Position numbers and translations under genes: made by a program | Shown: positions 1 through 64,000 of the stretch, piece after piece | Position numbering within the stretch: position 1 is the stretch's first letter | Layout: every line of letters begins with the position of its first letter | The notes under the pieces: generated by a model | Database searches by the model: none | Told to the model about the DNA's origin: nothing | What the model saw: only the letters and a program-made list of their open reading frames with translations | Assembly: GCA_900696645.1 (NCBI GenBank) | Contig: CAADGV010000005.1 | Span: 1 to 64,000, forward strand | Length of the DNA: 64,000 nucleotides | Source of the DNA: an uncultured Chlorobiota bacterium | Lineage (GTDB): Bacteria > Bacteroidota > Ignavibacteria > UBA10030 > UBA6906 | Direction of reading: 5' to 3'

Positions 1-169
1 CGCGTGTGTGCACCGTGTTGCCGTCGCGCACCAGGGCTTTGATGTCGCTCCGGATCGTTCGCTCGCTGACCTGGAGAATTCTCCCGATATCTTCCTGCGT
101 CAGTAGTCCGCTCTGCTGGTACGCTTCATCCCATTGAACATGTTGCTCTGGCAACGCGTGTAGCAATAT
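1..169 (-). pseudogene. HTH fragment, DUF1670-like, cut by window edge
   Basis: Reading the minus strand from 169 to the window edge gives an open frame with a helix-turn-helix: LLTQEDIGRILQVSERTIRS, then DIKALVRDGNTV. This spacing of 'LLTQEDIA.LL..S.RTIRRDIK.L' is what I remember from the DUF1670 family of mobile-element-associated proteins, but other winged-helix regulators (DeoR/BirA type) look similar. A TGA at 170-172 stops the frame on the N-terminal side. No start codon or ribosome binding site fits, so it looks like the remnant of a longer gene. The C-terminal side leaves the window. The adjacent glgA fragment and broken HEPN gene support a scarred patch. Confidence 0.4.
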
Positions 170-242
170 TCAACAATATCTCTCACATCTCTGAGGTTAC
201 AGCAAACGTTGCATATCAAGGCGGGGATGGTCGAGTGGGAGT

Positions 243-352
243 TCAGCTCATGTTTCTCTTCCTCGCCGCCATCTCATACAACCTCACATACTTCTTTGCC
301 GAGGCATCCCACGACAGGTCGGCGTTCATGCCGTTCATTATCATGTGGTGCG
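243..352 (-). pseudogene. glgA 3'-end fragment (second copy)
   Basis: On the minus strand this piece reads MNGMNADLSWDASAKKYV, then RLYEMAARKRNMS and TGA (243-245). It matches the last ~35 residues of the intact GlgA whose gene ends at 1156, which reads VKLYEMAAGKRGT there. The two stretches align over about 90 bases at an offset of 910 with roughly 8-9 differences, most of them synonymous or conservative. The similarity stops abruptly near 352, ten bases before the stop codon of the MNT gene. This is a truncated paralogue or a diverged duplicate of the glgA 3' end, not a working gene. Confidence 0.8.
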
Positions 353-361
353 AGACGTGAA

Positions 362-718
362 TCAGGCGTGTAACATCAATTTTCTGTCGTAGATGATGAT
401 GCCCGTGCGGAGGATCTCTGAAGCAAACGGGTCACAGCCGGAAAGATCTTCAGGCCGAAAGGGGTGAATCTCAAGTCGCGAGTTGATGGGTTCAACGGAG
501 TCAACAATACGCGATACGTCGTGGAACCGAATGCCGGTAAACGCAGAAGAAAAAACCGCTAGATCAATGTCGCTTGCTTCCGTTTCGTTACCGTGTGCGA
601 ACGACCCGAAGAGAATGATCTTGTCAACTGTAATTCCGGCGTTGTCCAACGCTTCGCGCAATGCATGGACCGCAGGCTCAACAACAATGTCTATCGTTTC
701 AGTTCGCTTGTCAGCCAT
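362..718 (-). CDS. MNT-type nucleotidyltransferase (antitoxin of HEPN/MNT pair)
   Basis: This encodes 118 residues of the minimal nucleotidyltransferase (MNT, pol-beta fold) family. The hallmark GSFAHGNETEASDIDL (GSxxxG...SDIDL, residues ~37-52) carries the two metal-binding aspartates, and a later Glu/His strand follows (SRLEIHPF). In HEPN/MNT modules the MNT protein neutralises the HEPN toxin, in some cases by AMPylating it. I place the start at 718 (MADKRTE) because AAGGCAAC lies just upstream, although the frame is open to 772. The start codon lies inside the 3' end of the original HEPN frame (stop at 691), a 28-base overlap typical of coupled translation. The MNT gene itself appears intact although its partner is interrupted. 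Confidence 0.85.
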   Translation of the reverse strand: MADKRTETIDIVVEPAVHALREALDNAGITVDKIILFGSFAHGNETEASDIDLAVFSSAFTGIRFHDVSRIVDSVEPINSRLEIHPFRPEDLSGCDPFASEILRTGIIIYDRKLMLHA

Positions 719-1086
719 GTGTACGTTGCCTTGATTTTGTCGAGGTACGTTGAAGCGAATTCTTGCGTACAAAGCTTGTAAAACGACAACTTGTAATCGG
801 GGTATCAGGCCTCAATGTTGAATTCGTTCACTTTTCGCAGCAGCTTCAGAGCGTCGGCGTTCGCAGGTACCCGGGTCTGTTCAAGCAGGAACACAAGGTT
901 GTGTGTCTTGGGAGGTACGTCTTGCACGTTGTCACGAACCCAGGCTGCTTTCAAGAGTTTTTCAAGGGCAAGATGGCCGAAAAACAGCGACGCGTCGAAC
1001 TTCCGTGAGGCAAATAGCGACTCGGCAATCCCCCAATCATGTTCTGCTTGTTCAATCCAGAATGTAATATGTTCGGTCTTATTCAC
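691..1086 (-). pseudogene. HEPN-domain protein interrupted by an in-frame TGA
   Basis: From ATG at 1086 the protein reads as a typical small HEPN partner of MNT: FWIEQAEHDWGIAESLFAS, FFGHLALEKLLKA, then PPKTHNLVFLLEQT. After residue 93 (NEFNIEA) a TGA at 805-807 ends the frame. Reading through it, the same frame continues YPDYKLSFYKLCTQEFASTY, then LDKIKATYTWLTSELKR, and stops at 691. That continuation is exactly the usual C-terminal half of this family ('NIEARYPDYK...'), so a CGA arginine codon has apparently become TGA. The intact form would be 131 residues. It is either a recent nonsense mutation or a single-base sequence error. The truncated 93-residue product would lack the last two helices of the HEPN bundle. 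Confidence 0.8.
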
Positions 1087-1155
1087 CGGAGTAGCGGACG
1101 TTTCTGAAAGAACTTACTGAGAATCCTGCTGAGAGACAACAACCTCTCGCCACAG

Positions 1156-2619
1156 CTACGTTCCTCTCTTCCCTGCCGCCATCTCATACAACTTCACATA
1201 CTTCTTTGCCGAAGCATCCCACGAAAGGTCGGCGTTCATGCCGTTCATCATCATCTGATGCCATGCGGGTTTATTTGAATCGTACATCTCCACGGCACGC
1301 CCGACTGCATCGGCAAGTGCATAGCCGGCCGCATCGTTGAACGAGAAGCCGTTGACTTCGTCGCTGCCGAATGACTGGAACTCGTGCCAGTCGTGCACCG
1401 TGTCCGCCAGTCCGCCGGTTTTGCGGACGATGGGGATGGTGCCGTAACGCAGACTGTACATCTGGTTCAAGCCGCACGGCTCGTAGCGCGAAGGCATCAG
1501 GAACATATCGGAGGCGGCTTCGATGAGGTGGGCAAGCTCGTTGTTGAAGCCGATGTAGGTCCAGACTTTGTGCGGCAGGGCGTGGTGGATTGCCGTGAAC
1601 ATCCGCTCGTACCGATCTTCGCCCGAACCGAGAATCACCCATTGCGCATCCAATTCCATCAAGCTGTTGAAGGTTTCTGCAATCAGGTCGAATCCCTTCT
1701 GCGCAACAAGCCGCGACACAATGCCGATGAGCGGGCGGGCGGCGTCGTAGGGCATGCCGACTTTCTCAAGCAGATTTTTTTTGTTGAGATATTTCCCGCC
1801 GGGATTTTCTTTAGAGTAATGATGCGGAAGATGCGGGTCGGTTTCGGGATTCCAGACTTCAGTGTCGATTCCGTTCAGAACGCCGTGCAGATCGTCGCGC
1901 CGCATCAAGAGATAACTCTCCATTCCCGCGCCGTACTCCGGGGTAAGAATCTCCTGCGCGTACGTCTCGCTGACCGTAGTGATGATCTCTGCTGACAGAA
2001 TTCCCCCCTTCATCATCGAAACGCCGCCGTGCATCTCCAGCGCGCTGAACCGGTCGGGACGAATTTCCGCAATATCCATTACCGATTTGCCGAATAGCCC
2101 TTGATAGCCGATGTTGTGAATCGAATACAGCGTCGCCGTTCCGTCAAACATTCTATCCCAACTGTAATTGTCCTTGAGCAGAAGCGGCAGCAAGCCTGTT
2201 TGCCAATCGTTGCAGTGAATTACATCGGGAACCCACTGAAGTCGCTGAAGAGTTTCGATGACGGCTTTCGAGAAAAGAATGAACCGCCCGTCTTCATCGA
2301 AGTCGTTGGTGTAGATTCTTCCCCGATGAAAGAAGTGCGGACAGTCGATAAAATAAACGGGGACATCGGAGCCGGGAAGGTTCGCCCGTGATACGTGCAC
2401 AGGCCACGCAGCACCCGCGACGCGCACCGGTATCTCGCCGATGGCGTACTCGTAATGCAAATCGTATTTCGATTCGTCGATGGTGTTGTACTTCGGAAGG
2501 AACACTTTGACATCACAGCCGAGTGTGCGCAGGTACTTGGGCAGCGCGCCGGCAACGTCGGCAAGTCCACCAGCTTTGGCAAAGGGAACACATTCGGATG
2601 CGGCGATGGCGATGTTCAT
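1156..2619 (-). CDS. glgA: Glycogen (starch) synthase GlgA
   Basis: This 487-residue GT5 glycosyltransferase transfers glucose from ADP-glucose to the non-reducing end of an alpha-1,4-glucan in the cytoplasm. It starts MNIAIAASECVPFAKAGGLA, with the substrate-loop K-x-G-G-L motif (KAGGLAD). It carries the C-terminal GT-B nucleotide-sugar site with the E-rich segment PSRYEPCGLNQMYSLRYG and the second VRKTGGLADTV loop. Length agrees with bacterial GlgA (about 480). No other glycogen gene lies next to it; the neighbours are the HEPN/MNT patch downstream and a zinc-ribbon gene upstream. A diverged copy of its last ~35 codons is found at 243-352. Confidence 0.96.
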   Translation of the reverse strand: MNIAIAASECVPFAKAGGLADVAGALPKYLRTLGCDVKVFLPKYNTIDESKYDLHYEYAIGEIPVRVAGAAWPVHVSRANLPGSDVPVYFIDCPHFFHRGRIYTNDFDEDGRFILFSKAVIETLQRLQWVPDVIHCNDWQTGLLPLLLKDNYSWDRMFDGTATLYSIHNIGYQGLFGKSVMDIAEIRPDRFSALEMHGGVSMMKGGILSAEIITTVSETYAQEILTPEYGAGMESYLLMRRDDLHGVLNGIDTEVWNPETDPHLPHHYSKENPGGKYLNKKNLLEKVGMPYDAARPLIGIVSRLVAQKGFDLIAETFNSLMELDAQWVILGSGEDRYERMFTAIHHALPHKVWTYIGFNNELAHLIEAASDMFLMPSRYEPCGLNQMYSLRYGTIPIVRKTGGLADTVHDWHEFQSFGSDEVNGFSFNDAAGYALADAVGRAVEMYDSNKPAWHQMMMNGMNADLSWDASAKKYVKLYEMAAGKRGT

Positions 2620-2704
2620 GCGTTAAATGTGATCAGTTGAACTGACGGGTTGGTAGGCTCAATATACTGACGGCAAGCAGAAAAGCAAATCGTCCGCCAG
2701 CATA

Positions 2705-2971
2705 TCACTTCTTCCACCGTCTCAAGTTCGGAATGTACTCGTTCGCCATCGCGGCAGCTTTCTCTGCCCGCATGTTCATCTGCTTTGTCATGTAGTCAAC
2801 GGAAAGGTGTATCATTCCCTCCATTGTCAGACCGGGCATCGTGAATGCGCCGTCCTTGTAGCAGATGTGGCAATACTCACGTGTCGACGAGCCGTCCGCG
2901 TTCGTTCCGAAATTTCTGAACTCCATGGAGAGCGGCATGCCGCAGCTCTGGCATCGACGCTTGTCGTCCAT
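2705..2971 (-). CDS. Small zinc-ribbon protein
   Basis: This is an 88-residue soluble protein starting MDDKRRCQSCGMPLS. Two CxxC pairs, CQSCG near the N terminus and CHICY about 30 residues later, form a predicted zinc ribbon of the 'putative zinc ribbon' family (CxxCGMP...CxxCYxxGxFTxP). A helical tail follows (DYMTKQMNMRAEKAAAMANE). The start at 2971 is chosen over the longer open frame to 3031 because GGAGG sits 5 bases upstream of it. The molecular role of this family is not established. It is transcribed divergently from the foldase operon that starts at about 3137, so the two share a ~165-base promoter region. Confidence 0.8.
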   Translation of the reverse strand: MDDKRRCQSCGMPLSMEFRNFGTNADGSSTREYCHICYKDGAFTMPGLTMEGMIHLSVDYMTKQMNMRAEKAAAMANEYIPNLRRWKK

Positions 2972-3136
2972 TGTACCTCCGATATGGCTGAATCGAGTCT
3001 GCAATCTACCCGATTGTCTCAAAATCTGCAACTCAAAACAGGCCGGATTTCCTTGAAAATCACCCCTCTTTTGGTTACCATAGTAGGCCTAAAACCATCA
3101 GAAGTCCTTTCATTTTCAACTAATTACGGAGTTTCA

Positions 3137-5494
3137 GTGGCTATGCAATTCTTCAACAAGCTCGCAATTGTGGGCTGTGTCGTGGCTGGTATGTTGGTGT
3201 CGTTCGGATGCTCACCAAAACCGGGGGAACTTGTTGTCGCAAAAGTGGGCAACAAACCGATCTTACTCAAAGAATACGAAGAACTGTATTTGAAAAGCAG
3301 CGGCAGTCTCGACCAAGCCTCTGCGTCAACACAGGAGGAGCGTGAGAACTTTCTCGATCTCATGACGAAGTTCAAGCTGAAGCTTGCCGACGCGTACGAT
3401 CAGGGTTTGGACAAGCAGCCGGAAATCCGGAGCGAAATCAACCAGTACAAGGGAAGTCTCGTCGCATCGTACCTCACTGAGCGGGAGGTCACCGCGCCGG
3501 GAATCAAGAAGCTGCACGAAGCGAGGCAGACTGAAGTCCGGGCAAGCCATATTCTCCTTTCTCTCGCGCCCGGCGCCGCGCCGAGCGATTCGGAAGCTGT
3601 GTACAAGAAAGCCTACGAACTGATCGCGCTGCTGAATGCCGGGGCGTCGTTCGAATCACTCGCTGTGGCCAACTCGAATGATCCTTCCGTTAATCAGAAC
3701 AAGGGCGATTTGTATTTCTTCACGGCGGGAAGAATGGTTCCGGAGTTTGAAGAGGCGGTGTTTGCCCTCAAGGTGGGAGAGCTCACGCAGAAGCCCGTCC
3801 GCACGCAGTACGGCGTGCACATTATCAAATGCACCGGCCGGCAGCCGGCTTCCGGCGAAATCAAAGCAAGCCACATCATGATCCGCTTCAACAGTCAGGA
3901 ACCCTCTCCTGAAGACACACTCGAAGCGTACAAGAAGATCAGCCAGATTCGTGACAGCTTGCTGGCAAGGTTCGATTTTGCAGAACTCGCAACACGCAAT
4001 TCCGAAGATCCCGGCTCTGCGCCGCGCGGAGGCGATTTGGGTTGGTTCGGGCGTGCACGCTGGATTCAGCCCTTCGACGAGGAGGCATTCAAGCTGAAGC
4101 CGGGCGAGATTTCGGGAATCGTCCGGACGATCTACGGATATCATCTCATCAAATCCTACGAGAAGCGACAGACCAAGCCGTATGCCGAGGCAAAGAAAGA
4201 ATTGCAGCAAGTGTATCAGCAAACACGTTTCCAGCCCGACTATCAGAAGTTTCTGAGCAAGCTGAAGGCGGAAACACAATTCAGCATGGATGAAACCGTA
4301 CTGAACCTGTTCGTTGTGTCGTTCGATTCACTCAAGACAACTCGCGACAGCGCATGGCACAGCACGCTTGAGCCGGAATTAGGCAAGCGGCCTCTCATCC
4401 GGTTCGGCCCGCGGGTTGTTTCGTGCGACAGCATCGTATCCATCATGATTCTGCGGCCCGATATGACAAGCGTGCCGCTGAATTCGCATTCGTTGCGTCA
4501 GCAAGTCGAGAAGATCGCGGAACAACTTGTGTTTCAGGTAAAGGGCGAAACCATCGAACAGACATATCCGGAATTCGCCTCCATCATGAAAGAATACACG
4601 GACGGCATTCTGTTGTATCAGATCGAGCAGGACAGGGTGTGGGGGAAAGTTACGGTGAACGACACGGTTCTTCAGAGCTACTTCAACGCCAACCGCGACA
4701 ACTTCGTGTGGCCCGATCGCGTTGACTTCACATCCGTATCGACGTACAGCGACTCGCTCGCCAATCTGATTCACGAAAAGCTGAAAGCCGGAAAAACGCT
4801 CGAGCAGATATTCTCCGAAGATTCCGCACGGATGAAGATGCCGACTTCCTTCAGGGTATCGTTTGCAAAGGGATCGGCGGCTCTTACACCGTCTGCGCTC
4901 AAAACGCTGGTCGCTGTGGCCGCCGAACTCAAGAACGACGCCGGACTGACTCTCTCCCTTGCCGCGCAGCCGGATACGTCAAAACGAAAGGCGCAGGAGG
5001 AGAAGCTTGCCAACCAACGTCTCGAAGCAGTCAAGAATCAGTTCACACGAAAGCTGGGCGTTGATGCGGAACGGATCCAGACCTGGGTGCGGCCATTGGC
5101 GGATCATATTACCGACCCAACCGACAAGAACCGTGCAGTGACAACAGTCAGTATCGACATCATCAACCGCCGCCCGTGGATCGTTGGAGGCATCGACCAT
5201 CAGGTTCAGGCGACACGGACGGATGAGCGGACGATGAAGGCAGATTCTCTTGCAGAAGGCGCATACTCAGAGCCGTTCAGCTATCGCGGAAACTTCACCA
5301 TTGTCCGTTTGAACAAGAAAGAACCCGCCCGGCAGAAAACGTATGAAGAAGCCGGCACGGAGGTATCGAGTTCGTTCCAGGAATATGAATCGAAGCGTTT
5401 GGAAAAAGAATGGCTTGACGGACTTCGCAAGAAATATCCGGTTGTCGAAAACAAACAAGCATTGCAGAACGCGTTTGTACGGGTCCAGCCATAG
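3137..5494 (+). CDS. SurA/PrsA-like peptidyl-prolyl isomerase with OmpA-like domain
   Basis: This ~785-residue exported foldase opens with a hydrophobic segment ending LVSFGCSPKPG, a probable lipoprotein signal with imperfect lipobox. A SurA-type helical chaperone region follows. Two parvulin (PPIC) domains lie at about residues 133-235 (ASHILLSL...GVHIIK) and 241-345 (ASHIMIRF...GYHLIK). A third, unusual region at about 570-675 has the pattern of an OmpA C-terminal domain (FAKGSAALTPSALKTLVAVA, then NQRLEAVKNQF, LGVDAERI, NRAVTTVSIDI). Its usual GHTD is replaced by AAQPDTS. The GTG at 3137 has GGAG 5 bases upstream; ATG 3143 is the alternative, and the longer frame from 2807 is antisense to the zinc-ribbon gene. 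It is the first of three foldase genes, 7 bases before the next. Inference: periplasmic folding of outer-membrane or T9SS clients. Confidence 0.85.
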   Translation: MAMQFFNKLAIVGCVVAGMLVSFGCSPKPGELVVAKVGNKPILLKEYEELYLKSSGSLDQASASTQEERENFLDLMTKFKLKLADAYDQGLDKQPEIRSEINQYKGSLVASYLTEREVTAPGIKKLHEARQTEVRASHILLSLAPGAAPSDSEAVYKKAYELIALLNAGASFESLAVANSNDPSVNQNKGDLYFFTAGRMVPEFEEAVFALKVGELTQKPVRTQYGVHIIKCTGRQPASGEIKASHIMIRFNSQEPSPEDTLEAYKKISQIRDSLLARFDFAELATRNSEDPGSAPRGGDLGWFGRARWIQPFDEEAFKLKPGEISGIVRTIYGYHLIKSYEKRQTKPYAEAKKELQQVYQQTRFQPDYQKFLSKLKAETQFSMDETVLNLFVVSFDSLKTTRDSAWHSTLEPELGKRPLIRFGPRVVSCDSIVSIMILRPDMTSVPLNSHSLRQQVEKIAEQLVFQVKGETIEQTYPEFASIMKEYTDGILLYQIEQDRVWGKVTVNDTVLQSYFNANRDNFVWPDRVDFTSVSTYSDSLANLIHEKLKAGKTLEQIFSEDSARMKMPTSFRVSFAKGSAALTPSALKTLVAVAAELKNDAGLTLSLAAQPDTSKRKAQEEKLANQRLEAVKNQFTRKLGVDAERIQTWVRPLADHITDPTDKNRAVTTVSIDIINRRPWIVGGIDHQVQATRTDERTMKADSLAEGAYSEPFSYRGNFTIVRLNKKEPARQKTYEEAGTEVSSSFQEYESKRLEKEWLDGLRKKYPVVENKQALQNAFVRVQP

Positions 5495-5501
5495 GGTTGC
5501 C

Positions 5502-6335
5502 ATGCTGTTGCTTGCCGCTGTGTTGTGTTCCTGCTCGGAACAGCGGTCCAACGATGAGTATGTTGCCCGCGTCGGCCGGGCAACTCTCTCACAACACACG
5601 CTCGATGAGCATGCGGCCGGGCAGCCGGAACATCTCGTGCGGCAGTACGTCAGCAACTGGGTGATGTCGGAGATTCTCTTTCAGGAGGCGCAACGAAGAG
5701 GGTTCGCCGCATCGGATGCAGTGGTGCGGCAGGCGGAGGAGGCGAAGAGGCAGTTTGCCATCACTGCCTATCTCGAGCAGGAGATTTACAGCGACGATCC
5801 GTCGGCGATTCGCGACAGCGATCTGCAAAACGAGTTCAACTCCAACGCCGAATCGTACCGTCTGCCCAACGACGTTGTCAAGATGAGTTTCGCGATGTTT
5901 GACGAACGGGATGAAGCGAATGCGTTCCGATCGAAAGTCCTTCGCGGCACGCAATGGGCGGATGCCGTACAATCCGTCCGCAACGACGACGCTCAGAGCC
6001 GCCATCTGCTGCGTGTCGCCACCGGCGAGTACTTTACGCAGGCAGTATTATATCCCGAGGAACTCTGGAAGATAGCCCGTACGTTGAGTAAGGAAGATAT
6101 CTCCTACGTGGTGCGGACGAATGCGGGCTATTGTGTTGCACTTGTGCATGACGTAAAGAGACAAGGCGAGGTGCCACAGTTTGAGTATATCAAAGAGGAA
6201 ATCCGCCAGCGACTCGCAATCAAACGGCGGAATGAGAAGTACGCAAGATTGCTTGACCAACTGCGCGCAAAGTATGATGTCGATGTCCGGTTCGCGGCCG
6301 GCGATACAACAAAAGGAAACACCAATGAAGAATGA
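5502..6335 (+). CDS. PpiC/SurA-like lipoprotein foldase, degenerate rotamase domain
   Basis: This 277-residue protein has a short lipoprotein signal: MLLLAAVLCSCSEQ, with LCSC as lipobox. It is followed by a SurA-type N-terminal helical domain (WVMSEILFQEAQRRGFAASD, then ...AYLEQEIYSDD) and a C-terminal region shaped like a parvulin domain (residues ~125-235, ending SYVVRTNAGYCVALVHDV, similar to 'TEFGYHIIKL'). The classic SHIL opening strand is absent, so isomerase activity is doubtful and a chaperone role is more likely. AGGG lies 6 bases before ATG 5502. The gene overlaps the next start by 11 bases, indicating translational coupling within the three-foldase operon. Confidence 0.8.
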   Translation: MLLLAAVLCSCSEQRSNDEYVARVGRATLSQHTLDEHAAGQPEHLVRQYVSNWVMSEILFQEAQRRGFAASDAVVRQAEEAKRQFAITAYLEQEIYSDDPSAIRDSDLQNEFNSNAESYRLPNDVVKMSFAMFDERDEANAFRSKVLRGTQWADAVQSVRNDDAQSRHLLRVATGEYFTQAVLYPEELWKIARTLSKEDISYVVRTNAGYCVALVHDVKRQGEVPQFEYIKEEIRQRLAIKRRNEKYARLLDQLRAKYDVDVRFAAGDTTKGNTNEE

Positions 6336-7620
6336 TGGGAAGAGGAGTTTGCTTATGAAAACGTGGTTGCCGGTTGTGCTTCTTGCATGCACGCTTGGTG
6401 TTGCGGAGGCACAGGTGCTGGACCGCATCGTTGCCGTTATCGACAAGGAGATGATTCTTGAATCGGAATTGAATGCTCAAACACAGTTCTTCATCACCAC
6501 CAACAAACTCGATCCGAATACGCCGGGTTTGCGTGAGCAAGTTCTCCAATCCATGATCAACGAAAAACTGATCCTCGCCAAAGCGATCGAGGACAGCGTT
6601 ACCGTCTCGGAAGATGAAGTGACGCAACAGCTCGACGCTATTGTGCGGCAGCGCGTACAGGCGGCGGGCTCGGAGCAACGCCTTGAAGAACTCTACGGTA
6701 TGCCCATTTCCCGCATCAAGCGCGAATATCGGGATGAGATGAAAAAGAATCTTCTCTCCCAGCGGTTGCAGCAGCAACGATTCGGCGGCTCGCAGATCAG
6801 CAGACTCGAAGTAGAGGAGTTTTTCCGCACCTACAAAGACAGCTTGGGAGAGGTTCCCGAAGAGGTCGAATTGGCTCACATCTTCGTTCGACCGAAATTC
6901 GGCGAGTCAGAGAAAGCAGAATCCTACGGAAAGATGAAATTGCTCCTCGACAGCATCAAGGCGGGAGTTCCGTTCGAAGAACTTGCGCGACGGCATTCGC
7001 AGGATCCCGGTTCCGCAGCGCAGGGGGGAGAATTGGGGTTTGTGCGTCGCGGATTGTTTGTGAAGGATTTTGAGACTGCGGTATTCGCTTTGAAGGAACA
7101 GGAAGTTTCGGGGATTGTTGAAACGGAATTCGGGCTCCACATCATTCAGCTTTTGGAACGAAGAGGCGATGCGGTTCATGCACGCCACATTCTGATGAGA
7201 ATCGAGCGAACAGAAGCAGGCGATGATTCCGCGAAGACGTTCCTGAATGGACTGCGTACACGCATTCTTGCGGGCGAGAGTTTTGCCGATCTTGCACGAA
7301 AGCATTCCGAAGATAAAGAGACAGCAAGCATCGGCGGAAACCTCGGCACGTTCGAGCTTGAGCAACTTCCGAAAGAACTCTATCCCGTTGTCTCACCATT
7401 GAAGAGCGGCGAGATCAGCGAGCCGGTACGGATTCCCGTCGGAACGCAGTACGGCTACAGTATTGTGTGGGTCAGAGAACGAACCCCCGAACACAAAGCC
7501 AACCTCGATCAGGACTACAAGCGCATCGAGATTGTTGCAAGCAACTACAAGCGGCAGAAGGATTATGCCGCATGGCTCGAGTCGTTGCGCAAGAGTATTT
7601 ATTGGGAGTCGCGGTTGTAG
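6325..7620 (+). CDS. surA: SurA-type periplasmic peptidyl-prolyl isomerase
   Basis: This 431-residue protein has an N-terminal signal peptide (TWLPVVLLACTLGVAEAQ). The mature protein begins VLDRIVAVIDKEMILESEL, the typical SurA N-domain opening ('RIVAVVNDEVIT..EL'). Two parvulin domains follow at about 182-285 (LAHIFVRP...FGLHIIQL) and 285-395 (ARHILMRI...YGYSIVWV), then a short helical tail. In Gram-negatives SurA escorts beta-barrel precursors through the periplasm. The start at 6325 has AAAGGAAAC just upstream; an internal ATG at 6355 is possible. It is the last gene of the foldase operon and the best match of the three to SurA by domain layout and length (E. coli SurA is 428). Confidence 0.9.
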   Translation: MKNDGKRSLLMKTWLPVVLLACTLGVAEAQVLDRIVAVIDKEMILESELNAQTQFFITTNKLDPNTPGLREQVLQSMINEKLILAKAIEDSVTVSEDEVTQQLDAIVRQRVQAAGSEQRLEELYGMPISRIKREYRDEMKKNLLSQRLQQQRFGGSQISRLEVEEFFRTYKDSLGEVPEEVELAHIFVRPKFGESEKAESYGKMKLLLDSIKAGVPFEELARRHSQDPGSAAQGGELGFVRRGLFVKDFETAVFALKEQEVSGIVETEFGLHIIQLLERRGDAVHARHILMRIERTEAGDDSAKTFLNGLRTRILAGESFADLARKHSEDKETASIGGNLGTFELEQLPKELYPVVSPLKSGEISEPVRIPVGTQYGYSIVWVRERTPEHKANLDQDYKRIEIVASNYKRQKDYAAWLESLRKSIYWESRL

Positions 7621-7972
7621 AACCAGAATCTTCCGGGATCAAGCTTATTTCCTTCCCCTGTTGAACAGTGCCAAACCGACAACGCCCACGCGTTGGGGCC
7701 GCTGTGCAACGCCGCGCGTTGCATAAGTTCTCGTTCTGACTGGCGATTCGCCGATTTTCCTTGACTTTCGTTTTTTTTGTTTTGGTTATATTCATACCAG
7801 TTGCTGAACCGCCCCCCTCGCTCAAACAACGGTGCGGGTATACTGAATGCTGAAAACAGGAGTTCTCATGCCTACCACAATCCTGTTACGCTTATCCCCG
7901 CTGCCCGACCTCCCTGGTCTCGACTTCATCGTACAACCATTTTACCGCTCAGTTTATATCAAGGGGTGAGGT
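7621..7972. other. Intergenic region with hairpin and AT-rich stretch
   Basis: About 350 bases without a supportable gene. It holds a perfect 8-base stem at 7705-7723 (TGCAACGC-CGC-GCGTTGCA), possibly the end of the surA transcript. A T-rich stretch follows at about 7763-7797 (TTGACT... TATATT) that could be a promoter for the decayed gene behind it, though the spacing is poor. No RNA gene was recognised. Confidence 0.4.
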
Positions 7973-8437
7973 ATCACTAAGCAAAGAAAACTCTGCGGGT
8001 TGGTATTTGCATTTGCAGTAATGCTTGCGGCCCTTGCGCCGCTACGCGCTGGTGAGCGGGCGCGAACATTGCAATCTTTCGGCGTCACCGTTCAGCACGG
8101 CCAGCCCGTGTATCCCCACCCTCCAAATGTTACCCTTGGACTTTTTGACACCGATCCGTTGCTCGATCTTGCGTACTGCACCAACGGCAACGTGCAAGTC
8201 TGGAGAAATCTGGGCAACGGGCTGCTCGAGCTCGCTGGCGAGCGGCGGTTGCAGCCAATGTCGCGAGAATGGAATGGAAGAAAGAGCGGATGTGGAGCGA
8301 GTCACTCTTCGACCAATTCAGTTGGGGAGTGCTGCACCTCGTGTATGACAACGGTGGGAGGGAAGCATTAACCCACGGGCATTTTATCCCGGCAAGGATT
8401 GACCTCCCCTCTCTCCCTCAATCCCGACGGATGGCCT
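7973..8437 (+). pseudogene. Decayed secreted FG-GAP/VCBS-like protein (5' part)
   Basis: A good ribosome site (AAGGGGTGAGGT, 7961-7972) is followed by ATC ACT AAG at 7973, where ATG would be expected. The frame then gives a clean signal peptide (GLVFAFAVMLAALAPLRA) and a repeat-like stretch LGLFDTDPLLDLAYCTNGNV followed by QVWRNLGNG, similar to FG-GAP/VCBS repeats. Near 8260 coding character moves to another frame (VARMEWKKERMWSESLFDQF, then SWGVLHLVYDNGGREALTHG) and it shifts again near 8400. A lost start codon plus two frameshifts indicate an inactive remnant of a secreted protein. The exact family is uncertain. Confidence 0.6.
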
Positions 8438-8441
8438 CTAC

Positions 8442-8720
8442 ATGACACACGAACCGAGATCCTCTTGGAGGGAACTTCGGAATGGTGTGCCGCCGATATA
8501 TCAGGATGCTCTCAAAGGAAACGGCCTCAACGACATCATCGTTACCGGGGCTTATGGACTGGTTCTCCATTGGAATGGAATATCATGGCACGAATACTCA
8601 GGATCGGAGTTGCCCTATTTCTTGGGGCGGTACCAAGCAGTCACCATCAAGGGTACTCTTCTTGTCACGGTCGGATTCCACAGCAACAGCAGAGCGACAG
8701 TGCTTCTTGGAAGGAGGTGA
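8442..8720 (+). pseudogene. 3' fragment of a beta-propeller-like secreted protein
   Basis: From about 8500 the frame reads YQDALKGNGLNDIIVTGAYG, LVLHWNGISWHEYSG, AVTIKGTLLVTVGF and ends VLLGRR at 8720. The 'N(D)DIxVxGxxGxVxHxNGxxW' pattern is that of blades in propeller-like secreted proteins common in Ignavibacteria-type genomes, where the last residues often are LLGRR. Here only the final blade(s) remain and there is no signal peptide. The first ~20 residues after ATG 8442 come from unrelated shifted sequence. The ribosome site of the following lipoprotein remnant (AGGAGG, 8712-8717) lies inside its last codons, as in an operon. Confidence 0.55.
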
Positions 8721-8724
8721 GAAC

Positions 8725-8940
8725 ATGACGATGAACAGGAGCATCTTGATCTTGTTTTGTTTTGCGATTTGTTTCAGTTGCAAGAAAGATCCGCCGGTGG
8801 TCCCCCGAGCCGACACTCTCGCTTACGGCCATTGATGCCAGTTGCACCGAAGCCTGGCTCAGGGTGACGCCCACGGAAATATCCCGTGCTACAAGCAACA
8901 CACTTACGAGAGGCAATAAGAGAGGATGCCCTGACATGAT
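8725..8940 (+). pseudogene. 5' fragment of a lipoprotein, frameshifted
   Basis: ATG 8725 has AGGAGG 7 bases upstream and encodes a lipoprotein signal, RSILILFCFAICFSC, then KKDPPVVPRADTL. An extra base near 8818 sends this frame to a stop at 8835. The +1 frame continues sensibly with LTAIDASCTEAWLRV, a fibronectin/FN3-like opening seen in lipoproteins of related bacteria. Coding similarity fades by about 8940. The gene looks intact only at its promoter-proximal end, so I call it a remnant; a functional 36-residue product is unlikely. Confidence 0.6.
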
Positions 8941-8967
8941 CACACAATTTGCCTGCGGGAGAGGAAT

Positions 8968-9453
8968 ATGCAGAGAGACTTCGATTTCAGCACTTTGAGT
9001 GCTCAGAGGAATACGATAAGAGAGTTGCTCGAAACCTTTCGAGTCACCCTGTGTCATCGCATTGACGGGCATGATACGCGGGTGGTGGAGATGATGAAGT
9101 ATGTTCACCTGCACCTGTTTCGAAAGTCGCTTACGGTGGGGGAGATCAAGGAAGCGTGTTGTTGCAAGAACAACAATATCGTTACATTCTTCAAGCAAGA
9201 GCTTGAAACGGACATACGCCGCTACATCGCAAGCAGACGATTGGATGCTGCCGAATACGTCATGAGGAGGAAAAAAGTGACTATCTCCTTGCTCGCTTCC
9301 TGCGTTGGGTACACAGAAGAGCTGTTCTGGAGAGATTTCAAGGCGAAGTATGGCTGCACGCCACTGGAGTTCATGAAAGTGAACTGCGAGGAACTACGAT
9401 CAGCGCAGACCGTGACCGTGGAGATGCCGGATCAAGATGCCCGGTCAAGATAA
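8968..9453 (+). CDS. AraC-type HTH protein without a sensor domain
   Basis: This 161-residue protein has residues ~50-145 forming the double helix-turn-helix of the AraC/XylS family. The first half is KSLTVGEIKEAC...FFKQELETDIRRYIASRRLD. The second half is KKVTISLLASCVGYTEELFW, then RDFKAKYGCTPLEFMK, matching the family's 'IaxxvGFxdxsyFxrxFKkxxGxTPxeyR'. The N-terminal 45 residues are too short for a ligand-binding domain, so activity would depend on abundance or on a partner. GAGAGGA precedes ATG 8968 at good spacing. It sits between decayed secreted-protein genes and a small lipoprotein, so its target is unknown. Confidence 0.75.
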   Translation: MQRDFDFSTLSAQRNTIRELLETFRVTLCHRIDGHDTRVVEMMKYVHLHLFRKSLTVGEIKEACCCKNNNIVTFFKQELETDIRRYIASRRLDAAEYVMRRKKVTISLLASCVGYTEELFWRDFKAKYGCTPLEFMKVNCEELRSAQTVTVEMPDQDARSR

Positions 9454-9515
9454 AAAAGCAAGACAACCAGACAGAGGGATATCAAACGTTTCACATTATC
9501 TTTGGAGGAGCAGAA

Positions 9516-9950
9516 ATGAGACCATCAAGTATATTCAGAGCCTTCGTGACTTGCATCTTCGTCTTCATAGGTAGCTGTGGTGACAATCCCGCCGATAGCG
9601 GGAAAACTCAAAACCGCAATCCTAGGATATTATCTGTGACTATATTCCCGCAAGTCGTTGCGCCATCTGATTCGCTCATTGTCATTTGTAACGCAGTTGA
9701 CCTAGACGGGGATACACTGGTGTATGACTGGTATTCACTATCCGGCCCCAGAGTGAGGATCAAAGGCGCGCCTCCTGGGTACTTTGTGTTGTATAATACT
9801 CCAGAAAACTCCCGGATCTTTTATGCCCCTGACAGCCAGTATGTCGTAGCGCCCCAGGATACATTCGGTCTTGAATGTGCAGTGAGAGACCTAAGAGGAG
9901 GAACAGATGTTTCCGGGCTTCTTCGATTCATAGTGACAAGAAATCCGTAG
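9516..9950 (+). CDS. Small lipoprotein with an Ig/PKD-like fold
   Basis: This 144-residue protein has a lipoprotein signal, FRAFVTCIFVFIGSC, with cysteine at about residue 21. The mature part has an Ig/PKD-like beta pattern: PRILSVTIFPQVVAPSDS, VICNAVDLDGDTLVYDWYSL and LECAVRDLRGGTDVSGLL, where 'DxDGDxLxYxW' is typical of PKD/cadherin-like strands. TTTGGAGGAG lies just before ATG 9516. It is 50 bases upstream of the large T9SS-exported protein in the same orientation, so the two may form an operon. Base composition looks lower in GC than the foldase genes (by eye). Function unknown; surface-anchored accessory protein is the best guess. Confidence 0.7.
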   Translation: MRPSSIFRAFVTCIFVFIGSCGDNPADSGKTQNRNPRILSVTIFPQVVAPSDSLIVICNAVDLDGDTLVYDWYSLSGPRVRIKGAPPGYFVLYNTPENSRIFYAPDSQYVVAPQDTFGLECAVRDLRGGTDVSGLLRFIVTRNP

Positions 9951-10000
9951 AGGTTCTATCCCAAGAAGCAATGTGAATTTTCACTACCAAGGAGGTCGTC

Positions 10001-13000
10001 ATGCAATTCGCTGCACAAAGGGTCGAGACGCTCTTTTGCGGAATATTGATTTGTTCCTTGATGGCTTCCCATTCCGGCAGGTCCCAAACCGCATTTGTCA
10101 GAGATGATAATTTTGATATTCAGGGGGTGCATACACTTTGGGTTCCTAGCGACCCCAACAACTTCAACCCCGTTATTATCAGCAACAGTGACTTTCCCCT
10201 TCTCAAACTGCATTTTAGGAAACGTGACTTGAACCTGTTTGATTTGAATACCGGGGTTTATTGGATTGCTCGCCGAAGCAAGGTTTCTATTGATGGCAAC
10301 ACGGTTCGAGACTGGACAACGGCTGATGAGATAACAATATCATATAATTTCCCTAATCCCAGCGGTATTTCTGCCAATCATACAATTAACATCCAAGTCG
10401 ATTATGTGGATATAAATGGAGATCCCCTCCCAACCAAGTCGGGTGATGCTTCCTACACAGTTTTTGCCAAACCGAGAGTCTATAAGGATTCTAATAACAA
10501 TTCATTCATTCAACTCCGAAACGAAGATGCCACTGCGAAGATACCGGTTCTCATGGTAGAAGGGTTTGATCCCTTAAACGAGAAGTTTCCGGAAGAATAT
10601 TACAACCTGACATGGGAGCTTGTCAATACTGATCTTATTCCGAATGGTTATGAAGTTTTCATCCTCAACTTTCATGATGGCGGCAGGGACTTGCGGCTCA
10701 ATGCCGAGGTGATACTGAAAGCATTGGAAAAAGTCCATGAGATATGCCCGAACTACAAAATTGCACTCGCTGGCTTGTCGATGGGCGGTCCCATTGCACG
10801 GTACGCGTTAGCGAAGAGAGAAGGGCTGGGCGGGACTCACGAGGTTGGATTATTCTTGTCGTATGATTCCCCTCAAGGGAAGGTGAATAGCGTGCACGTG
10901 AGCCCCAATATGCAAGATTGGATATACACACTCGATCCCAACATAGGCGCAGTTGCTAAAATGCAGACCGGCTTGCAGTCCGTAGCTGCCAAACAAATGT
11001 TGATATACAACACGTATGACCGACAGCGTATCATGCACGACGAGTTCTACGACGACTTAAACGCTCGCAACGGGGATGGGTATCCACACCAAAGCTATAA
11101 CGTTGCAGTCAGCAACGGCAACTTCATCGCCACCCCCGGATACGGATCAGAAGGAAGGCACCTGATGACGCTGAAGATCAATGATAACCTGATCAATCAA
11201 GTGCCAGCCGTCAGGTTGGATTGTGGCACGGGTAGCAAAATCAGTGACATTACAATGAGACGGTTTGGAGACCTCTTCCCGAACCCCTTCTTTAGTATCT
11301 ACTATCAGTTGGAGATCATCTTCAATCCTTCCTATGAGCCGACGTACTCAGCATTGGATCTTGTAAACCCCGAATTTAATGATCTCACAGGCGACATTAT
11401 TACCTTCGACCGTTCAAAGTTCGATGATTATGTCGTGCAGCCTACGCCTCTCCAGCATCACGAATTGAGCGAGGTAACTCGCAACAAGATTGTTGAATGG
11501 CTGAACAGGGATTTCAACATCACGGTGAATTACAATTTGTTGGAAGGAGGGTCCGTCAGTCCGGATGTCTACTCCGGAAGGATCCTGCACGGGACATCAA
11601 TCACGGTTCCACCGAAGACCGTGAACGTGAACGGTCAGCAAATCACGTATGTATTCTCGTACTGGGAGGACGGAAGCGTGCAAAATCCCAGGACATTCTA
11701 TACGTCCCACAATGTATCGCATACAGCAACGATGAAGGCTCATCTCAGAACAAGTGTTCCATCCCTTTCCGATGCAAAGAATCAGCGCCGGGTTGTCTCT
11801 AATGAATCAGGCGTCTGGGTAATGGCCTACGAAAGCGCCGGCGATATCTGGATCACACAGTCAAATGACAACGGAGCAACCTGGTATTCCGAACAGCGTT
11901 TGAACTTCACCCAAGGCGCTGCTTCAAATCCTACCCTGAGCAATATGTTTCGATACGCTACCTACGGTCAGACGGAGCGCGTGACTGTGTGTTGGGTGGA
12001 GCAAAGCGAGGGGCAGACTGTCGCATATCTACAGACAATCACGCCGGGCACCTACGGCACCATGTACGGCTGGGTTTCCCCTTCGTACGAGCGTGCTGCG
12101 ACAAGCTACGGATTGCTTTCGAACTTCGGCGGCATAGCTCGCAGTGGTACCCGGCCCGTTCTTCGGTTGGAACAATCCGGTAATGATATTCTTGTGCAAT
12201 ATGCGTTGGAGGTTGCCAACTCAGGCATCAAAACAGCAAAGATTCTTTTTCGAGGAAACGGTGCCAACACGATGTACGACGATGTTGCAAGTGGTGCCAC
12301 GCTCGTTTCGTTTTCCTCGCGCAATGTGTCATCAAATACATCTGATGCATATCCGGTGATCATAGGGTATCCGTCTGCCTTTGGGTACCCCGCCAAGTCG
12401 TACGTGTATTACTTGGGGTTCGGCTACGCGTCGGGAAATCGCATCGTACAATACGACTACGGAACAGGTCAATCCTTACTTCTCCCGACAGCCTACGGCG
12501 ACTATACTTACTACTCACTTCAAGGCGCTGTCAATCCAACAAGTGCAAGCTTCGGTCTGGTCGCCGAAGCATTCAACAACGACCGGCTCTGCGTGAATTA
12601 CTACTCCAAGCCAACATACTACGGTTCCAGCGCACCATCGCTTGCAACTGTGTATACGAATATGCGTCAGCCTACACTGATGGCGGAAAAGGTTCAAAGC
12701 TTCGGGTCTGCGATTGTGGAGATCAACCTGAGATCCACCGAAGAGGAAGTGTGGTACAAATCCAACGGTTCGCCGAGTGTGGAATACTTGGGATCTTCCA
12801 TTGCCGGGATATTTGCCCGCGAACATGTTTTCTCCGGCGACCGGGCTACCATGGCGATACGGACGAACACATCTCCTGCCACAATCGAACTATTTACCGG
12901 TGAAGGGGGAGATGTTGAAGCGAGAAGTGCCGCGCTTGCCTTCTACTCCGACGGCACAACAAGCGGCATGGCTATGCTGGATCTTGATGGCGCAAAAGCA

Positions 13001-13627
13001 GAAACAATTGACTCTCTGCAAACGGATCAAACGCTCGTTGCGATGAAGTTCTACTCTTCTGCCGCAGGAGGCGATTTGGCGCACCAAGCGGACTCACTTG
13101 CCATTCCATTGCGCGTTGATCTCTCAAGAAACGGTGTACTCATCCGGTCCATTCCCGCCTCCCGCTGGACAAGACTTACGACGCAGAGTCTTCCACAATT
13201 CAGGAATGGTGACGTGTTAAGTTTCCGATTGTCAGGCAAGGGAAAACGCCAGTGGGGCTACAGGCAGATAAATGTGCAACATGCAAGCATGGCGAAAGCT
13301 GTGAACAAGAATGAGTCGGCTGCGCTGCCAACGCAATTTGCTGTACAGCAAAACTATCCCAACCCGTTTAACCCCGCTACAACGATTGCCTACGATTTGC
13401 CCGAAGCGTCGTACATATCACTCATCGTGTATGATGTACTCGGGAGGCAGGTTGCGGAACTTGTCAGCGACGTGCGAGAGGCAGGGTATCACTCTGCGAC
13501 ATGGAATCCTTCGACAAGCTCAGGACAAGTGCTGGCAAGCGGCGTGTACTTTGCGCGCTTCACGGCAAAAGATGCAAGTGGCGCAGTGAAGCTCTCGAAG
13601 ATAAATAAGTTGGTGTTGACAAAGTAA
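10001..13627 (+). CDS. T9SS-exported alpha/beta-hydrolase (lipase/esterase-like) multidomain protein
   Basis: This 1208-residue secreted protein has a signal peptide (residues ~1-30), then a beta-rich region. An alpha/beta-hydrolase domain at about 180-500 contains the nucleophile elbow GLSMGG (Ser ~259) after the strand YKIALA, as in lipases/PGAP1-like esterases (VLMVEGFDPLNEKFPEEYYN upstream is the lid-proximal strand). Residues ~506-585 resemble a divergent InlB B-repeat (GGSVSPDVYSGRILHGTSIT...YVFSYWEDGS). Residues ~610-660 have a sialidase-like BNR strand (DIWITQSNDNGATWYSEQRL). The last ~85 residues form a T9SS sorting domain (NYPNPFNPATTIAYDLP ... NKLVLTK). AAGGAGG precedes the start. 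It should be exported and surface-attached or released by the T9SS; the substrate is unknown. Confidence 0.88.
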   Translation: MQFAAQRVETLFCGILICSLMASHSGRSQTAFVRDDNFDIQGVHTLWVPSDPNNFNPVIISNSDFPLLKLHFRKRDLNLFDLNTGVYWIARRSKVSIDGNTVRDWTTADEITISYNFPNPSGISANHTINIQVDYVDINGDPLPTKSGDASYTVFAKPRVYKDSNNNSFIQLRNEDATAKIPVLMVEGFDPLNEKFPEEYYNLTWELVNTDLIPNGYEVFILNFHDGGRDLRLNAEVILKALEKVHEICPNYKIALAGLSMGGPIARYALAKREGLGGTHEVGLFLSYDSPQGKVNSVHVSPNMQDWIYTLDPNIGAVAKMQTGLQSVAAKQMLIYNTYDRQRIMHDEFYDDLNARNGDGYPHQSYNVAVSNGNFIATPGYGSEGRHLMTLKINDNLINQVPAVRLDCGTGSKISDITMRRFGDLFPNPFFSIYYQLEIIFNPSYEPTYSALDLVNPEFNDLTGDIITFDRSKFDDYVVQPTPLQHHELSEVTRNKIVEWLNRDFNITVNYNLLEGGSVSPDVYSGRILHGTSITVPPKTVNVNGQQITYVFSYWEDGSVQNPRTFYTSHNVSHTATMKAHLRTSVPSLSDAKNQRRVVSNESGVWVMAYESAGDIWITQSNDNGATWYSEQRLNFTQGAASNPTLSNMFRYATYGQTERVTVCWVEQSEGQTVAYLQTITPGTYGTMYGWVSPSYERAATSYGLLSNFGGIARSGTRPVLRLEQSGNDILVQYALEVANSGIKTAKILFRGNGANTMYDDVASGATLVSFSSRNVSSNTSDAYPVIIGYPSAFGYPAKSYVYYLGFGYASGNRIVQYDYGTGQSLLLPTAYGDYTYYSLQGAVNPTSASFGLVAEAFNNDRLCVNYYSKPTYYGSSAPSLATVYTNMRQPTLMAEKVQSFGSAIVEINLRSTEEEVWYKSNGSPSVEYLGSSIAGIFAREHVFSGDRATMAIRTNTSPATIELFTGEGGDVEARSAALAFYSDGTTSGMAMLDLDGAKAETIDSLQTDQTLVAMKFYSSAAGGDLAHQADSLAIPLRVDLSRNGVLIRSIPASRWTRLTTQSLPQFRNGDVLSFRLSGKGKRQWGYRQINVQHASMAKAVNKNESAALPTQFAVQQNYPNPFNPATTIAYDLPEASYISLIVYDVLGRQVAELVSDVREAGYHSATWNPSTSSGQVLASGVYFARFTAKDASGAVKLSKINKLVLTK
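13508..13530 (+). repeat. Short dispersed-repeat-like insertion inside the sorting domain
   Basis: The T9SS domain reads ATWNPSTSSGQVLASGVYF where the family normally has a short 'W(N/D)xxxxxSGVYF' turn. The extra PSTSSGQ is encoded by CTTCGACAAGCTCAGGACA, a sequence I recognise as a small repeat that is scattered through many environmental bacterial genomes and often sits in coding regions in this frame. Only one copy was noticed in this window. Confidence 0.5.
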
Positions 13628-13640
13628 GTTGTCGCAATCA

Positions 13641-13687
13641 CTCAGTCGTCAGGCGACATGTGGTTGAAGTCCCGCCTGACGACTGAG
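13641..13687. terminator. Perfect 15-base inverted repeat between convergent genes
   Basis: CTCAGTCGTCAGGCG (13641-13655) pairs perfectly with CGCCTGACGACTGAG (13673-13687) across a 17-base loop. It lies between the ends of the T9SS protein (13627) and the MoeB-like gene (13691, minus), so it can serve as a two-way terminator. There is no clear T run on either side. A REP-type mobile palindrome is the other possibility. Confidence 0.65.
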
Positions 13688-13690
13688 GCT

Positions 13691-14827
13691 CTAATATCTT
13701 GGAACCCCGCCATCAACCACCCTTGCCCATTCATCAATGCCGCCTGAGAGATTCTTCACGTTTGTGAATCCGGCGCGACGCAACAGGCCTACCGCATGCG
13801 CGCTGCGGATGCCGTGATGGCAGTAGACAACAATCTCCTGTTCCTTGTTCAGTTCACTCAATCTTCCTGAAAGTGTGCCAAGCGGAATAAGGGTGCCGCC
13901 GATTGACGCAAGTTGCGCTTCGTATGGTTCACGAACATCGAGTAAGAAGGGCGAATCGCCTGCATCGATTCTCGCTTTCAATTCCTGTACTGTCATCGTT
14001 GCCGGTTCTGTGTGAGATAGTCGGGAAGACGTGACTCCGCAAAACGCTTCATAGTCGATGAGACGTGTGATGGTAGGGCTGCTGCTACAGATCGGACACG
14101 CGGAGTCTTTAGTGATCTTCAACGTGCGGAACTCCATTGCCAACGCATCGAATATCAACAGTCTGCTTGTGAGCGGCTTGCCGATGCCGAGAATCAGCTT
14201 GAGTGCTTCGTTTGCCTGAATGCTGCCGATGATGCCGGGAAGAACGCCAACTACTCCCGCATCGGCGCAGTTCTGCACAAGCTCCGGGGGTGGTGGAGCA
14301 GGATACAGGCAGCGATAGCACGGTCCATGCTGCGCGTCAAATACCGAGACTTGTCCTTCGAACCGGAAGATGCTTCCGTACACCAGCGGTTTCTTCAAGA
14401 ATACGCATGCATCATTGACGAGGTAACGCGTGGGGAAGTTGTCTGTTCCGTCAACAACAACATCATACTCCTTCAAGATCTCCAGCGCATTCTCTGACGA
14501 GAGTTTTGTTTCGAATGTTTCGACTTTGATATGGGGATTGATGGAGAGGATCTTCTCTTTTGCCGATTCAACCTTCGGGCGGCCGACATCCTGAGTCGAA
14601 TGCAGAATCTGCCGTTGAAGATTTGTCACATCGACAACATCAAAATCCACAATACCGATTCTGCCGACTCCGGCAGCAGCAAGATAGAGTGCAGCAGGCG
14701 AACCGAGTCCGCCGGCTCCGACAATCAGTGCGTTTGCGGACATCAGCTTTTCTTGTCCGTCAGTTCCGATCTCCGGAAGAACAAGGTGGCGGGCGTAACG
14801 CTTTAATTCATCTGCACTTAGCGGCAT
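13691..14827 (-). CDS. moeB: MoeB/ThiF-like sulfur-carrier adenylyltransferase with rhodanese domain
   Basis: This 378-residue E1-like enzyme has its adenylation site in GAGGLGSPAALYLAAAGVGR (residues ~36-55) followed by DFDVVDVTNLQRQILH. Two CxxC pairs for zinc (CYRCLYP and CPICSS) are present. Residues ~275-378 form a rhodanese domain with a potential persulfide cysteine in VVYCHHGIRSA. Such MoeZ/MoeBR proteins activate the C-terminal glycine of MoaD/ThiS-type sulfur carriers as the acyl-adenylate and pass sulfur from the rhodanese cysteine. No MoaD, MoaE or ThiS gene is nearby. MoeA and a MoaC-MoaB fusion occur 13 kb away, so molybdopterin or cysteine/thiamine synthesis are all possible. 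Confidence 0.9.
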   Translation of the reverse strand: MPLSADELKRYARHLVLPEIGTDGQEKLMSANALIVGAGGLGSPAALYLAAAGVGRIGIVDFDVVDVTNLQRQILHSTQDVGRPKVESAKEKILSINPHIKVETFETKLSSENALEILKEYDVVVDGTDNFPTRYLVNDACVFLKKPLVYGSIFRFEGQVSVFDAQHGPCYRCLYPAPPPPELVQNCADAGVVGVLPGIIGSIQANEALKLILGIGKPLTSRLLIFDALAMEFRTLKITKDSACPICSSSPTITRLIDYEAFCGVTSSRLSHTEPATMTVQELKARIDAGDSPFLLDVREPYEAQLASIGGTLIPLGTLSGRLSELNKEQEIVVYCHHGIRSAHAVGLLRRAGFTNVKNLSGGIDEWARVVDGGVPRY

Positions 14828-14853
14828 CGATGCCCTCGGCGTAGTGACGTGGC

Positions 14854-16188
14854 TTATTGCGGCGGCACGAGTTCACTTGCCTTCACCGAAAGTGACCAGC
14901 GCAATTTGCCGTTGGTGTCGTACAATTCCATTGTGAGACGGCGACTATCCCGCTGCCCGTCGAACCGCAGCATGCCGAAGTTGCGCGAGTCGTTTACAAA
15001 CGTGCCCGGCACAAGCAAGGAATTCTGGCCTATGGTTCTTCTCGTGGAAATCCCTGCCGTGAGAGGTGATGATGTAAAATCATAGAACGGATAGAATGCG
15101 GAATCCTCCAGCACGCTCAACTCAGCGATATGTCTGTCGCCCGAAAGAAACAGCACGCCCGGAATTTTCTGCGTCTTGATCCAGCCAATCAACTCATCGA
15201 ACTCGGCGGGATAGTTGCGGAGTGTTTCGATATCCTTCCCCGCCAGAATCTGGTTGCCATTCACAATTATGCGGAATGTCGCATTGCTGCTGACAAGACT
15301 CTCTTTCAGCCATTGAAGTTGTTCCTTGCCAAGCATGGTTTTTGTCTGGTCGGCAGGCATGCGGTTCGGCGAGCGGTAGAAGCGATCATCCAGCATGAAG
15401 AACTCGACATCCCCCCATCCGAATCGGAAGAATACGCCCGGCGTTTCGAGCGTGCCGTACGTCGGGTTCGCCCAGTATTGCCGGAAGATGTTGAACGCTT
15501 CCGTTCGCTGCGCGTATGTTCTGTCAGAATTGTCCGGCCCGAAATCGTGATCATCCCAAATGGCGTAGTGATGTGTTGAGCCGAGCAACGGCTGTAATTC
15601 GGAAACGGCGCGGTCACGCGACACACGATAGCGCATACGTGACGGCGCAAAGTAATCATCCTCGCGGTAGTACCAATTGTCTCCGAGCCAGAGCATCAAG
15701 TCGGGTTTCTTACCTGCGATAGAGTTGAAGATATGATAGTCGCCGCCGTAGGGTTGTCCCGGCCTGTCCGAGGGCGGGTCGTTGATGAACGCGCAGGAGC
15801 CGAACGCCACCGTGAAGTCGGGCGGATCGCTGCGCCATTGCCAGTTTGTTTGCGTGACGAACGTAAGCGGATACGGGCGGGGAACGACTTTTCCGTTGAG
15901 CATCACTTCATATTCGTAGCGCGTTCCGGGTTTGAGGTTTGTGAGAATATGTTTTGCGATGAAGTCAGTTTCTTCTGTTGTATTGACTTTCTTGCTGAGG
16001 AGAGCGTTCTTCTTTTCTCCCTCAATCCAATAACGATACTGAATCGTCGCGGCCGACGTTGTCTGCACCCACAGCATCGTCTCCATCATATCGCCGTAAC
16101 CTACCATCGGGCCGGAGAGAATGGATGGTTGTGCGGACGAGAGTGAAAGAACACAAATTGATGCTGCAAAGACGGTGAAAATACGCAT
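14854..16188 (-). CDS. PhoD-like metallophosphatase, secreted
   Basis: This 444-residue protein has a signal peptide (MRIFTVFAASICVLSLSSAQ). A fibronectin-like PhoD N-terminal domain (TMLWVQTTSAATIQYRYW ... LKPGTRYEYEVMLNGK) precedes the metallophosphatase core. Metal-ligand motifs are visible: FGSCAF, LWLGDNWYYRED, IWDDHDFGPDNSD and LSGDRHIAEL. PhoD-type enzymes hydrolyse phosphodiesters or phosphomonoesters in the periplasm with Fe/Ca. The start at 16188 is chosen by the signal peptide; the longer open frame to 16380 would bury it and overlaps rsgA. It lies 26 bases from the MoeB-like gene and 83 bases after rsgA on the same strand. Confidence 0.88.
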   Translation of the reverse strand: MRIFTVFAASICVLSLSSAQPSILSGPMVGYGDMMETMLWVQTTSAATIQYRYWIEGEKKNALLSKKVNTTEETDFIAKHILTNLKPGTRYEYEVMLNGKVVPRPYPLTFVTQTNWQWRSDPPDFTVAFGSCAFINDPPSDRPGQPYGGDYHIFNSIAGKKPDLMLWLGDNWYYREDDYFAPSRMRYRVSRDRAVSELQPLLGSTHHYAIWDDHDFGPDNSDRTYAQRTEAFNIFRQYWANPTYGTLETPGVFFRFGWGDVEFFMLDDRFYRSPNRMPADQTKTMLGKEQLQWLKESLVSSNATFRIIVNGNQILAGKDIETLRNYPAEFDELIGWIKTQKIPGVLFLSGDRHIAELSVLEDSAFYPFYDFTSSPLTAGISTRRTIGQNSLLVPGTFVNDSRNFGMLRFDGQRDSRRLTMELYDTNGKLRWSLSVKASELVPPQ

Positions 16189-16271
16189 GATGTTCTCTGA
16201 TAATGGTGGCGTGATGATACAACTTACGGAAGAAGCTTGTGACTGACAAGAAGAATTGGGAGGGAAATGGA

Positions 16272-17345
16272 TTACCGTTTCTGCTTCATCTTCATCACTT
16301 GCTTGATTGCCCTGCCCAGGATTTTTCCTTTTCGTTTTCGCTCGAGCATGCCGGCAACGGTTGTGCGTTCGTTCATCCACTCAGCTTCCTTGCGGAGCTT
16401 TGCGAAACTCGCATACCGGTTGGAGTCAAGCGTCCCATTCTCGACGGCAGCTCGCACAGCGCATTCGGGCTCGTGCGTGTGTGTGCAGTCAGAGAACTTG
16501 CAGCCTTCGGCGAGTTCGGCGATTTCTGGAAAAGTCAGGTCAAGACTCGACTCTGCGTGCCATAGTCCGAGCTCGCGCATGCCCGGCGTGTCAATGAGTA
16601 TGCCGCCGCCGGGAAGGAACACGATTTGCCTGCGCGCCGTTGTGTGCCTGCCGCGTGAATCGGCTTCACGCACGCCGCCTGTCTCCAACAATGTCTCCCC
16701 TGCCAGCGTATTAATAAGCGTCGACTTCCCGACGCCGGACGAGCCGATGAGGCATACCGTTACTCCGTTGCCGATGAGTTGTTTGATTTGGGCTACGCCT
16801 TCTTCAGTTTCAGCACTGTATGCAATCACCTGGGCGCCTGCGGAAACAGCAGCCGCCTCCTCCTTACAAGTCTGCAGATCTTGCGGAGAAAGCAAATCGG
16901 CTTTGCTCAGAAGCACAACTGGTGTTGCTCCGCTTTCATGCGCAACAACAAGGTATCGCTCAAGTCTTCGGGGATTGAAGTTGTGATCGAGTCCCTGCAC
17001 AATGAAGATGATATCCACATTGGCGGCGATGGGCTGCAATTCCGTCCGCTGGCCTGCCGACTTGCGGGCGATGAGAGTTGTGCGGGGCAGAACGGCATGA
17101 ATGATCGCCTGCGTTTCTCCGTCAAACGTATTGACTGCAACCCAGTCACCGACGGCAGGAAAATTCTCGCGGCTCTCTGCCGTGAACCGCAGCTTGCCGG
17201 AAATTTCAGCGGGCATTTCGTGCGTTGCGGTTTTCACTGCGTAGCTTTCGCGGTTTTCTTCGATGACTCGGGCGATTGAGAAACCCTGTTCGAGGAAGGG
17301 GCGGGCGTGTTCCGCAACGTCGTCTGTGTATCCGAGAGATTTCAT
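16272..17345 (-). CDS. rsgA: Ribosome small-subunit maturation GTPase RsgA
   Basis: This 357-residue protein has the circularly permuted GTPase order. An OB-fold comes first (VGDWVAVNTFDGETQAIIHA). G4 (LLSKADL) comes before the P-loop GSSGVGKSTLINTLAG and the G3 DTPGMRELGLW. The C-terminal zinc domain has the family Cys/His pattern CKFSDCTHTHEPECAV. RsgA promotes late assembly of the 30S subunit through ribosome-stimulated GTP hydrolysis. A leading ~40-residue extension (MKSLGYTDDVAEHARPFLEQ) resembles the one seen in RsgA of some Firmicutes and Bacteroidota. It is divergent from mutS, with 133 bases between the starts. Confidence 0.95.
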   Translation of the reverse strand: MKSLGYTDDVAEHARPFLEQGFSIARVIEENRESYAVKTATHEMPAEISGKLRFTAESRENFPAVGDWVAVNTFDGETQAIIHAVLPRTTLIARKSAGQRTELQPIAANVDIIFIVQGLDHNFNPRRLERYLVVAHESGATPVVLLSKADLLSPQDLQTCKEEAAAVSAGAQVIAYSAETEEGVAQIKQLIGNGVTVCLIGSSGVGKSTLINTLAGETLLETGGVREADSRGRHTTARRQIVFLPGGGILIDTPGMRELGLWHAESSLDLTFPEIAELAEGCKFSDCTHTHEPECAVRAAVENGTLDSNRYASFAKLRKEAEWMNERTTVAGMLERKRKGKILGRAIKQVMKMKQKR

Positions 17346-17478
17346 GGTGCATTCATTATAGCAAATGTTGGTTTGAGCGGCAACCGGAGCGCCGCGTTGA
17401 TTTTCGGCCTCGTTTTGGGTTAATTCCTTCTACGTTACGACTCATTTTCCTGGTCATTTTTCCTTTTGCCTTAGTTCG

Positions 17479-20094
17479 ATGTCCACCCCCCTCATGAAAC
17501 AATACGCTCAGGTGAAGGCGAAGTATCCCGACACGATACTTCTCTTTCGCATGGGGGATTTCTTCGAGACGTTCGAAGAGGATGCGAAGATCACTTCAAA
17601 GGTGTTGGGCATTACGCTGACGAAGCGGGGAAACGGCGCAGCGGGGGAAATCCCGCTTGCAGGGTTTCCGCATCACGCGCTCGAATCGTACATGCCGAAA
17701 CTGCTGCGGGCGGGCTACCGCGTTGCCGTCTGCGAGCAGCTTGAGGATCCGAAGTTCGCAAAAGGAATCGTGAAGCGTGACGTTATCGAGGTCGTCACCC
17801 CCGGCGTCGCCTACTCCGACAAAGTTCTCGAACTCAAACAAAACAATTATCTCGCCGCCATCTCACTCCCTTCCGCTGTCGCAACCGGCACGGACACCGT
17901 CGGCTTTGCGTTCGTTGACGTGACGACGGCGGAGTTCAACGTGAGTGAGTTTCCGCCAAAGCAACTTGTCGAGCAGATTGCCGCCGTCTCTCCCTCGGAA
18001 ATTCTTGTGCAGAAACGGGATCTCGCTTCGCTGCAAGAGATGCTGAAAGATCATTACAAAGGAATCTTCACGAAGATCGAAGATTGGATTTTCAATTTCG
18101 ATTACGGTTACGAACAGCTCGTCTCGCAGTTCAACACGCAGTCGCTGAAAGGATTTGGTGTTGAAGAGATGAAGCAGGGCGTTGTTGCCGCCGGCGCGGT
18201 GATGAACTACTTGCAGGAGACGCAAAAAGCCAATCTCCATCACATCAAATCCATCCGCCGTCACGATGTCGGCGAGTACATCATCCTCGACCCGTCGACG
18301 AAGCGGAACCTCGAAATCACTTCCTCGATTGCCGGCTCGAACGAAGGGACGCTCTTCTCCGTCCTCGACAAAACCCAAACGCCGATGGGTGGAAGAATGC
18401 TGAAGCGGTGGATCAATCAGCCGTTGAACAAGTTAGAGGCGATACGGCAGAGGTTGGGGGCGGTGGAAGAACTGGTGAAGAAGTCAGATGTCAGAAGTCA
18501 GACGTCGGAGATTCTGTCACGGATTGGGGATTTAGAACGGCTGAACACAAAGATCTGTACGGGCCGCGCGACGCCGCGGGATGTGATTGCTCTGAAGTTC
18601 ATCCTGATTGAAATCAGTAATCTGAAATCCGTAATCAGTTCTGCCTCTACCGAAACACTGACGGCGATACACTCCCGTCTCCAGCCTCTCCCCGACATCA
18701 TCTCGCTGATTGAGACCGGCCTCGAGCCCGACCCGCCGATGGCGCTTGTTGACGGCGGCGTGATCAGGAAAGGCTTCAATGGCGAATTGGACGAACTGCG
18801 CAATCTCGCGTTCAGCGGCAAGACGTGGATTGCGGAGTTGCAGAAAACCGAGCGTGAACGAACGGGCATCCCGTCGCTGAAGGTCGGCTTCAACAATGTG
18901 TTCGGCTACTATATTGAAATCACCAAAACGCACAAGGATAAAGTCCCCCCCAACTATGTCCGCAAGCAAACGATTGCGACAGGCGAGCGGTTCATCACGC
19001 CCGAACTGAAGGAGTATGAAGATAAGATTCTCCATGCCGAAGAGAAAATCCTCGCGCTTGAAACAAAACTCTTCAACGAACTCCGTCTGACTATCGCTGA
19101 GCATGCAACAACCATTCAGACGAATGCACAGATGATCGCGGCGCTGGATTGCTTTGTTGCGCTCGCTTCGGCGGCGGTGGAGTACGAGTATTGCTGCCCG
19201 GAAGTGAACGACTCCGCCATGCTGCATATTACCGACGGACGGCATCCCGTTATCGAGCGGCTGCTGCCGCCTGGGGACAAGTACACGCCGAATGACGTTT
19301 TGCTTGATACTGAATCGAATCAGATTCTGATCATCACCGGCCCGAACATGAGCGGGAAGTCAAGTTATCTGCGTATGACGGGATTGACTGTGCTGCTGGC
19401 GCAGATCGGAAGTTTCGTTCCGGCAAAAAAGGCTGTCGTCGGGTTGGTGGATAAGATTTACACCCGCGTGGGGGCAAGCGACAACATTGCATCAGGGGAA
19501 AGTACGTTTCTTGTGGAGATGCACGAGGCGGCGCATATCGTCAACACGGCGACGAAGCGAAGTCTGATTCTGTTGGATGAAGTCGGACGCGGCACAAGCA
19601 CGTTCGACGGCATCAGCATCGCGTGGTCGCTCACTGAGTACCTGCACCAGCGCGTCGGCGCACGCACGCTTTTCGCAACGCATTACCATGAACTGAACGA
19701 GCTTGCCGATCTGTTTCCCCGCATCAAGAACTACAAAGTGGAAGTCCGCGAATACGGCGACAAAGTCGTCTTCCTGCACAAAGTCACCCCCGGCTTCGCC
19801 GATCACTCGTACGGCATACAAGTCGCGCAAATGGCGGGATTACCGGAGGAAGTGACGGAGCGGGCGAAGAAGATACTAAAGAATTTGGAAGGGTCGGAGT
19901 TGAGTGTGCACACGGACGGGGGACTGAAGACGGAGGACCCGAAGAAACGAGGCCGCGTGACGCCTGAAGTGCAGATGACGTTGTTTGAGATGAAAGACGA
20001 CGCGTTGCGTGAGGAATTGAAGAAAATCGATGTTGAGAAGATGACGCCGTTGGAGGCGTTGCAGAAACTGGCGGAGTTGAAGAAAAAATTCTAG
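17479..20094 (+). CDS. mutS: DNA mismatch repair ATPase MutS
   Basis: This 871-residue MutS has the mismatch-binding Phe-x-Glu near the N terminus (LLFRMGDFFETFEEDA), then connector, lever and clamp domains (ERTGIPSLKVGFNNVFGYYI). The ATPase has Walker A GPNMSGKSSYLRM, Walker B SLILLDEVGRGTSTFDG and the following FATHYHELNEL. The C terminus (VEKMTPLEALQKLAELKKKF) is the usual MutS end. Two short stretches around 18480-18520 (KKSDVRSQTSEIL) and 18610-18645 (EISNLKSVISS) look like small repeat-derived inserts. There is no clear Shine-Dalgarno; an alternative start is Met at 17494. Confidence 0.97.
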   Translation: MSTPLMKQYAQVKAKYPDTILLFRMGDFFETFEEDAKITSKVLGITLTKRGNGAAGEIPLAGFPHHALESYMPKLLRAGYRVAVCEQLEDPKFAKGIVKRDVIEVVTPGVAYSDKVLELKQNNYLAAISLPSAVATGTDTVGFAFVDVTTAEFNVSEFPPKQLVEQIAAVSPSEILVQKRDLASLQEMLKDHYKGIFTKIEDWIFNFDYGYEQLVSQFNTQSLKGFGVEEMKQGVVAAGAVMNYLQETQKANLHHIKSIRRHDVGEYIILDPSTKRNLEITSSIAGSNEGTLFSVLDKTQTPMGGRMLKRWINQPLNKLEAIRQRLGAVEELVKKSDVRSQTSEILSRIGDLERLNTKICTGRATPRDVIALKFILIEISNLKSVISSASTETLTAIHSRLQPLPDIISLIETGLEPDPPMALVDGGVIRKGFNGELDELRNLAFSGKTWIAELQKTERERTGIPSLKVGFNNVFGYYIEITKTHKDKVPPNYVRKQTIATGERFITPELKEYEDKILHAEEKILALETKLFNELRLTIAEHATTIQTNAQMIAALDCFVALASAAVEYEYCCPEVNDSAMLHITDGRHPVIERLLPPGDKYTPNDVLLDTESNQILIITGPNMSGKSSYLRMTGLTVLLAQIGSFVPAKKAVVGLVDKIYTRVGASDNIASGESTFLVEMHEAAHIVNTATKRSLILLDEVGRGTSTFDGISIAWSLTEYLHQRVGARTLFATHYHELNELADLFPRIKNYKVEVREYGDKVVFLHKVTPGFADHSYGIQVAQMAGLPEEVTERAKKILKNLEGSELSVHTDGGLKTEDPKKRGRVTPEVQMTLFEMKDDALREELKKIDVEKMTPLEALQKLAELKKKF

Positions 20095-20162
20095 AACCCA
20101 AACCCCGACGTCACATACACCTTCGCTCCTTCCGTCGAGCCGGCGACGGAAAGATCTCGCCA
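20091..20162 (-). pseudogene. C-terminal tail of a lost outer-membrane protein
   Basis: The minus strand holds an open frame of about 23 codons ending WRDLSVAGSTEGAKVYVTSG, then FGF and TAG at 20091-20093. The TAG overlaps the mutS stop by two bases. Alternating residues and a terminal phenylalanine look like the last strands of a beta-barrel protein. A TGA stops the frame upstream and no start is present. This could be chance; I report it as a possible remnant. Confidence 0.25.
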
Positions 20163-20198
20163 CAACTTTGTTGTTCGTGTTCAGTTCTCCGCGCCTTG

Positions 20199-21053
20199 TT
20201 AGATGTTCAGCAGAATTAATTCGGAGTAAAGGTTATCAATTTGGGAGGGTTTGAGTACCTCAGATTTGAACAGCATGGGATTTGGCAACCGATAGGTGAA
20301 ACCGAGAGAAATCCTTACGGTTTCATCAAATCGTTTGTCAATCATGATTGCGCCGGCTCGATGTTGTTTGCAGAGTTCTTTGGTGATAGGGCCAATTGAT
20401 TCAACAAAGAAGGCAAGATTGCTGATATAGTGTACGTGAGCGAACCATAAGCGCTTCCTCTTGATGCGGGTCGAGATGATGTAGCATTGTTTCCCGTCTT
20501 TTCTGGTCATCAGCAGATGCCGGCATTTGTATCGCCTGTGATCATGCAGGAGACGGAGATGCTTATCGGGCAGTTGAGTCTCAATTTCAGAGATATCCGC
20601 CGTTACACTGCAGCCGGTGTTTACCCTGAAGCCCGGAACAGGAAGCCTCAGGATAGTCTCATCATTGAGGACGGAGAATCCAAGCCGTGTAAACACGTTT
20701 GTCGCAATCGGATTCGGGCTGAGATTCGTCAACGTGCAATTCCGTGTTCTCAAGAAAGCAAGAACAAGAAGGGCGCTTTCATTTCTATATTCAGGTTTTA
20801 CTATCCAGCTTGTTGCGTTGCAAAATCTTCTTATGGTCCCGTCGACTTCGCGTTCGCTGAATATGGTTCCGAGAAATCCGACAATCTTCCCCCCGTCAAC
20901 CAACACATAGCCGCACTGATCATCATCCCCCTTCCAAGAATGGGAAAACAGATTTCTCCAATCATCCTTTGTGATATCGGAATTGTTGAAATCAAGAAGA
21001 AGTTGATGAATCTCCTCGAACATTGAGGCGTTAGCCTTTACAACTTGTGACAA
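20199..21053 (-). CDS. GNAT-like acyltransferase at end of FkbH operon
   Basis: This 284-residue soluble protein has an N-terminal half with the shape of a GNAT acyltransferase: CGYVLVDGGKIVGFLGTIFS (strands 3-4), NATSWIVKPEYRNESALLVL (strand/acyl-CoA loop region) and NPIATNVFTRLGFSVLNDE, the typical 'N..A...Y.k.GF' end. The conserved R/QxxGxG/A loop is weak (PEYRNESALL). The C-terminal half (RHLLMTRKDGKQCYIISTRI ...) may be a second degenerate GNAT fold. It lies 12 bases behind the FkbH-like gene on the same strand, so it probably transfers the acyl group loaded on the operon's carrier protein to an unknown acceptor (inference). GC content looks lower than mutS by eye. Confidence 0.65.
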   Translation of the reverse strand: MSQVVKANASMFEEIHQLLLDFNNSDITKDDWRNLFSHSWKGDDDQCGYVLVDGGKIVGFLGTIFSEREVDGTIRRFCNATSWIVKPEYRNESALLVLAFLRTRNCTLTNLSPNPIATNVFTRLGFSVLNDETILRLPVPGFRVNTGCSVTADISEIETQLPDKHLRLLHDHRRYKCRHLLMTRKDGKQCYIISTRIKRKRLWFAHVHYISNLAFFVESIGPITKELCKQHRAGAIMIDKRFDETVRISLGFTYRLPNPMLFKSEVLKPSQIDNLYSELILLNI

Positions 21054-21065
21054 GAGTCGTTTCCT

Positions 21066-22790
21066 TCAATGGGTCAGGTGAGTGAGCGTCTTCCCGGATG
21101 GCACTGCCGTGCCTTCCTGCAGAACGATGCAGGAAGGTACTTCGTACGGCAGGGAAAGGTCAAATGTGAACAGATTTGTGCGCTCCTCCTGAAACGGGGA
21201 ACGCCTCCAGAATTCGAGACAAGGCTTGTTCTTTTCCGTAGGAACGAATTCCGCCTTCAGTGAGACGAGAGGGACGCGTCGTGCGAAGTTGATGAGAACG
21301 AAGAGCATCGTTTCTTCAATTCTCCTTCCCATGACGCGGCAACTCAACACGAGGTCGGTGATTGTTCCGACCTCACCATCGTGATTCAGGCTGATGATCC
21401 CGGTGATGCCTGCGTCGCCGAATTTGTCGGCCACGCGGAATGCCCACAAATGGCGGTTTTTGTGCGCTATCCAGATATTGAGTTCCTGAAGCGTCATCCG
21501 GCGGGTTGCGTGATTCATCTGGTTGGTTTTGTTGAGAAGCTGTACAACACGCAAGGCGTTTGTCTTGCTGAATTCTTCAACCGTCACGGTAGTTTCAAGC
21601 GTGCGTAACCAATCATCCATCGATGTGATGTTTCGTTGCGATTGGTCGCGTCTTTTCTGTGCAAGATACATCTGTGTCCGTTCAAGATCCTCGGAACTGA
21701 TGCCTGGCACATCAAAGCATCTGAGGTCAAGCAGTGTACTTTGGTACAGCATCTTGTCCTTTGGCCACTCGGGAACGAACACTTCGGGTAGTGCTTCACG
21801 CACACGCGCACGTTCCACGGGATTGTCGTCGATGAAGACCACGGACTCCAAACCCAGGTTGAGTGACGCGGTAAGCTGAACGATGTTGTTGGCCTTGTCT
21901 CCCCAATTGATCCTCCAACCGGCGAAATCGTCAACACGTAGCACCATTTCCGGATGATTCTTGATTGCCTCGAGGGCCACCGACTCTTCGTTCTTGCTGA
22001 CAATGCCAAGGATGATGCCGCGCCGCGTAAGATCTTTCAACGATAGCTGAAAATCAACATAGGCTTCACCAATATGATTGTGCCCCCCGAGATTCAATTG
22101 CTGCCAACCGACGTCACCCACGATTCCGCCCCACAACGTATCATCAAGGTCAACAATGACGAGTTTTCGTGCCAGACCGCGCATTCCTCGCAGTCCGGCC
22201 TTGATATCGCGTGCAGCCTCGCGAAACACGTCGTTGGAGAACGCGATTTTTCCCATGTACCAGAGCTTTGGATTGCATGCGAGTTTTCCTGCAACCTCAA
22301 TCCACCGCTGGGCATTGAGAACAAAAATATTGGAATGCGGTTCGAGTTGTTCCGTTAATCTGAGGTTCATTCGCATGATCGCGTTCGCAGCACCTCCTGC
22401 ATTCTTCATATCGAGCATGCCGTTTCCCCTGATGTACGAAGGGAGTGTCCAACTTGGGACAAATACCGCGTTCGTATGTTCCCCCAAAAATGCCACCGCC
22501 TCAGCGAAAGCGTCCACTTCTGACATAAGAGTCGCTACGGGTGCGGACTGGAAATGCAGAATCTTGGAAAATGCCGGGACGGAAACATCCGGACGCGTCC
22601 AAACCACAGCGAAGTCCGGTTTGGAACTCAGGCTCGGAGCGTCCTGCGGAGTGAGGATCTGGATCAGTTGCCTGATCAGCACAACATGTGTGTGGAGCTT
22701 GGGAATTTCATCGATGTTGTCAAGATAATTAGCCAGAGTTTTTATTGTGAAATCTGAAATCAATAAACCGTGAAGGTTCGTTCTCGTCAT
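21066..22790 (-). CDS. FkbH-like HAD-IIIC phosphatase/acyltransferase
   Basis: This 574-residue protein has three parts. The N-terminal part is an SGNH-like domain (LLISDFTIKTLANYL ... FAVVWTRPD). Residues ~210-350 form a HAD-IIIC phosphatase with DxDxT as KLVIVDLDDTLWGGIVGDVG, IVSKNEE and VVFIDDNPVERARV. The C-terminal part is a GNAT-like domain (LWAFRVADKFGDAGITGIIS ... VMGRRIEETML). FkbH-family enzymes dephosphorylate 1,3-bisphosphoglycerate and load the glyceryl unit onto an acyl carrier protein. The carrier gene lies directly upstream and overlaps this start by 62 bases, which fits that partnership. No polyketide synthase is present, so the product may instead be a glyceryl- or acyl-modified sugar or lipid. 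Confidence 0.88.
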   Translation of the reverse strand: MTRTNLHGLLISDFTIKTLANYLDNIDEIPKLHTHVVLIRQLIQILTPQDAPSLSSKPDFAVVWTRPDVSVPAFSKILHFQSAPVATLMSEVDAFAEAVAFLGEHTNAVFVPSWTLPSYIRGNGMLDMKNAGGAANAIMRMNLRLTEQLEPHSNIFVLNAQRWIEVAGKLACNPKLWYMGKIAFSNDVFREAARDIKAGLRGMRGLARKLVIVDLDDTLWGGIVGDVGWQQLNLGGHNHIGEAYVDFQLSLKDLTRRGIILGIVSKNEESVALEAIKNHPEMVLRVDDFAGWRINWGDKANNIVQLTASLNLGLESVVFIDDNPVERARVREALPEVFVPEWPKDKMLYQSTLLDLRCFDVPGISSEDLERTQMYLAQKRRDQSQRNITSMDDWLRTLETTVTVEEFSKTNALRVVQLLNKTNQMNHATRRMTLQELNIWIAHKNRHLWAFRVADKFGDAGITGIISLNHDGEVGTITDLVLSCRVMGRRIEETMLFVLINFARRVPLVSLKAEFVPTEKNKPCLEFWRRSPFQEERTNLFTFDLSLPYEVPSCIVLQEGTAVPSGKTLTHLTH

Positions 22791-23091
22791 TGCGACTTTC
22801 CCCCAGAAGTAACATCATGTGGTCTGCCAAAGAACTTATTGTGTGGAACGGGCTTCGTTCATCGCCGTATTCCATGTTTTCAGAGAGTGTTATGGGCGTC
22901 CCAAACTCCTGTTCGACTGCTTCTTCGGTTGCCACGATTAGATTGACAAGTCCAAGCGAGTCGAGACTCCCTCCACTTCCCATCAAAACACTATCTGAAT
23001 CCCCCTTGATTCTTTCATCAGGCTTGCGCTGTTCGTTCAGTCGTTCTATCACACCGTAGATCAGCCGAAACACACGATCTCGTTCAATCAT
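22729..23091 (-). CDS. Acyl carrier protein
   Basis: This is a 120-residue carrier protein. The phosphopantetheine serine lies in GSGGSLDSLGLVNLIVATEE (DSL motif). The next helix is EFGTPITLSENMEYGDERSP, then FHTISSLADHMMLLL. This matches carrier proteins found beside FkbH genes ('...SPFRTIGSLADYI'). The start is uncertain. ATG 23091 (MIERDRVF) has AAGG at workable spacing, 23106 (MQGKEM) is also possible, and the frame stays open up to 23299 without a good start. It is the first gene of the three-gene minus-strand operon; its last 20 codons overlap the FkbH start. Confidence 0.85.
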   Translation of the reverse strand: MIERDRVFRLIYGVIERLNEQRKPDERIKGDSDSVLMGSGGSLDSLGLVNLIVATEEAVEQEFGTPITLSENMEYGDERSPFHTISSLADHMMLLLGESRNDENEPSRFIDFRFHNKNSG

Positions 23092-23792
23092 TTCCTTGCC
23101 TTGCATTTTCTGTTCTGTTTCGATCAGATGCGAACGGAGGTCCAACCACACACAACCGAGTCCTGAGAACCTGTATTCGCAAAAACAACGACAATATCCG
23201 TGATTTACAGAGATCGTTCTGTGTTCTTTCGCACAAGAATACCAGTCCCCAAGATCATTGTTGATGTCGTCCGATAAAATGCGGCTCGCCTATTTAATCT
23301 CTACTCCACCAGTTGTGTTGTATGTAGAGTGTCTTTTTCTTCCCCTGTCATACTACGCATGCGTGGTTTCGTCAAATTATCAAAGGATATGAAGTATCCT
23401 CGATGCCTCCGCAGAACGTCTGCAATCACCGCGCATTCCGTCTCACGTAAAACCCTCACCGCGCTTTACCGATACACCAAGCTCCCTCGTCCGGATGTTA
23501 TTTCGCGAAACTTCATGTTCATAACAATAAGTCACCGGCTGAACCCCCGTGAACACAGAATTGTGATTTATGTTCCGAAGAGTCGAATGCAATTGTGAGG
23601 CGCGGGGAAAGGGTTTGTGTTGGAGGGGTGGATCTCTTGTATTTTTCGCACCGATTGTCTGCGTTGCACTCCAACCAAAAAGTGTGTAGAATTCAATCGG
23701 GCTTACAAGTTAACGAACAACGCTTCCCCCCGTTTTTTCCGTGTGCCGCCCTTTCACATTGAACCCGTTGATTCTCATAACACTTCACGAAC
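23092..23792. other. 700-base region with no supported gene
   Basis: This lies between the divergent starts of the carrier-protein operon and gatE. The carrier-protein frame continues open upstream to 23299 but without a convincing start, so part of 23092-23299 might be an N-terminal extension. The rest (23300-23792) contains only short, unconvincing frames. I saw no tRNA, hairpin or repeat. It probably carries promoters for both operons and, given the two unusual modules on each side, may be an old junction. Confidence 0.4.
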
Positions 23793-25706
23793 ATGCACGA
23801 TTTCCTCTTCAAGCCATTTCATGACATGACGGAATCCGACTATGCCGCCGTCGGATTTACTTCCGGTCTTGAAATCCACCAGCAGCTTCTCACATCGAAG
23901 AAGTTATTTTGCCGTTGCCCTGCGGGGCGTTACAGCGACCGCTACGACGCAGAGATTCTGCGGCACATGCGCCCGACGCTGTCGGAATTGGGCGAGTACG
24001 ACGGCACGGCGTTGATGGAATTCAAAACAAAGAAGAACATCATCTACCGGATCAACCGTGATACCGTCTGCACGTACGAGATGGACGACACGCCGCCGTT
24101 TGAGATCAATGAAGAAGCGCTCGACATCGCACTCGGCATCGGCATCATGTACGGCTGCGATCTGGTTGATGAGCTCCATATCGCCCGCAAGCAGTATCTT
24201 GACGGAAGCATTCCGACGGGTTTTCAGCGGACAGCTATCTTCTCTCTTGACGGAAAAATCCCTTTCAAAGGCCGCGACGTACGTGTCGTGCAGATGTCGA
24301 TTGAAGAAGATTCGTGTCGCGAGGTGAGCGATATCGGACATCAACGCGTGTATCTGACGGACCGGCTGGGCATGCCGCTGATTGAAACAGTAACGGGGCC
24401 GGACATGAAAACGCCGTACGAAGTTGCCGAAGTAGCCGAGTTGTGCCGCTGGATGGCGCGCAGCACCGGAAAGGTTCGAACGGGCATCGGCGCGGCGCGG
24501 CAAGATGTGAATGTGAGTGTAACGGGAGGAACCCGAGTAGAAATCAAAGGCGTGCCGCGCATTCCGCATATTCCTTTGCTCACGTACAACGAAGCAATGC
24601 GTCAATGGAATCTGCTGCGTCTGCGCGACGAGCTTCACCGGCGCGACATTACGGCGGATTCATTCCAGGCTTCGACCGAATCCGTTACGAAGCTGCTGCG
24701 GAAAACAAGGTACCTTCCATTGGAGAATGCCCTTGCAAGCGGCATGATTGTCAACTGTGTCGTTCTCCGCGGTTTCCGCGACCTGCTGCGCTGGCAAACG
24801 CAAACCGACACATACTTCTCAAAAGAAATCTCCGACAGAGTTCGTGTCATTGCGTGTCTCACCACGCTTCCCAATATTCTTCACTCCGACAGTCCGAGCG
24901 AATCGGTTTCAACTGCCGAGTGGCAGTCGATCAAAAAGGCCGTCAGTGCAACGGATGACGATACGCTTGTTCTCGTTTGGGGAAGCGAACAGGATGCCGT
25001 AATGGGTGCCAAGGAAATCATTATTCGCGCAAAGGAGGCAACGATCGGCATTCCTTCGGAAACGCGGCAGGCGCTTCGTGACGGCACGAACGGCTTCGAG
25101 CGCATTCTTCCCGGCGCCGACCGGATGTATCCTGATACCGACCTTCCGCCGAAGCGGATTACTGATGAACGGCGCGATCGGATTCGTGCGACCCTGCCAC
25201 TTGATTACTGGAACAGGGGAGATCGCTACCGCAAACTCGGAGTCCCTGAGGATCTTATTCAATCACTTTCTGTCTCCCGATTTGCAGCACTGTTTGAAAC
25301 GCTGATTGCCGGGTTGCAGATTATGCCGAAGCTTGCCGCAACCCTTCTCATTCAGTATCCAAAGAGATTAAAGAGAGAAGGTCTGGATCCGCTGATTTCG
25401 GATGAGATGATGATGAACATCGTGAGAGGGTACAAGGAAGGAAAGATTCCGAAGGACGGGTTGTATTTTTTGCTGAAGAAGGCTGTCCGCAATGGATCAT
25501 ACGGCGATCACCTCTTGCCGCCACCTTGTTCGACAACGGAACTTCAGCAGACGATTCAGAAAGCTGTTGCCGGCCTTGACGGTGTAACCATCCATCATCA
25601 CGACAAACGGCGGGAGATTGTCATGGGTATTGTCATGAACGCGTTGCGGGGGCGGGTCGACGCGACTACCGTTCGCGAACACATCGACCGGGAGGTGTTG
25701 GTATGA
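23793..25706 (+). CDS. gatE: Archaeal-type Glu-tRNA(Gln) amidotransferase subunit E
   Basis: This 637-residue protein resembles archaeal GatE from end to end. The B/E signature is FTSGLEIHQQLLTSKKLFCR (CxC follows) and LSELGEYDGTALMEF. Further motifs are RDTVCTYEMDDTPPFEIN, ARKQYLDGSIPTGFQRTAIF, SIEEDSCRE, DRLGMPLIETVTGPDM and GAARQDVNVSV. A GAD-type insert lies at about 300-440 (ALASGMIVNCVVLRGF...FERILPGADRMYPDTDLPPK), which distinguishes GatE from bacterial GatB. A helical tRNA-binding YqeY-like tail follows. GatE phosphorylates the glutamyl group on misacylated Glu-tRNA(Gln) and amidates it with ammonia made by GatD. Met at 23826 (MTESDY) matches archaeal N termini better than 23793. It overlaps gatD by ATGA. 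Confidence 0.92.
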   Translation: MHDFLFKPFHDMTESDYAAVGFTSGLEIHQQLLTSKKLFCRCPAGRYSDRYDAEILRHMRPTLSELGEYDGTALMEFKTKKNIIYRINRDTVCTYEMDDTPPFEINEEALDIALGIGIMYGCDLVDELHIARKQYLDGSIPTGFQRTAIFSLDGKIPFKGRDVRVVQMSIEEDSCREVSDIGHQRVYLTDRLGMPLIETVTGPDMKTPYEVAEVAELCRWMARSTGKVRTGIGAARQDVNVSVTGGTRVEIKGVPRIPHIPLLTYNEAMRQWNLLRLRDELHRRDITADSFQASTESVTKLLRKTRYLPLENALASGMIVNCVVLRGFRDLLRWQTQTDTYFSKEISDRVRVIACLTTLPNILHSDSPSESVSTAEWQSIKKAVSATDDDTLVLVWGSEQDAVMGAKEIIIRAKEATIGIPSETRQALRDGTNGFERILPGADRMYPDTDLPPKRITDERRDRIRATLPLDYWNRGDRYRKLGVPEDLIQSLSVSRFAALFETLIAGLQIMPKLAATLLIQYPKRLKREGLDPLISDEMMMNIVRGYKEGKIPKDGLYFLLKKAVRNGSYGDHLLPPPCSTTELQQTIQKAVAGLDGVTIHHHDKRREIVMGIVMNALRGRVDATTVREHIDREVLV

Positions 25707-27091
25707 GCTCGAACGACCTGTACAAAGGCTACCGCGGCGAAGCGCTCGACACGCTGAAGAACTTCGATGCGCCCATTTGGAGTGACGTTGAGATAACAAC
25801 TGAAACGGGCACGTTTAAGGGGATCATTCTTCCCCGTTCGGAAACGGCAGATCCTCACCATGTTGTTCTCAAACTGCGTGTCGGGTACAATATTGGAATT
25901 GCGGCAAAGCGGATTCGTTCCATCACCATCTCAGGACGCAAAGAGGCCCACTACAAGATTCCCGAAAAAGAATTTCCCTACGATCCGAAGAAGCCGAACG
26001 TGAAATTGTTGGGAACGGGCGGAACAATTGCAAGCCGGCTCGATTACAGAACGGGCGCCGTGATCCCCGCCTTTTCACCGGGCGAGTTATACGGCTCGGT
26101 ACCGGAGCTTGCCGATATCTGCAATCTCGAAACCGAGAAACTCTACGGTGTGTTCAGCGAGAATATGGGTCCCGAACAATGGAAAGGAACCGCCGAAGCG
26201 ATTGCGCGGGAAATCAAGAAAGGTGCGCACGGCATTGTGATCGGGCACGGCACGGATACGATGCATCACACCGCGGCAATTCTTTCGTTTATGGTTCAGA
26301 ATTCTCCCGTGCCGATTGTGATGGTCGGCTCCCAGCGCTCAAGCGACCGACCTTCATCAGACGCGGCGCTCAATCTTATGCACAGCGTGAAAACAGCGGC
26401 GGAAAGCGACATAGCGGAAGTGATGGTGTGCATGTTCGGCCCAACGTCCGATGAATACGGGTTGCTTCACCGCGGTACTCGCGTGCGCAAGATGCATTCC
26501 AGCTACCGCTCGACATTCCGGACAATCGGCGATATTCCCATTGCGATGGTCGGCAGAGAATTCATCAAACCGTTGCGTCAGGATTACAAACGTCGCCGTT
26601 CAGACACTGATGTTATTCTGAATGCAGCGTTCGAAGAGATGGTAGCCATCGTGTACTACTATCCCAACATGCGGCCCGACATTCTCGACTCGTTAATCGA
26701 CAATAACTACAAAGGAATTATTATTGCGGGAACAGGGCTCGGTCACGTCAACAAGCCGCTATATCCCGCGCTGAAGCGGGCACAGGAGAAAAACATTGCC
26801 GTGTACATGACTGTGCAGACGTTGTGGGGGTACGTGCAGATGTATGTGTACGATACCGGCCGCGATATGATGGATCTTGGTGTTGTACCGACTGCCAACA
26901 TGCTTCCGGAAGTAGCGTACATGAAATTGGGTTGGGCGTTAGGACAGACAAGTGATTTGGAAAAGGTGAAAGAGATCATGCTGACTCCCATTGCCGGCGA
27001 GATCACCGAACGAGAGCCAAGCAACGGCTACCTGATTTTCCAGGGGGGTGTCCCCGAAGTGGAGGAGTTCATATCCAAATACAGGAAATGA
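25703..27091 (+). CDS. gatD: Archaeal-type Glu-tRNA(Gln) amidotransferase subunit D (asparaginase-like)
   Basis: This 462-residue protein has an N-terminal ~90-residue beta domain (DAPIWSDVEITTETGTFKGI) of the kind that precedes the asparaginase fold in archaeal GatD. The amidase core follows with all catalytic segments: LGTGGTIASRLDYRTGAV (first Thr), GHGTDTMHHTA (Thr-Asp), MVGSQRSSDRPSSDAALNLM and the later IIIAGTGLGHVN. GatD releases ammonia from glutamine or asparagine for GatE. The start ATG at 25703 overlaps the gatE stop (ATGA), so the subunits are translationally coupled. No gatA, gatB or gatC gene occurs in the window. Confidence 0.93.
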   Translation: MSSNDLYKGYRGEALDTLKNFDAPIWSDVEITTETGTFKGIILPRSETADPHHVVLKLRVGYNIGIAAKRIRSITISGRKEAHYKIPEKEFPYDPKKPNVKLLGTGGTIASRLDYRTGAVIPAFSPGELYGSVPELADICNLETEKLYGVFSENMGPEQWKGTAEAIAREIKKGAHGIVIGHGTDTMHHTAAILSFMVQNSPVPIVMVGSQRSSDRPSSDAALNLMHSVKTAAESDIAEVMVCMFGPTSDEYGLLHRGTRVRKMHSSYRSTFRTIGDIPIAMVGREFIKPLRQDYKRRRSDTDVILNAAFEEMVAIVYYYPNMRPDILDSLIDNNYKGIIIAGTGLGHVNKPLYPALKRAQEKNIAVYMTVQTLWGYVQMYVYDTGRDMMDLGVVPTANMLPEVAYMKLGWALGQTSDLEKVKEIMLTPIAGEITEREPSNGYLIFQGGVPEVEEFISKYRK

Positions 27092-27110
27092 ACTCCGTTC
27101 ACATCTCATT

Positions 27111-27575
27111 CTACCACAACATCGAAGCGACAACAACAACCAGCACTCCAAGCACAAGATTGACCGACGCCAGCATGTTGAGCTTGTTCTGATATTCTGC
27201 GAAGTCCGCTGACGGCGCTTCGCCCGGTTTCGGAGTTGCCTGGTGCATCCTCGGTACAACATATAATCCGATAGTCAATCCGACAATCAGTACACCGATG
27301 ACGAGAATGTGCTTGATCGTCAGCATCATTCCCAATTCCGAGGATGTGTTAAACATCTCTCCCTCGGGGGTTTTCATGACTCCTGTAATAAGGAGAACGA
27401 TAATACTCCCCCAAGCCACTTTAGAAAATCGCTTTGCAACCAACCCGAAGAGTTTCCCCGCCTGCTGCGGGTCGATGGAGCGCGAGGCGGGTTTAAGAAT
27501 GAAATGCACGAATGAGGCTCCGCCAATCCACACGGCGGTGGCCAGAATATGAAGGACGTTGATGAATGTGTCCAT
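27111..27575 (-). CDS. CopD-like four-helix membrane protein
   Basis: This 154-residue inner-membrane protein has about four transmembrane helices: FINVLHILATAVWIGGASFV, VAWGSIIVLLITGVM, HILVIGVLIVGLTIGLYVV and ASVNLVLGVLVVVVASML. The first helix pattern 'H.la.avWiGg..f..f.l' and the position of His residues match the CopD / DUF2269-like group, which has been linked to copper transport or haem-type membrane proteins; the role here is unknown. ATG 27575 is preferred because AGGAGG lies 7 bases upstream; the GTG at 27584 lies against that site. It converges with gatD. Confidence 0.75.
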   Translation of the reverse strand: MDTFINVLHILATAVWIGGASFVHFILKPASRSIDPQQAGKLFGLVAKRFSKVAWGSIIVLLITGVMKTPEGEMFNTSSELGMMLTIKHILVIGVLIVGLTIGLYVVPRMHQATPKPGEAPSADFAEYQNKLNMLASVNLVLGVLVVVVASMLW

Positions 27576-27713
27576 TAAGTACACCTCCTGCTGTGATTGA
27601 TGATGATATGTGACGCTTCACTGTTATCAGACTCATTTATCCGAATAAGGGTTGTACCACATCCTCTTGAAAATTCTTCCCGGCCAATTGAACGGAAATC
27701 CTTTAATTCTGTT

Positions 27714-28937
27714 TCAAAGCACGCCCCAATTCAACAAAGAAATTCTCACCTTACTGCCTGCAGAAATTCTCTCCTGATCCTTGGGAAAATGAATCAGGCA
27801 ATTTGCCTTTGCCAAACCGCCAACCATATGCGAATCCTGGCCGCGGGCAGGGCGAACGGTGATCTGTCCCGCATCGTCTGTTGAGAGAATTCCCCTGACA
27901 AATTCCATTCTGCCTGCCTTCTTTCGTAGATCGTGAGTGAGAATTGCCGGTAGCGTCAGCGGTGCAACGCTGCTCATTCCCATCATGCGAAGTATTGCCG
28001 GCTTGATCAGAAGCTGGAAGCCCAGTTGCGCCGCAACCGGATTTCCCGGCAAACCGAATATCAAGACCTTCTTCTTTGTTCCGAAATAGATCGGCTTCCC
28101 AGGTTTGATTGCGATTCTCCAGAAGACGCTTTTCACGTTGAGTTCAGCCAATACATCTTTCACGAAATCGCTTGACCCGACAGAAACCCCTCCTGATGAA
28201 AGAACAACATCGGAATCCGTGAGTACTTTGCGGAAGGCTTGCTCGATTTGTCGAGGCGTGTCATGCGTGCGAAATGTCCGGACGGAGTCAATGCCTGTTG
28301 CTTGAAGCGCGGCCACAAGAGCCGGCGTATTCGAGTCGTAGATTTTGCCGCGCCGCAGCCGCGTTCCCGGAGGCTGGAGTTCGTTGCCCGTGACGATGAG
28401 CGCAACGCGAGGCTTTCTGCGCACACGAACGCGTTGTCTGCCGATTATTGCCAACATTGCCACAACCGGCGGGGTGATAAGCGTTCCGCTTTCAAGGACA
28501 ATCTCGCCTTTCTTGAACTCTTCCCCGGCAAATCTGATATTGTCACCTGCATTGGCAGGTGTTGAGAAAGAGACAATATCCTTCCTGATTCTTACTTGTT
28601 CCTGCATGACAACTGCATCAGCTCCGGCGGGGATCTGCGCTCCGGTGAGAATCCTGATGGTTGTTCCCTTATTCAGTTTTAGAATGCGCTTGTCGCCTGC
28701 TGCAAGTGTGCCGGTGAGTCGAAGGCAGGTTTCGTTGCTGTGGGATGATTCTACGAGATCGGACGAGCGTACTGCAAAGCCGTCAACTGCCGAAGCGTCG
28801 AAGCGGGGCAGGGGTGTGCTTGCCCGAATCGATTCCGCCAGAACATATCCTAATGATTTCGAAACGGGGATTTGCGTGACAGAAAGCTTCCGGCAATTGC
28901 AGAATACAAGTTCCTGCGCTTCCTCGAAATCGATCAT
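27714..28937 (-). CDS. moeA: Molybdopterin molybdenumtransferase MoeA
   Basis: This 407-residue MoeA has PLPRFDASAVDGFAVRSSDL (the 'fdxSamDGyA' motif), LTGAQIPAGADAVVMQEQVR, GNELQPPGTRLRRGKIYDSN, the MoCF-binding LSSGGVSVGSSDFVKDVL and FGLPGNPVAAQLGFQLLIKP. MoeA inserts molybdate into adenylylated molybdopterin made by the MogA/MoaB-type domain. That partner domain is encoded just upstream in the MoaC-MoaB fusion, which ends 4 bases before this start. The frame ends VRISLLNWGVL, the usual domain IV finish. Confidence 0.94.
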   Translation of the reverse strand: MIDFEEAQELVFCNCRKLSVTQIPVSKSLGYVLAESIRASTPLPRFDASAVDGFAVRSSDLVESSHSNETCLRLTGTLAAGDKRILKLNKGTTIRILTGAQIPAGADAVVMQEQVRIRKDIVSFSTPANAGDNIRFAGEEFKKGEIVLESGTLITPPVVAMLAIIGRQRVRVRRKPRVALIVTGNELQPPGTRLRRGKIYDSNTPALVAALQATGIDSVRTFRTHDTPRQIEQAFRKVLTDSDVVLSSGGVSVGSSDFVKDVLAELNVKSVFWRIAIKPGKPIYFGTKKKVLIFGLPGNPVAAQLGFQLLIKPAILRMMGMSSVAPLTLPAILTHDLRKKAGRMEFVRGILSTDDAGQITVRPARGQDSHMVGGLAKANCLIHFPKDQERISAGSKVRISLLNWGVL

Positions 28938-28941
28938 CCTT

Positions 28942-29850
28942 TCAGTGCCCCTTTCCCTCGATCATGGCGAAGGCGTGCAGGATTGCCGGGAAGAGGGCAT
29001 CGAGACCATCAGATACTGCGACGGGCGAACCGGGGAGGGAAACAATCAGTGTGTTGGCCCGCAGACCCGAACACGCTCGCGAGAGCATCGCCAACGGAAA
29101 CCGGGCTTGTCCGTACATTCGTATTGCCTCTTCGACACCGGGGGCTTCACGGTCAATCACTTCCCGGATTGCCTCCGGCGTAACATCCCGCGGACCGAGT
29201 CCTGTTCCGCCGGTTGTTAGAACGAGGTTGGCCTGTACGTTGTCGGCATAGTGTTTCAGCTTCTCAACAATCCTTATCTTGTCGTCGGGAATCACAGAAT
29301 AATCGGCGATCTCGAATCCCTCGGTCTTCAACCGTTCAACTATCACGTTTCCCGAACGATCAGCTCCCTTCCCGCTTGCAATCGAATCCGACATCACAAG
29401 GACTGCCGCTTTGAGAATCCTTCCCTGAGGCGTTTGGAAATCAGACTTGCCACCGGATTTCTTCACAAGACGAATCTCGCCGATCGACATCTCCTCGTCA
29501 AGCATCTTCACCATATCGTAGATCGTCAGTGCGGCAACGGACGCTGCCGTAAGAGCCTCCATCTCAACGCCGGTTTTGTAGATGGCTTTCACCGTGGCCG
29601 AGACGTCAATCCGGTTTTCGCCGAGCACATATTCAACTCCAACAAAATCAACCGGAAGAGGATGACAATACGGGATAATATCGCTGGTATGTTTGGCCGC
29701 CTGGATTGCGGCAACTTTTGCAACTTCAAGGGGATTTCCTTTCGGGATTTTGCCTTGACGAATGAGGTCGATTGTTCCGTGGCTGAGATGCAATTGTGCC
29801 GAAGCAACGGCAGTTCTGAGCGTTGTCGTCTTTCGGGAAATATCGCGCAT
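28942..29850 (-). CDS. MoaC-MoaB bifunctional fusion, molybdenum cofactor synthesis
   Basis: This 302-residue fusion has MoaC in residues 1-~145, which makes cyclic pyranopterin phosphate. Its motifs are MRDISRKTTTLRTAVASAQL, KHTSDIIPYCHPLPVDFVGV and YKTGVEMEALTAASVAALTI, with the PYCHPL and GVEMEALT active-site segments. Residues ~147-302 are a MoaB/MogA-type molybdopterin-binding domain (VLVMSDSIASGKGADRSG, LVLTTGGTGLGPRDVTPEAI, LIVSLPGSPVAVSDGLDAL). Such MoaCB fusions occur in several bacterial groups. It forms a two-gene operon with moeA. The pterin-forming MoaA and the MoaD/MoaE synthase are not in this window. Confidence 0.93.
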   Translation of the reverse strand: MRDISRKTTTLRTAVASAQLHLSHGTIDLIRQGKIPKGNPLEVAKVAAIQAAKHTSDIIPYCHPLPVDFVGVEYVLGENRIDVSATVKAIYKTGVEMEALTAASVAALTIYDMVKMLDEEMSIGEIRLVKKSGGKSDFQTPQGRILKAAVLVMSDSIASGKGADRSGNVIVERLKTEGFEIADYSVIPDDKIRIVEKLKHYADNVQANLVLTTGGTGLGPRDVTPEAIREVIDREAPGVEEAIRMYGQARFPLAMLSRACSGLRANTLIVSLPGSPVAVSDGLDALFPAILHAFAMIEGKGH

Positions 29851-30075
29851 GGTAGTCTTCTCTTCGGACGGGAGTATTCTGGTTACGAGTCCAATATAGA
29901 ATTTTTCTGAATCAGAATACCAACAGGTTTTCTGCAGCCTCGTCGCATTGTATGTTGTTTTTGACTGATGTCTTGATATATTCTAAGTGAGCTGTGACCA
30001 GTACAATCCGTTGAACATGCATGCCGGTAGCTGAACCACTTCCTTGGCATTTGAACCGTAACTCGGCAAGCCTTC

Positions 30076-31551
30076 ATGATCAGTTTTGAATATATCCTTC
30101 TGGTGAGTTCGGGCCTGATACTCATCAGTCTGGCGATAGCCAAGATTTCCGACAATTTCGGGGTTCCGACGCTGTTGCTTTTTCTTGTGGTGGGGATGCT
30201 TGCCGGCTCCGAAGGGTTGGGTGGAATTGAGTTCAGCGATGTTGGCCTGGCGCGCTCGATAGGTACTATTGCATTGGTTCTTATCTTGTTCGCCGGCGGT
30301 TTGGATACGAAATGGTCGTCTGTTCGCCCGGTGTTGCGGGAGGCGGGAATTCTTGCAACAGCCGGAGTGTTTACCACGGCATTGCTGGTCGGGGTGTTTG
30401 TTTCGTATGCGTTCGGATTTTCCCTGCTTGAAGGGCTTCTGTTCGGAGCCGTTGTCTCATCAACCGATGCGGCCGCCGTCTTTTCCTTGCTACGATCGCG
30501 GAATGTCAGCTTGCGCGGAAACCTGAAACCGCTGCTGGAGCTCGAGTCGGGAAGCAACGACCCGATGGCAGTGTTCCTGACGCTCGGGCTGATTCAGGTT
30601 CTCACATCTCAAATAGAAACCGCTGCCGACTTCATTATTCTCTTCATCTATCAAATGGGGTTTGGCGCGGTGCTGGGGTTCGGACTTGGCAAAGCAATGG
30701 TCTTCCTGCTGAATCGCTTCAAGTTCTCCTACCAGGGCTTCTATCCTGTTTTTGCACTTGCGTTTGCAGTGTTCATTTTCGGGATCACGGCAGTCATTAA
30801 CGGCAGCGGATTTCTTGCTGTGTACGTTGCCGGCCTTATTGTCGGTAACTCCGAGATCATTCAAAAAAGAAGTCTTCTCAGGTTTTTTGACGGGTTTGCA
30901 TGGTTAAGCCAGGTAGTTATGTTTGTTACGCTGGGTTTGCTTGTGTTTCCGTCTCACGTTGCAAGTGTGGTGGGAATTGGATTGCTGGTTTCCGCCGTGC
31001 TGATGTTTGTTGCCCGGCCGGTCAGCGTGTTCCTTTCTCTTGCATTCTCGAAGTTCCGGTGGAATGAAAAGGCACTTGTTTCATGGGTTGGTTTGCGCGG
31101 AGCCGTGCCGATTATTCTTGCCACGTTTCCACTGCTGGCGGGTCTGCCGAGAGCGGAACTCATGTTCAATCTCGTCTTCTTCATCGTTCTTACATCAACA
31201 GTGTTTCAGGGATGGTCAATTCCGTTGCTTGCACGCATCCTTAACGTGGACGCCCCGCTTGAAAGAACTCCGAACTACCCGCTTGAGTTTGATGCCCCGC
31301 GAGAGTCAAATACTGAACTGGTTGATTTGATGGTTCCGTACAACGCATCAGCAGTCGGAAAGACTATCGTTGAACTGGGCATGCCGCAAGACAGTCTGAT
31401 CGTGTTGATTATCCGCAACGAAGAATTTCTGGTTCCCAGCGGCGGCACTGTGCTGGAATCCGGGGACACTATTCTCGTTCTCGTCAACAAACAGAACCTT
31501 CCGCACATACGCGAATTGCTGGCAGAGCAGCGGGCGAAAGAAGAAGCATAG
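30076..31551 (+). CDS. CvrA/NhaP2-type K+(Na+)/H+ antiporter
   Basis: This 491-residue CPA1 transporter has about 12-13 membrane helices, starting YILLVSSGLILISLAIAKIS. The ion-exchange motif is ELESGSNDPMAVFLTLGL (Asn-Asp pair), and VVSSTDAAAVFSLLRS precedes it. After helix 13 a cytoplasmic TrkA-C (RCK-C) domain covers residues ~415-485 (DLMVPYNASAVGKTIVELGM ... LESGDTILVLVNKQNL), the layout of NhaP2/CvrA. It exchanges K+ or Na+ for protons to regulate cell volume and pH. It stands alone, 225 bases divergent from the moaCB operon and 245 bases before the pilus locus. Confidence 0.9.
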   Translation: MISFEYILLVSSGLILISLAIAKISDNFGVPTLLLFLVVGMLAGSEGLGGIEFSDVGLARSIGTIALVLILFAGGLDTKWSSVRPVLREAGILATAGVFTTALLVGVFVSYAFGFSLLEGLLFGAVVSSTDAAAVFSLLRSRNVSLRGNLKPLLELESGSNDPMAVFLTLGLIQVLTSQIETAADFIILFIYQMGFGAVLGFGLGKAMVFLLNRFKFSYQGFYPVFALAFAVFIFGITAVINGSGFLAVYVAGLIVGNSEIIQKRSLLRFFDGFAWLSQVVMFVTLGLLVFPSHVASVVGIGLLVSAVLMFVARPVSVFLSLAFSKFRWNEKALVSWVGLRGAVPIILATFPLLAGLPRAELMFNLVFFIVLTSTVFQGWSIPLLARILNVDAPLERTPNYPLEFDAPRESNTELVDLMVPYNASAVGKTIVELGMPQDSLIVLIIRNEEFLVPSGGTVLESGDTILVLVNKQNLPHIRELLAEQRAKEEA

Positions 31552-31796
31552 AACGTTCCGCCGTGCAGCTGTGCCGCAACCCCCGGAAGCATGAGTCCTC
31601 TTTGCTTCCCGCGTACACTGAATCATGTATGCTGTCGTCGGTGACGCCTTTTCCCTCACACCTTCCTTTGTAAGATTTTCAAACGTGCAGTAGTTTTTTC
31701 TTCCCTTTCATTCTCAATTCCGTTTTCCACGCCCTTTCGCCTTCGGGATTTTTTGGCGTAACCTTTGTCTCAACTAAAACCAATTGTTACATCCGG

Positions 31797-32207
31797 ATGA
31801 AAACTCAGAATGAACCCAAAGGAGCCATGAAAGTACTTCTTGCTGATGATAACGATGATTTCCTGCTCGTGATGGAGGAGTTGATAAAGGGGCAAGGGCA
31901 TACCTTGTTGATTGCACGAGACGGAAAGCAAGCGCGTGAGTTTCTTGAAGAAGAATCGGTTGATGTCATCATCTCCGATATCTTCATGCCGACGTTGGAT
32001 GGAATACGGTTTCACAGCTATGTTCGGGAGTTGATGGGAGATAGAAAAGTCCCGTTCATTTTCATGTCAGGGTACGACGACCCCTATACGCAGGAAGCGA
32101 TAGAGGATTCCTCAATAGATTTCTTTATCAGCAAGTTGACGCCCATCAGCAAGGTCATCGAGGTGCTCGATCAGATCCAATCATCAATAACTAACGTTGA
32201 AAACTGA
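31797..32207 (+). CDS. Single-domain response regulator (receiver only)
   Basis: This 136-residue CheY-like receiver has acidic residues LLADDNDD, phospho-acceptor Asp in VIISDIFMPTLDG, Ser in FIFMSGYDD and Lys in FFISKLTPI. There is no output domain. The start at 31797 gives MKTQNEPKGAMKVLL; Met at 31827 (MKVLLADDN) fits the family better but its AAAGGAG lies only 2 bases away. The stop overlaps the start of pilB-1 by one base (TGATG), so it is the first gene of the pilus locus and probably controls pilus assembly or the PilB ATPase (inference). No histidine kinase is nearby. Confidence 0.88.
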   Translation: MKTQNEPKGAMKVLLADDNDDFLLVMEELIKGQGHTLLIARDGKQAREFLEEESVDVIISDIFMPTLDGIRFHSYVRELMGDRKVPFIFMSGYDDPYTQEAIEDSSIDFFISKLTPISKVIEVLDQIQSSITNVEN

Positions 32208-34042
32208 TGGCCTTACCGGATCAGAACACATATAAGGAGAATAGTGCAGGCGGTGTTGCTCCTGTCAAGCGTCGCTACGCCTCGGCGTTTCTTGAGCATC
32301 TCGTTCGGAACCGGATCATTACAGAGAAGATTGCGGGAGATGTATCCGATCACATCCAGGAACAAAAAGGAAACGAAAAACGCCGCATAATTGATATTCT
32401 TGCGGAAGAGTATGAGGTTTCCAAGGATGTGTTGGCGCGGGAACTTGCGCAGTTCTACTCGTTCCGGATCATTGACAGCAAAGAAAGAAGTCTGCGAAGG
32501 CTCGACAATCAGACTATCCTGAAACTGGTTGAAGCCCTGGCGCCGCCAGCGTATCGTGTTGTTATGAGGCACAAAGTGCTTCCCTTCGAAACAGCAGAAG
32601 GCCAGCCGGACAAGCTGTTGGTAGTGACCCCCAATCCGACAGACAGGGAGGTGAGCGAGGCTGCCCGTGCTTTTCCGTACGCCAAGCACGAAATCTGCTA
32701 TATGAAGGAGGTAGATTGGGATGAATTTTGGCAACAAGTATCACACTCAAAGAACACAACATCGCCGGGAGCAACCTCGGCCGGCAACGGGATGTTCGAG
32801 GAGAATGATTCGGAGCTCGATAGCGCCCTCGAACGCGAAATCGACAGCAGCCAACTCATCAATCTGGTGAACAACATATTCACCGATGCCGTACGTGTCG
32901 GGGCGAGCGACATTCATATTGTGCCAAAGGGATCCCGCAAAACCGAAATCAGCTTCCGCATCGACGGGGAGCTTACAACATGGTACACAATTGAGGACAC
33001 CCGGGCAGAGGCAGTTGTTGCCGTTGTAAAGGGACGCGGCCTCGGCCTTGACCGTTTTGAGAGAATGGCCGCCCAGGACGGCCAGGCCCAAAAGGTGGTA
33101 GACGATCAGTTAATTCGCTTCCGTATGTCTGTTCTTCCCATTATTTCCAAGGAAATGGCCGGGAAGTTCGAATCTGTTGTTATCCGGATTCTGAGAGATG
33201 CTCATGCCTCGGTTTCACTTGAATCCATCGGGTTAGACCCGTACTCGCTCGAGATGTTTCGCGAAGCAATCAACAAGCCGCACGGCATTGTCATTCTCAC
33301 CGGGCCTACGGGCAGCGGAAAAAGCACGACACTTGTCGCGGCTCTCCGGTCCGTGATGAATCCGTCCGTCTGCACCATAACGGTGGAAGATCCGGTAGAG
33401 TACTTGATTGAAGGCGCACGCCAAGTGAAGCTCAATCACAAACTTTCGTTCGACGACGCCATTCGCGCCATTCTCCGTCACGACCCCGATATCATCATGG
33501 TGGGTGAAATTCGCGATCGTGCGACGGCGGATATCGCCATCAAATTGGCAAATACCGGCCACCTGACTTTTTCCACACTGCACACCAACGATGCGGCCAG
33601 CGTTGTTTCTCGACTATTCAAGATCGGTGTTGAACCGTTTTTGATTGCACAAGCGCTGAACATTGTTGTTGCGCAGCGCCTTGTCCGAAAACTATGCGAC
33701 AAATGCAAGCGCCCGGTAAACAAGCGCGAGTTGAATCACAGTATGCTCGTGAAGTATGGATTTGATGAGGCGGAAATACCGAATCTGGAATTCTACGATC
33801 CGGTCGGCTGCCCGCAGTGCGTTGGCGGATTCAAAGGACGCAGAGCCATACACGAAACCCTGTATATCTCCCCGGAAATCCGGGAGATCATCATAGACAG
33901 CGGTGAAAAAATCGATTTGGAAGCAATTCAGCATGCTGCAATCAAACACGGTATGCGAACATTGCGGCAATCCGGATTAGCACTGGCGAAACAGGGCGTG
34001 AGCAGTATCGATGAAGTTGTAAGCGCAACAACGCGGGATTGA
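32207..34042 (+). CDS. pilB: Type IV pilus assembly ATPase PilB (first copy)
   Basis: This 611-residue GspE/PilB-family hexameric ATPase has an N-terminal MshEN-type domain (ILAEEYEVSKDVLARELAQF). The GspE-type core has Walker A GPTGSGKSTTLVAALRS, the Asp box TVEDPVEYLI, Walker B DIIMVGEIRDRATADIAIKL and the His box LTFSTLHTNDA. A tetra-cysteine zinc site CDKCKRPVN...CPQC is seen in extension ATPases but not PilT. It powers pilin polymerisation at the inner membrane together with PilC. A closely similar second PilB follows 2.8 kb downstream. The start overlaps the receiver gene's stop. Confidence 0.93.
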   Translation: MALPDQNTYKENSAGGVAPVKRRYASAFLEHLVRNRIITEKIAGDVSDHIQEQKGNEKRRIIDILAEEYEVSKDVLARELAQFYSFRIIDSKERSLRRLDNQTILKLVEALAPPAYRVVMRHKVLPFETAEGQPDKLLVVTPNPTDREVSEAARAFPYAKHEICYMKEVDWDEFWQQVSHSKNTTSPGATSAGNGMFEENDSELDSALEREIDSSQLINLVNNIFTDAVRVGASDIHIVPKGSRKTEISFRIDGELTTWYTIEDTRAEAVVAVVKGRGLGLDRFERMAAQDGQAQKVVDDQLIRFRMSVLPIISKEMAGKFESVVIRILRDAHASVSLESIGLDPYSLEMFREAINKPHGIVILTGPTGSGKSTTLVAALRSVMNPSVCTITVEDPVEYLIEGARQVKLNHKLSFDDAIRAILRHDPDIIMVGEIRDRATADIAIKLANTGHLTFSTLHTNDAASVVSRLFKIGVEPFLIAQALNIVVAQRLVRKLCDKCKRPVNKRELNHSMLVKYGFDEAEIPNLEFYDPVGCPQCVGGFKGRRAIHETLYISPEIREIIIDSGEKIDLEAIQHAAIKHGMRTLRQSGLALAKQGVSSIDEVVSATTRD

Positions 34043-34179
34043 AAGTTTGTAATGGAAGAACTGACTCAAGAGAAGTCAAAATTTCCTCATGCTGCTGTGA
34101 GATGATGGCGTTGCATAGTGTTTTGGGGCGAATTGTCATGATGGAATCCTGGCATAGCCATTGAATGAACCATAGTCAA

Positions 34180-34262
34180 CAGAACAGAAAAGAAAAAACC
34201 AGAAGCAAATTTTCAAACCAACAACCACAAACCACAACTAACAATCAAAGGGGAGATATACC
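34180..34262 (+). promoter_or_regulatory. Long G-poor leader with strong ribosome site before pilin-1
   Basis: The 220-base gap after pilB-1 ends in ~70 bases made almost only of A and C with few G (CAACAACCACAAACCACAAC region). AAAGGGGAG follows, 8 bases before ATG 34263. Such unstructured leaders favour very efficient ribosome loading and mRNA stability, as expected for the most abundant protein of the locus. A separate promoter for pilin-1 within 34043-34180 is likely but was not pinned down. Confidence 0.55.
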
Positions 34263-34670
34263 ATGGGCCAGCAACAACTTCTTCTGATCATCCTTGGCGT
34301 GATCGTCGTCGGTATCGCCGTAGCAGTCGGTATCACAATGTTCCAGGACAACGCTGTGTCCGCTAACCGCGATGCGGTTACGAACGACCTTGTGAACCTT
34401 GCTTCACGAGCACAGCAATTCTATCGTCGCCCGCAGGCGCTTGGCGGTGGCGGCAACTCGTTTGTCGGTCTGACGGCCAATGCGGCAGGTCTGGCAAAGC
34501 TGACCTCGAAGTCGGCAAACGCAAACGGTTCATACGCAATCACCACAGCCGGCACAACCGCCACTGTTGTGTTGCAGGGTACCGGTGTCGAGAAGGGAAC
34601 AGATGGCAACCCCATCAGCATTACGATGAGTGTTTTTCCCGACAGCACATATGTTTCGCAGGCTAACTAA
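34263..34670 (+). CDS. Pilin-like major subunit candidate with minimal leader (pilin-1)
   Basis: This 135-residue protein begins MGQQQLLLIILGVIVVGIAV, then AVGITMFQDNAV. A hydrophobic N-terminal helix leads into a small globular domain (NRDAVTNDLVNLASRAQQFY, ALGGGGNSFVGL, then beta strands), which is the layout of type IV pilins. Unlike normal pilins, only two residues precede a possible G/Q cleavage site and position 5 of the helix is Leu, not Glu. The best ribosome site of the locus precedes it and a terminator follows it, so it is probably the main fibre protein (inference). A paralogue follows at 34803. Alternatively it is an uncleaved minor membrane protein. Confidence 0.8.
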   Translation: MGQQQLLLIILGVIVVGIAVAVGITMFQDNAVSANRDAVTNDLVNLASRAQQFYRRPQALGGGGNSFVGLTANAAGLAKLTSKSANANGSYAITTAGTTATVVLQGTGVEKGTDGNPISITMSVFPDSTYVSQAN

Positions 34671-34685
34671 CGCCTGACATTCTGC

Positions 34686-34707
34686 GGGCTTCCAGCAATG
34701 GAAGCCC
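34686..34707 (+). terminator. Hairpin between the two pilin genes
   Basis: GGGCTTCCA (34686-34694) pairs perfectly with TGGAAGCCC (34699-34707) around a GCAA loop, followed by GGTTGTTT. It lies 15 bases after the pilin-1 stop and works as an intrinsic terminator or an mRNA-stabilising 3' end. It would make pilin-1 transcripts far more abundant than those of the downstream machine genes. Confidence 0.75.
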
Positions 34708-34802
34708 GGGTTGTTTAATAGACGTAACGTTTCATGCGGGCGTACAGGTGAGTTCACACTGGCCGAAGGCGTTCGATAGTACACGAGTAGAAGAGGCTTG
34801 AA

Positions 34803-35207
34803 ATGGGTTCGCAGCAACTATTACTGATTGTGGTGGGGGTGGTCCTGATCGGGATCATGGTTGCTGTCGGTATGAGCATGTTCAAAGACCAGGCCGCATC
34901 CACGAACCGGGATTCGATTTCCAATGACTTGGCGAACTTCGCAGTGCGGGCACAGAAGTTCTATCGCAAGCCGTTGGTGTTGGGCGGCGGCTCGTATTCG
35001 TTCAATGGATTGACGTTCAAACACATTACAAAAAATGAAACGAATTCCAACGGTACGTACGTGCTTTCGCCCGATCCTGCAAGCGGCAGCGATCCGTTTG
35101 TAACGCTGACAGGGACAGGATTCAACACCGGCAATGACGGGGCAACGCCCGTTGTCGTTCAGGTTAAGATTTGGCCGGACAGCTTGTTTGTAGAGACTCT
35201 AAATTAG
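34803..35207 (+). CDS. Pilin-like protein, paralogue of pilin-1 (pilin-2)
   Basis: This 134-residue protein starts MGSQQLLLIVVGVVLIGIMV. It shares with pilin-1 the two-residue leader, the hydrophobic helix without Glu5, the segment TNRDSISNDLANFAVRAQKF and the turn VLGGGSYSFNGLTF, as well as a WPDSLFVETLN ending against FPDSTYVSQAN. The middle loop differs (HITKNETNSNGTYVLSPDPA). It may be a minor or tip pilin of the same fibre. GAAGAGGCTTG lies before the ATG. The ~200 bases after it (35208-35408) contain no gene and only weak hairpins. Confidence 0.8.
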   Translation: MGSQQLLLIVVGVVLIGIMVAVGMSMFKDQAASTNRDSISNDLANFAVRAQKFYRKPLVLGGGSYSFNGLTFKHITKNETNSNGTYVLSPDPASGSDPFVTLTGTGFNTGNDGATPVVVQVKIWPDSLFVETLN

Positions 35208-35408
35208 GTGTGCAGACTGTGTTTGTGCGGTCTGGCTGGCAAGAAAAAAGAAATGCAGGGCGCGCCAAAAGCGCAGAGTAAAGTAGGCAGCTCTCTCCGT
35301 ATTCCGGTTGTGTTTTGCTATGTGGGGGACTTAGTAAGACTTGCAACGGAAACGACGGGAGAGCTTGCCTTTGAACGTATGAACAAACCTGAGTGAATGA
35401 GAGATACA

Positions 35409-36788
35409 ATGCCTGAATTCAGAATAGAAGGTGTCACCGCAGACGGCAAGCCGCTTCAGGGGGTTTTCGAAGCAGACTCGCTCAAAGCCGCAAAACAGAA
35501 GGCCGCGGTCATGGCCTCGCAGCGCAAGTTTAAGCTGCTGAATGTGGTTCCGCGCGCAACATGGGTCTACCGTGTTCAACGCGGAACGGAGAAGCCCGTC
35601 TCGGGAGAACAAAAAGCCTTCACAAAAGGAGAAGTAGAAGAAGCCCTGCAAAAAATGGGGTACCGCGTCATTCGAGTTCAGAAACGCTTGTTCGACTTCA
35701 GGCCAAAGCCCCCGTCAACGGAAATTGTGACATTCGTGCGCGTCAGCGCCGACCTTATCAGGCAGAAGCTTCCCTTCAATGAAATCATGCAACTGCTTGT
35801 CAACGATATCCAAAACAAAACGCTGCGCGAAACGCTGAAGGATATCAATGCCGAACTGAAGCAGGGGAAAGACAGCGAGCGGGCGTTCGTCAAGCACGAA
35901 GCCGTTCTTGGCCGTTTCACGGCGCACATGCTCGGTCTTGCCTCAAAAAGCGGCAACATGGCCGATATTTATGAGAGTACGGCAAAATTTCTCGAACGTC
36001 AGGCCGAGTTCAAGAAAAATCTCAAAAGCGCGCTCATCATGCCGGTTGTTACGCTGGTGGTTCTTTTTGGCGCAGTGGTGTATTACGTCGGATACATCTT
36101 TCCGGCAACAGCAGGGTTGTTCCGGAAATTCGGCATTGAACTGCCTCCCATGACTGCCGCGACGATGGCAATGAGTGACTTCCTGGTGGAGAACATGGGC
36201 CTCATCGCGCTCGGGACGCTGATACCGGGCGTTGTCGCAGTGAAATATTTCTCGACCGAGAAGGGGAGATTCATCCTCGATAAGTATATCTGGAGAGTGC
36301 CCATTATCGGTTCGCTGATGCACAAGAGCAGCATCGAGATATTCTGCCGCGTGTTCTACGCGTTGTACAGCGGGGCAGGCGAGAACATCGAGGTAATTCG
36401 CATGGCCGCGGAAGCATGCGGCAACAAGTTTATGGAACATCAGATCAAAACCGTTGCTCTGCCGATGATGACACAGAAGGGAGCTGGTATTATGGAAGCG
36501 TTTGAGGCGAGCGGAGTGTTCACCAAAACTGCGCTTTCCCGGTTCCATTCGGGTGCAGAGACCGGTACCGTGAAACATACAGCGTTGCAGTTGGCGGAGT
36601 ACTATGAGAAAGAGACGTCGTACAAAATGCGGAATGCCATCGACTACATCCAGGTCATCATCTCGATGATCATCATGGTCGTTCTTACGGCACTGACAAT
36701 CGTCTCGTCCGAAACGGCAACGGTGCGCCCGAAGAACCCGGCATTGGGCGTAGTAGTACAGCACTGTTCAGAACACGGCAGGACGTGA
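35409..36788 (+). CDS. pilC: Type IV pilus inner-membrane platform protein PilC/GspF
   Basis: This ~459-residue platform protein has a cytoplasmic N-terminal region (MPEFRIEGVTADGKPLQGVF ... FTKGEVEEALQKMGYRVIRV) and two T2SSF domains. The first is at about 105-225 (RVSADLIRQKLPFNEIMQLL ... ALIMPVVTLVVLFGAVVYYV), the second at about 300-435 (EIFCRVFYALYSGAGENIEV, FHSGAETGTVKHTALQLAEY). The N-terminal part is longer than usual. The C terminus runs on as TATVRPKNPALGVVVQHCSE, about 20 residues past the last helix. It couples the PilB/PilT motors to pilin insertion. The start at 35409 is chosen over 35397 on similarity to family N termini. PilB-2 begins 35 bases downstream. Confidence 0.9.
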   Translation: MPEFRIEGVTADGKPLQGVFEADSLKAAKQKAAVMASQRKFKLLNVVPRATWVYRVQRGTEKPVSGEQKAFTKGEVEEALQKMGYRVIRVQKRLFDFRPKPPSTEIVTFVRVSADLIRQKLPFNEIMQLLVNDIQNKTLRETLKDINAELKQGKDSERAFVKHEAVLGRFTAHMLGLASKSGNMADIYESTAKFLERQAEFKKNLKSALIMPVVTLVVLFGAVVYYVGYIFPATAGLFRKFGIELPPMTAATMAMSDFLVENMGLIALGTLIPGVVAVKYFSTEKGRFILDKYIWRVPIIGSLMHKSSIEIFCRVFYALYSGAGENIEVIRMAAEACGNKFMEHQIKTVALPMMTQKGAGIMEAFEASGVFTKTALSRFHSGAETGTVKHTALQLAEYYEKETSYKMRNAIDYIQVIISMIIMVVLTALTIVSSETATVRPKNPALGVVVQHCSEHGRT

Positions 36789-36823
36789 ATCGTTGATTCT
36801 CGATTCCCCATAAGAGAAGAGCA

Positions 36824-38614
36824 ATGGCAACAGTTGATATTACTGACAAGATTGGCTTCACACTTCTAAAGAAAGGCATCATTGACTACGAGACTCTTGA
36901 AAAGTCCCTGAAAGTCAAGGAAGCCGAGAGCAAGCGGAACCGGAGAAATCTGGGTCAGATTCTTGTCAATGAATTCAACGTTGAACACGATTCGGTATTC
37001 AAGGAGGTAGCCGACCTTTATGCATTCAGGGAAATCTCTCTTGAAGACGAACTGCTCGACAAGCCAAGAATCGAGTTCATCCGAAAGCTCATCGAATCGC
37101 TGCCCGAATCTGCACGAACAATGCTGCTTGAAGCAAAGATGCTGCCTCTCAAGTACGATGAACGCCAGACAGACAAGCTGATTATCCTCGCTGCCGATCC
37201 TACGGACAGGCGCATTCCGCTAATCTCACGAAACTTCAACGCGAAGAAATACGAAGTGGCGTATTGCCGCCTCGGCGCGCTTGAAAAATTGATGGAACAA
37301 GTTGTTCCGGTTGAGAATCAGTTTCTGCGTCTCTTGGAAACCAGTGCCGATGCTGGCATTGATGTCAAGGAAGACGAAGGTGCCGTTGACGAGGAAGCAC
37401 TTGAAGCGGAAATCAGCAAAAGCGCTCTTGTCAATCTCGTCGAAGGAGCCCTGGTCGAGGCGGTGCGACAGGGTGTAAGCGACATTCATATTGTTCCGAA
37501 AGGCGGGAACCGTACGGAGTTCTGGTTCCGCGTGGACGGCAACCTGCAATTGTGGCACGCCCAGGAGAGCACGTTGCCCGAAGCGATAGCGGCAGTTGTG
37601 AAGGATCGTTCAAAGAATGTTGACCGGTTCGAACGCGAAGCGTCGCAGGACGGTTTCATCCAGCGGTCAATCGATGATCACATGATCCGCTTCCGCGTTT
37701 CCATTATGCCGATGGTGGGTACAGAGTTCAAGCACAAGTACGAGAGCATCGTTATTCGTGTTCTCGATGATCGGAAGGTGATCACCGATCTGAACAAGCT
37801 CGGCCTTCAGGGGCCGACAATGGATTTCTTCCAAAGGGCAATCAACAAGCCGCAAGGCATCGTCATCCTTACCGGCCCGACCGGAAGCGGAAAAAGCACG
37901 ACGCTGGTTGCCGCTCTCCACGCAGTAATCGACCCGACAGTCAACGTTCTCACCGTCGAAGAGCCGGTGGAGTACATCATTCGCGGAGCCCGGCAATTGA
38001 AGATCGGGCCCAAGATGAATTTTGATAACGCAATCCGCGGCATACTGCGTCATGATCCTGATATCGTGCTTGTCGGCGAGATGCGAGACAAAACGACTGC
38101 CGAAATTGCCATCAAGCTGGCGAATACAGGGCACCTGACATTCTCAACACTGCACACGAACGATGCCCCCAGCGCCGTTTCACGATTGTATAAAATGGGG
38201 ATTGAGCCGTTCCTCATTGCCTACGCAATCAACGTTATTGTTGCACAGCGCCTGATACGAACCCTCTGCAAATTCTGCAAACGTCCGATTCTGCCCGATG
38301 AATTGGACCGCGAGGTATATATGAAATTCGGTTTCACGGAAGAGGAACTCGACAACAATGTAATTTTTGAGGCCGTAGGCTGCGAGAAATGCAACGGCGG
38401 CTACAAGGGCAGGGCGGCAATTCATGAAGCACTGTATTTCACAAAAACCATTCGCAATATCATTGTGAAGTCGGGTACGGAAGTTGACGAAGAACAGATA
38501 CGTACGCAGGCTATCAAAGACGGAATGTGGACATTGCGGAAGTCCGGTATCGAACGAATAAAGAGCGGCGTGTGTACGCTTGAAGAAATTGCTGCAGTAA
38601 CAACTGATGATTAA
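36824..38614 (+). CDS. Type IV pilus assembly ATPase PilB (second copy)
   Basis: This 596-residue protein has the same domain order as the first PilB. An MshEN-like N-terminal region (LGQILVNEFNVEHDSVFKEV) precedes the ATPase with Walker A GPTGSGKSTTLVAALHA, TVEEPVEYII, DIVLVGEMRDKTTAEIAIKL, STLHTNDAPSAVSR and a C4 zinc site CKFCKRPIL ... CEKCNGG. It is clearly a paralogue of the gene at 32207, with matching flanking motifs, but with GEMRD instead of GEIRD and an acidic insert (DVKEDEGAVDEEALEAEISK). Two extension motors in one locus may work as a heteromer, serve different pilins or act under different conditions (inference). Confidence 0.9.
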   Translation: MATVDITDKIGFTLLKKGIIDYETLEKSLKVKEAESKRNRRNLGQILVNEFNVEHDSVFKEVADLYAFREISLEDELLDKPRIEFIRKLIESLPESARTMLLEAKMLPLKYDERQTDKLIILAADPTDRRIPLISRNFNAKKYEVAYCRLGALEKLMEQVVPVENQFLRLLETSADAGIDVKEDEGAVDEEALEAEISKSALVNLVEGALVEAVRQGVSDIHIVPKGGNRTEFWFRVDGNLQLWHAQESTLPEAIAAVVKDRSKNVDRFEREASQDGFIQRSIDDHMIRFRVSIMPMVGTEFKHKYESIVIRVLDDRKVITDLNKLGLQGPTMDFFQRAINKPQGIVILTGPTGSGKSTTLVAALHAVIDPTVNVLTVEEPVEYIIRGARQLKIGPKMNFDNAIRGILRHDPDIVLVGEMRDKTTAEIAIKLANTGHLTFSTLHTNDAPSAVSRLYKMGIEPFLIAYAINVIVAQRLIRTLCKFCKRPILPDELDREVYMKFGFTEEELDNNVIFEAVGCEKCNGGYKGRAAIHEALYFTKTIRNIIVKSGTEVDEEQIRTQAIKDGMWTLRKSGIERIKSGVCTLEEIAAVTTDD

Positions 38615-38641
38615 TCCGCCGACTATATATGCAAAACAGCT

Positions 38642-39874
38642 ATGATTGATGTTGCCATACATACGCTGCGAGAACTCGCTTCCACAATTCCTCCGACGGC
38701 GCCGGGTGTTGAGCGCCAGATGATTATCGGTGATCTTGCAAGCAAAGCCTCGCCTGCCGAACGAACAGCAATGCGCAAGCTCATGGATGCGGTTCTTCTT
38801 CGTATGCAGAAACTCAACGCGTCCGACATCGATATCGGCGGATTGGGCACAACAGGTTACATCTGGTACCGAATTTACGGTGATAAAAAGCCGGACAGGG
38901 AACTTCCTGTCTTCACGCCGGATGAAGCAAGCCTGCTGATTCAGTCCATACTCATCGAGCGGCAACGGCTGTTTCTGTACGAAAACCGCAATCTTGATTT
39001 TTCGTACACGGTGATGCAGGACGATTCCATGTTCCGGTTTCGTGCCGATGCCTATTTCGATTTGGATCAGCTTGCGCTGAACATGCGAGCGATCAATGCA
39101 ACCGTCCGCCCGTACAAGAACCTCGATTTCCACCCGAATGTTACCAAGGCTTTGAGTCTTGCCCATTCGTCGCACGGCCTTACGCTTGTTACGGGCATTA
39201 CAGGATCCGGTAAAAGCTCAACCCTCGATAGTATCATTGACGCGAACAATCACTCGGTTGACGCGCATATCGTCATCATCTCGTCACCGATTGAGTACGT
39301 ACACAAGCCCGACCGGTGCATCGTTCGCCACCGTGAAGTGGGGCGCGATGTGCTTTCGTTCAAGGAGGGAGCAATACAAGCGTTACGTCAGGATCCCGAC
39401 ATCATCGTCATCGGTGAAATGCGCGATCCCGACACGATATTTACTGCTCTGGAAATCACCGATAGCGGGCACAAGGTGTTCTCGACATTGCATACTGCAT
39501 CCGCGATTGAAACGATTGACCGCGTCATCGGTGAAGTGCCGCCGATTGAGCAAGAACGAGTCCGCCTCCGATTGGCAGATACGCTGAGTTGCGTACTTTC
39601 CCAGAAGCTCGTGCCGACATTGGATGGCAAGCTCACATTGGCCAAGGAAATCATGCTCATGATACCTTCCGTGCGGGCAGCCATCAAAAACAATAACACC
39701 GGGGAGATCTATCAAATGATGGCCGAATCGGCAGATATCGGCATGATAACTTTGGAACAGGATTTGAAGCGATTGTATCTGCAGAGGAGAATTTCTCTCG
39801 AGACTGCGATGGTTAATGCGAATAACAAACGGCGATTGCAACAAATCCTCAATGCGAATGCAATCGGCGATTGA
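38642..39874 (+). CDS. pilT: PilT-type pilus retraction ATPase
   Basis: This 410-residue motor lacks the cysteine zinc site of PilB and has the PilT order. The N-terminal PAS-like region is LMDAVLLRMQKLNASDIDIG. Walker A is GITGSGKSSTLDSII, the Asp box IISSPIEYVH, Walker B DIIVIGEMRDPDTIFTALEI and the His box KVFSTLHTASAIETIDRVIG. RLRLADTLSCVLSQKLVP resembles the AIRNLIRE-region helix of PilT, in a variant form. PilT drives pilin depolymerisation and retraction. It follows PilB-2 by 27 bases. Confidence 0.88.
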   Translation: MIDVAIHTLRELASTIPPTAPGVERQMIIGDLASKASPAERTAMRKLMDAVLLRMQKLNASDIDIGGLGTTGYIWYRIYGDKKPDRELPVFTPDEASLLIQSILIERQRLFLYENRNLDFSYTVMQDDSMFRFRADAYFDLDQLALNMRAINATVRPYKNLDFHPNVTKALSLAHSSHGLTLVTGITGSGKSSTLDSIIDANNHSVDAHIVIISSPIEYVHKPDRCIVRHREVGRDVLSFKEGAIQALRQDPDIIVIGEMRDPDTIFTALEITDSGHKVFSTLHTASAIETIDRVIGEVPPIEQERVRLRLADTLSCVLSQKLVPTLDGKLTLAKEIMLMIPSVRAAIKNNNTGEIYQMMAESADIGMITLEQDLKRLYLQRRISLETAMVNANNKRRLQQILNANAIGD

Positions 39875-39940
39875 AACAAGCGGGAGTTCTGGCCATATGA
39901 GTAATAATAGTCACCACCGAATAACAAGGGAAGAGTCGCT

Positions 39941-41500
39941 ATGGCTATGTTAGGCGGCAAGTCAATGATAGGCCTGTTTGTTGATGGCCTCGACATCAAG
40001 CTTGCCCGTGTTACGCAAAAACGGGGCAAGGTGGTTGTTCAAGAGTTGCGTTCGGCAACGCTCATCTCCAAGTTGGAAGAACGGAAAACGGCGGAAGCGA
40101 CAATGAGTCAGTCGGCCGATGACCGCGATCCATTCCGGCTTCCCGAACTTGATTCGACCGAGCAGGCTGCCATTACCGGCGGCGAAGACAACAACGCCAT
40201 TCTGCTGGGATTGCTCTCTCAATACAAGCCAAAAAGCTACTCGCTTGCCTACGGAATCTCAGAGCCATCCATTTACTATCATGCGTTAGACAGCAACTTC
40301 GGCCTCAAGGGGAAAAACCTGAAGCTGCGGATTATCGATGAGTTGAAGAATGTTCGAACATTCCAGCCAACTCCCGATGCTGTAGATGCTATTCCGACGG
40401 AAGACGGAAACTTGTTGTGTGTTGTACGCGAAGATGGTCTCTCGCTTATCAATCATCTCGATAGCATTAAAGGATTCCTGGGGAACAGGGTGCCGAACAT
40501 TGCCGGCATTGATAGTTCAGACATAGCTCTCATGAACATGGTGAGATCGAACTATGATCTTCAGCCTGATGAGGTGTCGGTTATTATCTATGTCGGCGCC
40601 GAGTTCACGCGCCTGATTTTCATGCACGGGCCGAACTTCTACCAGTTTGCGCCTATTCTCAGCGAAGGGTACGACTCGTCGAACCTGCCCAACACTGTGT
40701 ACAGCAGGTTATTGCTTGAGCAAGATAACTTGAACATTCAGCGTGTCAGCAAGATTATTCTTGCGGGTGAAAGTCGACGAATAGAGTTCAAGGAATTCCT
40801 GCATCAAATGCTTCCCGACCAGGAAGTTGACTATCTGTTGACCCCGAATCTTGATGTCAGCCAGCTGCCGCCCGACCAGCAGGAAGCAGTGTCCGAGTAC
40901 GCTGTTGCCATTGGCGTTGCGTGGAAATTTCTTGATAGCTCGAACAAAGCATTCTACCGTACAAACTTGCTTCCGGACTCGGTACGCGAGGGGCAGCGTG
41001 TTTTCAAACTTTCATGGCACGGCTATCTGTTGCTTGCCGCCATTTTCGGATCCACACTCTTCTTCACAACACAAATTCAGCAGAAACGTCAGGAAATCAA
41101 CGAACTCAAATCTCTCCTTGACGTCAAGTCGGCCCAGATCAGCGAGAACACAACCTTGATGAACTCGATCAGCAGTTTGCGCGACCAGCTTGGAAAGTAC
41201 AACGCATCGATGGCATTGTATGATTCATTGGTGCCGGGGGCGGATAAATTCAGCAAAGCGTTCTCGCATTTGAGTCACGGCGTTGAGGACCTGAATTCGA
41301 TCTGGCTGAACGAGTTTATTGTGCCGGAAAGCGGTGAGGTAACGCTCAACGGCTTTGCCGTGAACCGATCACGCATCCCGCGTCTTTCCGCCATGTTCGA
41401 ACAGGCATTGCTGAAAGAGGTTTCAACCGAGGAAATCAGAGGTGAAACGGTGTACCGCTACAAAATAGAAGTTCCGTCCATCATGAACACGAAACAATAG
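39941..41500 (+). CDS. PilM-PilN fusion protein of the pilus alignment complex
   Basis: In this 519-residue protein, residues 1-~350 form an actin-like ATPase of PilM type: MIGLFVDGLDIKLARVTQKR, ...PNIAGIDSSDIALMNMV, VSVIIYVGAEFTRLIFMHG and VSKIILAGESRRIEFKEFL. A transmembrane helix follows at about 362-380 (LLLAAIFGSTLFFTTQ). A coiled coil comes next (QQKRQEINELKSLLDVKSAQ...) and a PilN-like periplasmic domain (IWLNEFIVPESGEVTLNGFA). In most bacteria PilM and PilN are separate and PilM binds the PilN N-terminal tail. Here the contact is covalent, as in GspL of type II secretion. AGGGAAGAG lies before the ATG. Confidence 0.85.
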   Translation: MAMLGGKSMIGLFVDGLDIKLARVTQKRGKVVVQELRSATLISKLEERKTAEATMSQSADDRDPFRLPELDSTEQAAITGGEDNNAILLGLLSQYKPKSYSLAYGISEPSIYYHALDSNFGLKGKNLKLRIIDELKNVRTFQPTPDAVDAIPTEDGNLLCVVREDGLSLINHLDSIKGFLGNRVPNIAGIDSSDIALMNMVRSNYDLQPDEVSVIIYVGAEFTRLIFMHGPNFYQFAPILSEGYDSSNLPNTVYSRLLLEQDNLNIQRVSKIILAGESRRIEFKEFLHQMLPDQEVDYLLTPNLDVSQLPPDQQEAVSEYAVAIGVAWKFLDSSNKAFYRTNLLPDSVREGQRVFKLSWHGYLLLAAIFGSTLFFTTQIQQKRQEINELKSLLDVKSAQISENTTLMNSISSLRDQLGKYNASMALYDSLVPGADKFSKAFSHLSHGVEDLNSIWLNEFIVPESGEVTLNGFAVNRSRIPRLSAMFEQALLKEVSTEEIRGETVYRYKIEVPSIMNTKQ

Positions 41501-41522
41501 GAGACGGAGAAAGGAGCAAGAC

Positions 41523-42449
41523 GTGTCATACAAGGTCCGAAATAGCATTGTGCTTGGCGTATTACTGTTGCTCATCATGGGCGTTGGTACATTCGTGCGG
41601 GCGTATCACCTTCCCAAGGAGTCGAAAGCCTTGGCGGCTGAAATCGAGAAGATCGAAGAGGAATTGAGCAACACTCCGGGGCTCATCAATGAATACAACG
41701 AACTCAGCGCAACAGTGGAGGATACGAAGGCTCGATGGGAAAGCCGAAGCAAGGAAATTCCTCCGGAAGACATTACCGGCAAGACATACGAATATTTCAG
41801 TACTCTCATCGAACGAAGCGGCGGCCTGAAATTGAACATGATATACCAGGGCCCGCAAATGAAAGACAACTATGGTTTTAACGTGTACAACTTGCGCGGC
41901 GAAGGTCCGTACTCGAATCTCTACAAATTCCTCTGGCATATCGAAAACGGACGCAAGCTGTTCAAGATCAACACGCTGAATATGAAGGGACTCGAAATTG
42001 CGGAGAATGAAAAAACAGCAGGCGATATTCTGGTGACCTTTGAAATGACGGTACACGCATTTTACGCTGCCATTCCGGAATTGGCCAAGCCGAGTTCCGG
42101 ACGCGAGGATACGCCTCCGTACTTGTCGCAAGATCCGTTCCTGCCTGTGATTACCGCCCTCTTGCCTCCGAACAAGACGAATCTTGTGGAGATTGAGCGT
42201 TCGGATTTGAAGGCCGTCATTCCGGGCAAGGCGTTTGTCTTTGATCAGAACAACAACTTCAGAACCTTACAGTGGGGAGATGAAGTATATCTCGGCTATG
42301 TAACAAAGCTACTGCCGGAAGAAGGCAAGATCGAATGTACCCTGAACAAGGGGGGCATTATCGAAAAAGTGGAATTGAAAATACGATATGCTGCGGGACA
42401 ACAGGCAGCGTTGGGTCAACAACCCGATTTATTGAACAAAAAGCCTTGA
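41523..42449 (+). CDS. PilO-PilP fusion protein of the pilus alignment complex
   Basis: This 308-residue protein has a GTG start (AAAGGAGCAAGAC just upstream) and one N-terminal membrane helix (SIVLGVLLLLIMGVGTFV). A coiled coil (ESKALAAEIEKIEEELSNTP) and a PilO-type ferredoxin-like domain follow (TYEYFSTLIERSGGLKLNMI...YSNLYKFLWHIENGRKLFKI). The final ~100 residues resemble PilP: a proline-rich linker (QDPFLPVITALLPPNKTNLV) and a beta domain (AVIPGKAFVFDQNNNFRTLQ, VYLGYVTKLLPEEGKIECTL). PilO pairs with PilN and PilP binds the secretin; the fusion would link the inner platform straight to PilQ, encoded 8 bases downstream. Confidence 0.8.
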   Translation: MSYKVRNSIVLGVLLLLIMGVGTFVRAYHLPKESKALAAEIEKIEEELSNTPGLINEYNELSATVEDTKARWESRSKEIPPEDITGKTYEYFSTLIERSGGLKLNMIYQGPQMKDNYGFNVYNLRGEGPYSNLYKFLWHIENGRKLFKINTLNMKGLEIAENEKTAGDILVTFEMTVHAFYAAIPELAKPSSGREDTPPYLSQDPFLPVITALLPPNKTNLVEIERSDLKAVIPGKAFVFDQNNNFRTLQWGDEVYLGYVTKLLPEEGKIECTLNKGGIIEKVELKIRYAAGQQAALGQQPDLLNKKP

Positions 42450-42456
42450 GGGGAGC

Positions 42457-43704
42457 ATGAAAACACCTACCGTCATAATCGCAATTGCGCTGTTCGTTGC
42501 TTGCATCGTGCCTGCATCGGCCCAGCCTCTGAATCCCGTAGAACGCCGGGCGCTGAAAGAGTATATATCGCCCGATGAATTGGTGTCGATAGCACCAACC
42601 GCTTCGCTCGACAAGGCGTTCAGTGCCATCAGCGAAGTGAGCAAGAAATTTACTGGAAAGATCATTATCGATCCCGAACGCCGCAACGATCCGGTTGGCG
42701 TGGATATTACAGGAATGCAGTGGAGGATCGCCCTTGAAACGATTTGCCGCAAGAACAATCTGTGGTACGACGAATACACGAGCTATTTCCAGATTGTTTC
42801 GTTGGGCAACGGCGAAGGAAAAGGGCGGGATGGTATGGCCGGAACAATGATGCCGGTCAGCGCGGAAATGCAGAAAGAGATCGCGACCATCAAAAGCCGG
42901 GAAATCAAAATCTCCGCGGTGTTCTTTGAAGTGTCTCTGACGAAACTCGAAGAAGTTGGTGTCAACTGGAGTTTCATGAAGAGCAACAAGGATGTCTCGG
43001 TCAACTCACAGTTCAAGGCGGCGGACAATGTGTCGTCTGATTTGTTCAAAATGGACGTGACCCCGAAAATTTCGTTTGCCAGCATCAATACCGTGGCAAA
43101 AATATTTTCGGCATACGACCTGGGGGAAATTCTCTCCGGTCCGCAGCTGATTGTCCGTTCGGGCGAAAAGGGAAGAATTCAGGTCGGGCAGGATTTCTCG
43201 ATCAAGGAACGTGATTTTTCGGGAAACCTCCTCGACAAGTTTTACAGTACAGGTACCATTATCGATGTGCGTCCGCAAGTAATTTCGGAATCGGGCGTCA
43301 ACTTCATTCACATCCTCGTCGATGTCGAGCGAAGTTCGTTGGTGCCTTCCCAGGGAAGCACCATCATCAACAAAACAAAGGCGAATACCAACGTTCTTCT
43401 TCTTGATGGTGAAGAAACAATTATCGGCGGCTTGTACAACAATGAAGTGCAGGAAACGCGGCTCGGAATACCTCTGTTGAAAGACCTGCCGTGGTATGTG
43501 TTCGGGTTGCGGTATCTGTTCGGATACAACAAAGACGAAGTACGTAAGAAGGAATTGATTATTCTCCTCAAAGCGGAGCTTGTTCCGACGCTTCAGGAAC
43601 GTGTTGCGCAGAAAGTTCAGGAAGATGGTGTGTATCAGCGATGGCAAGATGGAGTCCAGCGACAGGTTGATCATGTAACAGGTGCAAGGAAGGAGGGACA
43701 ATAG
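42457..43704 (+). CDS. pilQ: Short secretin, PilQ/GspD-like outer-membrane channel
   Basis: This 415-residue protein has a signal peptide (MKTPTVIIAIALFVACIVPA...), a single STN/N0-like domain at about 40-115 (ASLDKAFSAISEVSKKFTGK ... LETICRKNNLWYDEYTSYFQ) and the secretin core at about 145-385. Core motifs are ISAVFFEVSLTKLEEVGVNW, GEILSGPQLIVRSGEKGRIQ, VGQDFSIKERDF, TGTIIDVRPQVI, VLLLDGEETIIGGLYNNEV, GIPLLKDLPWYVFGLRYLFG and LIILLKAELVPT. Typical PilQ proteins are 600-750 residues with AMIN and N1 domains; these are missing. It forms the gated ring through which the pilus or substrate leaves the periplasm. Confidence 0.9.
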   Translation: MKTPTVIIAIALFVACIVPASAQPLNPVERRALKEYISPDELVSIAPTASLDKAFSAISEVSKKFTGKIIIDPERRNDPVGVDITGMQWRIALETICRKNNLWYDEYTSYFQIVSLGNGEGKGRDGMAGTMMPVSAEMQKEIATIKSREIKISAVFFEVSLTKLEEVGVNWSFMKSNKDVSVNSQFKAADNVSSDLFKMDVTPKISFASINTVAKIFSAYDLGEILSGPQLIVRSGEKGRIQVGQDFSIKERDFSGNLLDKFYSTGTIIDVRPQVISESGVNFIHILVDVERSSLVPSQGSTIINKTKANTNVLLLDGEETIIGGLYNNEVQETRLGIPLLKDLPWYVFGLRYLFGYNKDEVRKKELIILLKAELVPTLQERVAQKVQEDGVYQRWQDGVQRQVDHVTGARKEGQ

Positions 43705-43707
43705 ACA

Positions 43708-45162
43708 ATGAGGAGAGTATTTTTGGGAACGGCTGCAATACTTGCTCTTGCGTTTGTGTTGAATGCGTGCAGCAATGATGATACGGGGCCCAGCGCGGGC
43801 GTTGCGGTGGTTTCCGGTTTTGTAAAAGACGCAAAGAACCGGATGCCGCTGAGCGGAGTCCTCGTCGAAGGCAAGGCCGGAACAACAGTTACAGCACAGG
43901 CCACGACGGACGATCAGGGCCGTTTTGAACTTCGCTTCAATGTCGACAGCGCAATGACGGCAAAAATCTCGATCCGTAACGTCACGGGATACCGCGATAC
44001 CATTGACATCTCAATTTCTGTGACTCCCAACGAGGCGGTGTTGCGCGATATCGATCTGAATCCGAAGTCACAAGTGATTGGCGGAGGCGGCAGCACAAGC
44101 GGCCTTGCGCAAACGTTTGCATTTCTCGGCGCCGACCCGATGCAGGTTTCGGTGTACGGTGTGGGCGGCCAGGAAACGGCAGTGTTGGGCTTCGAGGCAA
44201 GGGATTCGCTCGGCCTTCCTGTAGATGCGGCGCATGCTGTACAGATTACCTTCAGCCTTCAGGGCGGGCCGAACGGCGGTGAGTATCTCTCTCCGACAAC
44301 AATCACGACAAATGCTGTCGGGCGCGCATTCATTGCCTTCAACAGCGGCACACGCTCAGGCGTAGTACAGGTTGTGGCAACCGCAACCGTTGCCGGACGG
44401 GTCATTACCTCATCGCCTGTTCGCGTCGTCATCAACGCCGGCTTTGCGGATCAGGCACACTTCACGATTGCAGCCGAGCGACGTAATTTCCCGACGTGGG
44501 GTGTTGCCGGCAATCGAAACAAGATCGGTGTCATTGTGGGGGATAGATATTCAAACCCTGTAGTCGTGAACACAGCCGTGTACTTCCGAAGCAGCGCCGG
44601 TGTTATTCAGCCGACCGTCTTCACAAATATCGATGGATTGGGATCCGCTGACTTGATCAGTGGAAACCCGCTTCCTATGGGCCAATATGCTGCACAGCAG
44701 TACGGTACAGGATATCATTATGTAGCGGCTCGAACGATCGGCCAGGGAGGCGTTCCGGTTGAAGACAGCATTCTCGTGTTGTGGAGCGCGCATGCTGAAA
44801 TCAAAAATGTTACACCGCTTACGTTCAACATTGCGAATGGCGGTTCACAGGATTTCACATTCAATGTATCCGATTTCAACGGTAACCCGCTTGCAGCAGG
44901 AACAACAATAAGAGTGGTTGCAAGTGTGCCACCGCCGCCGGATCCGAATACGCCGGTGAATCAGGTGCAACTTGCCTTCGGCAATCAGGGGACGATTGCC
45001 CTTAACGATATACTCTTCAGAGGAGCCGGTGTCACCGACTTCAGTTTTCGGCTGAGTGACGGGACTCCGAACATTGATCGCCCCACTCCTACATCAGTTT
45101 CTATTACAGTCGCAGGGCCCAACGGCAACGCTTACTATACACTGGATGGAATCGTGCAGTAA
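43708..45162 (+). CDS. Lipoprotein with CarboxypepD-like and Big-1-like domains, pilus operon end
   Basis: This 484-residue protein has a lipoprotein signal, FLGTAAILALAFVLNACSND. Residues ~30-115 form a carboxypeptidase-regulatory-like beta domain (VVSGFVKDAKNRMPLSGVLV ... LRDIDLNPKSQV). Residues ~160-250 form a Big-1/invasin-like domain (AVQITFSLQGGPNGGEYLSP, TTITTNAVGRAFIAFNSGTR). A second one lies at about 265-360 (IGVIVGDRYSNPVVVNTAVY, GVIQPTVFTNIDGLGSADLI) with a further beta domain behind. It starts 4 bases after the secretin gene, so it is the last gene of the locus. It could be an adhesin, a secretin-associated pilotin-like protein or a fibre-associated protein. Confidence 0.8.
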   Translation: MRRVFLGTAAILALAFVLNACSNDDTGPSAGVAVVSGFVKDAKNRMPLSGVLVEGKAGTTVTAQATTDDQGRFELRFNVDSAMTAKISIRNVTGYRDTIDISISVTPNEAVLRDIDLNPKSQVIGGGGSTSGLAQTFAFLGADPMQVSVYGVGGQETAVLGFEARDSLGLPVDAAHAVQITFSLQGGPNGGEYLSPTTITTNAVGRAFIAFNSGTRSGVVQVVATATVAGRVITSSPVRVVINAGFADQAHFTIAAERRNFPTWGVAGNRNKIGVIVGDRYSNPVVVNTAVYFRSSAGVIQPTVFTNIDGLGSADLISGNPLPMGQYAAQQYGTGYHYVAARTIGQGGVPVEDSILVLWSAHAEIKNVTPLTFNIANGGSQDFTFNVSDFNGNPLAAGTTIRVVASVPPPPDPNTPVNQVQLAFGNQGTIALNDILFRGAGVTDFSFRLSDGTPNIDRPTPTSVSITVAGPNGNAYYTLDGIVQ

Positions 45163-45186
45163 CCTTCACATCACCACCACACCATC

Positions 45187-45227
45187 AGAGCCTCTGTCGG
45201 AGTTGTCGCAGGGGCTCTTGTGTTTTT
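45187..45227 (+). terminator. Intrinsic terminator of the pilus operon
   Basis: AGAGCCTCTG (45187-45196) pairs with CAGGGGCTCT (45209-45218), nine Watson-Crick pairs plus one G-U, and TGTGTTTTT follows. It lies 24 bases after the stop of the last pilus gene and ahead of uvrA. Confidence 0.85.
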
Positions 45228-45298
45228 GGGCGGATTGATTTTCCGGCTCCTTTGAGTTAGTTTGTTGGATAACAAAATCGTTCTCGACAGACTATTCT

Positions 45299-48154
45299 AT
45301 GGCAAAGCGTTCAAACGGCGGGGCTGCCTCTTCTCAGTCAACATTCAACAAAGATGCGATAGTAATCCGCGGAGCGCGGGTTCATAACCTCAAGAATGTC
45401 AATCTCGATCTTCCCCGAAAGAAGCTGATTGTGGTTACAGGCGTCAGCGGTTCCGGAAAATCGAGCCTTGCATTCGACACCATTTACGCCGAAGGCCAAC
45501 GCCGGTACGTTGAAAGTCTCTCGTCGTATGCACGCCAGTTTCTTGAGCGGATGGATAAGCCTGATGTTGACCTTATTCAGGGTATTAGTCCGGCCATGGC
45601 GATCGAGCAGAAAACAAATACCCGCAATCCCCGTTCAACCGTCGGAACCTCGACGGAAATCTATGACTATCTCCGCGTTCTGTTTGCCCGTATAGGGAAG
45701 ACATACTGCTACAACTGCGGCAGACCGGTGACGAGAGACTCTGTCCGGACAATTCTGGATTCTCTGACGCAGGAGGCAAGGAATTTGCAAACCTCTCCGC
45801 TCAAGCTCTACATCACGTTTCCTCTTCCAATACATCACAAAGAGACGGTAGATGAGGCCCTCTCCAATCTGAAAAAAGAAGGTTTTTTTCGCGTTCTCGT
45901 GAACAACGAGATTGTTGACTTGAACGAAGGTGAGCTGCCGAAGAAGATTAAGCCCGCTGAAGTTCTGGTCCTGGTCGATCGCGTCATGTTCACAGCCGGC
46001 GAGGAAAGCAACCGCCTTGCCGATTCGATCGAGACTGCATTCGCATCCGGCGGAGGAAACGCAGAGGTGGTTCTATTGGAGAGTGGAAAAGCGCTGAAGT
46101 TCAACCAGAATTTCGAGTGCTCACACTGCCGCATAAAATTCGAAGAACCCGACCCGCGCCTGTTTTCATTCAACAATCCCTTTGGTGCGTGCCCTGAATG
46201 CCAGGGATTTGGGAAGGCAATCGGGATTGATATGGATTTGGTTGTTCCGATTCGGAGCAGAACATTACGCGAAGGGGCGATTCAACCCTGGTCAACTCCG
46301 AAGTTCAAAGAGAACCAGAGGCGAATGGTCTCGGCCGCGCGACAAGCGGGCGTTCGGCTCGATGTTCCATTCAGCGATCTTTCGGAAGCTGAACTGCAGT
46401 TTGTTATGGAGGGGCACGGAGATTTTGACGGCATTCACGGCTTCTTCAAGATGCTCGAGAAGAAATCATACAAAATCTACTACCGGGTTTTGCTGAGCCG
46501 GTACAGAGGCTACACAACCTGCGCAGCATGCGGCGGAGCCCGGCTTCGCAAGGAAGCCCTGAACATCAAAGTGGCCGAAAAAGGAATTGCGGATATCGTT
46601 CGGATGACTATCGCTGAAGCGGGACAATTCTTCTCATCGCTATCTCTCACACATACTGAGCGGGAAATAGCGAAGCGAGTTCTCGAAGAACTGGATCGGA
46701 GGCTGAAGTATCTCAACGAAGTCGGCATCGGATACCTAACGCTTGACAGACTATCGAATACACTCTCCGGGGGAGAATCACAGCGCATCAACCTCGCCAC
46801 CTCGCTCGGATCGTCGCTTGTTGGGGCATTGTATGTTCTGGATGAACCAAGCATTGGGCTTCATCCCCGCGATAACGGACGGCTCATCAATATCCTGAAA
46901 GCCCTTCGTGATGTCGGCAATACGGTTCTTGTGGTTGAGCACGACAGCGACATGATGCGCGAAAGCGACATCATTGTTGATATGGGGCCAAAGGCAGGGG
47001 AGTTTGGCGGTGAAATAGTATATGCCGGACCCTCAGAAGAAATTGTCAACGACCAGAAATCACTGACAGGAAAGTACCTGAGTGGGAAACGATCGATTTC
47101 CGTTCCCCGAAACAGAAGGACTCCGAACGGCGTCGCAATTACCATAGAAGGGGCGTCCGAAAATAATCTGAAGGGAATAAACGTTACAATCCCGCTCCAC
47201 ATGTTTGTTTGTATTACAGGCGTCAGTGGCAGCGGCAAAAGTACACTTGTGCATGATGTTCTTTACTCAGGACTGAAACGATTGAAGGGGGAGCCCGCCG
47301 AAAAGATCGGACGATGTTCGGCAATTCGTGGCCACGAGCATATCAGTTCTGTCGAGATGGTTGACCAATCGCCCATCGGTCGCTCGCCCCGTTCCAATCC
47401 GATTACGTACATTCAGATTTTTGATCAAATCAGAAACCTGTTTGCCAATACTCAGGCAGCGAAGATCCACGGGTTCTTACCCGGTCATTTTTCGTTCAAT
47501 GTCCCCGGCGGACGGTGTGAAGCTTGTGAGGGTGATGGTGTGGTGAAGGTCGAGATGCAGTTCCTTGCCGATCTGTATCTGATCTGTGATTCATGCAAAG
47601 GGGCACGGTACAAGCAGGAAGTGCTTGACGTTCAATATCACGGAAAGAATATTACTGACGTGTTGGGGATGACCGTGACTGAAGCGATTCAATTCTTTTC
47701 GGCGGATGCGACAGGAAGGAAAGTTGCCCAGAAGCTGAAAGTTCTGGAGGATGTCGGGCTTGGGTATATCAGGCTTGGTCAATCAGCGACATCCCTTTCC
47801 GGTGGTGAAGCGCAACGCATCAAGCTCGCAGCCCATCTTTCCGCTCCTCAACGGGGAACTCATACATTGTTCATTTTTGATGAACCTACGACTGGACTCC
47901 ATTTTGACGACATTGCGAAGCTGCTGACCTGTTTCTCAGTCTTGATTGATCAAGGGCATTCGGTCGTGATTATTGAGCATAATCTTGACGTCATCAAATG
48001 TGCCGACTATGTTATTGATTTGGGGCCGGAGGCCGGAGGGGGCGGCGGTGAGATTGTGGGGCAGGGTACTCCCGAGAAACTGGCCGAAATTGCAGAGTCA
48101 CACACGGGCAGATTCCTCAAGCGGTGCCTCTTTCCGGAAAAGCCGTCTAAGTGA
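45299..48154 (+). CDS. uvrA: Excinuclease ABC subunit A
   Basis: This 951-residue UvrA has two ABC modules. The first has Walker A GVSGSGKSSLAFDTIYAEGQ, the UvrB-binding and insertion domains, a zinc site (CSHC ... CPECQGFG) and signature LSGGESQRINLATSLGSSLV with LDEPSIGLHPRDN. The second has [15 protein letters not shown], a second zinc site (CEACEGDG...CDSCKGARY), LSGGEAQRIKLAAHLSAPQR and IFDEPTTGLHFDD. With UvrB it scans DNA for bulky lesions in nucleotide excision repair. Length and motifs are complete. It is a single-gene unit. Confidence 0.98.
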   Translation: MAKRSNGGAASSQSTFNKDAIVIRGARVHNLKNVNLDLPRKKLIVVTGVSGSGKSSLAFDTIYAEGQRRYVESLSSYARQFLERMDKPDVDLIQGISPAMAIEQKTNTRNPRSTVGTSTEIYDYLRVLFARIGKTYCYNCGRPVTRDSVRTILDSLTQEARNLQTSPLKLYITFPLPIHHKETVDEALSNLKKEGFFRVLVNNEIVDLNEGELPKKIKPAEVLVLVDRVMFTAGEESNRLADSIETAFASGGGNAEVVLLESGKALKFNQNFECSHCRIKFEEPDPRLFSFNNPFGACPECQGFGKAIGIDMDLVVPIRSRTLREGAIQPWSTPKFKENQRRMVSAARQAGVRLDVPFSDLSEAELQFVMEGHGDFDGIHGFFKMLEKKSYKIYYRVLLSRYRGYTTCAACGGARLRKEALNIKVAEKGIADIVRMTIAEAGQFFSSLSLTHTEREIAKRVLEELDRRLKYLNEVGIGYLTLDRLSNTLSGGESQRINLATSLGSSLVGALYVLDEPSIGLHPRDNGRLINILKALRDVGNTVLVVEHDSDMMRESDIIVDMGPKAGEFGGEIVYAGPSEEIVNDQKSLTGKYLSGKRSISVPRNRRTPNGVAITIEGASENNLKGINVTIPLHMFVCITGVSGSGKSTLVHDVLYSGLKRLKGEPAEKIGRCSAIRGHEHISSVEMVDQSPIGRSPRSNPITYIQIFDQIRNLFANTQAAKIHGFLPGHFSFNVPGGRCEACEGDGVVKVEMQFLADLYLICDSCKGARYKQEVLDVQYHGKNITDVLGMTVTEAIQFFSADATGRKVAQKLKVLEDVGLGYIRLGQSATSLSGGEAQRIKLAAHLSAPQRGTHTLFIFDEPTTGLHFDDIAKLLTCFSVLIDQGHSVVIIEHNLDVIKCADYVIDLGPEAGGGGGEIVGQGTPEKLAEIAESHTGRFLKRCLFPEKPSK

Positions 48155-48210
48155 CTGATGTCACATCGGAGGGGATGGGATTATACTACATTGCTACCGC
48201 AGCAGTTACT

Positions 48211-48269
48211 GAAAGGCATTGGTACTTCGACGGATTTAGGGGAGATCCTAGGAGGTGCTGATGCCTTTC
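48211..48269. terminator. Possible two-way terminator between uvrA and the barrel gene
   Basis: GAAAGGCAT (48211-48219) is perfectly complementary to ATGCCTTTC (48261-48269), with a smaller TAGG/CCTA pairing inside the 41-base loop. The position between convergent gene ends (48154 and 48274) fits a terminator, but the long loop makes this uncertain. Confidence 0.35.
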
Positions 48270-48273
48270 GCCA

Positions 48274-49050
48274 TTAGTAGGCCATTCCCACATTCAGCGT
48301 GATGAAGAACCCGCCAAACTCCTTCTTTGTGGCCAGCACTTCACCTGCTGTCCGCTCTTTGTAGAGTGAGGGAAGCCCGTCGCCAAAGATGTATGTAAAA
48401 TAGTACCGGAAGTTCACACCAAACACATTCGCCCTTTCGCTTCCGAAATTTGCTCCAACACCGATGAATCCCCCCGCAGTGTAATGGGTACGTGCCTTTC
48501 CCAGACTTTTGAAAAACTCCACCTGTTGGGATTGAACAACTTCCCCGACCGTTCTGAATTCAGTAAACGGGGCAGAGAGAATAACGGCCGGGCCTGCACC
48601 AATATTGATGAACGGACGGAAGTTATCGGCAATCTCCTCACGGAAGAGTCTTTGCTGTACGCCAAACATCAACGGCATTACAAGAAAGCGCTGCAACTTG
48701 CCGGGAGTAAAACTCTGACCTGAAAAATAGTTGTACTGTTCGACCTCCCGCTCATCCTTTGATTCTGAGATTGAGAACGTGGCAAAGCCCGAAAGATCTT
48801 CAGTGAACTCACGTTTGTAGAACATTCCGAGACCAAATCCGTCGTTCGAGACAAGAACATCCAGCCCCCAGGCATTGCGGTACGTCGGCTCTTCGAATTC
48901 GCCTTCTGGGATAAGGGCGGTGGTGTCCGGCTTGAGAGCGGAGCCGAAGACGATGCTTCTTGTCGAATTGTCAGGTGCGGAAAGAGTCTGTGCCACCGCA
49001 GATGATGCAAGCACGACACACACAACGAGCAAACCTGCTTTCCTTTTCAT
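48274..49050 (-). CDS. Outer-membrane beta-barrel protein (OmpW/porin-like size)
   Basis: This ~258-residue exported protein has a signal peptide, KRKAGLLVVCVVLASSAVAQ. The mature part has alternating strands ending in aromatic residues (WGLDVLVSNDGFGLGMFYKR, LSGFATFSISESKDE, FRPFINIGAGPAVILSA, HYTAGGFIGVGANFG, VFGVNFRYYFTYIFGDG, FGGFFITLNVGMAY), a transmembrane barrel with a final aromatic residue. The start at 49050 has AGGAGGAG directly upstream; the open frame to 49128 overlaps the methyltransferase gene. Its function is not recognisable beyond 'barrel'. It follows the RlmI-like gene on the same strand. Confidence 0.8.
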   Translation of the reverse strand: MKRKAGLLVVCVVLASSAVAQTLSAPDNSTRSIVFGSALKPDTTALIPEGEFEEPTYRNAWGLDVLVSNDGFGLGMFYKREFTEDLSGFATFSISESKDEREVEQYNYFSGQSFTPGKLQRFLVMPLMFGVQQRLFREEIADNFRPFINIGAGPAVILSAPFTEFRTVGEVVQSQQVEFFKSLGKARTHYTAGGFIGVGANFGSERANVFGVNFRYYFTYIFGDGLPSLYKERTAGEVLATKKEFGGFFITLNVGMAY

Positions 49051-49124
49051 AACTCCTCCTGCGTAATACATTCCAGTATCCCGGATCTCTTTTGCAAGAT
49101 AGTCGGTTTGACATTGAGAATCAA

Positions 49125-50303
49125 TCACAGCACTCTCACAACCGCGAACTTCAGATAGCGCGTCTCAGGCATTGCCGGCAAAACCGGGTGGTCGGGTGCC
49201 GCACCGCGCCAATCCAGCAACTGTATCCTGCGCCCTGCTTTGGTTGCCATCGAATCCACGATATCGAGAAACACGCCGGATTCGATATGATGCGAACACG
49301 AGGCGGTTAAGAGTATGCCACCCTCTCTAATAATACGATAAACTCCTGCATGGAGTTCCCTGTAGCCTTGTTTTGCCGACTGAACATTCTTCTTGCTTTT
49401 CGTAAACGAGGGCGGGTCAAGAACAACAACGTCGAATGTTTTTCCTTCGGCATGAAGTCTTTTCAAGGAGTCAAAGACATCTTCCTGCTCAAAGGTGACA
49501 TGCGTCAGTTGGTTGAGTGTGGCATTCGCGGTCGCCCGTTTCACTGCGTCGGCGGAAACGTCAATTCCGAGCACGGATTTTGCCCCTGCATGCGCGGCGT
49601 GCAACGCGAATCCCCCGTCGTTGCAGAAGCAGTCAAGCACTTCGGAATTCGGGGCAAACCGTCGAATTGCTAACCTGTTCTCTCTCTGGTCAAGAAAAAA
49701 GGCGGTCTTTTGCCCCTCCAGTACGTCAATCGAGAATCTCAAACCTCCGTCTTCAATAGTAGTACATCCGGCTTCACCCCGAAGGATACCTTTGCGTTGC
49801 GGAAGCTTCTCCAGTTCGCGCAAAGGTGACTCGTTGCGTTCAATAATTCCTTTAGGTTGCAGAAGGGATTCAAGTATGTCGCATATCGATTGGAGCCGGG
49901 CGTCCATTCCAAACGAGAATGTCTGAATGGAAAGAAACTCGTTAAATTTATCCACAATCAATCCCGGCAGAAAATCACTTTCACTGAAAACAAGCCTGAA
50001 CGTGTTGCTCGACGGATACAGCTTCCTTCGAAGACCAAGCGCTTGCTGCAATCTTTTTCTAAAAAAATCTGCGTCGATCTCTTCAAACGCGGTTGAGAGC
50101 AGTCGAACGCTGATCAATGAGTGGGGGTTGTAGAATCCAACACCGAGCGTTTTGCCTCCGGCCGATAGGAGTTCAACAATATCCCCAATGAGCGGGGATC
50201 CTTTGGTTTCGCGAATTTCATTGCTGAATACCCACGGATGACCCGACAGGATGCGTCCTTCTTCTTTGTTTTTTAGTATGATTTGTTTATCGAGGTGGCT
50301 CAT
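49125..50303 (-). CDS. rlmI: RlmI-like 23S rRNA m5C methyltransferase
   Basis: This 392-residue protein has an N-terminal PUA domain (IILKNKEEGRILSGHPWVFS ... GVGFYNPHSLISVRLLS), a hinge domain (FRLVFSESDFLPGLIVDKFN) and a SAM-dependent Rossmann fold. Motif I is VLDCFCNDGGFALHAAHAGA, followed by LGIDVS, VVVLDPPSFTKSK and the catalytic-cysteine segment LLTASCSHHIE. RlmI (YccW) methylates C1962 in E. coli 23S rRNA; orthologous target is an inference. The frame shares its promoter region with the HAD phosphatase on the other strand. Confidence 0.88.
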   Translation of the reverse strand: MSHLDKQIILKNKEEGRILSGHPWVFSNEIRETKGSPLIGDIVELLSAGGKTLGVGFYNPHSLISVRLLSTAFEEIDADFFRKRLQQALGLRRKLYPSSNTFRLVFSESDFLPGLIVDKFNEFLSIQTFSFGMDARLQSICDILESLLQPKGIIERNESPLRELEKLPQRKGILRGEAGCTTIEDGGLRFSIDVLEGQKTAFFLDQRENRLAIRRFAPNSEVLDCFCNDGGFALHAAHAGAKSVLGIDVSADAVKRATANATLNQLTHVTFEQEDVFDSLKRLHAEGKTFDVVVLDPPSFTKSKKNVQSAKQGYRELHAGVYRIIREGGILLTASCSHHIESGVFLDIVDSMATKAGRRIQLLDWRGAAPDHPVLPAMPETRYLKFAVVRVL

Positions 50304-50428
50304 AGCGACTTCAAGGTACCAAGAGGTGTGCCGAATAGCAACTCATCGTTTTATTGATACTCGCTGTCAATCTGCGTATCTTTTCAGAGAATAATCATCC
50401 GGTAACGAAGCTTTCAAGGAAAACGTGT

Positions 50429-51088
50429 GTGAAGAACGGGCAATTCCCCTGCGTCATTTTTGATATGGATGGAACCCTGACGCAAACGAATGATCTGATT
50501 TTCGCCAGTTTCAATCATATCACACAAAAATATCTCGACAAAGCCTACACGCCGAAGGAAATCATAGCCTTTTTCGGCCCGCCGGAGGAAGGGGCAATTG
50601 AGAAGCTGCTTGGTGCGGATCAGGTAGAGAAGGCAATGGATGAATTGTGCGAGGCGTATCAGTCACGCCATGCAGAATTGGCCCGTCTTCATTCGGGGAT
50701 CAAAGATGTGTTGTCGCTTTTGAAGGGGCAAGGAAGAACGCTGGCAGTGTTTACCGGCAAAGGCCACAGAACCGCCTCAATTACACTGGAGGCGTTCAAT
50801 ATTGCGTCTTATTTTGATGTCGTTGTTTCCGGGAACGACGTTGTGAACCACAAACCGCATCCGGAAGGAATCTGCAAAGTGATGGAAAAATACTCGCTAA
50901 CGGCTGACAGGGTGTTGATGGTGGGTGATTCAATGGCCGATGTGCATGCGTCGCGGGGCGCGGGCGTAAAAATGGCAGCCGTTCTCTGGGATTCATACGA
51001 CAAGGAGCGGGTGCTTGCTGCCCGGACTGATTTTGTTTTTCACAACGTAAGCGAAATGTTCGAGTGGTTTCGCCGTAACTCCCACTGA
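50429..51088 (+). CDS. HAD-family phosphatase, phosphoglycolate phosphatase-like
   Basis: This ~219-residue protein has nucleophile motif VIFDMDGTLTQTNDLIFASF, a four-helix cap, motif II VFTGKGHRT, motif III Lys in VNHKPHPEG and motif IV VLMVGDSMADVHASRGAGVK. This is the order of Gph/PgmB/GmhB-like HAD enzymes; the substrate cannot be told from sequence alone. GTG 50429 with AAGGA 8 bases upstream is the likely start; the open frame runs back to 50354. Six bases separate it from the next gene, an apparent operon with a GT-C protein and the T9SS plug protein. Confidence 0.82.
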   Translation: MKNGQFPCVIFDMDGTLTQTNDLIFASFNHITQKYLDKAYTPKEIIAFFGPPEEGAIEKLLGADQVEKAMDELCEAYQSRHAELARLHSGIKDVLSLLKGQGRTLAVFTGKGHRTASITLEAFNIASYFDVVVSGNDVVNHKPHPEGICKVMEKYSLTADRVLMVGDSMADVHASRGAGVKMAAVLWDSYDKERVLAARTDFVFHNVSEMFEWFRRNSH

Positions 51089-51094
51089 GGTTCC

Positions 51095-52360
51095 GTGACA
51101 GGATTGTTTTCCGAACATACGCTGTACAAATACCTTTCCCGCTACGGGGTTCCTCTCATCATACTTGTCTATTATGTGACGGCCGCAGAGCGGTTCGACT
51201 ACACGCCTGAAAGCACATTTACCACGCTGATTGAAGTGAAGGAGGGAGATGCAGGCTCACTCTGGATGGTGCTTCTGACCCTATTTGATTCTTTCAATCT
51301 CGATGTACTTCTTGCAGCAAAGACCCTCAGCCTGCTCTTTTGCAGTGGTTCGCTTCTGTTCATATTTTTCGTTGCGCATGAAGTGCTGCGCGATCATCTA
51401 TCAGCGTTCTGCGTAACTCTTGCAGTTTCGATGCAGGCTTGGTTTCTCCAATTAGGGCCTTCAGGCAGCGGAGTTGCCTTTGCCTTGTTGCTCAGTCTCG
51501 CAGCGTTGTTCTTTATGTTAAGGAACGACTATTTGCTTGCCACGGTGTTTGCCGGACTTGGCGGAATAGTGTCGTGGCAGCTTGCCGGACTGCTATTCAT
51601 CATATTATTCGATGTCTCAATCAACTCGATAAGCAAAACCCGATCGGCGAAGGTTGCCGCCAGCATACTGATGGTGTTTGCAGGCATTGTGTTGCCGTGG
51701 GTGTTGTATGCTGCGTACAAGGGTCTTTTCTTGATCCCTAATGAGATTGGTGTGAGTGATGTGCCGGGCATCTCTCCGCAACTGTCGTTCATGGCTGTTA
51801 TGCTTGTCGGGTTGATGTTTGTGGGCATTGTTCTGCTCGCGACCCGCGATCGTGAGGTGCTGCGCTCGCATTCGGCAATTGTGTTGTGGACTGTGACTGT
51901 ACCGTTTCTGCACACCATCATGCTCGCGCTGGCGCTGCCGCTCATCCTGATATTCGCTTTTCTTGCCCTCCGGCTGATCGTCGGGATGACGGGATTCCCT
52001 CGAGCGGGAGACGCGGTAGTTGTGTTGCTTGCCGCCGCTCTTCTCGCATACAGCCAGTTCGTTTCCCGCCCGCCGGTGTATGATCTCATGGAGCGGAGCA
52101 TCTCGACAACCGCTGAAATGAAGTCTGCCGGGTTATGGCTAAAAACACATATGAATGACGATCAAACTGTGTCCGTTCCGGCATCGTACGGCGGGGCTGT
52201 CCGGTTCTATTCAGAAAGAATGATCGGCGTTTCGGAAACTGATTTCGTGCTGTCTGATCAGAATGAACTGCCGGGCTTCGGCATTGTGTTCGATCCTGCA
52301 TCTAATGAACCCGACTTGCATGTCGTCGGGCAACGCTACAGAATCTGGAGGCGGCTGTGA
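51095..52360 (+). CDS. Polytopic membrane protein, GT-C glycosyltransferase-like
   Basis: This 421-residue protein has a GTG start and GAGG 4 bases upstream. About nine to ten hydrophobic helices are visible (YGVPLIILVYYVTAAERFDY ... LHTIMLALALPLILIFAFLA). The first periplasmic loop holds acidic residues (FDYTPESTFTTLIEVKEGDA), as in GT-C enzymes that use lipid-linked sugars. A soluble C-terminal domain follows (KSAGLWLKTHMNDDQTVSVP ... RYRIWRRL), also typical of this superfamily ('..a..wi.en..p...v.'). Sugar donor and acceptor are unknown. Its stop overlaps the start of the T9SS plug gene (GTGA), so the two are co-translated. Confidence 0.7.
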   Translation: MTGLFSEHTLYKYLSRYGVPLIILVYYVTAAERFDYTPESTFTTLIEVKEGDAGSLWMVLLTLFDSFNLDVLLAAKTLSLLFCSGSLLFIFFVAHEVLRDHLSAFCVTLAVSMQAWFLQLGPSGSGVAFALLLSLAALFFMLRNDYLLATVFAGLGGIVSWQLAGLLFIILFDVSINSISKTRSAKVAASILMVFAGIVLPWVLYAAYKGLFLIPNEIGVSDVPGISPQLSFMAVMLVGLMFVGIVLLATRDREVLRSHSAIVLWTVTVPFLHTIMLALALPLILIFAFLALRLIVGMTGFPRAGDAVVVLLAAALLAYSQFVSRPPVYDLMERSISTTAEMKSAGLWLKTHMNDDQTVSVPASYGGAVRFYSERMIGVSETDFVLSDQNELPGFGIVFDPASNEPDLHVVGQRYRIWRRL

Positions 52361-53658
52361 TCGTTCGAACGATGTACCTGTTTCTTTTCTGTGCGCAGAT
52401 TATTCTCGCCCGGGAAGGCGAACCGGTTCTGCGCGGCCTCTCGGTGTATGCAGGCAACGATGAAGCGAATCCCCCGGTTGTGCTTCGCAAAAACCTCGAT
52501 CGGGAAGGAAGGCCGACAGGCAAGTACGGCCAGATCACAATTCAGTTTGATATTCTTGCAAGCGAGCCTCCCGATCTCAAAATACGGTTTCTCCATTGCA
52601 ATCGTGATTGGATTGTGGATGAGAACTTGTTCGTCAACAACATCAACTACAATACATCGTTCTATCTGAAATTCGTACCATCGCCCGGCGGCGTTCAGGG
52701 CTATGCGTACCGGTATATCAACACATTTCCCGACGCCGGTGATGCTGTCCGGTTTGAGTACTCCGGCAACTGGGTCTTCAGAATCATGGACAAAAGCGAG
52801 ACGACACAGTTTGCCGAAGGCAGGTTTTTTGTTGTTGATGATCTTGCACCGACTACCGTTGCCGTGACGAACGAGTATCTCACGGAAAATCCGTCACCCT
52901 ACAATCAGATACACAAAGTGGCTGCGCGTGTTACGTTGCCGGATGAAGCCGATGCCTATTTCTTCACCACCGTTGATGTATATCAAAACCGGCGGTACCA
53001 TCATCCGTACCGCATTGATACATGGGACAGGAATCGCTACACGCATGTTGAGGGCATCAATACGGGTGAACGCATTTTCAAGATCATGAATATCATGCCG
53101 GGCAACGAGTATCGCGTCCTCGACTTGAGCAACGTGACCCGCTATCCGAACAAGTCGTTGGTGCGTCCCGTTGACGGTGCCGATCAGATGCGGCTGTTCT
53201 GGCGAACCGGTGCCGATAGAAACGGAACAGCAGCGCTGACTACCTTCACAGGCATCAATTCGGATTATCTCGAGGTGTTGTTCAGACTCGATATGACACT
53301 CTCCGACTATCGCGCTGTGACAAGCGGCGGACGAGAGATATATCTTGTTGGCCCGTTCAACTTCTGGACTCCCGCCGAGGATGATAAACTGGCGTGGGAC
53401 GATACTGAGCGTTCGTATGTTGTCACAAAGCTGCTGCGCCGCGGAATCTATGACTATCAATACGTTACCGGAACGTGGGAGCCGCGTACTCAGGTGGTTG
53501 CAAATCAGGATTGGCTTGCTATTGAAGGAAACGATTGGCGCACAACGAACACGTACACGGTTTTTGTGTATTATAACGATCCGCGCTTTGGCGGGTTCGA
53601 TAGAATTGTGGGGATGGGGCGAGGCAGCAGCATACAGCAACTGCCCGGTTCACACTAA
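52357..53658 (+). CDS. DUF5103 protein, type IX secretion system plug
   Basis: This 433-residue exported protein has a GTG start with GGAGG 5 bases upstream and a signal peptide, TMYLFLFCAQIILAREG. The DUF5103 N-terminal region is easily recognised: LRGLSVYAGNDEANPPVVLR, ITIQFDILASEPPDLKIRFL, HCNRDWIVDENLFVNNINYN. The last ~120 residues are a CBM48/E-set-like domain (IYLVGPFNFWTPAEDDKLAW, RGIYDYQYVTGTWEP). In Flavobacterium the homologous Plug protein closes the outer-membrane SprA translocon of the T9SS. Its presence agrees with the T9SS sorting domain of the protein at 10001. It is coupled to the GT-C-like gene. Confidence 0.87.
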   Translation: MIVRTMYLFLFCAQIILAREGEPVLRGLSVYAGNDEANPPVVLRKNLDREGRPTGKYGQITIQFDILASEPPDLKIRFLHCNRDWIVDENLFVNNINYNTSFYLKFVPSPGGVQGYAYRYINTFPDAGDAVRFEYSGNWVFRIMDKSETTQFAEGRFFVVDDLAPTTVAVTNEYLTENPSPYNQIHKVAARVTLPDEADAYFFTTVDVYQNRRYHHPYRIDTWDRNRYTHVEGINTGERIFKIMNIMPGNEYRVLDLSNVTRYPNKSLVRPVDGADQMRLFWRTGADRNGTAALTTFTGINSDYLEVLFRLDMTLSDYRAVTSGGREIYLVGPFNFWTPAEDDKLAWDDTERSYVVTKLLRRGIYDYQYVTGTWEPRTQVVANQDWLAIEGNDWRTTNTYTVFVYYNDPRFGGFDRIVGMGRGSSIQQLPGSH

Positions 53659-53682
53659 TCTCATCATCATCTGAACACAAAC

Positions 53683-54678
53683 ATGGATCACCATCTTACC
53701 ATCGGTGTTGTCGGTGTCGGGCATCTCGGTTCGCTTCACGCAAAAATGCTTGCGGAGATCGACGATGTAACCCTTGCCGGCGTGTTCGATACCAACACAA
53801 CAAAGGCCGAATCCGTTGCGACTGAGTTCGGCACGAAAGCATGCTCTACCTATGCGGAGTTGGTCGGCTCAGTCGACGCGTTGACGGTTGCAACTACCAC
53901 CTCGACCCATTTCGAGGTTGCCCGAACAGCATTGGTGCAGGGCAAGCATGTGTTTATTGAGAAGCCGATCACGCAAACGACGGCAGAAGCCGATGAACTG
54001 AATCGTCTTGCAAAGGAGAAAGGTGTGTTGATTCAGGTGGGGCACATCGAACGGTTCAACGCGGCGGTGCTTGCGCTGGAAAAATACACTATCGACCCGT
54101 TGTTTGTGGAATCCCACCGCCTAGCGCAGTTCAATCCCCGCGGAACAGACGTGGCTGTTGTATTGGATTTGATGATTCATGATATTGATATTATTCTGAG
54201 TTTCGTCAAGTCCCCGGTTGTGAGGATTGAGGCGAACGGAGTTGCGGTTGTGTCGGACAGCGTCGATATTGCAAACGCCCGTATTCAATTCGAGAACGGC
54301 TGTGTTGCCAATGTCACCGCCAGTCGCATTTCTCAACGAAAGATGCGGAAGATGCGGCTGTTCCAAAAAGATGCGTATCTTTCCATCGACTTTTCCGAGA
54401 AGCAGGCGGAAGTGTTCCGCCTCGTGGGAGATGATGAACCGCGGGCAAAAGGGGCGATGATGTTGGGGCAGATTGATTCTGCAAAACACAAAAGAAATAT
54501 CGTGTACGAATTACCGAAGGTAGATGATGTGAACGCCTTGAAGTACGAACTTGAGCTGTTCGCAAAAGCAATCCGAACCAACACGCCGCCTCCTGTAACC
54601 GGTGAAGACGGCAGGAGGGCGCTCGAAGTCGCTCACATTATAATGGGGAAAATCAGTCAGCAAACCCTGAGGATGTGA
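53683..54678 (+). CDS. Gfo/Idh/MocA-family NAD(P)-dependent oxidoreductase
   Basis: This 331-residue protein has N-terminal Rossmann GxGxxG in IGVVGVGHLGSLHAKML, the EKP motif in GKHVFIEKPITQT and the C-terminal domain entry VQVGHIERFNAAV-type strand (IQVGHIERFN). The His-containing VLDLMIHDIDIILSFV (GxxxDxxxHxxD-like) is the catalytic helix. Family members oxidise or reduce sugar derivatives or dehydrogenate amino sugars; NDP-sugar modification for surface glycans would suit the GT-C neighbour (inference). It starts 24 bases after the plug gene. Confidence 0.85.
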   Translation: MDHHLTIGVVGVGHLGSLHAKMLAEIDDVTLAGVFDTNTTKAESVATEFGTKACSTYAELVGSVDALTVATTTSTHFEVARTALVQGKHVFIEKPITQTTAEADELNRLAKEKGVLIQVGHIERFNAAVLALEKYTIDPLFVESHRLAQFNPRGTDVAVVLDLMIHDIDIILSFVKSPVVRIEANGVAVVSDSVDIANARIQFENGCVANVTASRISQRKMRKMRLFQKDAYLSIDFSEKQAEVFRLVGDDEPRAKGAMMLGQIDSAKHKRNIVYELPKVDDVNALKYELELFAKAIRTNTPPPVTGEDGRRALEVAHIIMGKISQQTLRM

Positions 54679-54719
54679 ACCCTTCGGGTACTCAGGTTGT
54701 TAGTAGAACGGACACAAAG

Positions 54720-54742
54720 CCCACGACCTGCGAAGTCGTGGG
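54720..54742. terminator. 8-base-pair hairpin resembling an IS200/IS605 or REP end
   Basis: CCCACGAC (54720-54727) and GTCGTGGG (54735-54742) pair around a 7-base loop and are followed by TTTGAGTT. It may terminate the oxidoreductase transcript. The core 'AAAGCCCACGAC...GTCGTGGGTTT' also looks like the subterminal hairpins recognised by TnpA-REP/Y1 transposases. No transposase gene is present nearby. Confidence 0.5.
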
Positions 54743-54760
54743 TTTGAGTTATAGGAAAGA

Positions 54761-56203
54761 ATGGAAACCACGGGCACTACAATAGAACTCGCGCACCCGT
54801 TGCTTAAAACCATCGGCAAGCTTGCCGATGCTCGGCAAATCGAAGCGTACGTTGTCGGCGGATATGTTCGCGACCTGCTGCTCGGTCTTGTCGACAAGGA
54901 TGTCGATGTTCTTGTGTTGGATGACGGCGTGGAATTCGCCCGAGAATTCGCGAAGGAAATCGGCAAGGAAACCGTCGTTGCTTTCGAACGATTCGGCACC
55001 GCGATGGTTCCGGTAGAGGGCGGAAAGGTGGAGTTTGTCGGCGCCCGGAAGGAAGTGTACGACCCGAATTCGCGCAAGCCTGTTGTCACAACAGGAACCC
55101 TGAAGGATGACCTCCTGCGCCGCGACTTCACGATCAATGCTCTCGCTGCAAGTCTCAATGCGGGATCCTTCGGCAAGCTGTTTGACGAATTTGGCGGCAT
55201 TCAGGATTTGCATGAAGGCATTCTGAGAACCCCTCTTGATCCGGCGAAAACGTTCGAGGACGATCCGCTGCGCATCATGCGGGCGATCCGGTTTGCGTCG
55301 CAGCTTGGCTTCAGAATCGAGGAGAATGTTCTTGCGGCGCTGAAGACAATGAGTTCACGGCTCACCATCATCTCGCAGGAAAGAAAAACGGATGAGTTCC
55401 TGAAGATTCTGGCTACAGAAAAGCCATCTGTCGGCTTGCGACTGATGTACGATACCGGCGTCATGCAGATTGTCTTTCCCGAAGTCGCACAGATGGCAGG
55501 AGTTGATCAGCGGAACGATCATCACCACAAGGATGTTTTTTTGCATACGTGCATTGTTGTTGACAACATTGCGAAGACGACAGACAATCTATGGCTTCGC
55601 TTCGTTGCTCTTGTTCACGATATCGCAAAGCCCCGGACGAAAGCTTTCAAGGAAGGCATCGGCTGGACGTTTCACGGTCACGAAGAATTGGGCGCACGGA
55701 TGATGAAGAACATCTTCCGCAATCTCAAACTCCCGCTCGATCATCTGCCGTATGTGGAGAAGCTCGTCCGCCTGCATCTGCGTCCGATGGTGTTGGTTGA
55801 CGACGTCGTTACCGATTCCGCCGTCCGAAGGCTTGTCTTCGAAGCAGGGAATGATGTTGATGATCTGATGAAACTTTGCAGAGCAGATATCACGTCTAAG
55901 AATCCGAAGCTTGTGGAGAAGTATCTGAAGAATTACGATCTCGTCATGCAAAAAATCGTTGAAGTGGAGGAAAAAGACAGGCTTCGCAATTGGCAACCTC
56001 CCGTAAAGGGAGATGAAATAATGGCAGTATGCGGGTTGCAGCCGGGCAAGCAAGTCGGCATTCTCAAGACGGCAATCGAGGAAGCGATTCTGGATGGCAA
56101 GGTTCCCAACGAACATGATGCAGCGCTTGCTTACTTAATGAACATCAAGGATGTTGTGTTAAACGACTTCGAAAAAAAGATTGTCAAAACAGTGAAGGAT
56201 TGA
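54761..56203 (+). CDS. cca: CCA tRNA nucleotidyltransferase / poly(A) polymerase family with HD domain
   Basis: This 480-residue class II nucleotidyltransferase has EAYVVGGYVRDLLLGLVDKD, then VDVLV (GGxVRD and DxD metal site). RRDFTINALAAS and the head/neck region EDDPLRIMRAIRFASQLGFR bind the tRNA and nucleotide. A C-terminal HD domain has HHHKDVFLHTCIVVDNIAKT and FVALVHDIAKPRTKAF. Members add or repair the CCA end of tRNA or polyadenylate RNA; the HD part has phosphohydrolase activity in E. coli Cca. Within the family, CCA-adding cannot be separated from A-adding by eye. AGGAAAG precedes ATG 54761. Confidence 0.9.
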   Translation: METTGTTIELAHPLLKTIGKLADARQIEAYVVGGYVRDLLLGLVDKDVDVLVLDDGVEFAREFAKEIGKETVVAFERFGTAMVPVEGGKVEFVGARKEVYDPNSRKPVVTTGTLKDDLLRRDFTINALAASLNAGSFGKLFDEFGGIQDLHEGILRTPLDPAKTFEDDPLRIMRAIRFASQLGFRIEENVLAALKTMSSRLTIISQERKTDEFLKILATEKPSVGLRLMYDTGVMQIVFPEVAQMAGVDQRNDHHHKDVFLHTCIVVDNIAKTTDNLWLRFVALVHDIAKPRTKAFKEGIGWTFHGHEELGARMMKNIFRNLKLPLDHLPYVEKLVRLHLRPMVLVDDVVTDSAVRRLVFEAGNDVDDLMKLCRADITSKNPKLVEKYLKNYDLVMQKIVEVEEKDRLRNWQPPVKGDEIMAVCGLQPGKQVGILKTAIEEAILDGKVPNEHDAALAYLMNIKDVVLNDFEKKIVKTVKD

Positions 56204-56310
56204 AACATTTCAAAATCACCCCCGTTTACATGAGGTGTTGGTGCTGAAACCTCCAATTCCTTTCTTTGTCAGTATGTTTTCAATAAATACGCCCAACAAG
56301 AGGAGTAGCT

Positions 56311-57666
56311 ATGCGTTTCACCGGATTCATTGCCATTGTCGCAACATTGTCGGTTGTTTCCGCAATGGTTGCCTCAGCACAGTCACGATCATTAACGCTT
56401 GAGCAGGCACGACAGTTTGCCTTGGAGCGAAACCTGAGCGTTGCACAGGCACAGAATAATGTCGAAGCCGCTCAGGCTGGCGTTCTTGCCGCTACCGGCA
56501 ACTATCTCCCGACCCTGTCTGCTTCTGCAGGCTGGACGCGTTCGCAAACCGACACCCCCCCGGGACTTTTCCTGAACCCCATCACCAATCAGGTTACTAC
56601 CACCGGCGGAAGGTCGCTCGACAACACGCTGAATACGAGTCTCAGTTTGAACTACACGATTTTTGATGGATTCAGCCGGGAGGGCGGATATTCGCGAGCC
56701 TCGTCAAATTCTATTGCCACCGAACACACAGCGGCCCGAACACGGCAAAGCATCATCTACAGCGTTGAAAGTGCGTATCTGAATGTTCTTCGAAATGAAC
56801 AGTTGGTGAAGGTCAGCGAGGAAAACCTGAAGCGCGGTCAGCGTCAGTTGGAGCGCATCACGGAATCGAACCGCGTAGGTGCCTTATCTCGCGCAGATGT
56901 GTACCGCCAGCAATCTCAAGTTGCTGCCGATGAATTGGCGGTGATCAACGCACAGAATAATTTCGATAAAGCAAAAGCCGATCTTCTCGCCCTTATCGGG
57001 TTGGATGTCAATGAGAGCTTCAACATTTCCGATCCTGCAATATCGCATGACATCAGTCAATCGGAATTGGAATCCTCCGCGTTGATGGTCAACGACTTTA
57101 AGCAACTATCCCAGCGGGCACTCGCAAACCGTCCCGATTATGCCAGCGCAACGGAATCCGTCGAGGCGGCGGAAGCCGGTGTTACAAGTGCCCGCAGTAC
57201 ATACTTCCCCACTATTAGTGCGTTCGCCCGTTACGGGCTCACAGGCCAGAACTTCTCCACGTTGAGCGACCGGAAGAATCTGAATTGGGGATTGAGCCTG
57301 TCGTGGAATCTCTTTGATGGCTTCAGAACAAACAACCAACTGCAGTCTGCCCAGGTACAGCGAAAAAATGCAGAGCTTTCGCTGCAACAAACTGAGCGCA
57401 GCATCAATGTGGAAGTAAAGAAAGCCTTGCTCGATCTGGAAGCGGCGCGCAAGACGTACGAGGTGAGTCTCAAGGGTTTGATCTCCGCAACCGAAGACAG
57501 AAAAATTGCAGAGGAACGATACAATCTCGGCGCCGGAACACTGCTTGACTTGCTTACGGCAAACGCCGGGCTCGTCAGCGCACAGGCAAACAACGTGAAC
57601 GCCGTCTACAATTACATCATCGCCAAACGAAATGTTGAATACTCGGTCGGCGAGCGTGCATACTAA
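56311..57666 (+). CDS. tolC: TolC-family outer-membrane efflux channel
   Basis: This 451-residue protein has a signal peptide (FIAIVATLSVVSAMVASAQS) and two TolC repeats. SLTLEQARQFALERNLSVAQ starts the first and QRALANRPDYASATESVEAA the second. Long amphipathic helices alternate with strands (YFPTISAFARYGLTGQNF; LNWGLSLSWNLFDGFRTNNQ). The end YNYIIAKRNVEYSVGE is typical. It forms the outer-membrane duct for the MacA/MacB-type pump encoded directly downstream (30 bases). An AGAGGAG ribosome site precedes the start. Confidence 0.92.
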   Translation: MRFTGFIAIVATLSVVSAMVASAQSRSLTLEQARQFALERNLSVAQAQNNVEAAQAGVLAATGNYLPTLSASAGWTRSQTDTPPGLFLNPITNQVTTTGGRSLDNTLNTSLSLNYTIFDGFSREGGYSRASSNSIATEHTAARTRQSIIYSVESAYLNVLRNEQLVKVSEENLKRGQRQLERITESNRVGALSRADVYRQQSQVAADELAVINAQNNFDKAKADLLALIGLDVNESFNISDPAISHDISQSELESSALMVNDFKQLSQRALANRPDYASATESVEAAEAGVTSARSTYFPTISAFARYGLTGQNFSTLSDRKNLNWGLSLSWNLFDGFRTNNQLQSAQVQRKNAELSLQQTERSINVEVKKALLDLEAARKTYEVSLKGLISATEDRKIAEERYNLGAGTLLDLLTANAGLVSAQANNVNAVYNYIIAKRNVEYSVGERAY

Positions 57667-57696
57667 CCAAGAATGTCATAACCGCATGGAGGAATA

Positions 57697-58968
57697 ATGG
57701 CAACGAACGGAAAGAAATCCAGGAAGAAGATTATCATCTTCTCAATTATTGGCTTGCTGGCGGTGACCGCGGGTGTTGTTCTCTTCCTGGGCAGCAAGAA
57801 GGAGCCGATAGTCTCCGTGCAAGTAGAAAAGGTGAAGCGTCATACCATTACACAGGTCGTGACGGCCACCGGAAAGATTCAGCCCGAGATTCAGGTAAAA
57901 ATTTCTCCCGAAGTCAGCGGCGAGATCGTTGATCTTCCCGTCAAGGAAGGTCAGAGGGTGAAGAAGGGCGACGTGCTGATGAAGATCAAGCCGGACGTGT
58001 ACATTGCCCAGCGGGATCAGTTCTCTGCGGGACTTCTTTCAGCGAAGGCGACATTGAGCCGAACCGAGCCGGAATACAACCGCATCAAGGAATTGTTCTC
58101 AAAGGGACTCGTCTCCCAGGCAGAATACGACCAGGCAAAAGCAGCGCACGAAAGCGCAAAGGCGTCGTATGCGCAGGCAACGGCATCGCTCAATCAAGCC
58201 AACGAGAACCTCCGCAAAACCACGATTGTTTCCCCGATGGACGGAACTGTCAGCCAATTGAATTCACGACTCGGTGAACGTGTTCTCGGTACACAGCAAT
58301 TTCAAGGTACAGACGTGATGACAATTGCCGATCTTTCACGAATGGAGGGAAGAGTTGATGTAAGCGAAACCGATGTTGTTCGGTTGCACATCGGCGACAC
58401 GGCACGCATTGCGGTTGACGCGTTTCCCGACAAGAAGGTTAATGCTATCGTGTACGAAATTGCAAACACGGCAAAGTCGAAGGGCCTTGGCACACAGGAG
58501 GAAGTGACGAATTTTGAAGTGAAGATGCGCGTGATTTCGCAAGGCATCACGCTGCGCCCCGGCATGTCGATGACTGCCGACATAGAAACCGAGACGAAGC
58601 AGAATGTGCTTGCCGTTCCGATTCAAAGTGTGACAACGCGAATGCCGAAGATGGAGGGCAAGGAGCAGCCGGAGGATGGACAAAGCGGCGAGTTTGTGGC
58701 GGCGAGCAATGGCGGCAACGGCAAGAAGGCCGAAAACAAACCCAAGGAGGTTGTCTTTGTTGTTGAAGAAAACGTCGTAAAGGCTATGCCTGTGAAGCGC
58801 GGTATCAGCAATGATGCGTATGTCGAAATCAGTGAGGGAGTGAAGGAAGACATGCAGGTTGTTTCCGGCAGCTACAAGGCGATCAACCGTGAGTTGGAGG
58901 ATGGCAGTAAAGTGAAGATCGAAGAGCCGAAGAAATCGGGCCAACGAAGAGACGACAAGCAATCGTAA
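57697..58968 (+). CDS. macA: MacA-like periplasmic adaptor (HlyD/RND-MFP family)
   Basis: This 423-residue protein has one N-terminal membrane helix (IIIFSIIGLLAVTAGVVLFL). The lipoyl-like halves are VSPEVSGEIVDLPVKEGQ-type (ISPEVSGEIVDLPVKEGQRV) and ENLRKTTIVSPMDGTVSQLN. A helical hairpin (EPEYNRIKELFSKGLVSQAE) and beta-barrel/membrane-proximal domains follow (VDVSETDVVRLHIGDTARIA; ITLRPGMSMTADIETETKQN). The C-terminal domain carries a Gly/Asn-rich insert (GEFVAASNGGNGKKAENKPK). It links the TolC-type channel to the ABC transporter. Confidence 0.92.
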   Translation: MATNGKKSRKKIIIFSIIGLLAVTAGVVLFLGSKKEPIVSVQVEKVKRHTITQVVTATGKIQPEIQVKISPEVSGEIVDLPVKEGQRVKKGDVLMKIKPDVYIAQRDQFSAGLLSAKATLSRTEPEYNRIKELFSKGLVSQAEYDQAKAAHESAKASYAQATASLNQANENLRKTTIVSPMDGTVSQLNSRLGERVLGTQQFQGTDVMTIADLSRMEGRVDVSETDVVRLHIGDTARIAVDAFPDKKVNAIVYEIANTAKSKGLGTQEEVTNFEVKMRVISQGITLRPGMSMTADIETETKQNVLAVPIQSVTTRMPKMEGKEQPEDGQSGEFVAASNGGNGKKAENKPKEVVFVVEENVVKAMPVKRGISNDAYVEISEGVKEDMQVVSGSYKAINRELEDGSKVKIEEPKKSGQRRDDKQS

Positions 58969-58986
58969 GCAAAGAAGGAAACGTGC

Positions 58987-59712
58987 ATGAACATCATTGA
59001 ATTGAAGAATATCACGAAAGTGTATGACATGGGCGCTGCCCAGCAAGTGGCTGCTCTGCAGGGCGTGGACCTTGTCATCGGGAAGAATGAGTACGTTGCC
59101 ATCATGGGGCCGTCAGGTTCGGGCAAATCCACACTGATGAACATCATCGGATGCCTGGATACGCCGACGTCGGGCCAGTACTTGTTCAACGGTGTGAATG
59201 TGAGCGAGATGGACGATAACAATCTTGCCCGCATTCGCAACAAGGAAATCGGGTTCGTGTTTCAGACATTCAATTTGCTGGCACGCTCCGATTCTCTGCA
59301 TAATGTCGAGCTTCCGTTGATCTATGCAGGTATTTCTTCGACTGAACGGAAGGAACGTGCCCGACGTACGCTTGAGCATGTCGGACTCGGAGACCGGGGC
59401 CATCACAAACCGAATGAGCTTTCAGGCGGGCAGCGTCAGCGGGTTGCCGTTGCACGGGCGCTTGTTACAAATCCCTCCATCATTCTTGCCGACGAACCGA
59501 CCGGAAACCTTGACAGCCGTACCGGCGAAGAGATTATGGGACTTTTTGAAGATTTGCACAGTCAGGGCAACACCATTATTCTTGTCACCCACGAAGCTGA
59601 GATCGCCGAACATGCTCATCGCGTTGTTCGTGTACGTGACGGCAAAGTGGAAAGCGACGACGTCATTCCAGAGGCGAAGCGTAAGCGCTATGCCGTGAAG
59701 AGAGCGTCATAA
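58987..59712 (+). CDS. macB: MacB/LolD-type ABC transporter ATPase
   Basis: This 241-residue protein has Walker [16 protein letters not shown], the Q-loop [12 protein letters not shown], signature [16 protein letters not shown], Walker [14 protein letters not shown] and H-loop [13 protein letters not shown]. This is the LolD/MacB/FtsE subfamily, here as a separate ATPase instead of being fused to the permease as in E. coli MacB. It lies 18 bases after macA and 19 before the first permease. The symbol macB is used for its likely system; it represents only the ATPase half. Confidence 0.93.
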
Positions 59713-59731
59713 CGAACTCGAAGGGAGTCCC

Positions 59732-60955
59732 ATGTACTTCTGGAACGAAGTAAAGGAAGGGCTGATTATTGCATTCCGTGCGATCCGCACGAACAAGGTT
59801 CGTTCGGTGCTGACAACGCTCGGAATCGTGATCGGTATAGTTTCGGTGACGTTGATGGCGACGGCGATTGAGGGGGTGAACCGCGCATTCGACAAAAGCG
59901 CGGCAGCGTTCGGCCCCGACGTGATGTATATCGAGAAGTGGCCGTGGGTGAGCAACGAGGATTGGTCGACGTTCCGCAACCGCCCCGATTTGAAAGTGGA
60001 ATACGCGGACAGGATCGAACGGCAGGCAACGCTGCTCAATGCCGTTGCGCCCGTGATGAATACCCGCCGTTCGCTGAAGTACGCCGACAAGCAGATGGAG
60101 ATGGCCCTCATTACGGGAACAACAGCATCCTATATTTCGGCTTCGGGCAACTCGGAAATCGATGGACGATTCTTCTCCGAAGAGGAGGCCACCGGCGGGC
60201 GTCCGGTATGCGTAATCGGCGCCGTTGTCGCCGAGAATCTCTTTCCTACAGAAGATCCGATTGGCAAGACAATTCGTGTCGCAGGATTCCCCTACACGGT
60301 TCTCGGTGTGTTTGAAAAACAGGGGGGACTATTCGGCCAGTTTACTTCCGATACTCGTGTGTTCATTCCCATTCACTCCTTTCAAAGTAACTTTGGCGGC
60401 CGCCGGTACGTGATGGTGCAGGTCCGTGCAAGTTCGATGAGTGTTCTTGAAGATGCGAAGATCGAAGTCGAGGGCATTATGCGAAGCCTCCGCAAAGCTC
60501 AACCCGGCATGCCGAGTGATTTCAGTATCAACCAGCAAGAGTTGCTCACGCAGACCTTCGGGCCGATCAGTCTTGTAATTTCGGCAATCGGATTGTTCAT
60601 CACGAGCCTGTCGTTGTTCGTCGGCGGCATCGGCATCATGAACATCATGTTCGTTTCCGTAACCGAGCGGACGAAGGAAATCGGCATTCGCAAAGCAATC
60701 GGCGCGAAGCGCAGAACTATTCTTCTTCAATTTCTTGTCGAGGCCGCCGCGCTGTGTCTTATCGGTGGTATTATCGGTTTGATGTTCGCATTTCCGCTCA
60801 GTCTGATTGTCGACAAAGTGCTGCCGACTGCAATGCCCATCTCGGTGGTGTTCATTGCCATAGCAATCTCGCTTACAGTCGGTGTTGTGTCGGGCTTCCT
60901 CCCGGCATACCGGGCCGCAAAAATGGATCCGGTGGAGGCGCTGCGCTATGAGTAA
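59732..60955 (+). CDS. MacB-type ABC permease, first of three
   Basis: This 407-residue protein has four membrane helices in 1+3 arrangement. The N-terminal coupling segment and helix 1 read ALRTNKxRSxLTTLGIxIG-like (AIRTNKVRSVLTTLGIVIGI). A periplasmic MacB_PCD domain follows (residues ~45-260: GPDVMYIEKWPWVS, VCVIGAVVAENLFPTEDPIG). The FtsX domain has GGIGIMNIMFVSVTERTKEI, then GIRKAIGAKRRTILLQFLVE, and ends MDPVEALRYE. It overlaps the next permease start by 8 bases (ATGAGTAA). It transmits ATP-driven movements to the MacA-TolC conduit. Confidence 0.92.
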   Translation: MYFWNEVKEGLIIAFRAIRTNKVRSVLTTLGIVIGIVSVTLMATAIEGVNRAFDKSAAAFGPDVMYIEKWPWVSNEDWSTFRNRPDLKVEYADRIERQATLLNAVAPVMNTRRSLKYADKQMEMALITGTTASYISASGNSEIDGRFFSEEEATGGRPVCVIGAVVAENLFPTEDPIGKTIRVAGFPYTVLGVFEKQGGLFGQFTSDTRVFIPIHSFQSNFGGRRYVMVQVRASSMSVLEDAKIEVEGIMRSLRKAQPGMPSDFSINQQELLTQTFGPISLVISAIGLFITSLSLFVGGIGIMNIMFVSVTERTKEIGIRKAIGAKRRTILLQFLVEAAALCLIGGIIGLMFAFPLSLIVDKVLPTAMPISVVFIAIAISLTVGVVSGFLPAYRAAKMDPVEALRYE

Positions 60956-62207
60956 GCATCTGCTGGATTGGACGAGTCTTCGCGAAAGTATGCTGATGGC
61001 GTTTGCCGCGATCAAAGCAAACAAACTACGCTCCATCCTCACTCTACTCGGCATTGTCGTTGGAATCTTCTCGATCATTTCGGTAATGACGGCGATGGGC
61101 GTGCTGCGGAATTCCATTGAAGAGGGAATCATGCAGCTCGGCGCAAATACATTCCAGTTGCAGAAGTTTCCTCCCGGCGGACCGGGCGGTGGCCACGGCC
61201 AGCGTTGGAGGTTTCGCAACAGGAAGAATATTACATACGAACAGGCATTGCAGATACGAGAGAAGGCTACACTCGCCGAGGCGGTCGGCATCGAGGCGTG
61301 GGAGTTCGGGAAAGTGGTGTTCTGGAGCGGACAAAAGACGAATCCCAACGTCTCCATCGCAGGCGAGAACGTTGAAGGCCTGGCAACAAACGACTGGGTG
61401 GTTGGCGACGGACGCGGCATTACAAACCAGGACATTGATCTCAACCGCCGTGTCGTTGTTCTTGGCAAACCCGTGGTTGACAAACTCTTTCCGCCTAATC
61501 TCAATCCCATTGGAGAGAGTATCCGCTTTGATGGATCCGTGTATCAGGTGATAGGCGTGCTTTCGCCAAAGGGCGGGGCGCTCGGCGGGAACCAGGATAA
61601 TCTTGCCATCATACCTATTACCACATTCTTCCAGAAGTACGGCAAGGACAAAGATATTCACGTGATGGTAAAGGCGCTGAACCGTGAAGTGGTTGACGAC
61701 GCCATTGAACAATCACGAATGATTCTCCGCGCTGCGCGTGGTGTCGCCCCCGGCGATGAGGATGATTTCGGATATTTCTCGAACGATTCCATCGTCAAAC
61801 AGTTCAACGATTTCACTCTGTATTTCCGGCTTGGGGTTCTTGTTATCAGCTCCATCGCGTTGCTTGCCGCGGGCGTCGGCATCATGAACATTATGCTCGT
61901 CTCTGTTACCGAACGAACCCGTGAAATCGGCATCCGCAAGGCAATCGGCGCGCAAAAGAAAGACATTCTTACCCAATTCATCATCGAAGCCGTCGTCCTG
62001 TGTCAGATTGGCGGCATTATCGGGGTGTTTGTCGGAATTCTCGCCGGCAACGGCATCAGCGTCTGGCTCGAAACACCGCCGTACATGCCGTGGGATTGGA
62101 CGGCCATCGGACTCGGAGTCTGCTCGCTCGTCGGCATTCTGTTTGGTGTATATCCTGCATGGAAAGCCTCAACGCTCGACCCGATCGAAGCGTTGAGATA
62201 CGAATAG
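60948..62207 (+). CDS. MacB-type ABC permease, second of three
   Basis: This 419-residue protein has the same plan as its neighbour. The first helix is after AIKANKLRSILTLLGIVVGI. The periplasmic domain has a glycine-rich loop (FPPGGPGGGHGQRWRFRNRK) and RVVVLGKPVVDKLFPPNLNP. The FtsX domain has AAGVGIMNIMLVSVTERTRE, then IGIRKAIGAQKKDILTQFII, and the ending LDPIEALRYE. It is much closer to the third permease than to the first, which suggests a tandem duplication. ATG 60948 lies inside the end of the first permease gene, so the two are translationally coupled. Confidence 0.92.
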   Translation: MSKHLLDWTSLRESMLMAFAAIKANKLRSILTLLGIVVGIFSIISVMTAMGVLRNSIEEGIMQLGANTFQLQKFPPGGPGGGHGQRWRFRNRKNITYEQALQIREKATLAEAVGIEAWEFGKVVFWSGQKTNPNVSIAGENVEGLATNDWVVGDGRGITNQDIDLNRRVVVLGKPVVDKLFPPNLNPIGESIRFDGSVYQVIGVLSPKGGALGGNQDNLAIIPITTFFQKYGKDKDIHVMVKALNREVVDDAIEQSRMILRAARGVAPGDEDDFGYFSNDSIVKQFNDFTLYFRLGVLVISSIALLAAGVGIMNIMLVSVTERTREIGIRKAIGAQKKDILTQFIIEAVVLCQIGGIIGVFVGILAGNGISVWLETPPYMPWDWTAIGLGVCSLVGILFGVYPAWKASTLDPIEALRYE

Positions 62208-62224
62208 AATCTCCTTATCATATA

Positions 62225-62245
62225 GAGGCCGGAACATCCGGCCTC
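62225..62245 (+). terminator. Hairpin between second and third permease genes
   Basis: GAGGCCGG (62225-62232) and CCGGCCTC (62238-62245) pair perfectly around AACAT and are followed by CTTCCGTTCTTGC. It lies 17 bases after the stop of the second permease, so the third permease may be transcribed at a lower level or from its own promoter. Confidence 0.7.
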
Positions 62246-62349
62246 CTTCCGTTCTTGCATTAACTCCCTGTTCTTTCTTAATTCCTGATGCGTTCACCGC
62301 CGTCGGCGGAGAATGTCATTTTCTTTACCAAACGAAAGGATGATGTTCC

Positions 62350-63606
62350 GTGTTTCCGGCATTCCGGTTGTCACAATTCAAAGAAAGTGTACTCATGGCG
62401 TTGGCCGCAATTCGCGCAAACAAGCTGCGTTCGATATTGACGCTGCTCGGAATTGTTGTGGGAGTGTTTTCGATTGTGAGCGTCATGACGGCAATGGGCG
62501 TGCTGCGTACGAGCATCGAGCAGGGACTCGCAGGACTCGGGGCGAATACGTTCCGCATCCAGAAATCCGATATTGTCATCAACAGCACGCCGGAGCAACG
62601 GCGCAAATGGCGAATGAGAAAAGACATTACGCTTGAACAAGCGCAGTATGTAAGCAAGCGGCTGACACTTGCTGAAGCAGTAGGGATTGAAAGCTGGGTT
62701 GGAGGGAAGATTGTGTATTGGAAAGGGCAGAAGACCAATCCGAACACCAGCGTTGGCGGCGAGAGTGCGGACGGTTACATCACAAACGATATGTCGATAG
62801 GAATCGGGCGGAGTTTTTCCGATCAGGAAATTGCCGACGGACGCAACGTAACGCTTCTCGGACAAACGGTCGCGGAAAAACTTTTCCCGCCGTGGCAAAA
62901 TCCGGTTGGCGAAGAAGTCCGCATCGACGGTGCGCTGTACAAGGTTGTCGGCGTGTTTGATTTGGAGGGCGGTGTTCTCGGGCAGGACAAGAACACATTC
63001 GTTATCATCCCCATTACGACCTTCTTCAAGAAATACGGAAGGGAAGGTCGAAGCGTCAACATCCTTGTGAAAGCCCGCAGCCGTGAGGTGTTCGAGGATT
63101 GCATCGAAGAAGCACGATCAGCGCTGCGGACAGCACGGCGTGTTCCGCCCGGCGCGGATGACGACTTCGGGTACTTCTCCAACGATTCGCTGATCTCGCA
63201 GTTCAACTCATTCACGCTGTATGTCCGTCTCGGCGTATTGCTTATCAGTTCGATTGCGTTGCTTGCTGCCGGAGTCGGCATTATGAACATTATGCTCGTC
63301 TCCGTTACCGAGCGGACACGCGAAATCGGAATCCGAAAAGCCGTCGGCGCGCAGAAGAAAGACATTCTTGCGCAGTTCATCGTTGAGGCGATTATTCTCT
63401 GTGAGATAGGCGGCGTTTTAGGCGTGCTGCTTGGTATTCTTGCAGGCAACGGCATCGGGTGGTGGCTGGAATGGCCCGCCGTGATTCCCTGGGATTGGGC
63501 GATGGTCGGGCTGATTGTGTGTTCGCTTGTCGGGATGGTGTTCGGCGTGTACCCTGCGTGGAAGGCGTCAACGCTTGATCCGATTGAAGCGTTGAGGTAT
63601 GAATGA
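62350..63606 (+). CDS. MacB-type ABC permease, third of three
   Basis: This 418-residue protein has a GTG start at 62350 with GAAAGGA 9 bases upstream; nearby ATG codons are out of frame. Motifs: AIRANKLRSILTLLGIVVGV, NVTLLGQTVAEKLFPPWQNP, GIMNIMLVSVTERTREIGIR, KAVGAQKKDILAQFIVEAII and LDPIEALRYE. It parallels the second permease along its whole length, including GVLRTSIEQGLAGLGANTFR against GVLRNSIEEGIMQLGANTFQ. A shared ATPase (58987) presumably drives both. It may form a heterodimer with the second permease (inference). Confidence 0.92.
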   Translation: MFPAFRLSQFKESVLMALAAIRANKLRSILTLLGIVVGVFSIVSVMTAMGVLRTSIEQGLAGLGANTFRIQKSDIVINSTPEQRRKWRMRKDITLEQAQYVSKRLTLAEAVGIESWVGGKIVYWKGQKTNPNTSVGGESADGYITNDMSIGIGRSFSDQEIADGRNVTLLGQTVAEKLFPPWQNPVGEEVRIDGALYKVVGVFDLEGGVLGQDKNTFVIIPITTFFKKYGREGRSVNILVKARSREVFEDCIEEARSALRTARRVPPGADDDFGYFSNDSLISQFNSFTLYVRLGVLLISSIALLAAGVGIMNIMLVSVTERTREIGIRKAVGAQKKDILAQFIVEAIILCEIGGVLGVLLGILAGNGIGWWLEWPAVIPWDWAMVGLIVCSLVGMVFGVYPAWKASTLDPIEALRYE

Positions 63607-63871
63607 AGCACGTTGCCGGGTCGTCATGGTTCGTTGATTGTCATGGCACCGTAACGACTGGTTCAGGAAACCGTGACAGCAGAGTCATAGAAAAGCCCGA
63701 CTCGCGCCAGGCTTCTTGATTGTTTGATGATGGTCATGTTCTACTTCGTCAACACCAACTTACTCACCTTGTTCAGGCCCCCTTTTTTCCATTAGCGTTC
63801 ACGTCCGAACTTTCGTACATTCTTGTCGTATTGTGTACCATATTTTGTTGACCCGAAGGGAGAATGAAAGT
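63607..63871. other. Intergenic region with a T9SS sorting-domain remnant
   Basis: A 265-base gap between permease 3 and the MoxR-like gene. It contains the sorting-domain tail on the minus strand (63741-63795, listed separately) and a GAAGGGAGA ribosome site at about 63854-63862 for the following gene. No RNA gene or other frame was found. Confidence 0.5.
63741..63795 (-). pseudogene. C-terminal tail of a T9SS sorting domain, orphaned
   Basis: On the minus strand the last codons read GGLNKVSKLVLTK and TAG (63741-63743). This is nearly the same ending as the T9SS protein at 10001-13627 (LSKINKLVLTK). A TAA lies about 16 codons upstream and there is no start, so the rest of the cargo gene is gone. 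It marks the former presence, or the duplicated end, of another T9SS-exported protein here. Confidence 0.6.
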
Positions 63872-64000
63872 TTGGCACGAGTGACTCCGGTTGAGCGAAC
63901 CACTGATGTAGATACCGCCCGTCAGTTGAAGGATGCGTACGACACCCTCCGCAAAGAAATCGCCAAGGTCATCGTCGGGCAGGATAAGATTGTCGAGCAG
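63872..64000 (+). CDS. MoxR-family AAA+ ATPase, 5' part only
   Basis: The visible 43 residues, VTPVERTTDVDTARQLKDAY and then DTLRKEIAKVIVGQDKIVEQ, match the start of MoxR-type AAA+ ATPases, whose conserved opening is 'L...i.kVIVGQd.iv...l'. The Walker A region lies beyond the window. The start codon is uncertain: TTG 63872, with GAAGGGAGA 9 bases upstream, or GTG 63881. MoxR proteins act as chaperones with von Willebrand-domain partners, usually encoded downstream. Confidence 0.8.
   Translation, partial: MARVTPVERTTDVDTARQLKDAYDTLRKEIAKVIVGQDKIVEQ

Follow-up and report, generated by a model that had tools for sequence, protein, structure and literature searches.

The window (a 64,000-nucleotide stretch of a contig from an uncultured bacterium of the class Ignavibacteria) contains two overlapping genes: gatE (23793–25706; + strand; 637 aa), which encodes subunit E of a Glu-tRNA(Gln) amidotransferase of the ‘type 2’ clade (a label that we coined in this analysis), and gatD (25703–27091; + strand; 462 aa), which encodes subunit D, an asparaginase-like glutaminase with a GatD_N domain. 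The ORF coordinates give an overlap of 4 bases. The protein encoded by gatE scores 527 bits with the NCBIfam GatE model (curated cut-off, 456) and has the GatB/E kinase domain, the GAD insert, and the YqeY-like tail (in Pfam, GatB_N is above its cut-off, and GAD and GatB_Yqey are slightly below theirs); the protein encoded by gatD scores 520 bits with the NCBIfam GatD model (curated cut-off, 310) and has the asparaginase fold (Pfam Asparaginase N and C), the N-terminal GatD_N beta domain (49 bits), and the active-site residues. The NCBIfam GatB models score 50–129 bits with the window GatE, far below their cut-offs of 315–680. The nearest PDB relatives by sequence are the GatDE of P. abyssi (1zq1) and M. 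thermautotrophicus (2d6f, with tRNA-Gln), and these are also the top fold matches of an AlphaFold2 model of the window GatE (mean pLDDT, 82).

In GatD, T108, T184, D185, and K263, which we take to be the Thr-Thr-Asp-Lys glutaminase active site, are invariant in 90 of 90 aligned sequences; in GatE, E27, H29, E171, E172, and E198, presumably the catalytic residues of the kinase site, are kept in 118/118 type-2 and 41/41 classical sequences. The window gatE and gatD are a real, intact, overlapping GatE–GatD pair, as the first-pass annotation described them from the sequence; its CxC motif in GatE is C40 and C42.

Joint encoding of gatE and gatD, as at the window locus, is not obligatory in archaea. 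In 70 of 108 loci, gatD follows gatE at a distance of no more than 300 bases, and in the majority of the remaining loci with enough room it follows within 1.1 kb (the exceptions include L096, L118, L120, L125, L127, L133, and L135). In two genomes of one genus (G172, locus L042; G078, locus L053), a gap of ~1.0 kb between gatE and gatD contains a gene for a 289-aa protein.

Integrity and neighborhood of the locus

The arrangement is shared with the independent assembly of a genome of the same genus (G247; locus L058), in which gatDE is followed by the same downstream genes (gatDE–moeA; 83–85% DNA identity); the common blocks are 23661–27105 and 27710–35065 of the window. A chimera, a misassembly, or contamination was considered and is ruled out by this shared gene order. 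The GC content of gatDE resembles that of its surroundings, and the contamination of the assembly is 0.09%. The proposal that an archaeal-kind GatDE resides in a true bacterial contig is borne out by G247, which, as a member of the same genus, also provides the same locus in a related member of the Ignavibacteria. Between the two genomes, dN/dS is 0.081/1.08 (~0.08) for GatE and 0.012/0.94 (~0.01) for GatD; on these ratios, both genes are under strong purifying selection.

Upstream of gatE, genes for GNAT, FkbH-like, and acyl-carrier-like proteins form a cassette on the − strand (20199–23151) that is absent from the G247 locus, where a different gene is found instead (in the window, the differing genes are at ~20.1–23.7 kb). 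Because gatDE–moeA is common to both genomes and the upstream stretch differs, the sequence comparison identifies the FkbH/ACP/GNAT cassette, not gatDE, as the variable insert. The first-pass annotation had suspected an insertion junction here: the gene-poor stretch (23152–23792) is real and the cassette is variable, but a recent insertion that includes gatDE is not supported.

No tRNA genes were found in the whole window, and no believable Rfam families were found in 20000–28000; a mir-137 match at 23162–23253 scores below the gathering threshold and was rejected as chance. The neighborhood comparison identified no conserved partner gene across phyla besides gatD; synteny with genes that we read as PhoH-like, aldehyde dehydrogenase, and glycosylase genes is limited to one family. 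At 59 of the 60 collection loci scanned, no tRNA gene is located near the bacterial gatDE; at the remaining locus, from an unclassified bacterium, a tRNA-Glu(CUC) gene (L105:3747–3823) is directly upstream of gatE.

Two types of GatE and their distribution

We constructed a careful GatE tree with 48 sequences, with which a quick larger tree (78 rows) agrees; for both, the archaeal sampling consists of the Thermoplasmatota and two euryarchaeal reference sequences. The classical archaeal clade (support, 100/100) contains P. abyssi, M. thermautotrophicus, and the classical Thermoplasmatota and excludes the window GatE, which is in the type-2 clade (100/100) with the nonclassical Thermoplasmatota GatE and all of the bacterial GatE; the bacterial sequences are all in one clade (99/96). 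Approximately 15 positions are fixed differently in the two types, including GSNT in the classical and GSIP in the type-2 catalytic domain. Two Thermoplasmatota (G464 and G473; L207–L210) encode a classical GatE, a type-2 GatE, and GlnRS together. The GatDs that accompany type-2 GatE in the Thermoplasmatota G458 and G461 share 71–74% identity with the window GatD (51% with the P. abyssi GatD), and the classical GatD of G473 shares 39% identity with the window GatD; judged by these identities, the history of GatD follows the GatE split.

The shared type-2 clade of bacterial and Thermoplasmatota GatE supports a transfer between domains at some point, as the first-pass annotation suggested. Support for the nesting of the bacteria within archaeal type 2 hinges on one long-branch archaeal row (L217), that is, p-AU is 0.005 with this row and 0.45 without it. 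Transfer between bacterial phyla is likely, because the GatE of G152 is Bacteroidales-like and some Aminicenantes copies are placed among the Ignavibacteria, whose own copies are mostly in a single clade.

GatE exceeds the cut-off in 29 of 395 genomes of the phylum; all 29 belong to the class of the window, the Ignavibacteria, and none of the sampled genomes from the other classes has it. Within the class, the distribution is patchy (~30% of the sampled genomes). Among the 84,980 species genomes of the collection, at least 557 GatE relatives were identified, and the best 80 of these are from the Ignavibacteria, Kapaibacterium, Aminicenantes, Cloacimonadota, Neomarinimicrobiota, Phycisphaerae and other Planctomycetota, Fermentibacteria, Krumholzibacteriota, Gemmatimonadota, Myxococcota, Electryoneota, Bacteroidales, and two Thermoplasmatota. 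GatE of the same clade is found in roughly 12 further bacterial phyla; because they are spread over these phyla, such GatDE genes are not rare among uncultured bacteria. To the question whether GatDE is ordinary in this phylum, the answer is, then, divided: it occurs in ~30% of the genomes sampled within the class and in many other phyla, but not in the sampled genomes of the other classes.

GlnRS, GatCAB, and tRNA-Gln in genomes that encode GatDE

The genome from which the window derives encodes GlnRS (762 bits), GatA (640 bits), GatB (580 bits), AsnRS (508 bits), and one GluRS. Because GlnRS is present, the archaeal physiology, in which GatDE is the sole route to Gln-tRNA and GlnRS is absent, does not apply. 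Of the genes that the first-pass annotation proposed to look for, glnS, gatA, and gatB are present, as is one GluRS gene; of its two suggestions for GatCAB, coexistence agrees with the GatA and GatB in the genome, and replacement is not supported, given the joint presence of GatA, GatB, GlnRS, and AsnRS.

We determined the combinations of routes in a sample of 80 genomes from the class. Among those with GatDE, 20 also have GlnRS and GatB, seven GlnRS, and two GatB; GatDE is the only route in none of the 80. Among those without GatDE, 30 have GlnRS and GatB, 17 GatB only, and four GlnRS only. AsnRS exceeds the cut-off in 76/80. One genome (G004) lacks even a GluRS match, so absences can reflect assembly gaps; the absence of GatB in G113 is possibly a contig-edge effect. 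GlnRS is present in 26/28 genomes with GatDE vs 34/51 without it (Fisher p = 0.012, without correction for shared ancestry; G247, in which glnS is matched only by a short segment within a frame of 135 codons, is scored above as having GlnRS and was omitted from this test). Expressed conversely, in the same ancestry-uncorrected test, GatDE is more common in genomes with GlnRS (26/60) than in those without it (2/19).

The same company is found outside the class. Among 50 collection genomes that encode GatE (mostly non-Ignavibacteria; two are Thermoplasmatota), GlnRS exceeds the cut-off in 40, with GlnRS fragments in several of the negative genomes, and GatB does so in only 12. In 50 Thermoplasmatota genomes, GlnRS exceeds the curated cut-off in 20 (L227–L246), that is, in 9/11 with type-2 GatE, in 2/26 with classical GatE only (the type was assigned by bit score alone for eight of these 26, including both with GlnRS, G530 and G544), and in 9/13 with no full GatE. 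These GlnRSs are not stray bacterial DNA, because in G458 the gene (G458:C6:51986–53554; L280) is located on one contig between archaeal-type genes for tRNA-Gln(UUG) and tRNA-Gln(CUG), both with A1:U72, and in G550 GlnRS and a GluRS-like match share a contig.

The tRNA-Gln genes of the window’s own genome have U1:A72 and G73; the archaeal A1:U72 determinant is absent. No extra or dedicated tRNA-Gln is linked to GatDE in the class, that is, genomes with GlnRS have the same tRNA-Gln pair with and without GatDE. The two GlnRS-less class genomes with GatDE (G283 and G310) have a CUG tRNA-Gln similar to that of genomes with GlnRS, and in two with neither (G055 and G043) only the UUG tRNA was seen (a comparison of two vs two genomes, by a pattern search that could miss genes). 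In two Thermoplasmatota, a tRNA-Gln gene is located ~0.1–0.2 kb from gatDE: in G519 (L329), the tRNA gene is at 1962–2037 and gatE starts at ~2154; in G461 (L330), the tRNA gene is at 5271–5342 and gatD is at 3766–5136. Arg358 of GluRS (Thermus numbering) is kept in every sampled genome, including GlnRS-less genomes with a single GluRS; as a marker for GluRS discrimination it was discarded as uninformative, since it is conserved where a non-discriminating GluRS is needed.

Two further features of these tRNAs were observed. The tRNA-Gln-like gene upstream of the type-2 gatE in G519 (L329:1962–2037) has C37 and a mismatched 1–72 pair; it is perhaps a decayed or special tRNA. In class genomes with GlnRS (L294, L297, L299, L307, and others), tRNA-Gln(UUG) has a tRNA-Glu-like body, with the D-arm GTCTAATGGTAGGAC and a short variable loop, and tRNA-Gln(CUG) in the same genomes resembles archaeal/eukaryotic tRNA-Gln; tRNA-Gln may perhaps have two origins within one genome.

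A proposed role beside GlnRS

GatD hydrolyzes an amide donor to release ammonia; GatE uses ATP to activate (phosphorylate) the gamma-carboxyl group of Glu on Glu-tRNA(Gln) and then amidates it. To our knowledge, the known members of the GatDE family act on Glu-tRNA(Gln) only. We propose, with a probability of about one half, that the window pair is an active type-2 GatDE that provides an accessory or repair route for Glu-tRNA(Gln) beside GlnRS. GluRS (or GlnRS) would produce Glu-tRNA(Gln) erroneously or through a side reaction, GatD would free ammonia, and GatE would amidate the stray Glu-tRNA(Gln) to Gln-tRNA(Gln); GlnRS would remain the main supply of Gln-tRNA. With its residues intact and under selection, the predicted enzyme should work, and it is probably not the main route because the same cell has GlnRS. 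The repair would not be obligatory, because GlnRS occurs without either amidotransferase in four genomes of the class. A role in tRNA-Gln metabolism is supported by the tRNA-Gln genes that adjoin gatDE in two Thermoplasmatota and by the CUG tRNA-Gln that is present in G283 and G310 vs not seen in G055 and G043. Two observations count against it: the host tRNA-Gln has U1:A72, and archaeal GatDE reads A1:U72; also, the tRNA-Gln sets are the same with and without GatDE, so no dedicated tRNA partner is apparent.

The U1:A72 pair would be accommodated if type-2 GatDE had changed its substrate to another misacylated tRNA, or to a tRNA-dependent pathway outside bulk translation, and for this reason tolerates or follows GlnRS. 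We regard this as possible, at well under even odds. The close company of type-2 GatDE with GlnRS in two domains, the type-specific positions (including GSNT to GSIP), and the two Thermoplasmatota that hold both types of GatE alongside GlnRS point in this direction; however, no neighbor other than gatD is conserved across phyla, a tRNA-Gln gene adjoins gatDE in two archaea, and most sequences retain the complete GatE domain set, including the tail. Plain redundancy, that is, a non-discriminating GluRS and GatDE (with or without GatCAB) as a full second route beside GlnRS, either of which suffices, is less probable still. The GlnRS-less genomes show that a non-discriminating GluRS can occur in this lineage, and 50/80 class genomes have GatB alongside GlnRS; however, frequent loss would be expected of a fully redundant gene, yet GatD is very strongly constrained, and GatDE tracks the presence, not the absence, of GlnRS. 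That gatDE is a recent, functionless acquisition in the process of being lost would agree with the patchy distribution but is very improbable given the dN/dS ratios, the same locus in G247, and the intact residues in all copies. Archaeal contamination or misassembly, for which no supporting evidence was found, can be dismissed given the 83–85% identity of gatDE–moeA in G247, the local GC, the bacterial closest relatives in the tree, and the low contamination of the assembly.

The accessory route that we favor can be compared with known systems. The window pair resembles the archaeal GatDE (1zq1 and 2d6f) in both subunits, their domain order, and all catalytic residues, and these are its best fold and sequence matches; it differs in the separate clade of its GatE (100/100), ~34% GatE identity, the diagnostic substitutions, and a bacterial host with GlnRS and a U1:A72 tRNA-Gln. 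With bacterial GatCAB it shares the kind of transamidation and, between GatB and GatE, the kinase and YqeY-like domains; however, the window GatE has the GAD insert, the window GatD is an asparaginase-type rather than a GatA-type amidase, and GatA and GatB are encoded separately in the host. Thermus, Deinococcus, and Bdellovibrio are reported to keep GatCAB beside GlnRS and AsnRS (PMC4206432, PMC3927822); an amidotransferase is likewise retained there despite both direct synthetases, but the retained enzyme is GatCAB instead of GatDE. A counterpart with GatDE seems undescribed in the open-licence literature.

In a 2022 review, GatDE is restricted to archaea and all archaea lack GlnRS; archaeal GatDE is described as reading the D-loop and A1:U72 of archaeal tRNA-Gln, and GatDE and archaeal tRNA-Gln are suggested to have co-evolved to exclude GlnRS (PMC9499178). 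Our data contradict both of the first two claims. A survey of GluRS, GlnRS, and gatCAB in 366 bacterial genomes does not include GatDE among the classified enzymes (PMC3927822), and we found no description of the spread of bacterial GatDE in open-licence papers. The identity and distribution of a GatDE clade from bacteria and Thermoplasmatota that lives with GlnRS are well supported. At well under even odds, type-2 GatDE may have evolved into a functionally distinct, tRNA-dependent amidotransferase that acts jointly with GlnRS in bacteria and GlnRS-bearing Thermoplasmatota, for a substrate or quality-control step served by no known amidotransferase. Because type-2 GatDE spans bacterial phyla beside GlnRS, and Thermoplasmatota have GlnRS, two questions can now be tested directly: what leads cells to retain an amidotransferase despite having the direct enzyme, and whether GatDE can read a non-archaeal tRNA-Gln.

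Follow-up and report, generated by a model that had tools for sequence, protein, structure and literature searches.

We describe two neighbouring genes, within a 64,000-nucleotide stretch of DNA (the window) from an uncultured Chlorobiota bacterium of the Bacteroidota class Ignavibacteria, whose products are pilins by predicted fold and are probably subunits of a type IVa-like pilus that have no class III leader and are polymerised by a T4aP-like machine without a prepilin peptidase. According to the accessible parts of two reviews, the conserved components of type IV filament machines include a prepilin peptidase and pilins that bear a class III signal (PMC4471445, PMC6668835).

MG-pilin A (P0001; 135 aa; 34263–34670, + strand) and MG-pilin B (P0002; 134 aa; 34803–35207, + strand) open with MGQQQLLLIILGVIVVGIAVAVG... 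and MGSQQLLLIVVGVVLIGIMVAVG..., respectively, and their N-termini (MGQQQLLLIILG... and MGSQQLLLIVVG...) share the pattern MG[Q/S]QQLLLI; the original prediction of two such ORFs at 34263–35207 was correct in both coordinates and reading. A purine-rich Shine-Dalgarno-like stretch lies 5' of each ATG. The stop-to-stop frames comprise 142 codons for A and 138 codons for B, and the 7 (A) and 4 (B) in-frame codons between the upstream stop and the ATG include no start codon; therefore neither gene encodes a hidden leader, and a mis-annotated start is ruled out. Most relatives are likewise closed upstream: an in-frame stop lies at most 10 codons upstream in 102 of 124 MG-pilin copies, and 116 of the 124 have no ATG, GTG or TTG between the upstream stop and the MG start. 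Prepilin leaders, according to the accessible text of a review, are 6–26 residues long, end in Gly and are cut by a dedicated peptidase (PMC4471445); here one residue (or two) precedes Gln3. A two-residue "MG" leader had been proposed for these proteins: the start at MG stands, and the word "leader" is better replaced by no leader at all, Met1 being the residue that is probably removed.

Conservation within the MG-pilin family is highest at the N-terminus. Our family search found 427 relatives, with 79 loci kept; alignment A1 consists of the two window proteins and 116 relatives (130 pilin-like ORFs, of which 122 were full length with an MG start, 117 non-redundant and 116 used). Positions 4, 5, 7 and 17 of A1 are unvarying, position 3 is occupied by Q, S or T, Gly2 is invariant (118/118), and residues 6–27 form a hydrophobic tract, as expected from the ~21-residue tract of type IV pilins. 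Because MGQQQLLL was among the six search patterns and an MG start was the entry rule of A1, this invariance is partly by construction; we therefore repeated the test with a model made from columns after residue 30 only, run on 29 loci (L022–L050). All 63 ORFs found by that model, picked by residues beyond 30 alone and without an MG entry condition, carry [M]GxQQ with Gly2 invariant; 59 start with Met, and 4 read as Val or Leu, consistent with GTG/TTG starts. Since the N-terminus recurs in 63/63 homologous ORFs, the MG start is not a chance occurrence. The Glu5 of type IV pilins has no counterpart in the family: no acidic or basic residue occurs in positions 1–24 of any of the 118 A1 sequences, and no charged residue in the first 12 positions of any of the 63 copies. 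Counted from a mature start at residue 2, 3 or 4, the fifth residue is Leu, and in an uncut protein it is Gln; the absence of Glu5, as originally claimed, holds under every numbering considered.

Both proteins are pilins by predicted fold. The AlphaFold2 models, for which 118 (A) and 52 (B) aligned relatives served as input, each contain a single helix at residues 2–55 followed by a four-stranded sheet (mean pLDDT 89.6 for A and 85.7 for B), the N-terminal helix and antiparallel sheet of the pilin fold. For pilin A, type IV pilins take every one of the top 14 places among the structural matches (Z 6.3–9.5; first non-pilin, Z 4.6), among them PilV (Z 9.5 over 87 residues, rmsd 2.3) and full-length PAK pilin (Z 8.2 over 119 residues, rmsd 3.4); for pilin B, the 8 best are all type IV pilins (Z 6.9–9.7; next, unrelated, Z 5.7), including PAK pilin (Z 9.7 over 118 residues, rmsd 2.8). 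An unrelated membrane protein is ruled out by this comparison. Foldseek by itself gave a weak result, with PAK pilin as the best pilin match (E 0.11, probability 0.98). For pilin A, Pfam returned only a sub-threshold ComP_DUS match, similar to the weak ComP_DUS matches of the conventional pilins of two relatives; ComP_DUS matched 22 of 118 family members at E ≤ 0.01, no NCBIfam family fits the MG-pilins, and no profile relation to eight conventional pilins of the class was found (hhalign probability 0.9%). Given the weak Pfam match and the hhalign result, it is fold and context, and not sequence, that identify these proteins as pilins. Their alignment to mature pilins can shift by one helical turn: the offset is 3 against PAK pilin (both models), 1 against GC pilin (model A), 2 by the weak ComP_DUS matches of pilin A versus two conventional pilins, and 3 in the hhalign result of 0.9% probability.

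The lack of a prepilin peptidase, noted for the locus, extends to the whole genome. In this genome, which is 100% complete, a search for pilD (PF01478), which the original prediction had called for, gave no match at an E-value of 0.1 or lower, with positive results in 12 of 14 controls, and conventional prepilins, whose presence elsewhere would have spoken against that prediction, were looked for as N-methyl pilins and not found (10 of 14 controls positive); a peptidase, dedicated or borrowed, of the kind that belongs to the type IV filament superfamily was thus not detected. It is unlikely that PilD was missed through an incomplete genome, in view of this completeness and of seven single-contig relatives without PilD. 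In our class survey of 245 genomes, MG-pilin and PilC (PF00482) each occur in 129 genomes and together in 126 of the 132 that have either; three genomes (G320, G335 and G356) have MG-pilin without PilC, and three (G196, G326 and G397, the last with a weak match) have PilC without MG-pilin. Peptidase_A24 (PilD, PF01478) exceeds the cut-off in 12 of the 245, all 12 of them carriers of MG-pilin; PilD is absent from 117 of the 129 MG-pilin genomes, seven of these being single-contig; neither PilD nor an N-methyl pilin exceeds the cut-off in 112 of the 129; and in six genomes an N-methyl match exceeds the cut-off without PilD. A phylum survey of 296 genomes found MG-pilin in 101, PilD (E ≤ 0.001) in 38 and both in 11. 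Beyond the class PilD is not generally absent, since it is present in 18 of 25 additional carriers, most of them picked from KSB1, Calditrichota, LCP-89 and similar records, and it could act on the MG-proteins in those carriers.

It could be argued that Met-Gly is a vestigial minimal leader, and that an unrecognised non-A24 peptidase cuts after Gly2 to give a mature Gln3. Methionine aminopeptidase is expected to remove Met before Gly and would also accept Ala or Ser in that place; the invariance of Gly2 therefore fits a cleavage site as well, resembles Gly−1 of prepilins in all 63 unbiased copies, and is the main point that a simple leaderless model leaves unexplained. The weak ComP_DUS matches of pilin A and of two conventional pilins, when compared with each other, also put residue 3 at mature position 1, whereas the offset in the structural alignments is 1 or 3. 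Nevertheless, we regard such a leader as unlikely, as 117 of 129 carriers have no A24 peptidase, residue 3 is Gln, Ser or Thr and not the usual hydrophobic residue, and two residues are far below the 6–26 given for prepilins in the accessible part of PMC4471445.

The pilin genes belong to a co-directed run of genes (31797–45162, + strand) that is followed by uvrA. The run begins with a single-domain response regulator (receiver; 31797–32207), which overlaps the start of PilB1 and is also found 5' of the pilin operon in close relatives, and PilB-like assembly ATPase 1 (32207–34042; T2SSE E 1.4e-103; best NCBIfam match type_IV_pilB at 421 bits, below cut-off). Downstream of the pilins lie a PilC-like inner-membrane platform protein (35397–36788; T2SSF E 6.1e-29; NCBIfam PilC/GspF below cut-off), PilB-like assembly ATPase 2 (36824–38614; T2SSE E 6.6e-98; type_IV_pilB 416.6 bits, below cut-off) and a PilT-like retraction ATPase (38642–39874; TIGR01420 pilT_fam 313.8 bits against a cut-off of 319.1); then a PilM/PilN-like protein of 519 residues, probably a fusion (39941–41500; position, Amuc_1101 PilM-like E 2.5e-7, PilN E 0.081), a PilO-like and perhaps also PilP-like protein with a GTG start (41523–42449; position, synteny, weak T2SSM_b E 0.061), and a secretin of the PilQ/GspD type (415 aa; 42457–43704; PF00263 E 2.3e-26). 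Directly 3' of the secretin, a lipoprotein-like protein with Ig-like repeats (43708–45162; Big_1/Invasin_D3 over cut-off, lipobox-like N-terminus) is of uncertain membership in the pilus system. The assembly ATPase, the platform protein and the secretin expected in diderms are therefore all present (PF00437, PF00482 and PF00263). The original prediction spoke of a complete pilus-machine operon: the strong Pfam matches to the ATPases, PilC and secretin bear this out for two PilB, PilC, PilT and the secretin, and the PilM/N/O/P labels come from position and weak matches only. Elsewhere in the window, GatE and GatD of an archaeal-type Glu-tRNA(Gln) amidotransferase (23793–27091, + strand), both above NCBIfam equivalog cut-offs, are encoded in this bacterial genome of the Bacteroidota group, and an ordinary fused MoaC/MoaB molybdenum cofactor protein (28942–29850, − strand) is above cut-off.

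The order pilin, PilC, PilB2, PilT, PilMN, PilO, PilQ recurs, as far as the contigs reach, in Ignavibacteria, Kryptonia-type, Calditrichota and KSB1 records. Of the 79 loci, 62 have PilC downstream of the pilin; of the others, 8 end within 1.5 kb and 9 are stand-alone copies with room for PilC but without it. A PilB1-like gene precedes the pilin in only 11 of 79 loci, so that a position always between pilB and pilC, which was to be checked, does not hold. A third MG-pilin of the same genome stands alone (G000:C33; L160, 8176–8586, + strand; start MGQQQILFLILGVC...), and we found no pilus genes in the 18 kb around it. The genomes G255, G427 and G465 each contain 9 to 11 MG-pilin matches, and some of these may represent minor pilins that differ in their C-terminal domains. 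Contigs with the labels Patescibacteria, Actinomycetota, Kerfeldbacteria and Deltaproteobacteria (L062, L075, L084 and L110) also carry MG-pilins, possibly through misbinning or transfer.

A pilin fold might also be used by a protein that is no fibre subunit, for example a membrane-bound scaffold, or a pseudopilus for secretion or assembly initiation. Two similar copies adjoining PilC, the stand-alone copies in 9 of 79 loci and the third copy in the genome would suit such a role; but the genome yielded no further pilin candidate, MG-pilin and PilC occur together in 126 of the 132 genomes having either, and the presence of PilT fits a dynamic fibre. A non-fibre role consequently appears quite unlikely. 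The proposal of a distinct pilin class working with an otherwise normal machine is instead supported by the fold, the co-occurrence with PilC in 126 genomes, the synteny, and the lack of PilD and N-methyl pilins.

Where PilD exists in the class, it serves another system. An N-methyl pilin lies, by coordinates, within 1.5 kb of PilD in 12 of 12 PilD-positive class genomes (the PilD neighbourhoods of G328, G364, G368 and G374 being judged from coordinates only). A PilD model built from 16 of 37 candidate loci, with plus-strand ORFs only, found no PilD in the 79 MG-pilin loci or in the window and recovered PilD in 8 of 11 fetched cluster regions; the three regions without it were two MG clusters (L163 and L166) and one short contig (L164). 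The conventional system of these PilD-positive relatives (L161, L168 and others) resembles the one described here in having T2SSF, a PilB-like ATPase and a pilin with a weak ComP_DUS match, but differs in its prepilins, which have leaders and in the eight PilD regions are of the GFSLTELMVVLVIIG... type, in the PilD that adjoins them, and in its PilC: none of the eight PilC proteins from PilD clusters exceeds 21.7% identity with the window PilC, whereas 59 PilC proteins of MG loci (the window's included) are at least 45% identical to it, and the two groups stand apart, with a support of 0.85, in a tree that lacks an outside root. That the MG-proteins are cut by a PilD which was overlooked, or which is borrowed in the way that MSH loci are thought to borrow one from another system of their genome, is very improbable: PilD does occur in 12 of 129 class carriers and 18 of 25 further carriers, and prepilin peptidases are known to be shared (accessible part of PMC6668835), but the genome itself has none at E ≤ 0.1 (controls: 12 of 14 positive), seven single-contig carriers also have none, and the MG-proteins of PilD-positive genomes (L024 and L044) share the same start.

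Our preferred reading, a leaderless pilin polymerised by a T4aP-like machine, suggests the following mechanism. Translation would start at, or one to three residues before, the would-be mature N-terminus, and the hydrophobic helix (approximately residues 6–27) would take up an N-in orientation in the inner membrane. Ordinary methionine aminopeptidase probably removes Met1, as a Gly at position 2 favours this, and Gly would then be the N-terminal residue. The subunits would be polymerised by PilC and the PilB ATPases into a putative filament through the secretin, and PilT would retract them, so that neither a prepilin peptidase nor N-methylation would be needed. At the start of the helix, the invariant Gln4-Gln5 probably replace the polar contact of Glu5. 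The PilT gene and a ComEC gene, which is also present, make retraction and DNA uptake plausible.

Sigma-54 sites precede pilA in other bacteria, and a sigma-54-like promoter site, TGGCATAGCCATTGAA (34150–34165, + strand; pattern TGGYAYN5TTGMW), lies 113 bases 5' of pilin A. The pattern occurs in 20 of 124 MG-pilin upstream regions versus 2 of 2480 shuffles, mostly 77–119 bases 5' of the pilin start (e.g. L051, L055, L061 and L064), and the genome encodes RpoN. These sites suggest that MG-pilin genes are under RpoN control.

Compared with known systems, the locus is most readily set beside the type IVa pilus: it has PilB, PilC, PilT, secretin and PilM/N/O-like genes, its PilB proteins are closest to type IV-A PilB and its PilT is close to the T4aP PilT family, its subunits have a predicted PAK/GC pilin fold, and its pilin gene has a sigma-54-like site 5' of it; it differs in that the window pilins have no leader, Glu5 or N-methyl motif and the genome has no prepilin peptidase. 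MSH loci also have no prepilin peptidase gene, but MSH genomes, in the accessible text of a type IV filament survey, invariably contain a further system with a peptidase gene (PMC6668835), whereas 117 of 129 MG-pilin carriers of the class have none. Archaeal pilins often have no Glu5 as well, but, unlike MG-pilins, keep a leader and a prepilin peptidase, and the Nanoarchaeota are named as being without a detected peptidase; the same source, as far as accessible, states that Glu5 mutants form no homopolymers (PMC4471445). The filament survey required a profile of the major pilin, and its main text, in the accessible part, mentions neither Ignavibacteria nor Calditrichota (PMC6668835). The 2013 genome paper on Melioribacter, in its accessible text, lists pilB/C/T/Q without pilA or pilD and judges the set probably incomplete; the pil genes of Melioribacter roseus belong, by its records, to the same class as those described here, and the MG-pilin family, unrecognised in that accessible text, is probably the pilA missing from that paper. 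No description of leaderless pilins was found in the literature searched (bioRxiv and most subscription journals lying outside its scope).

More broadly, we give an even chance to the view that MG-pilins mark a deep filament lineage in Bacteroidota (Ignavibacteria and other classes), Calditrichota, KSB1 and related phyla, characterised by leaderless pilins, no prepilin peptidase, no N-methylation, and a core ring of invariant glutamines that replaces the contact between Glu5 and the N-terminus. Screens by prepilin signal or by known pilin profiles miss such pili, of which the 2013 Melioribacter paper, from its accessible text, seems an example. The MG-pilins offer a natural variant for testing the roles of Glu5 and of the N-terminus; if our reading is true, prepilin processing is not required for the assembly of every type IV filament, and a large bacterial group without the peptidase and the class III signal would show that leader removal is unneeded for polymerisation itself.
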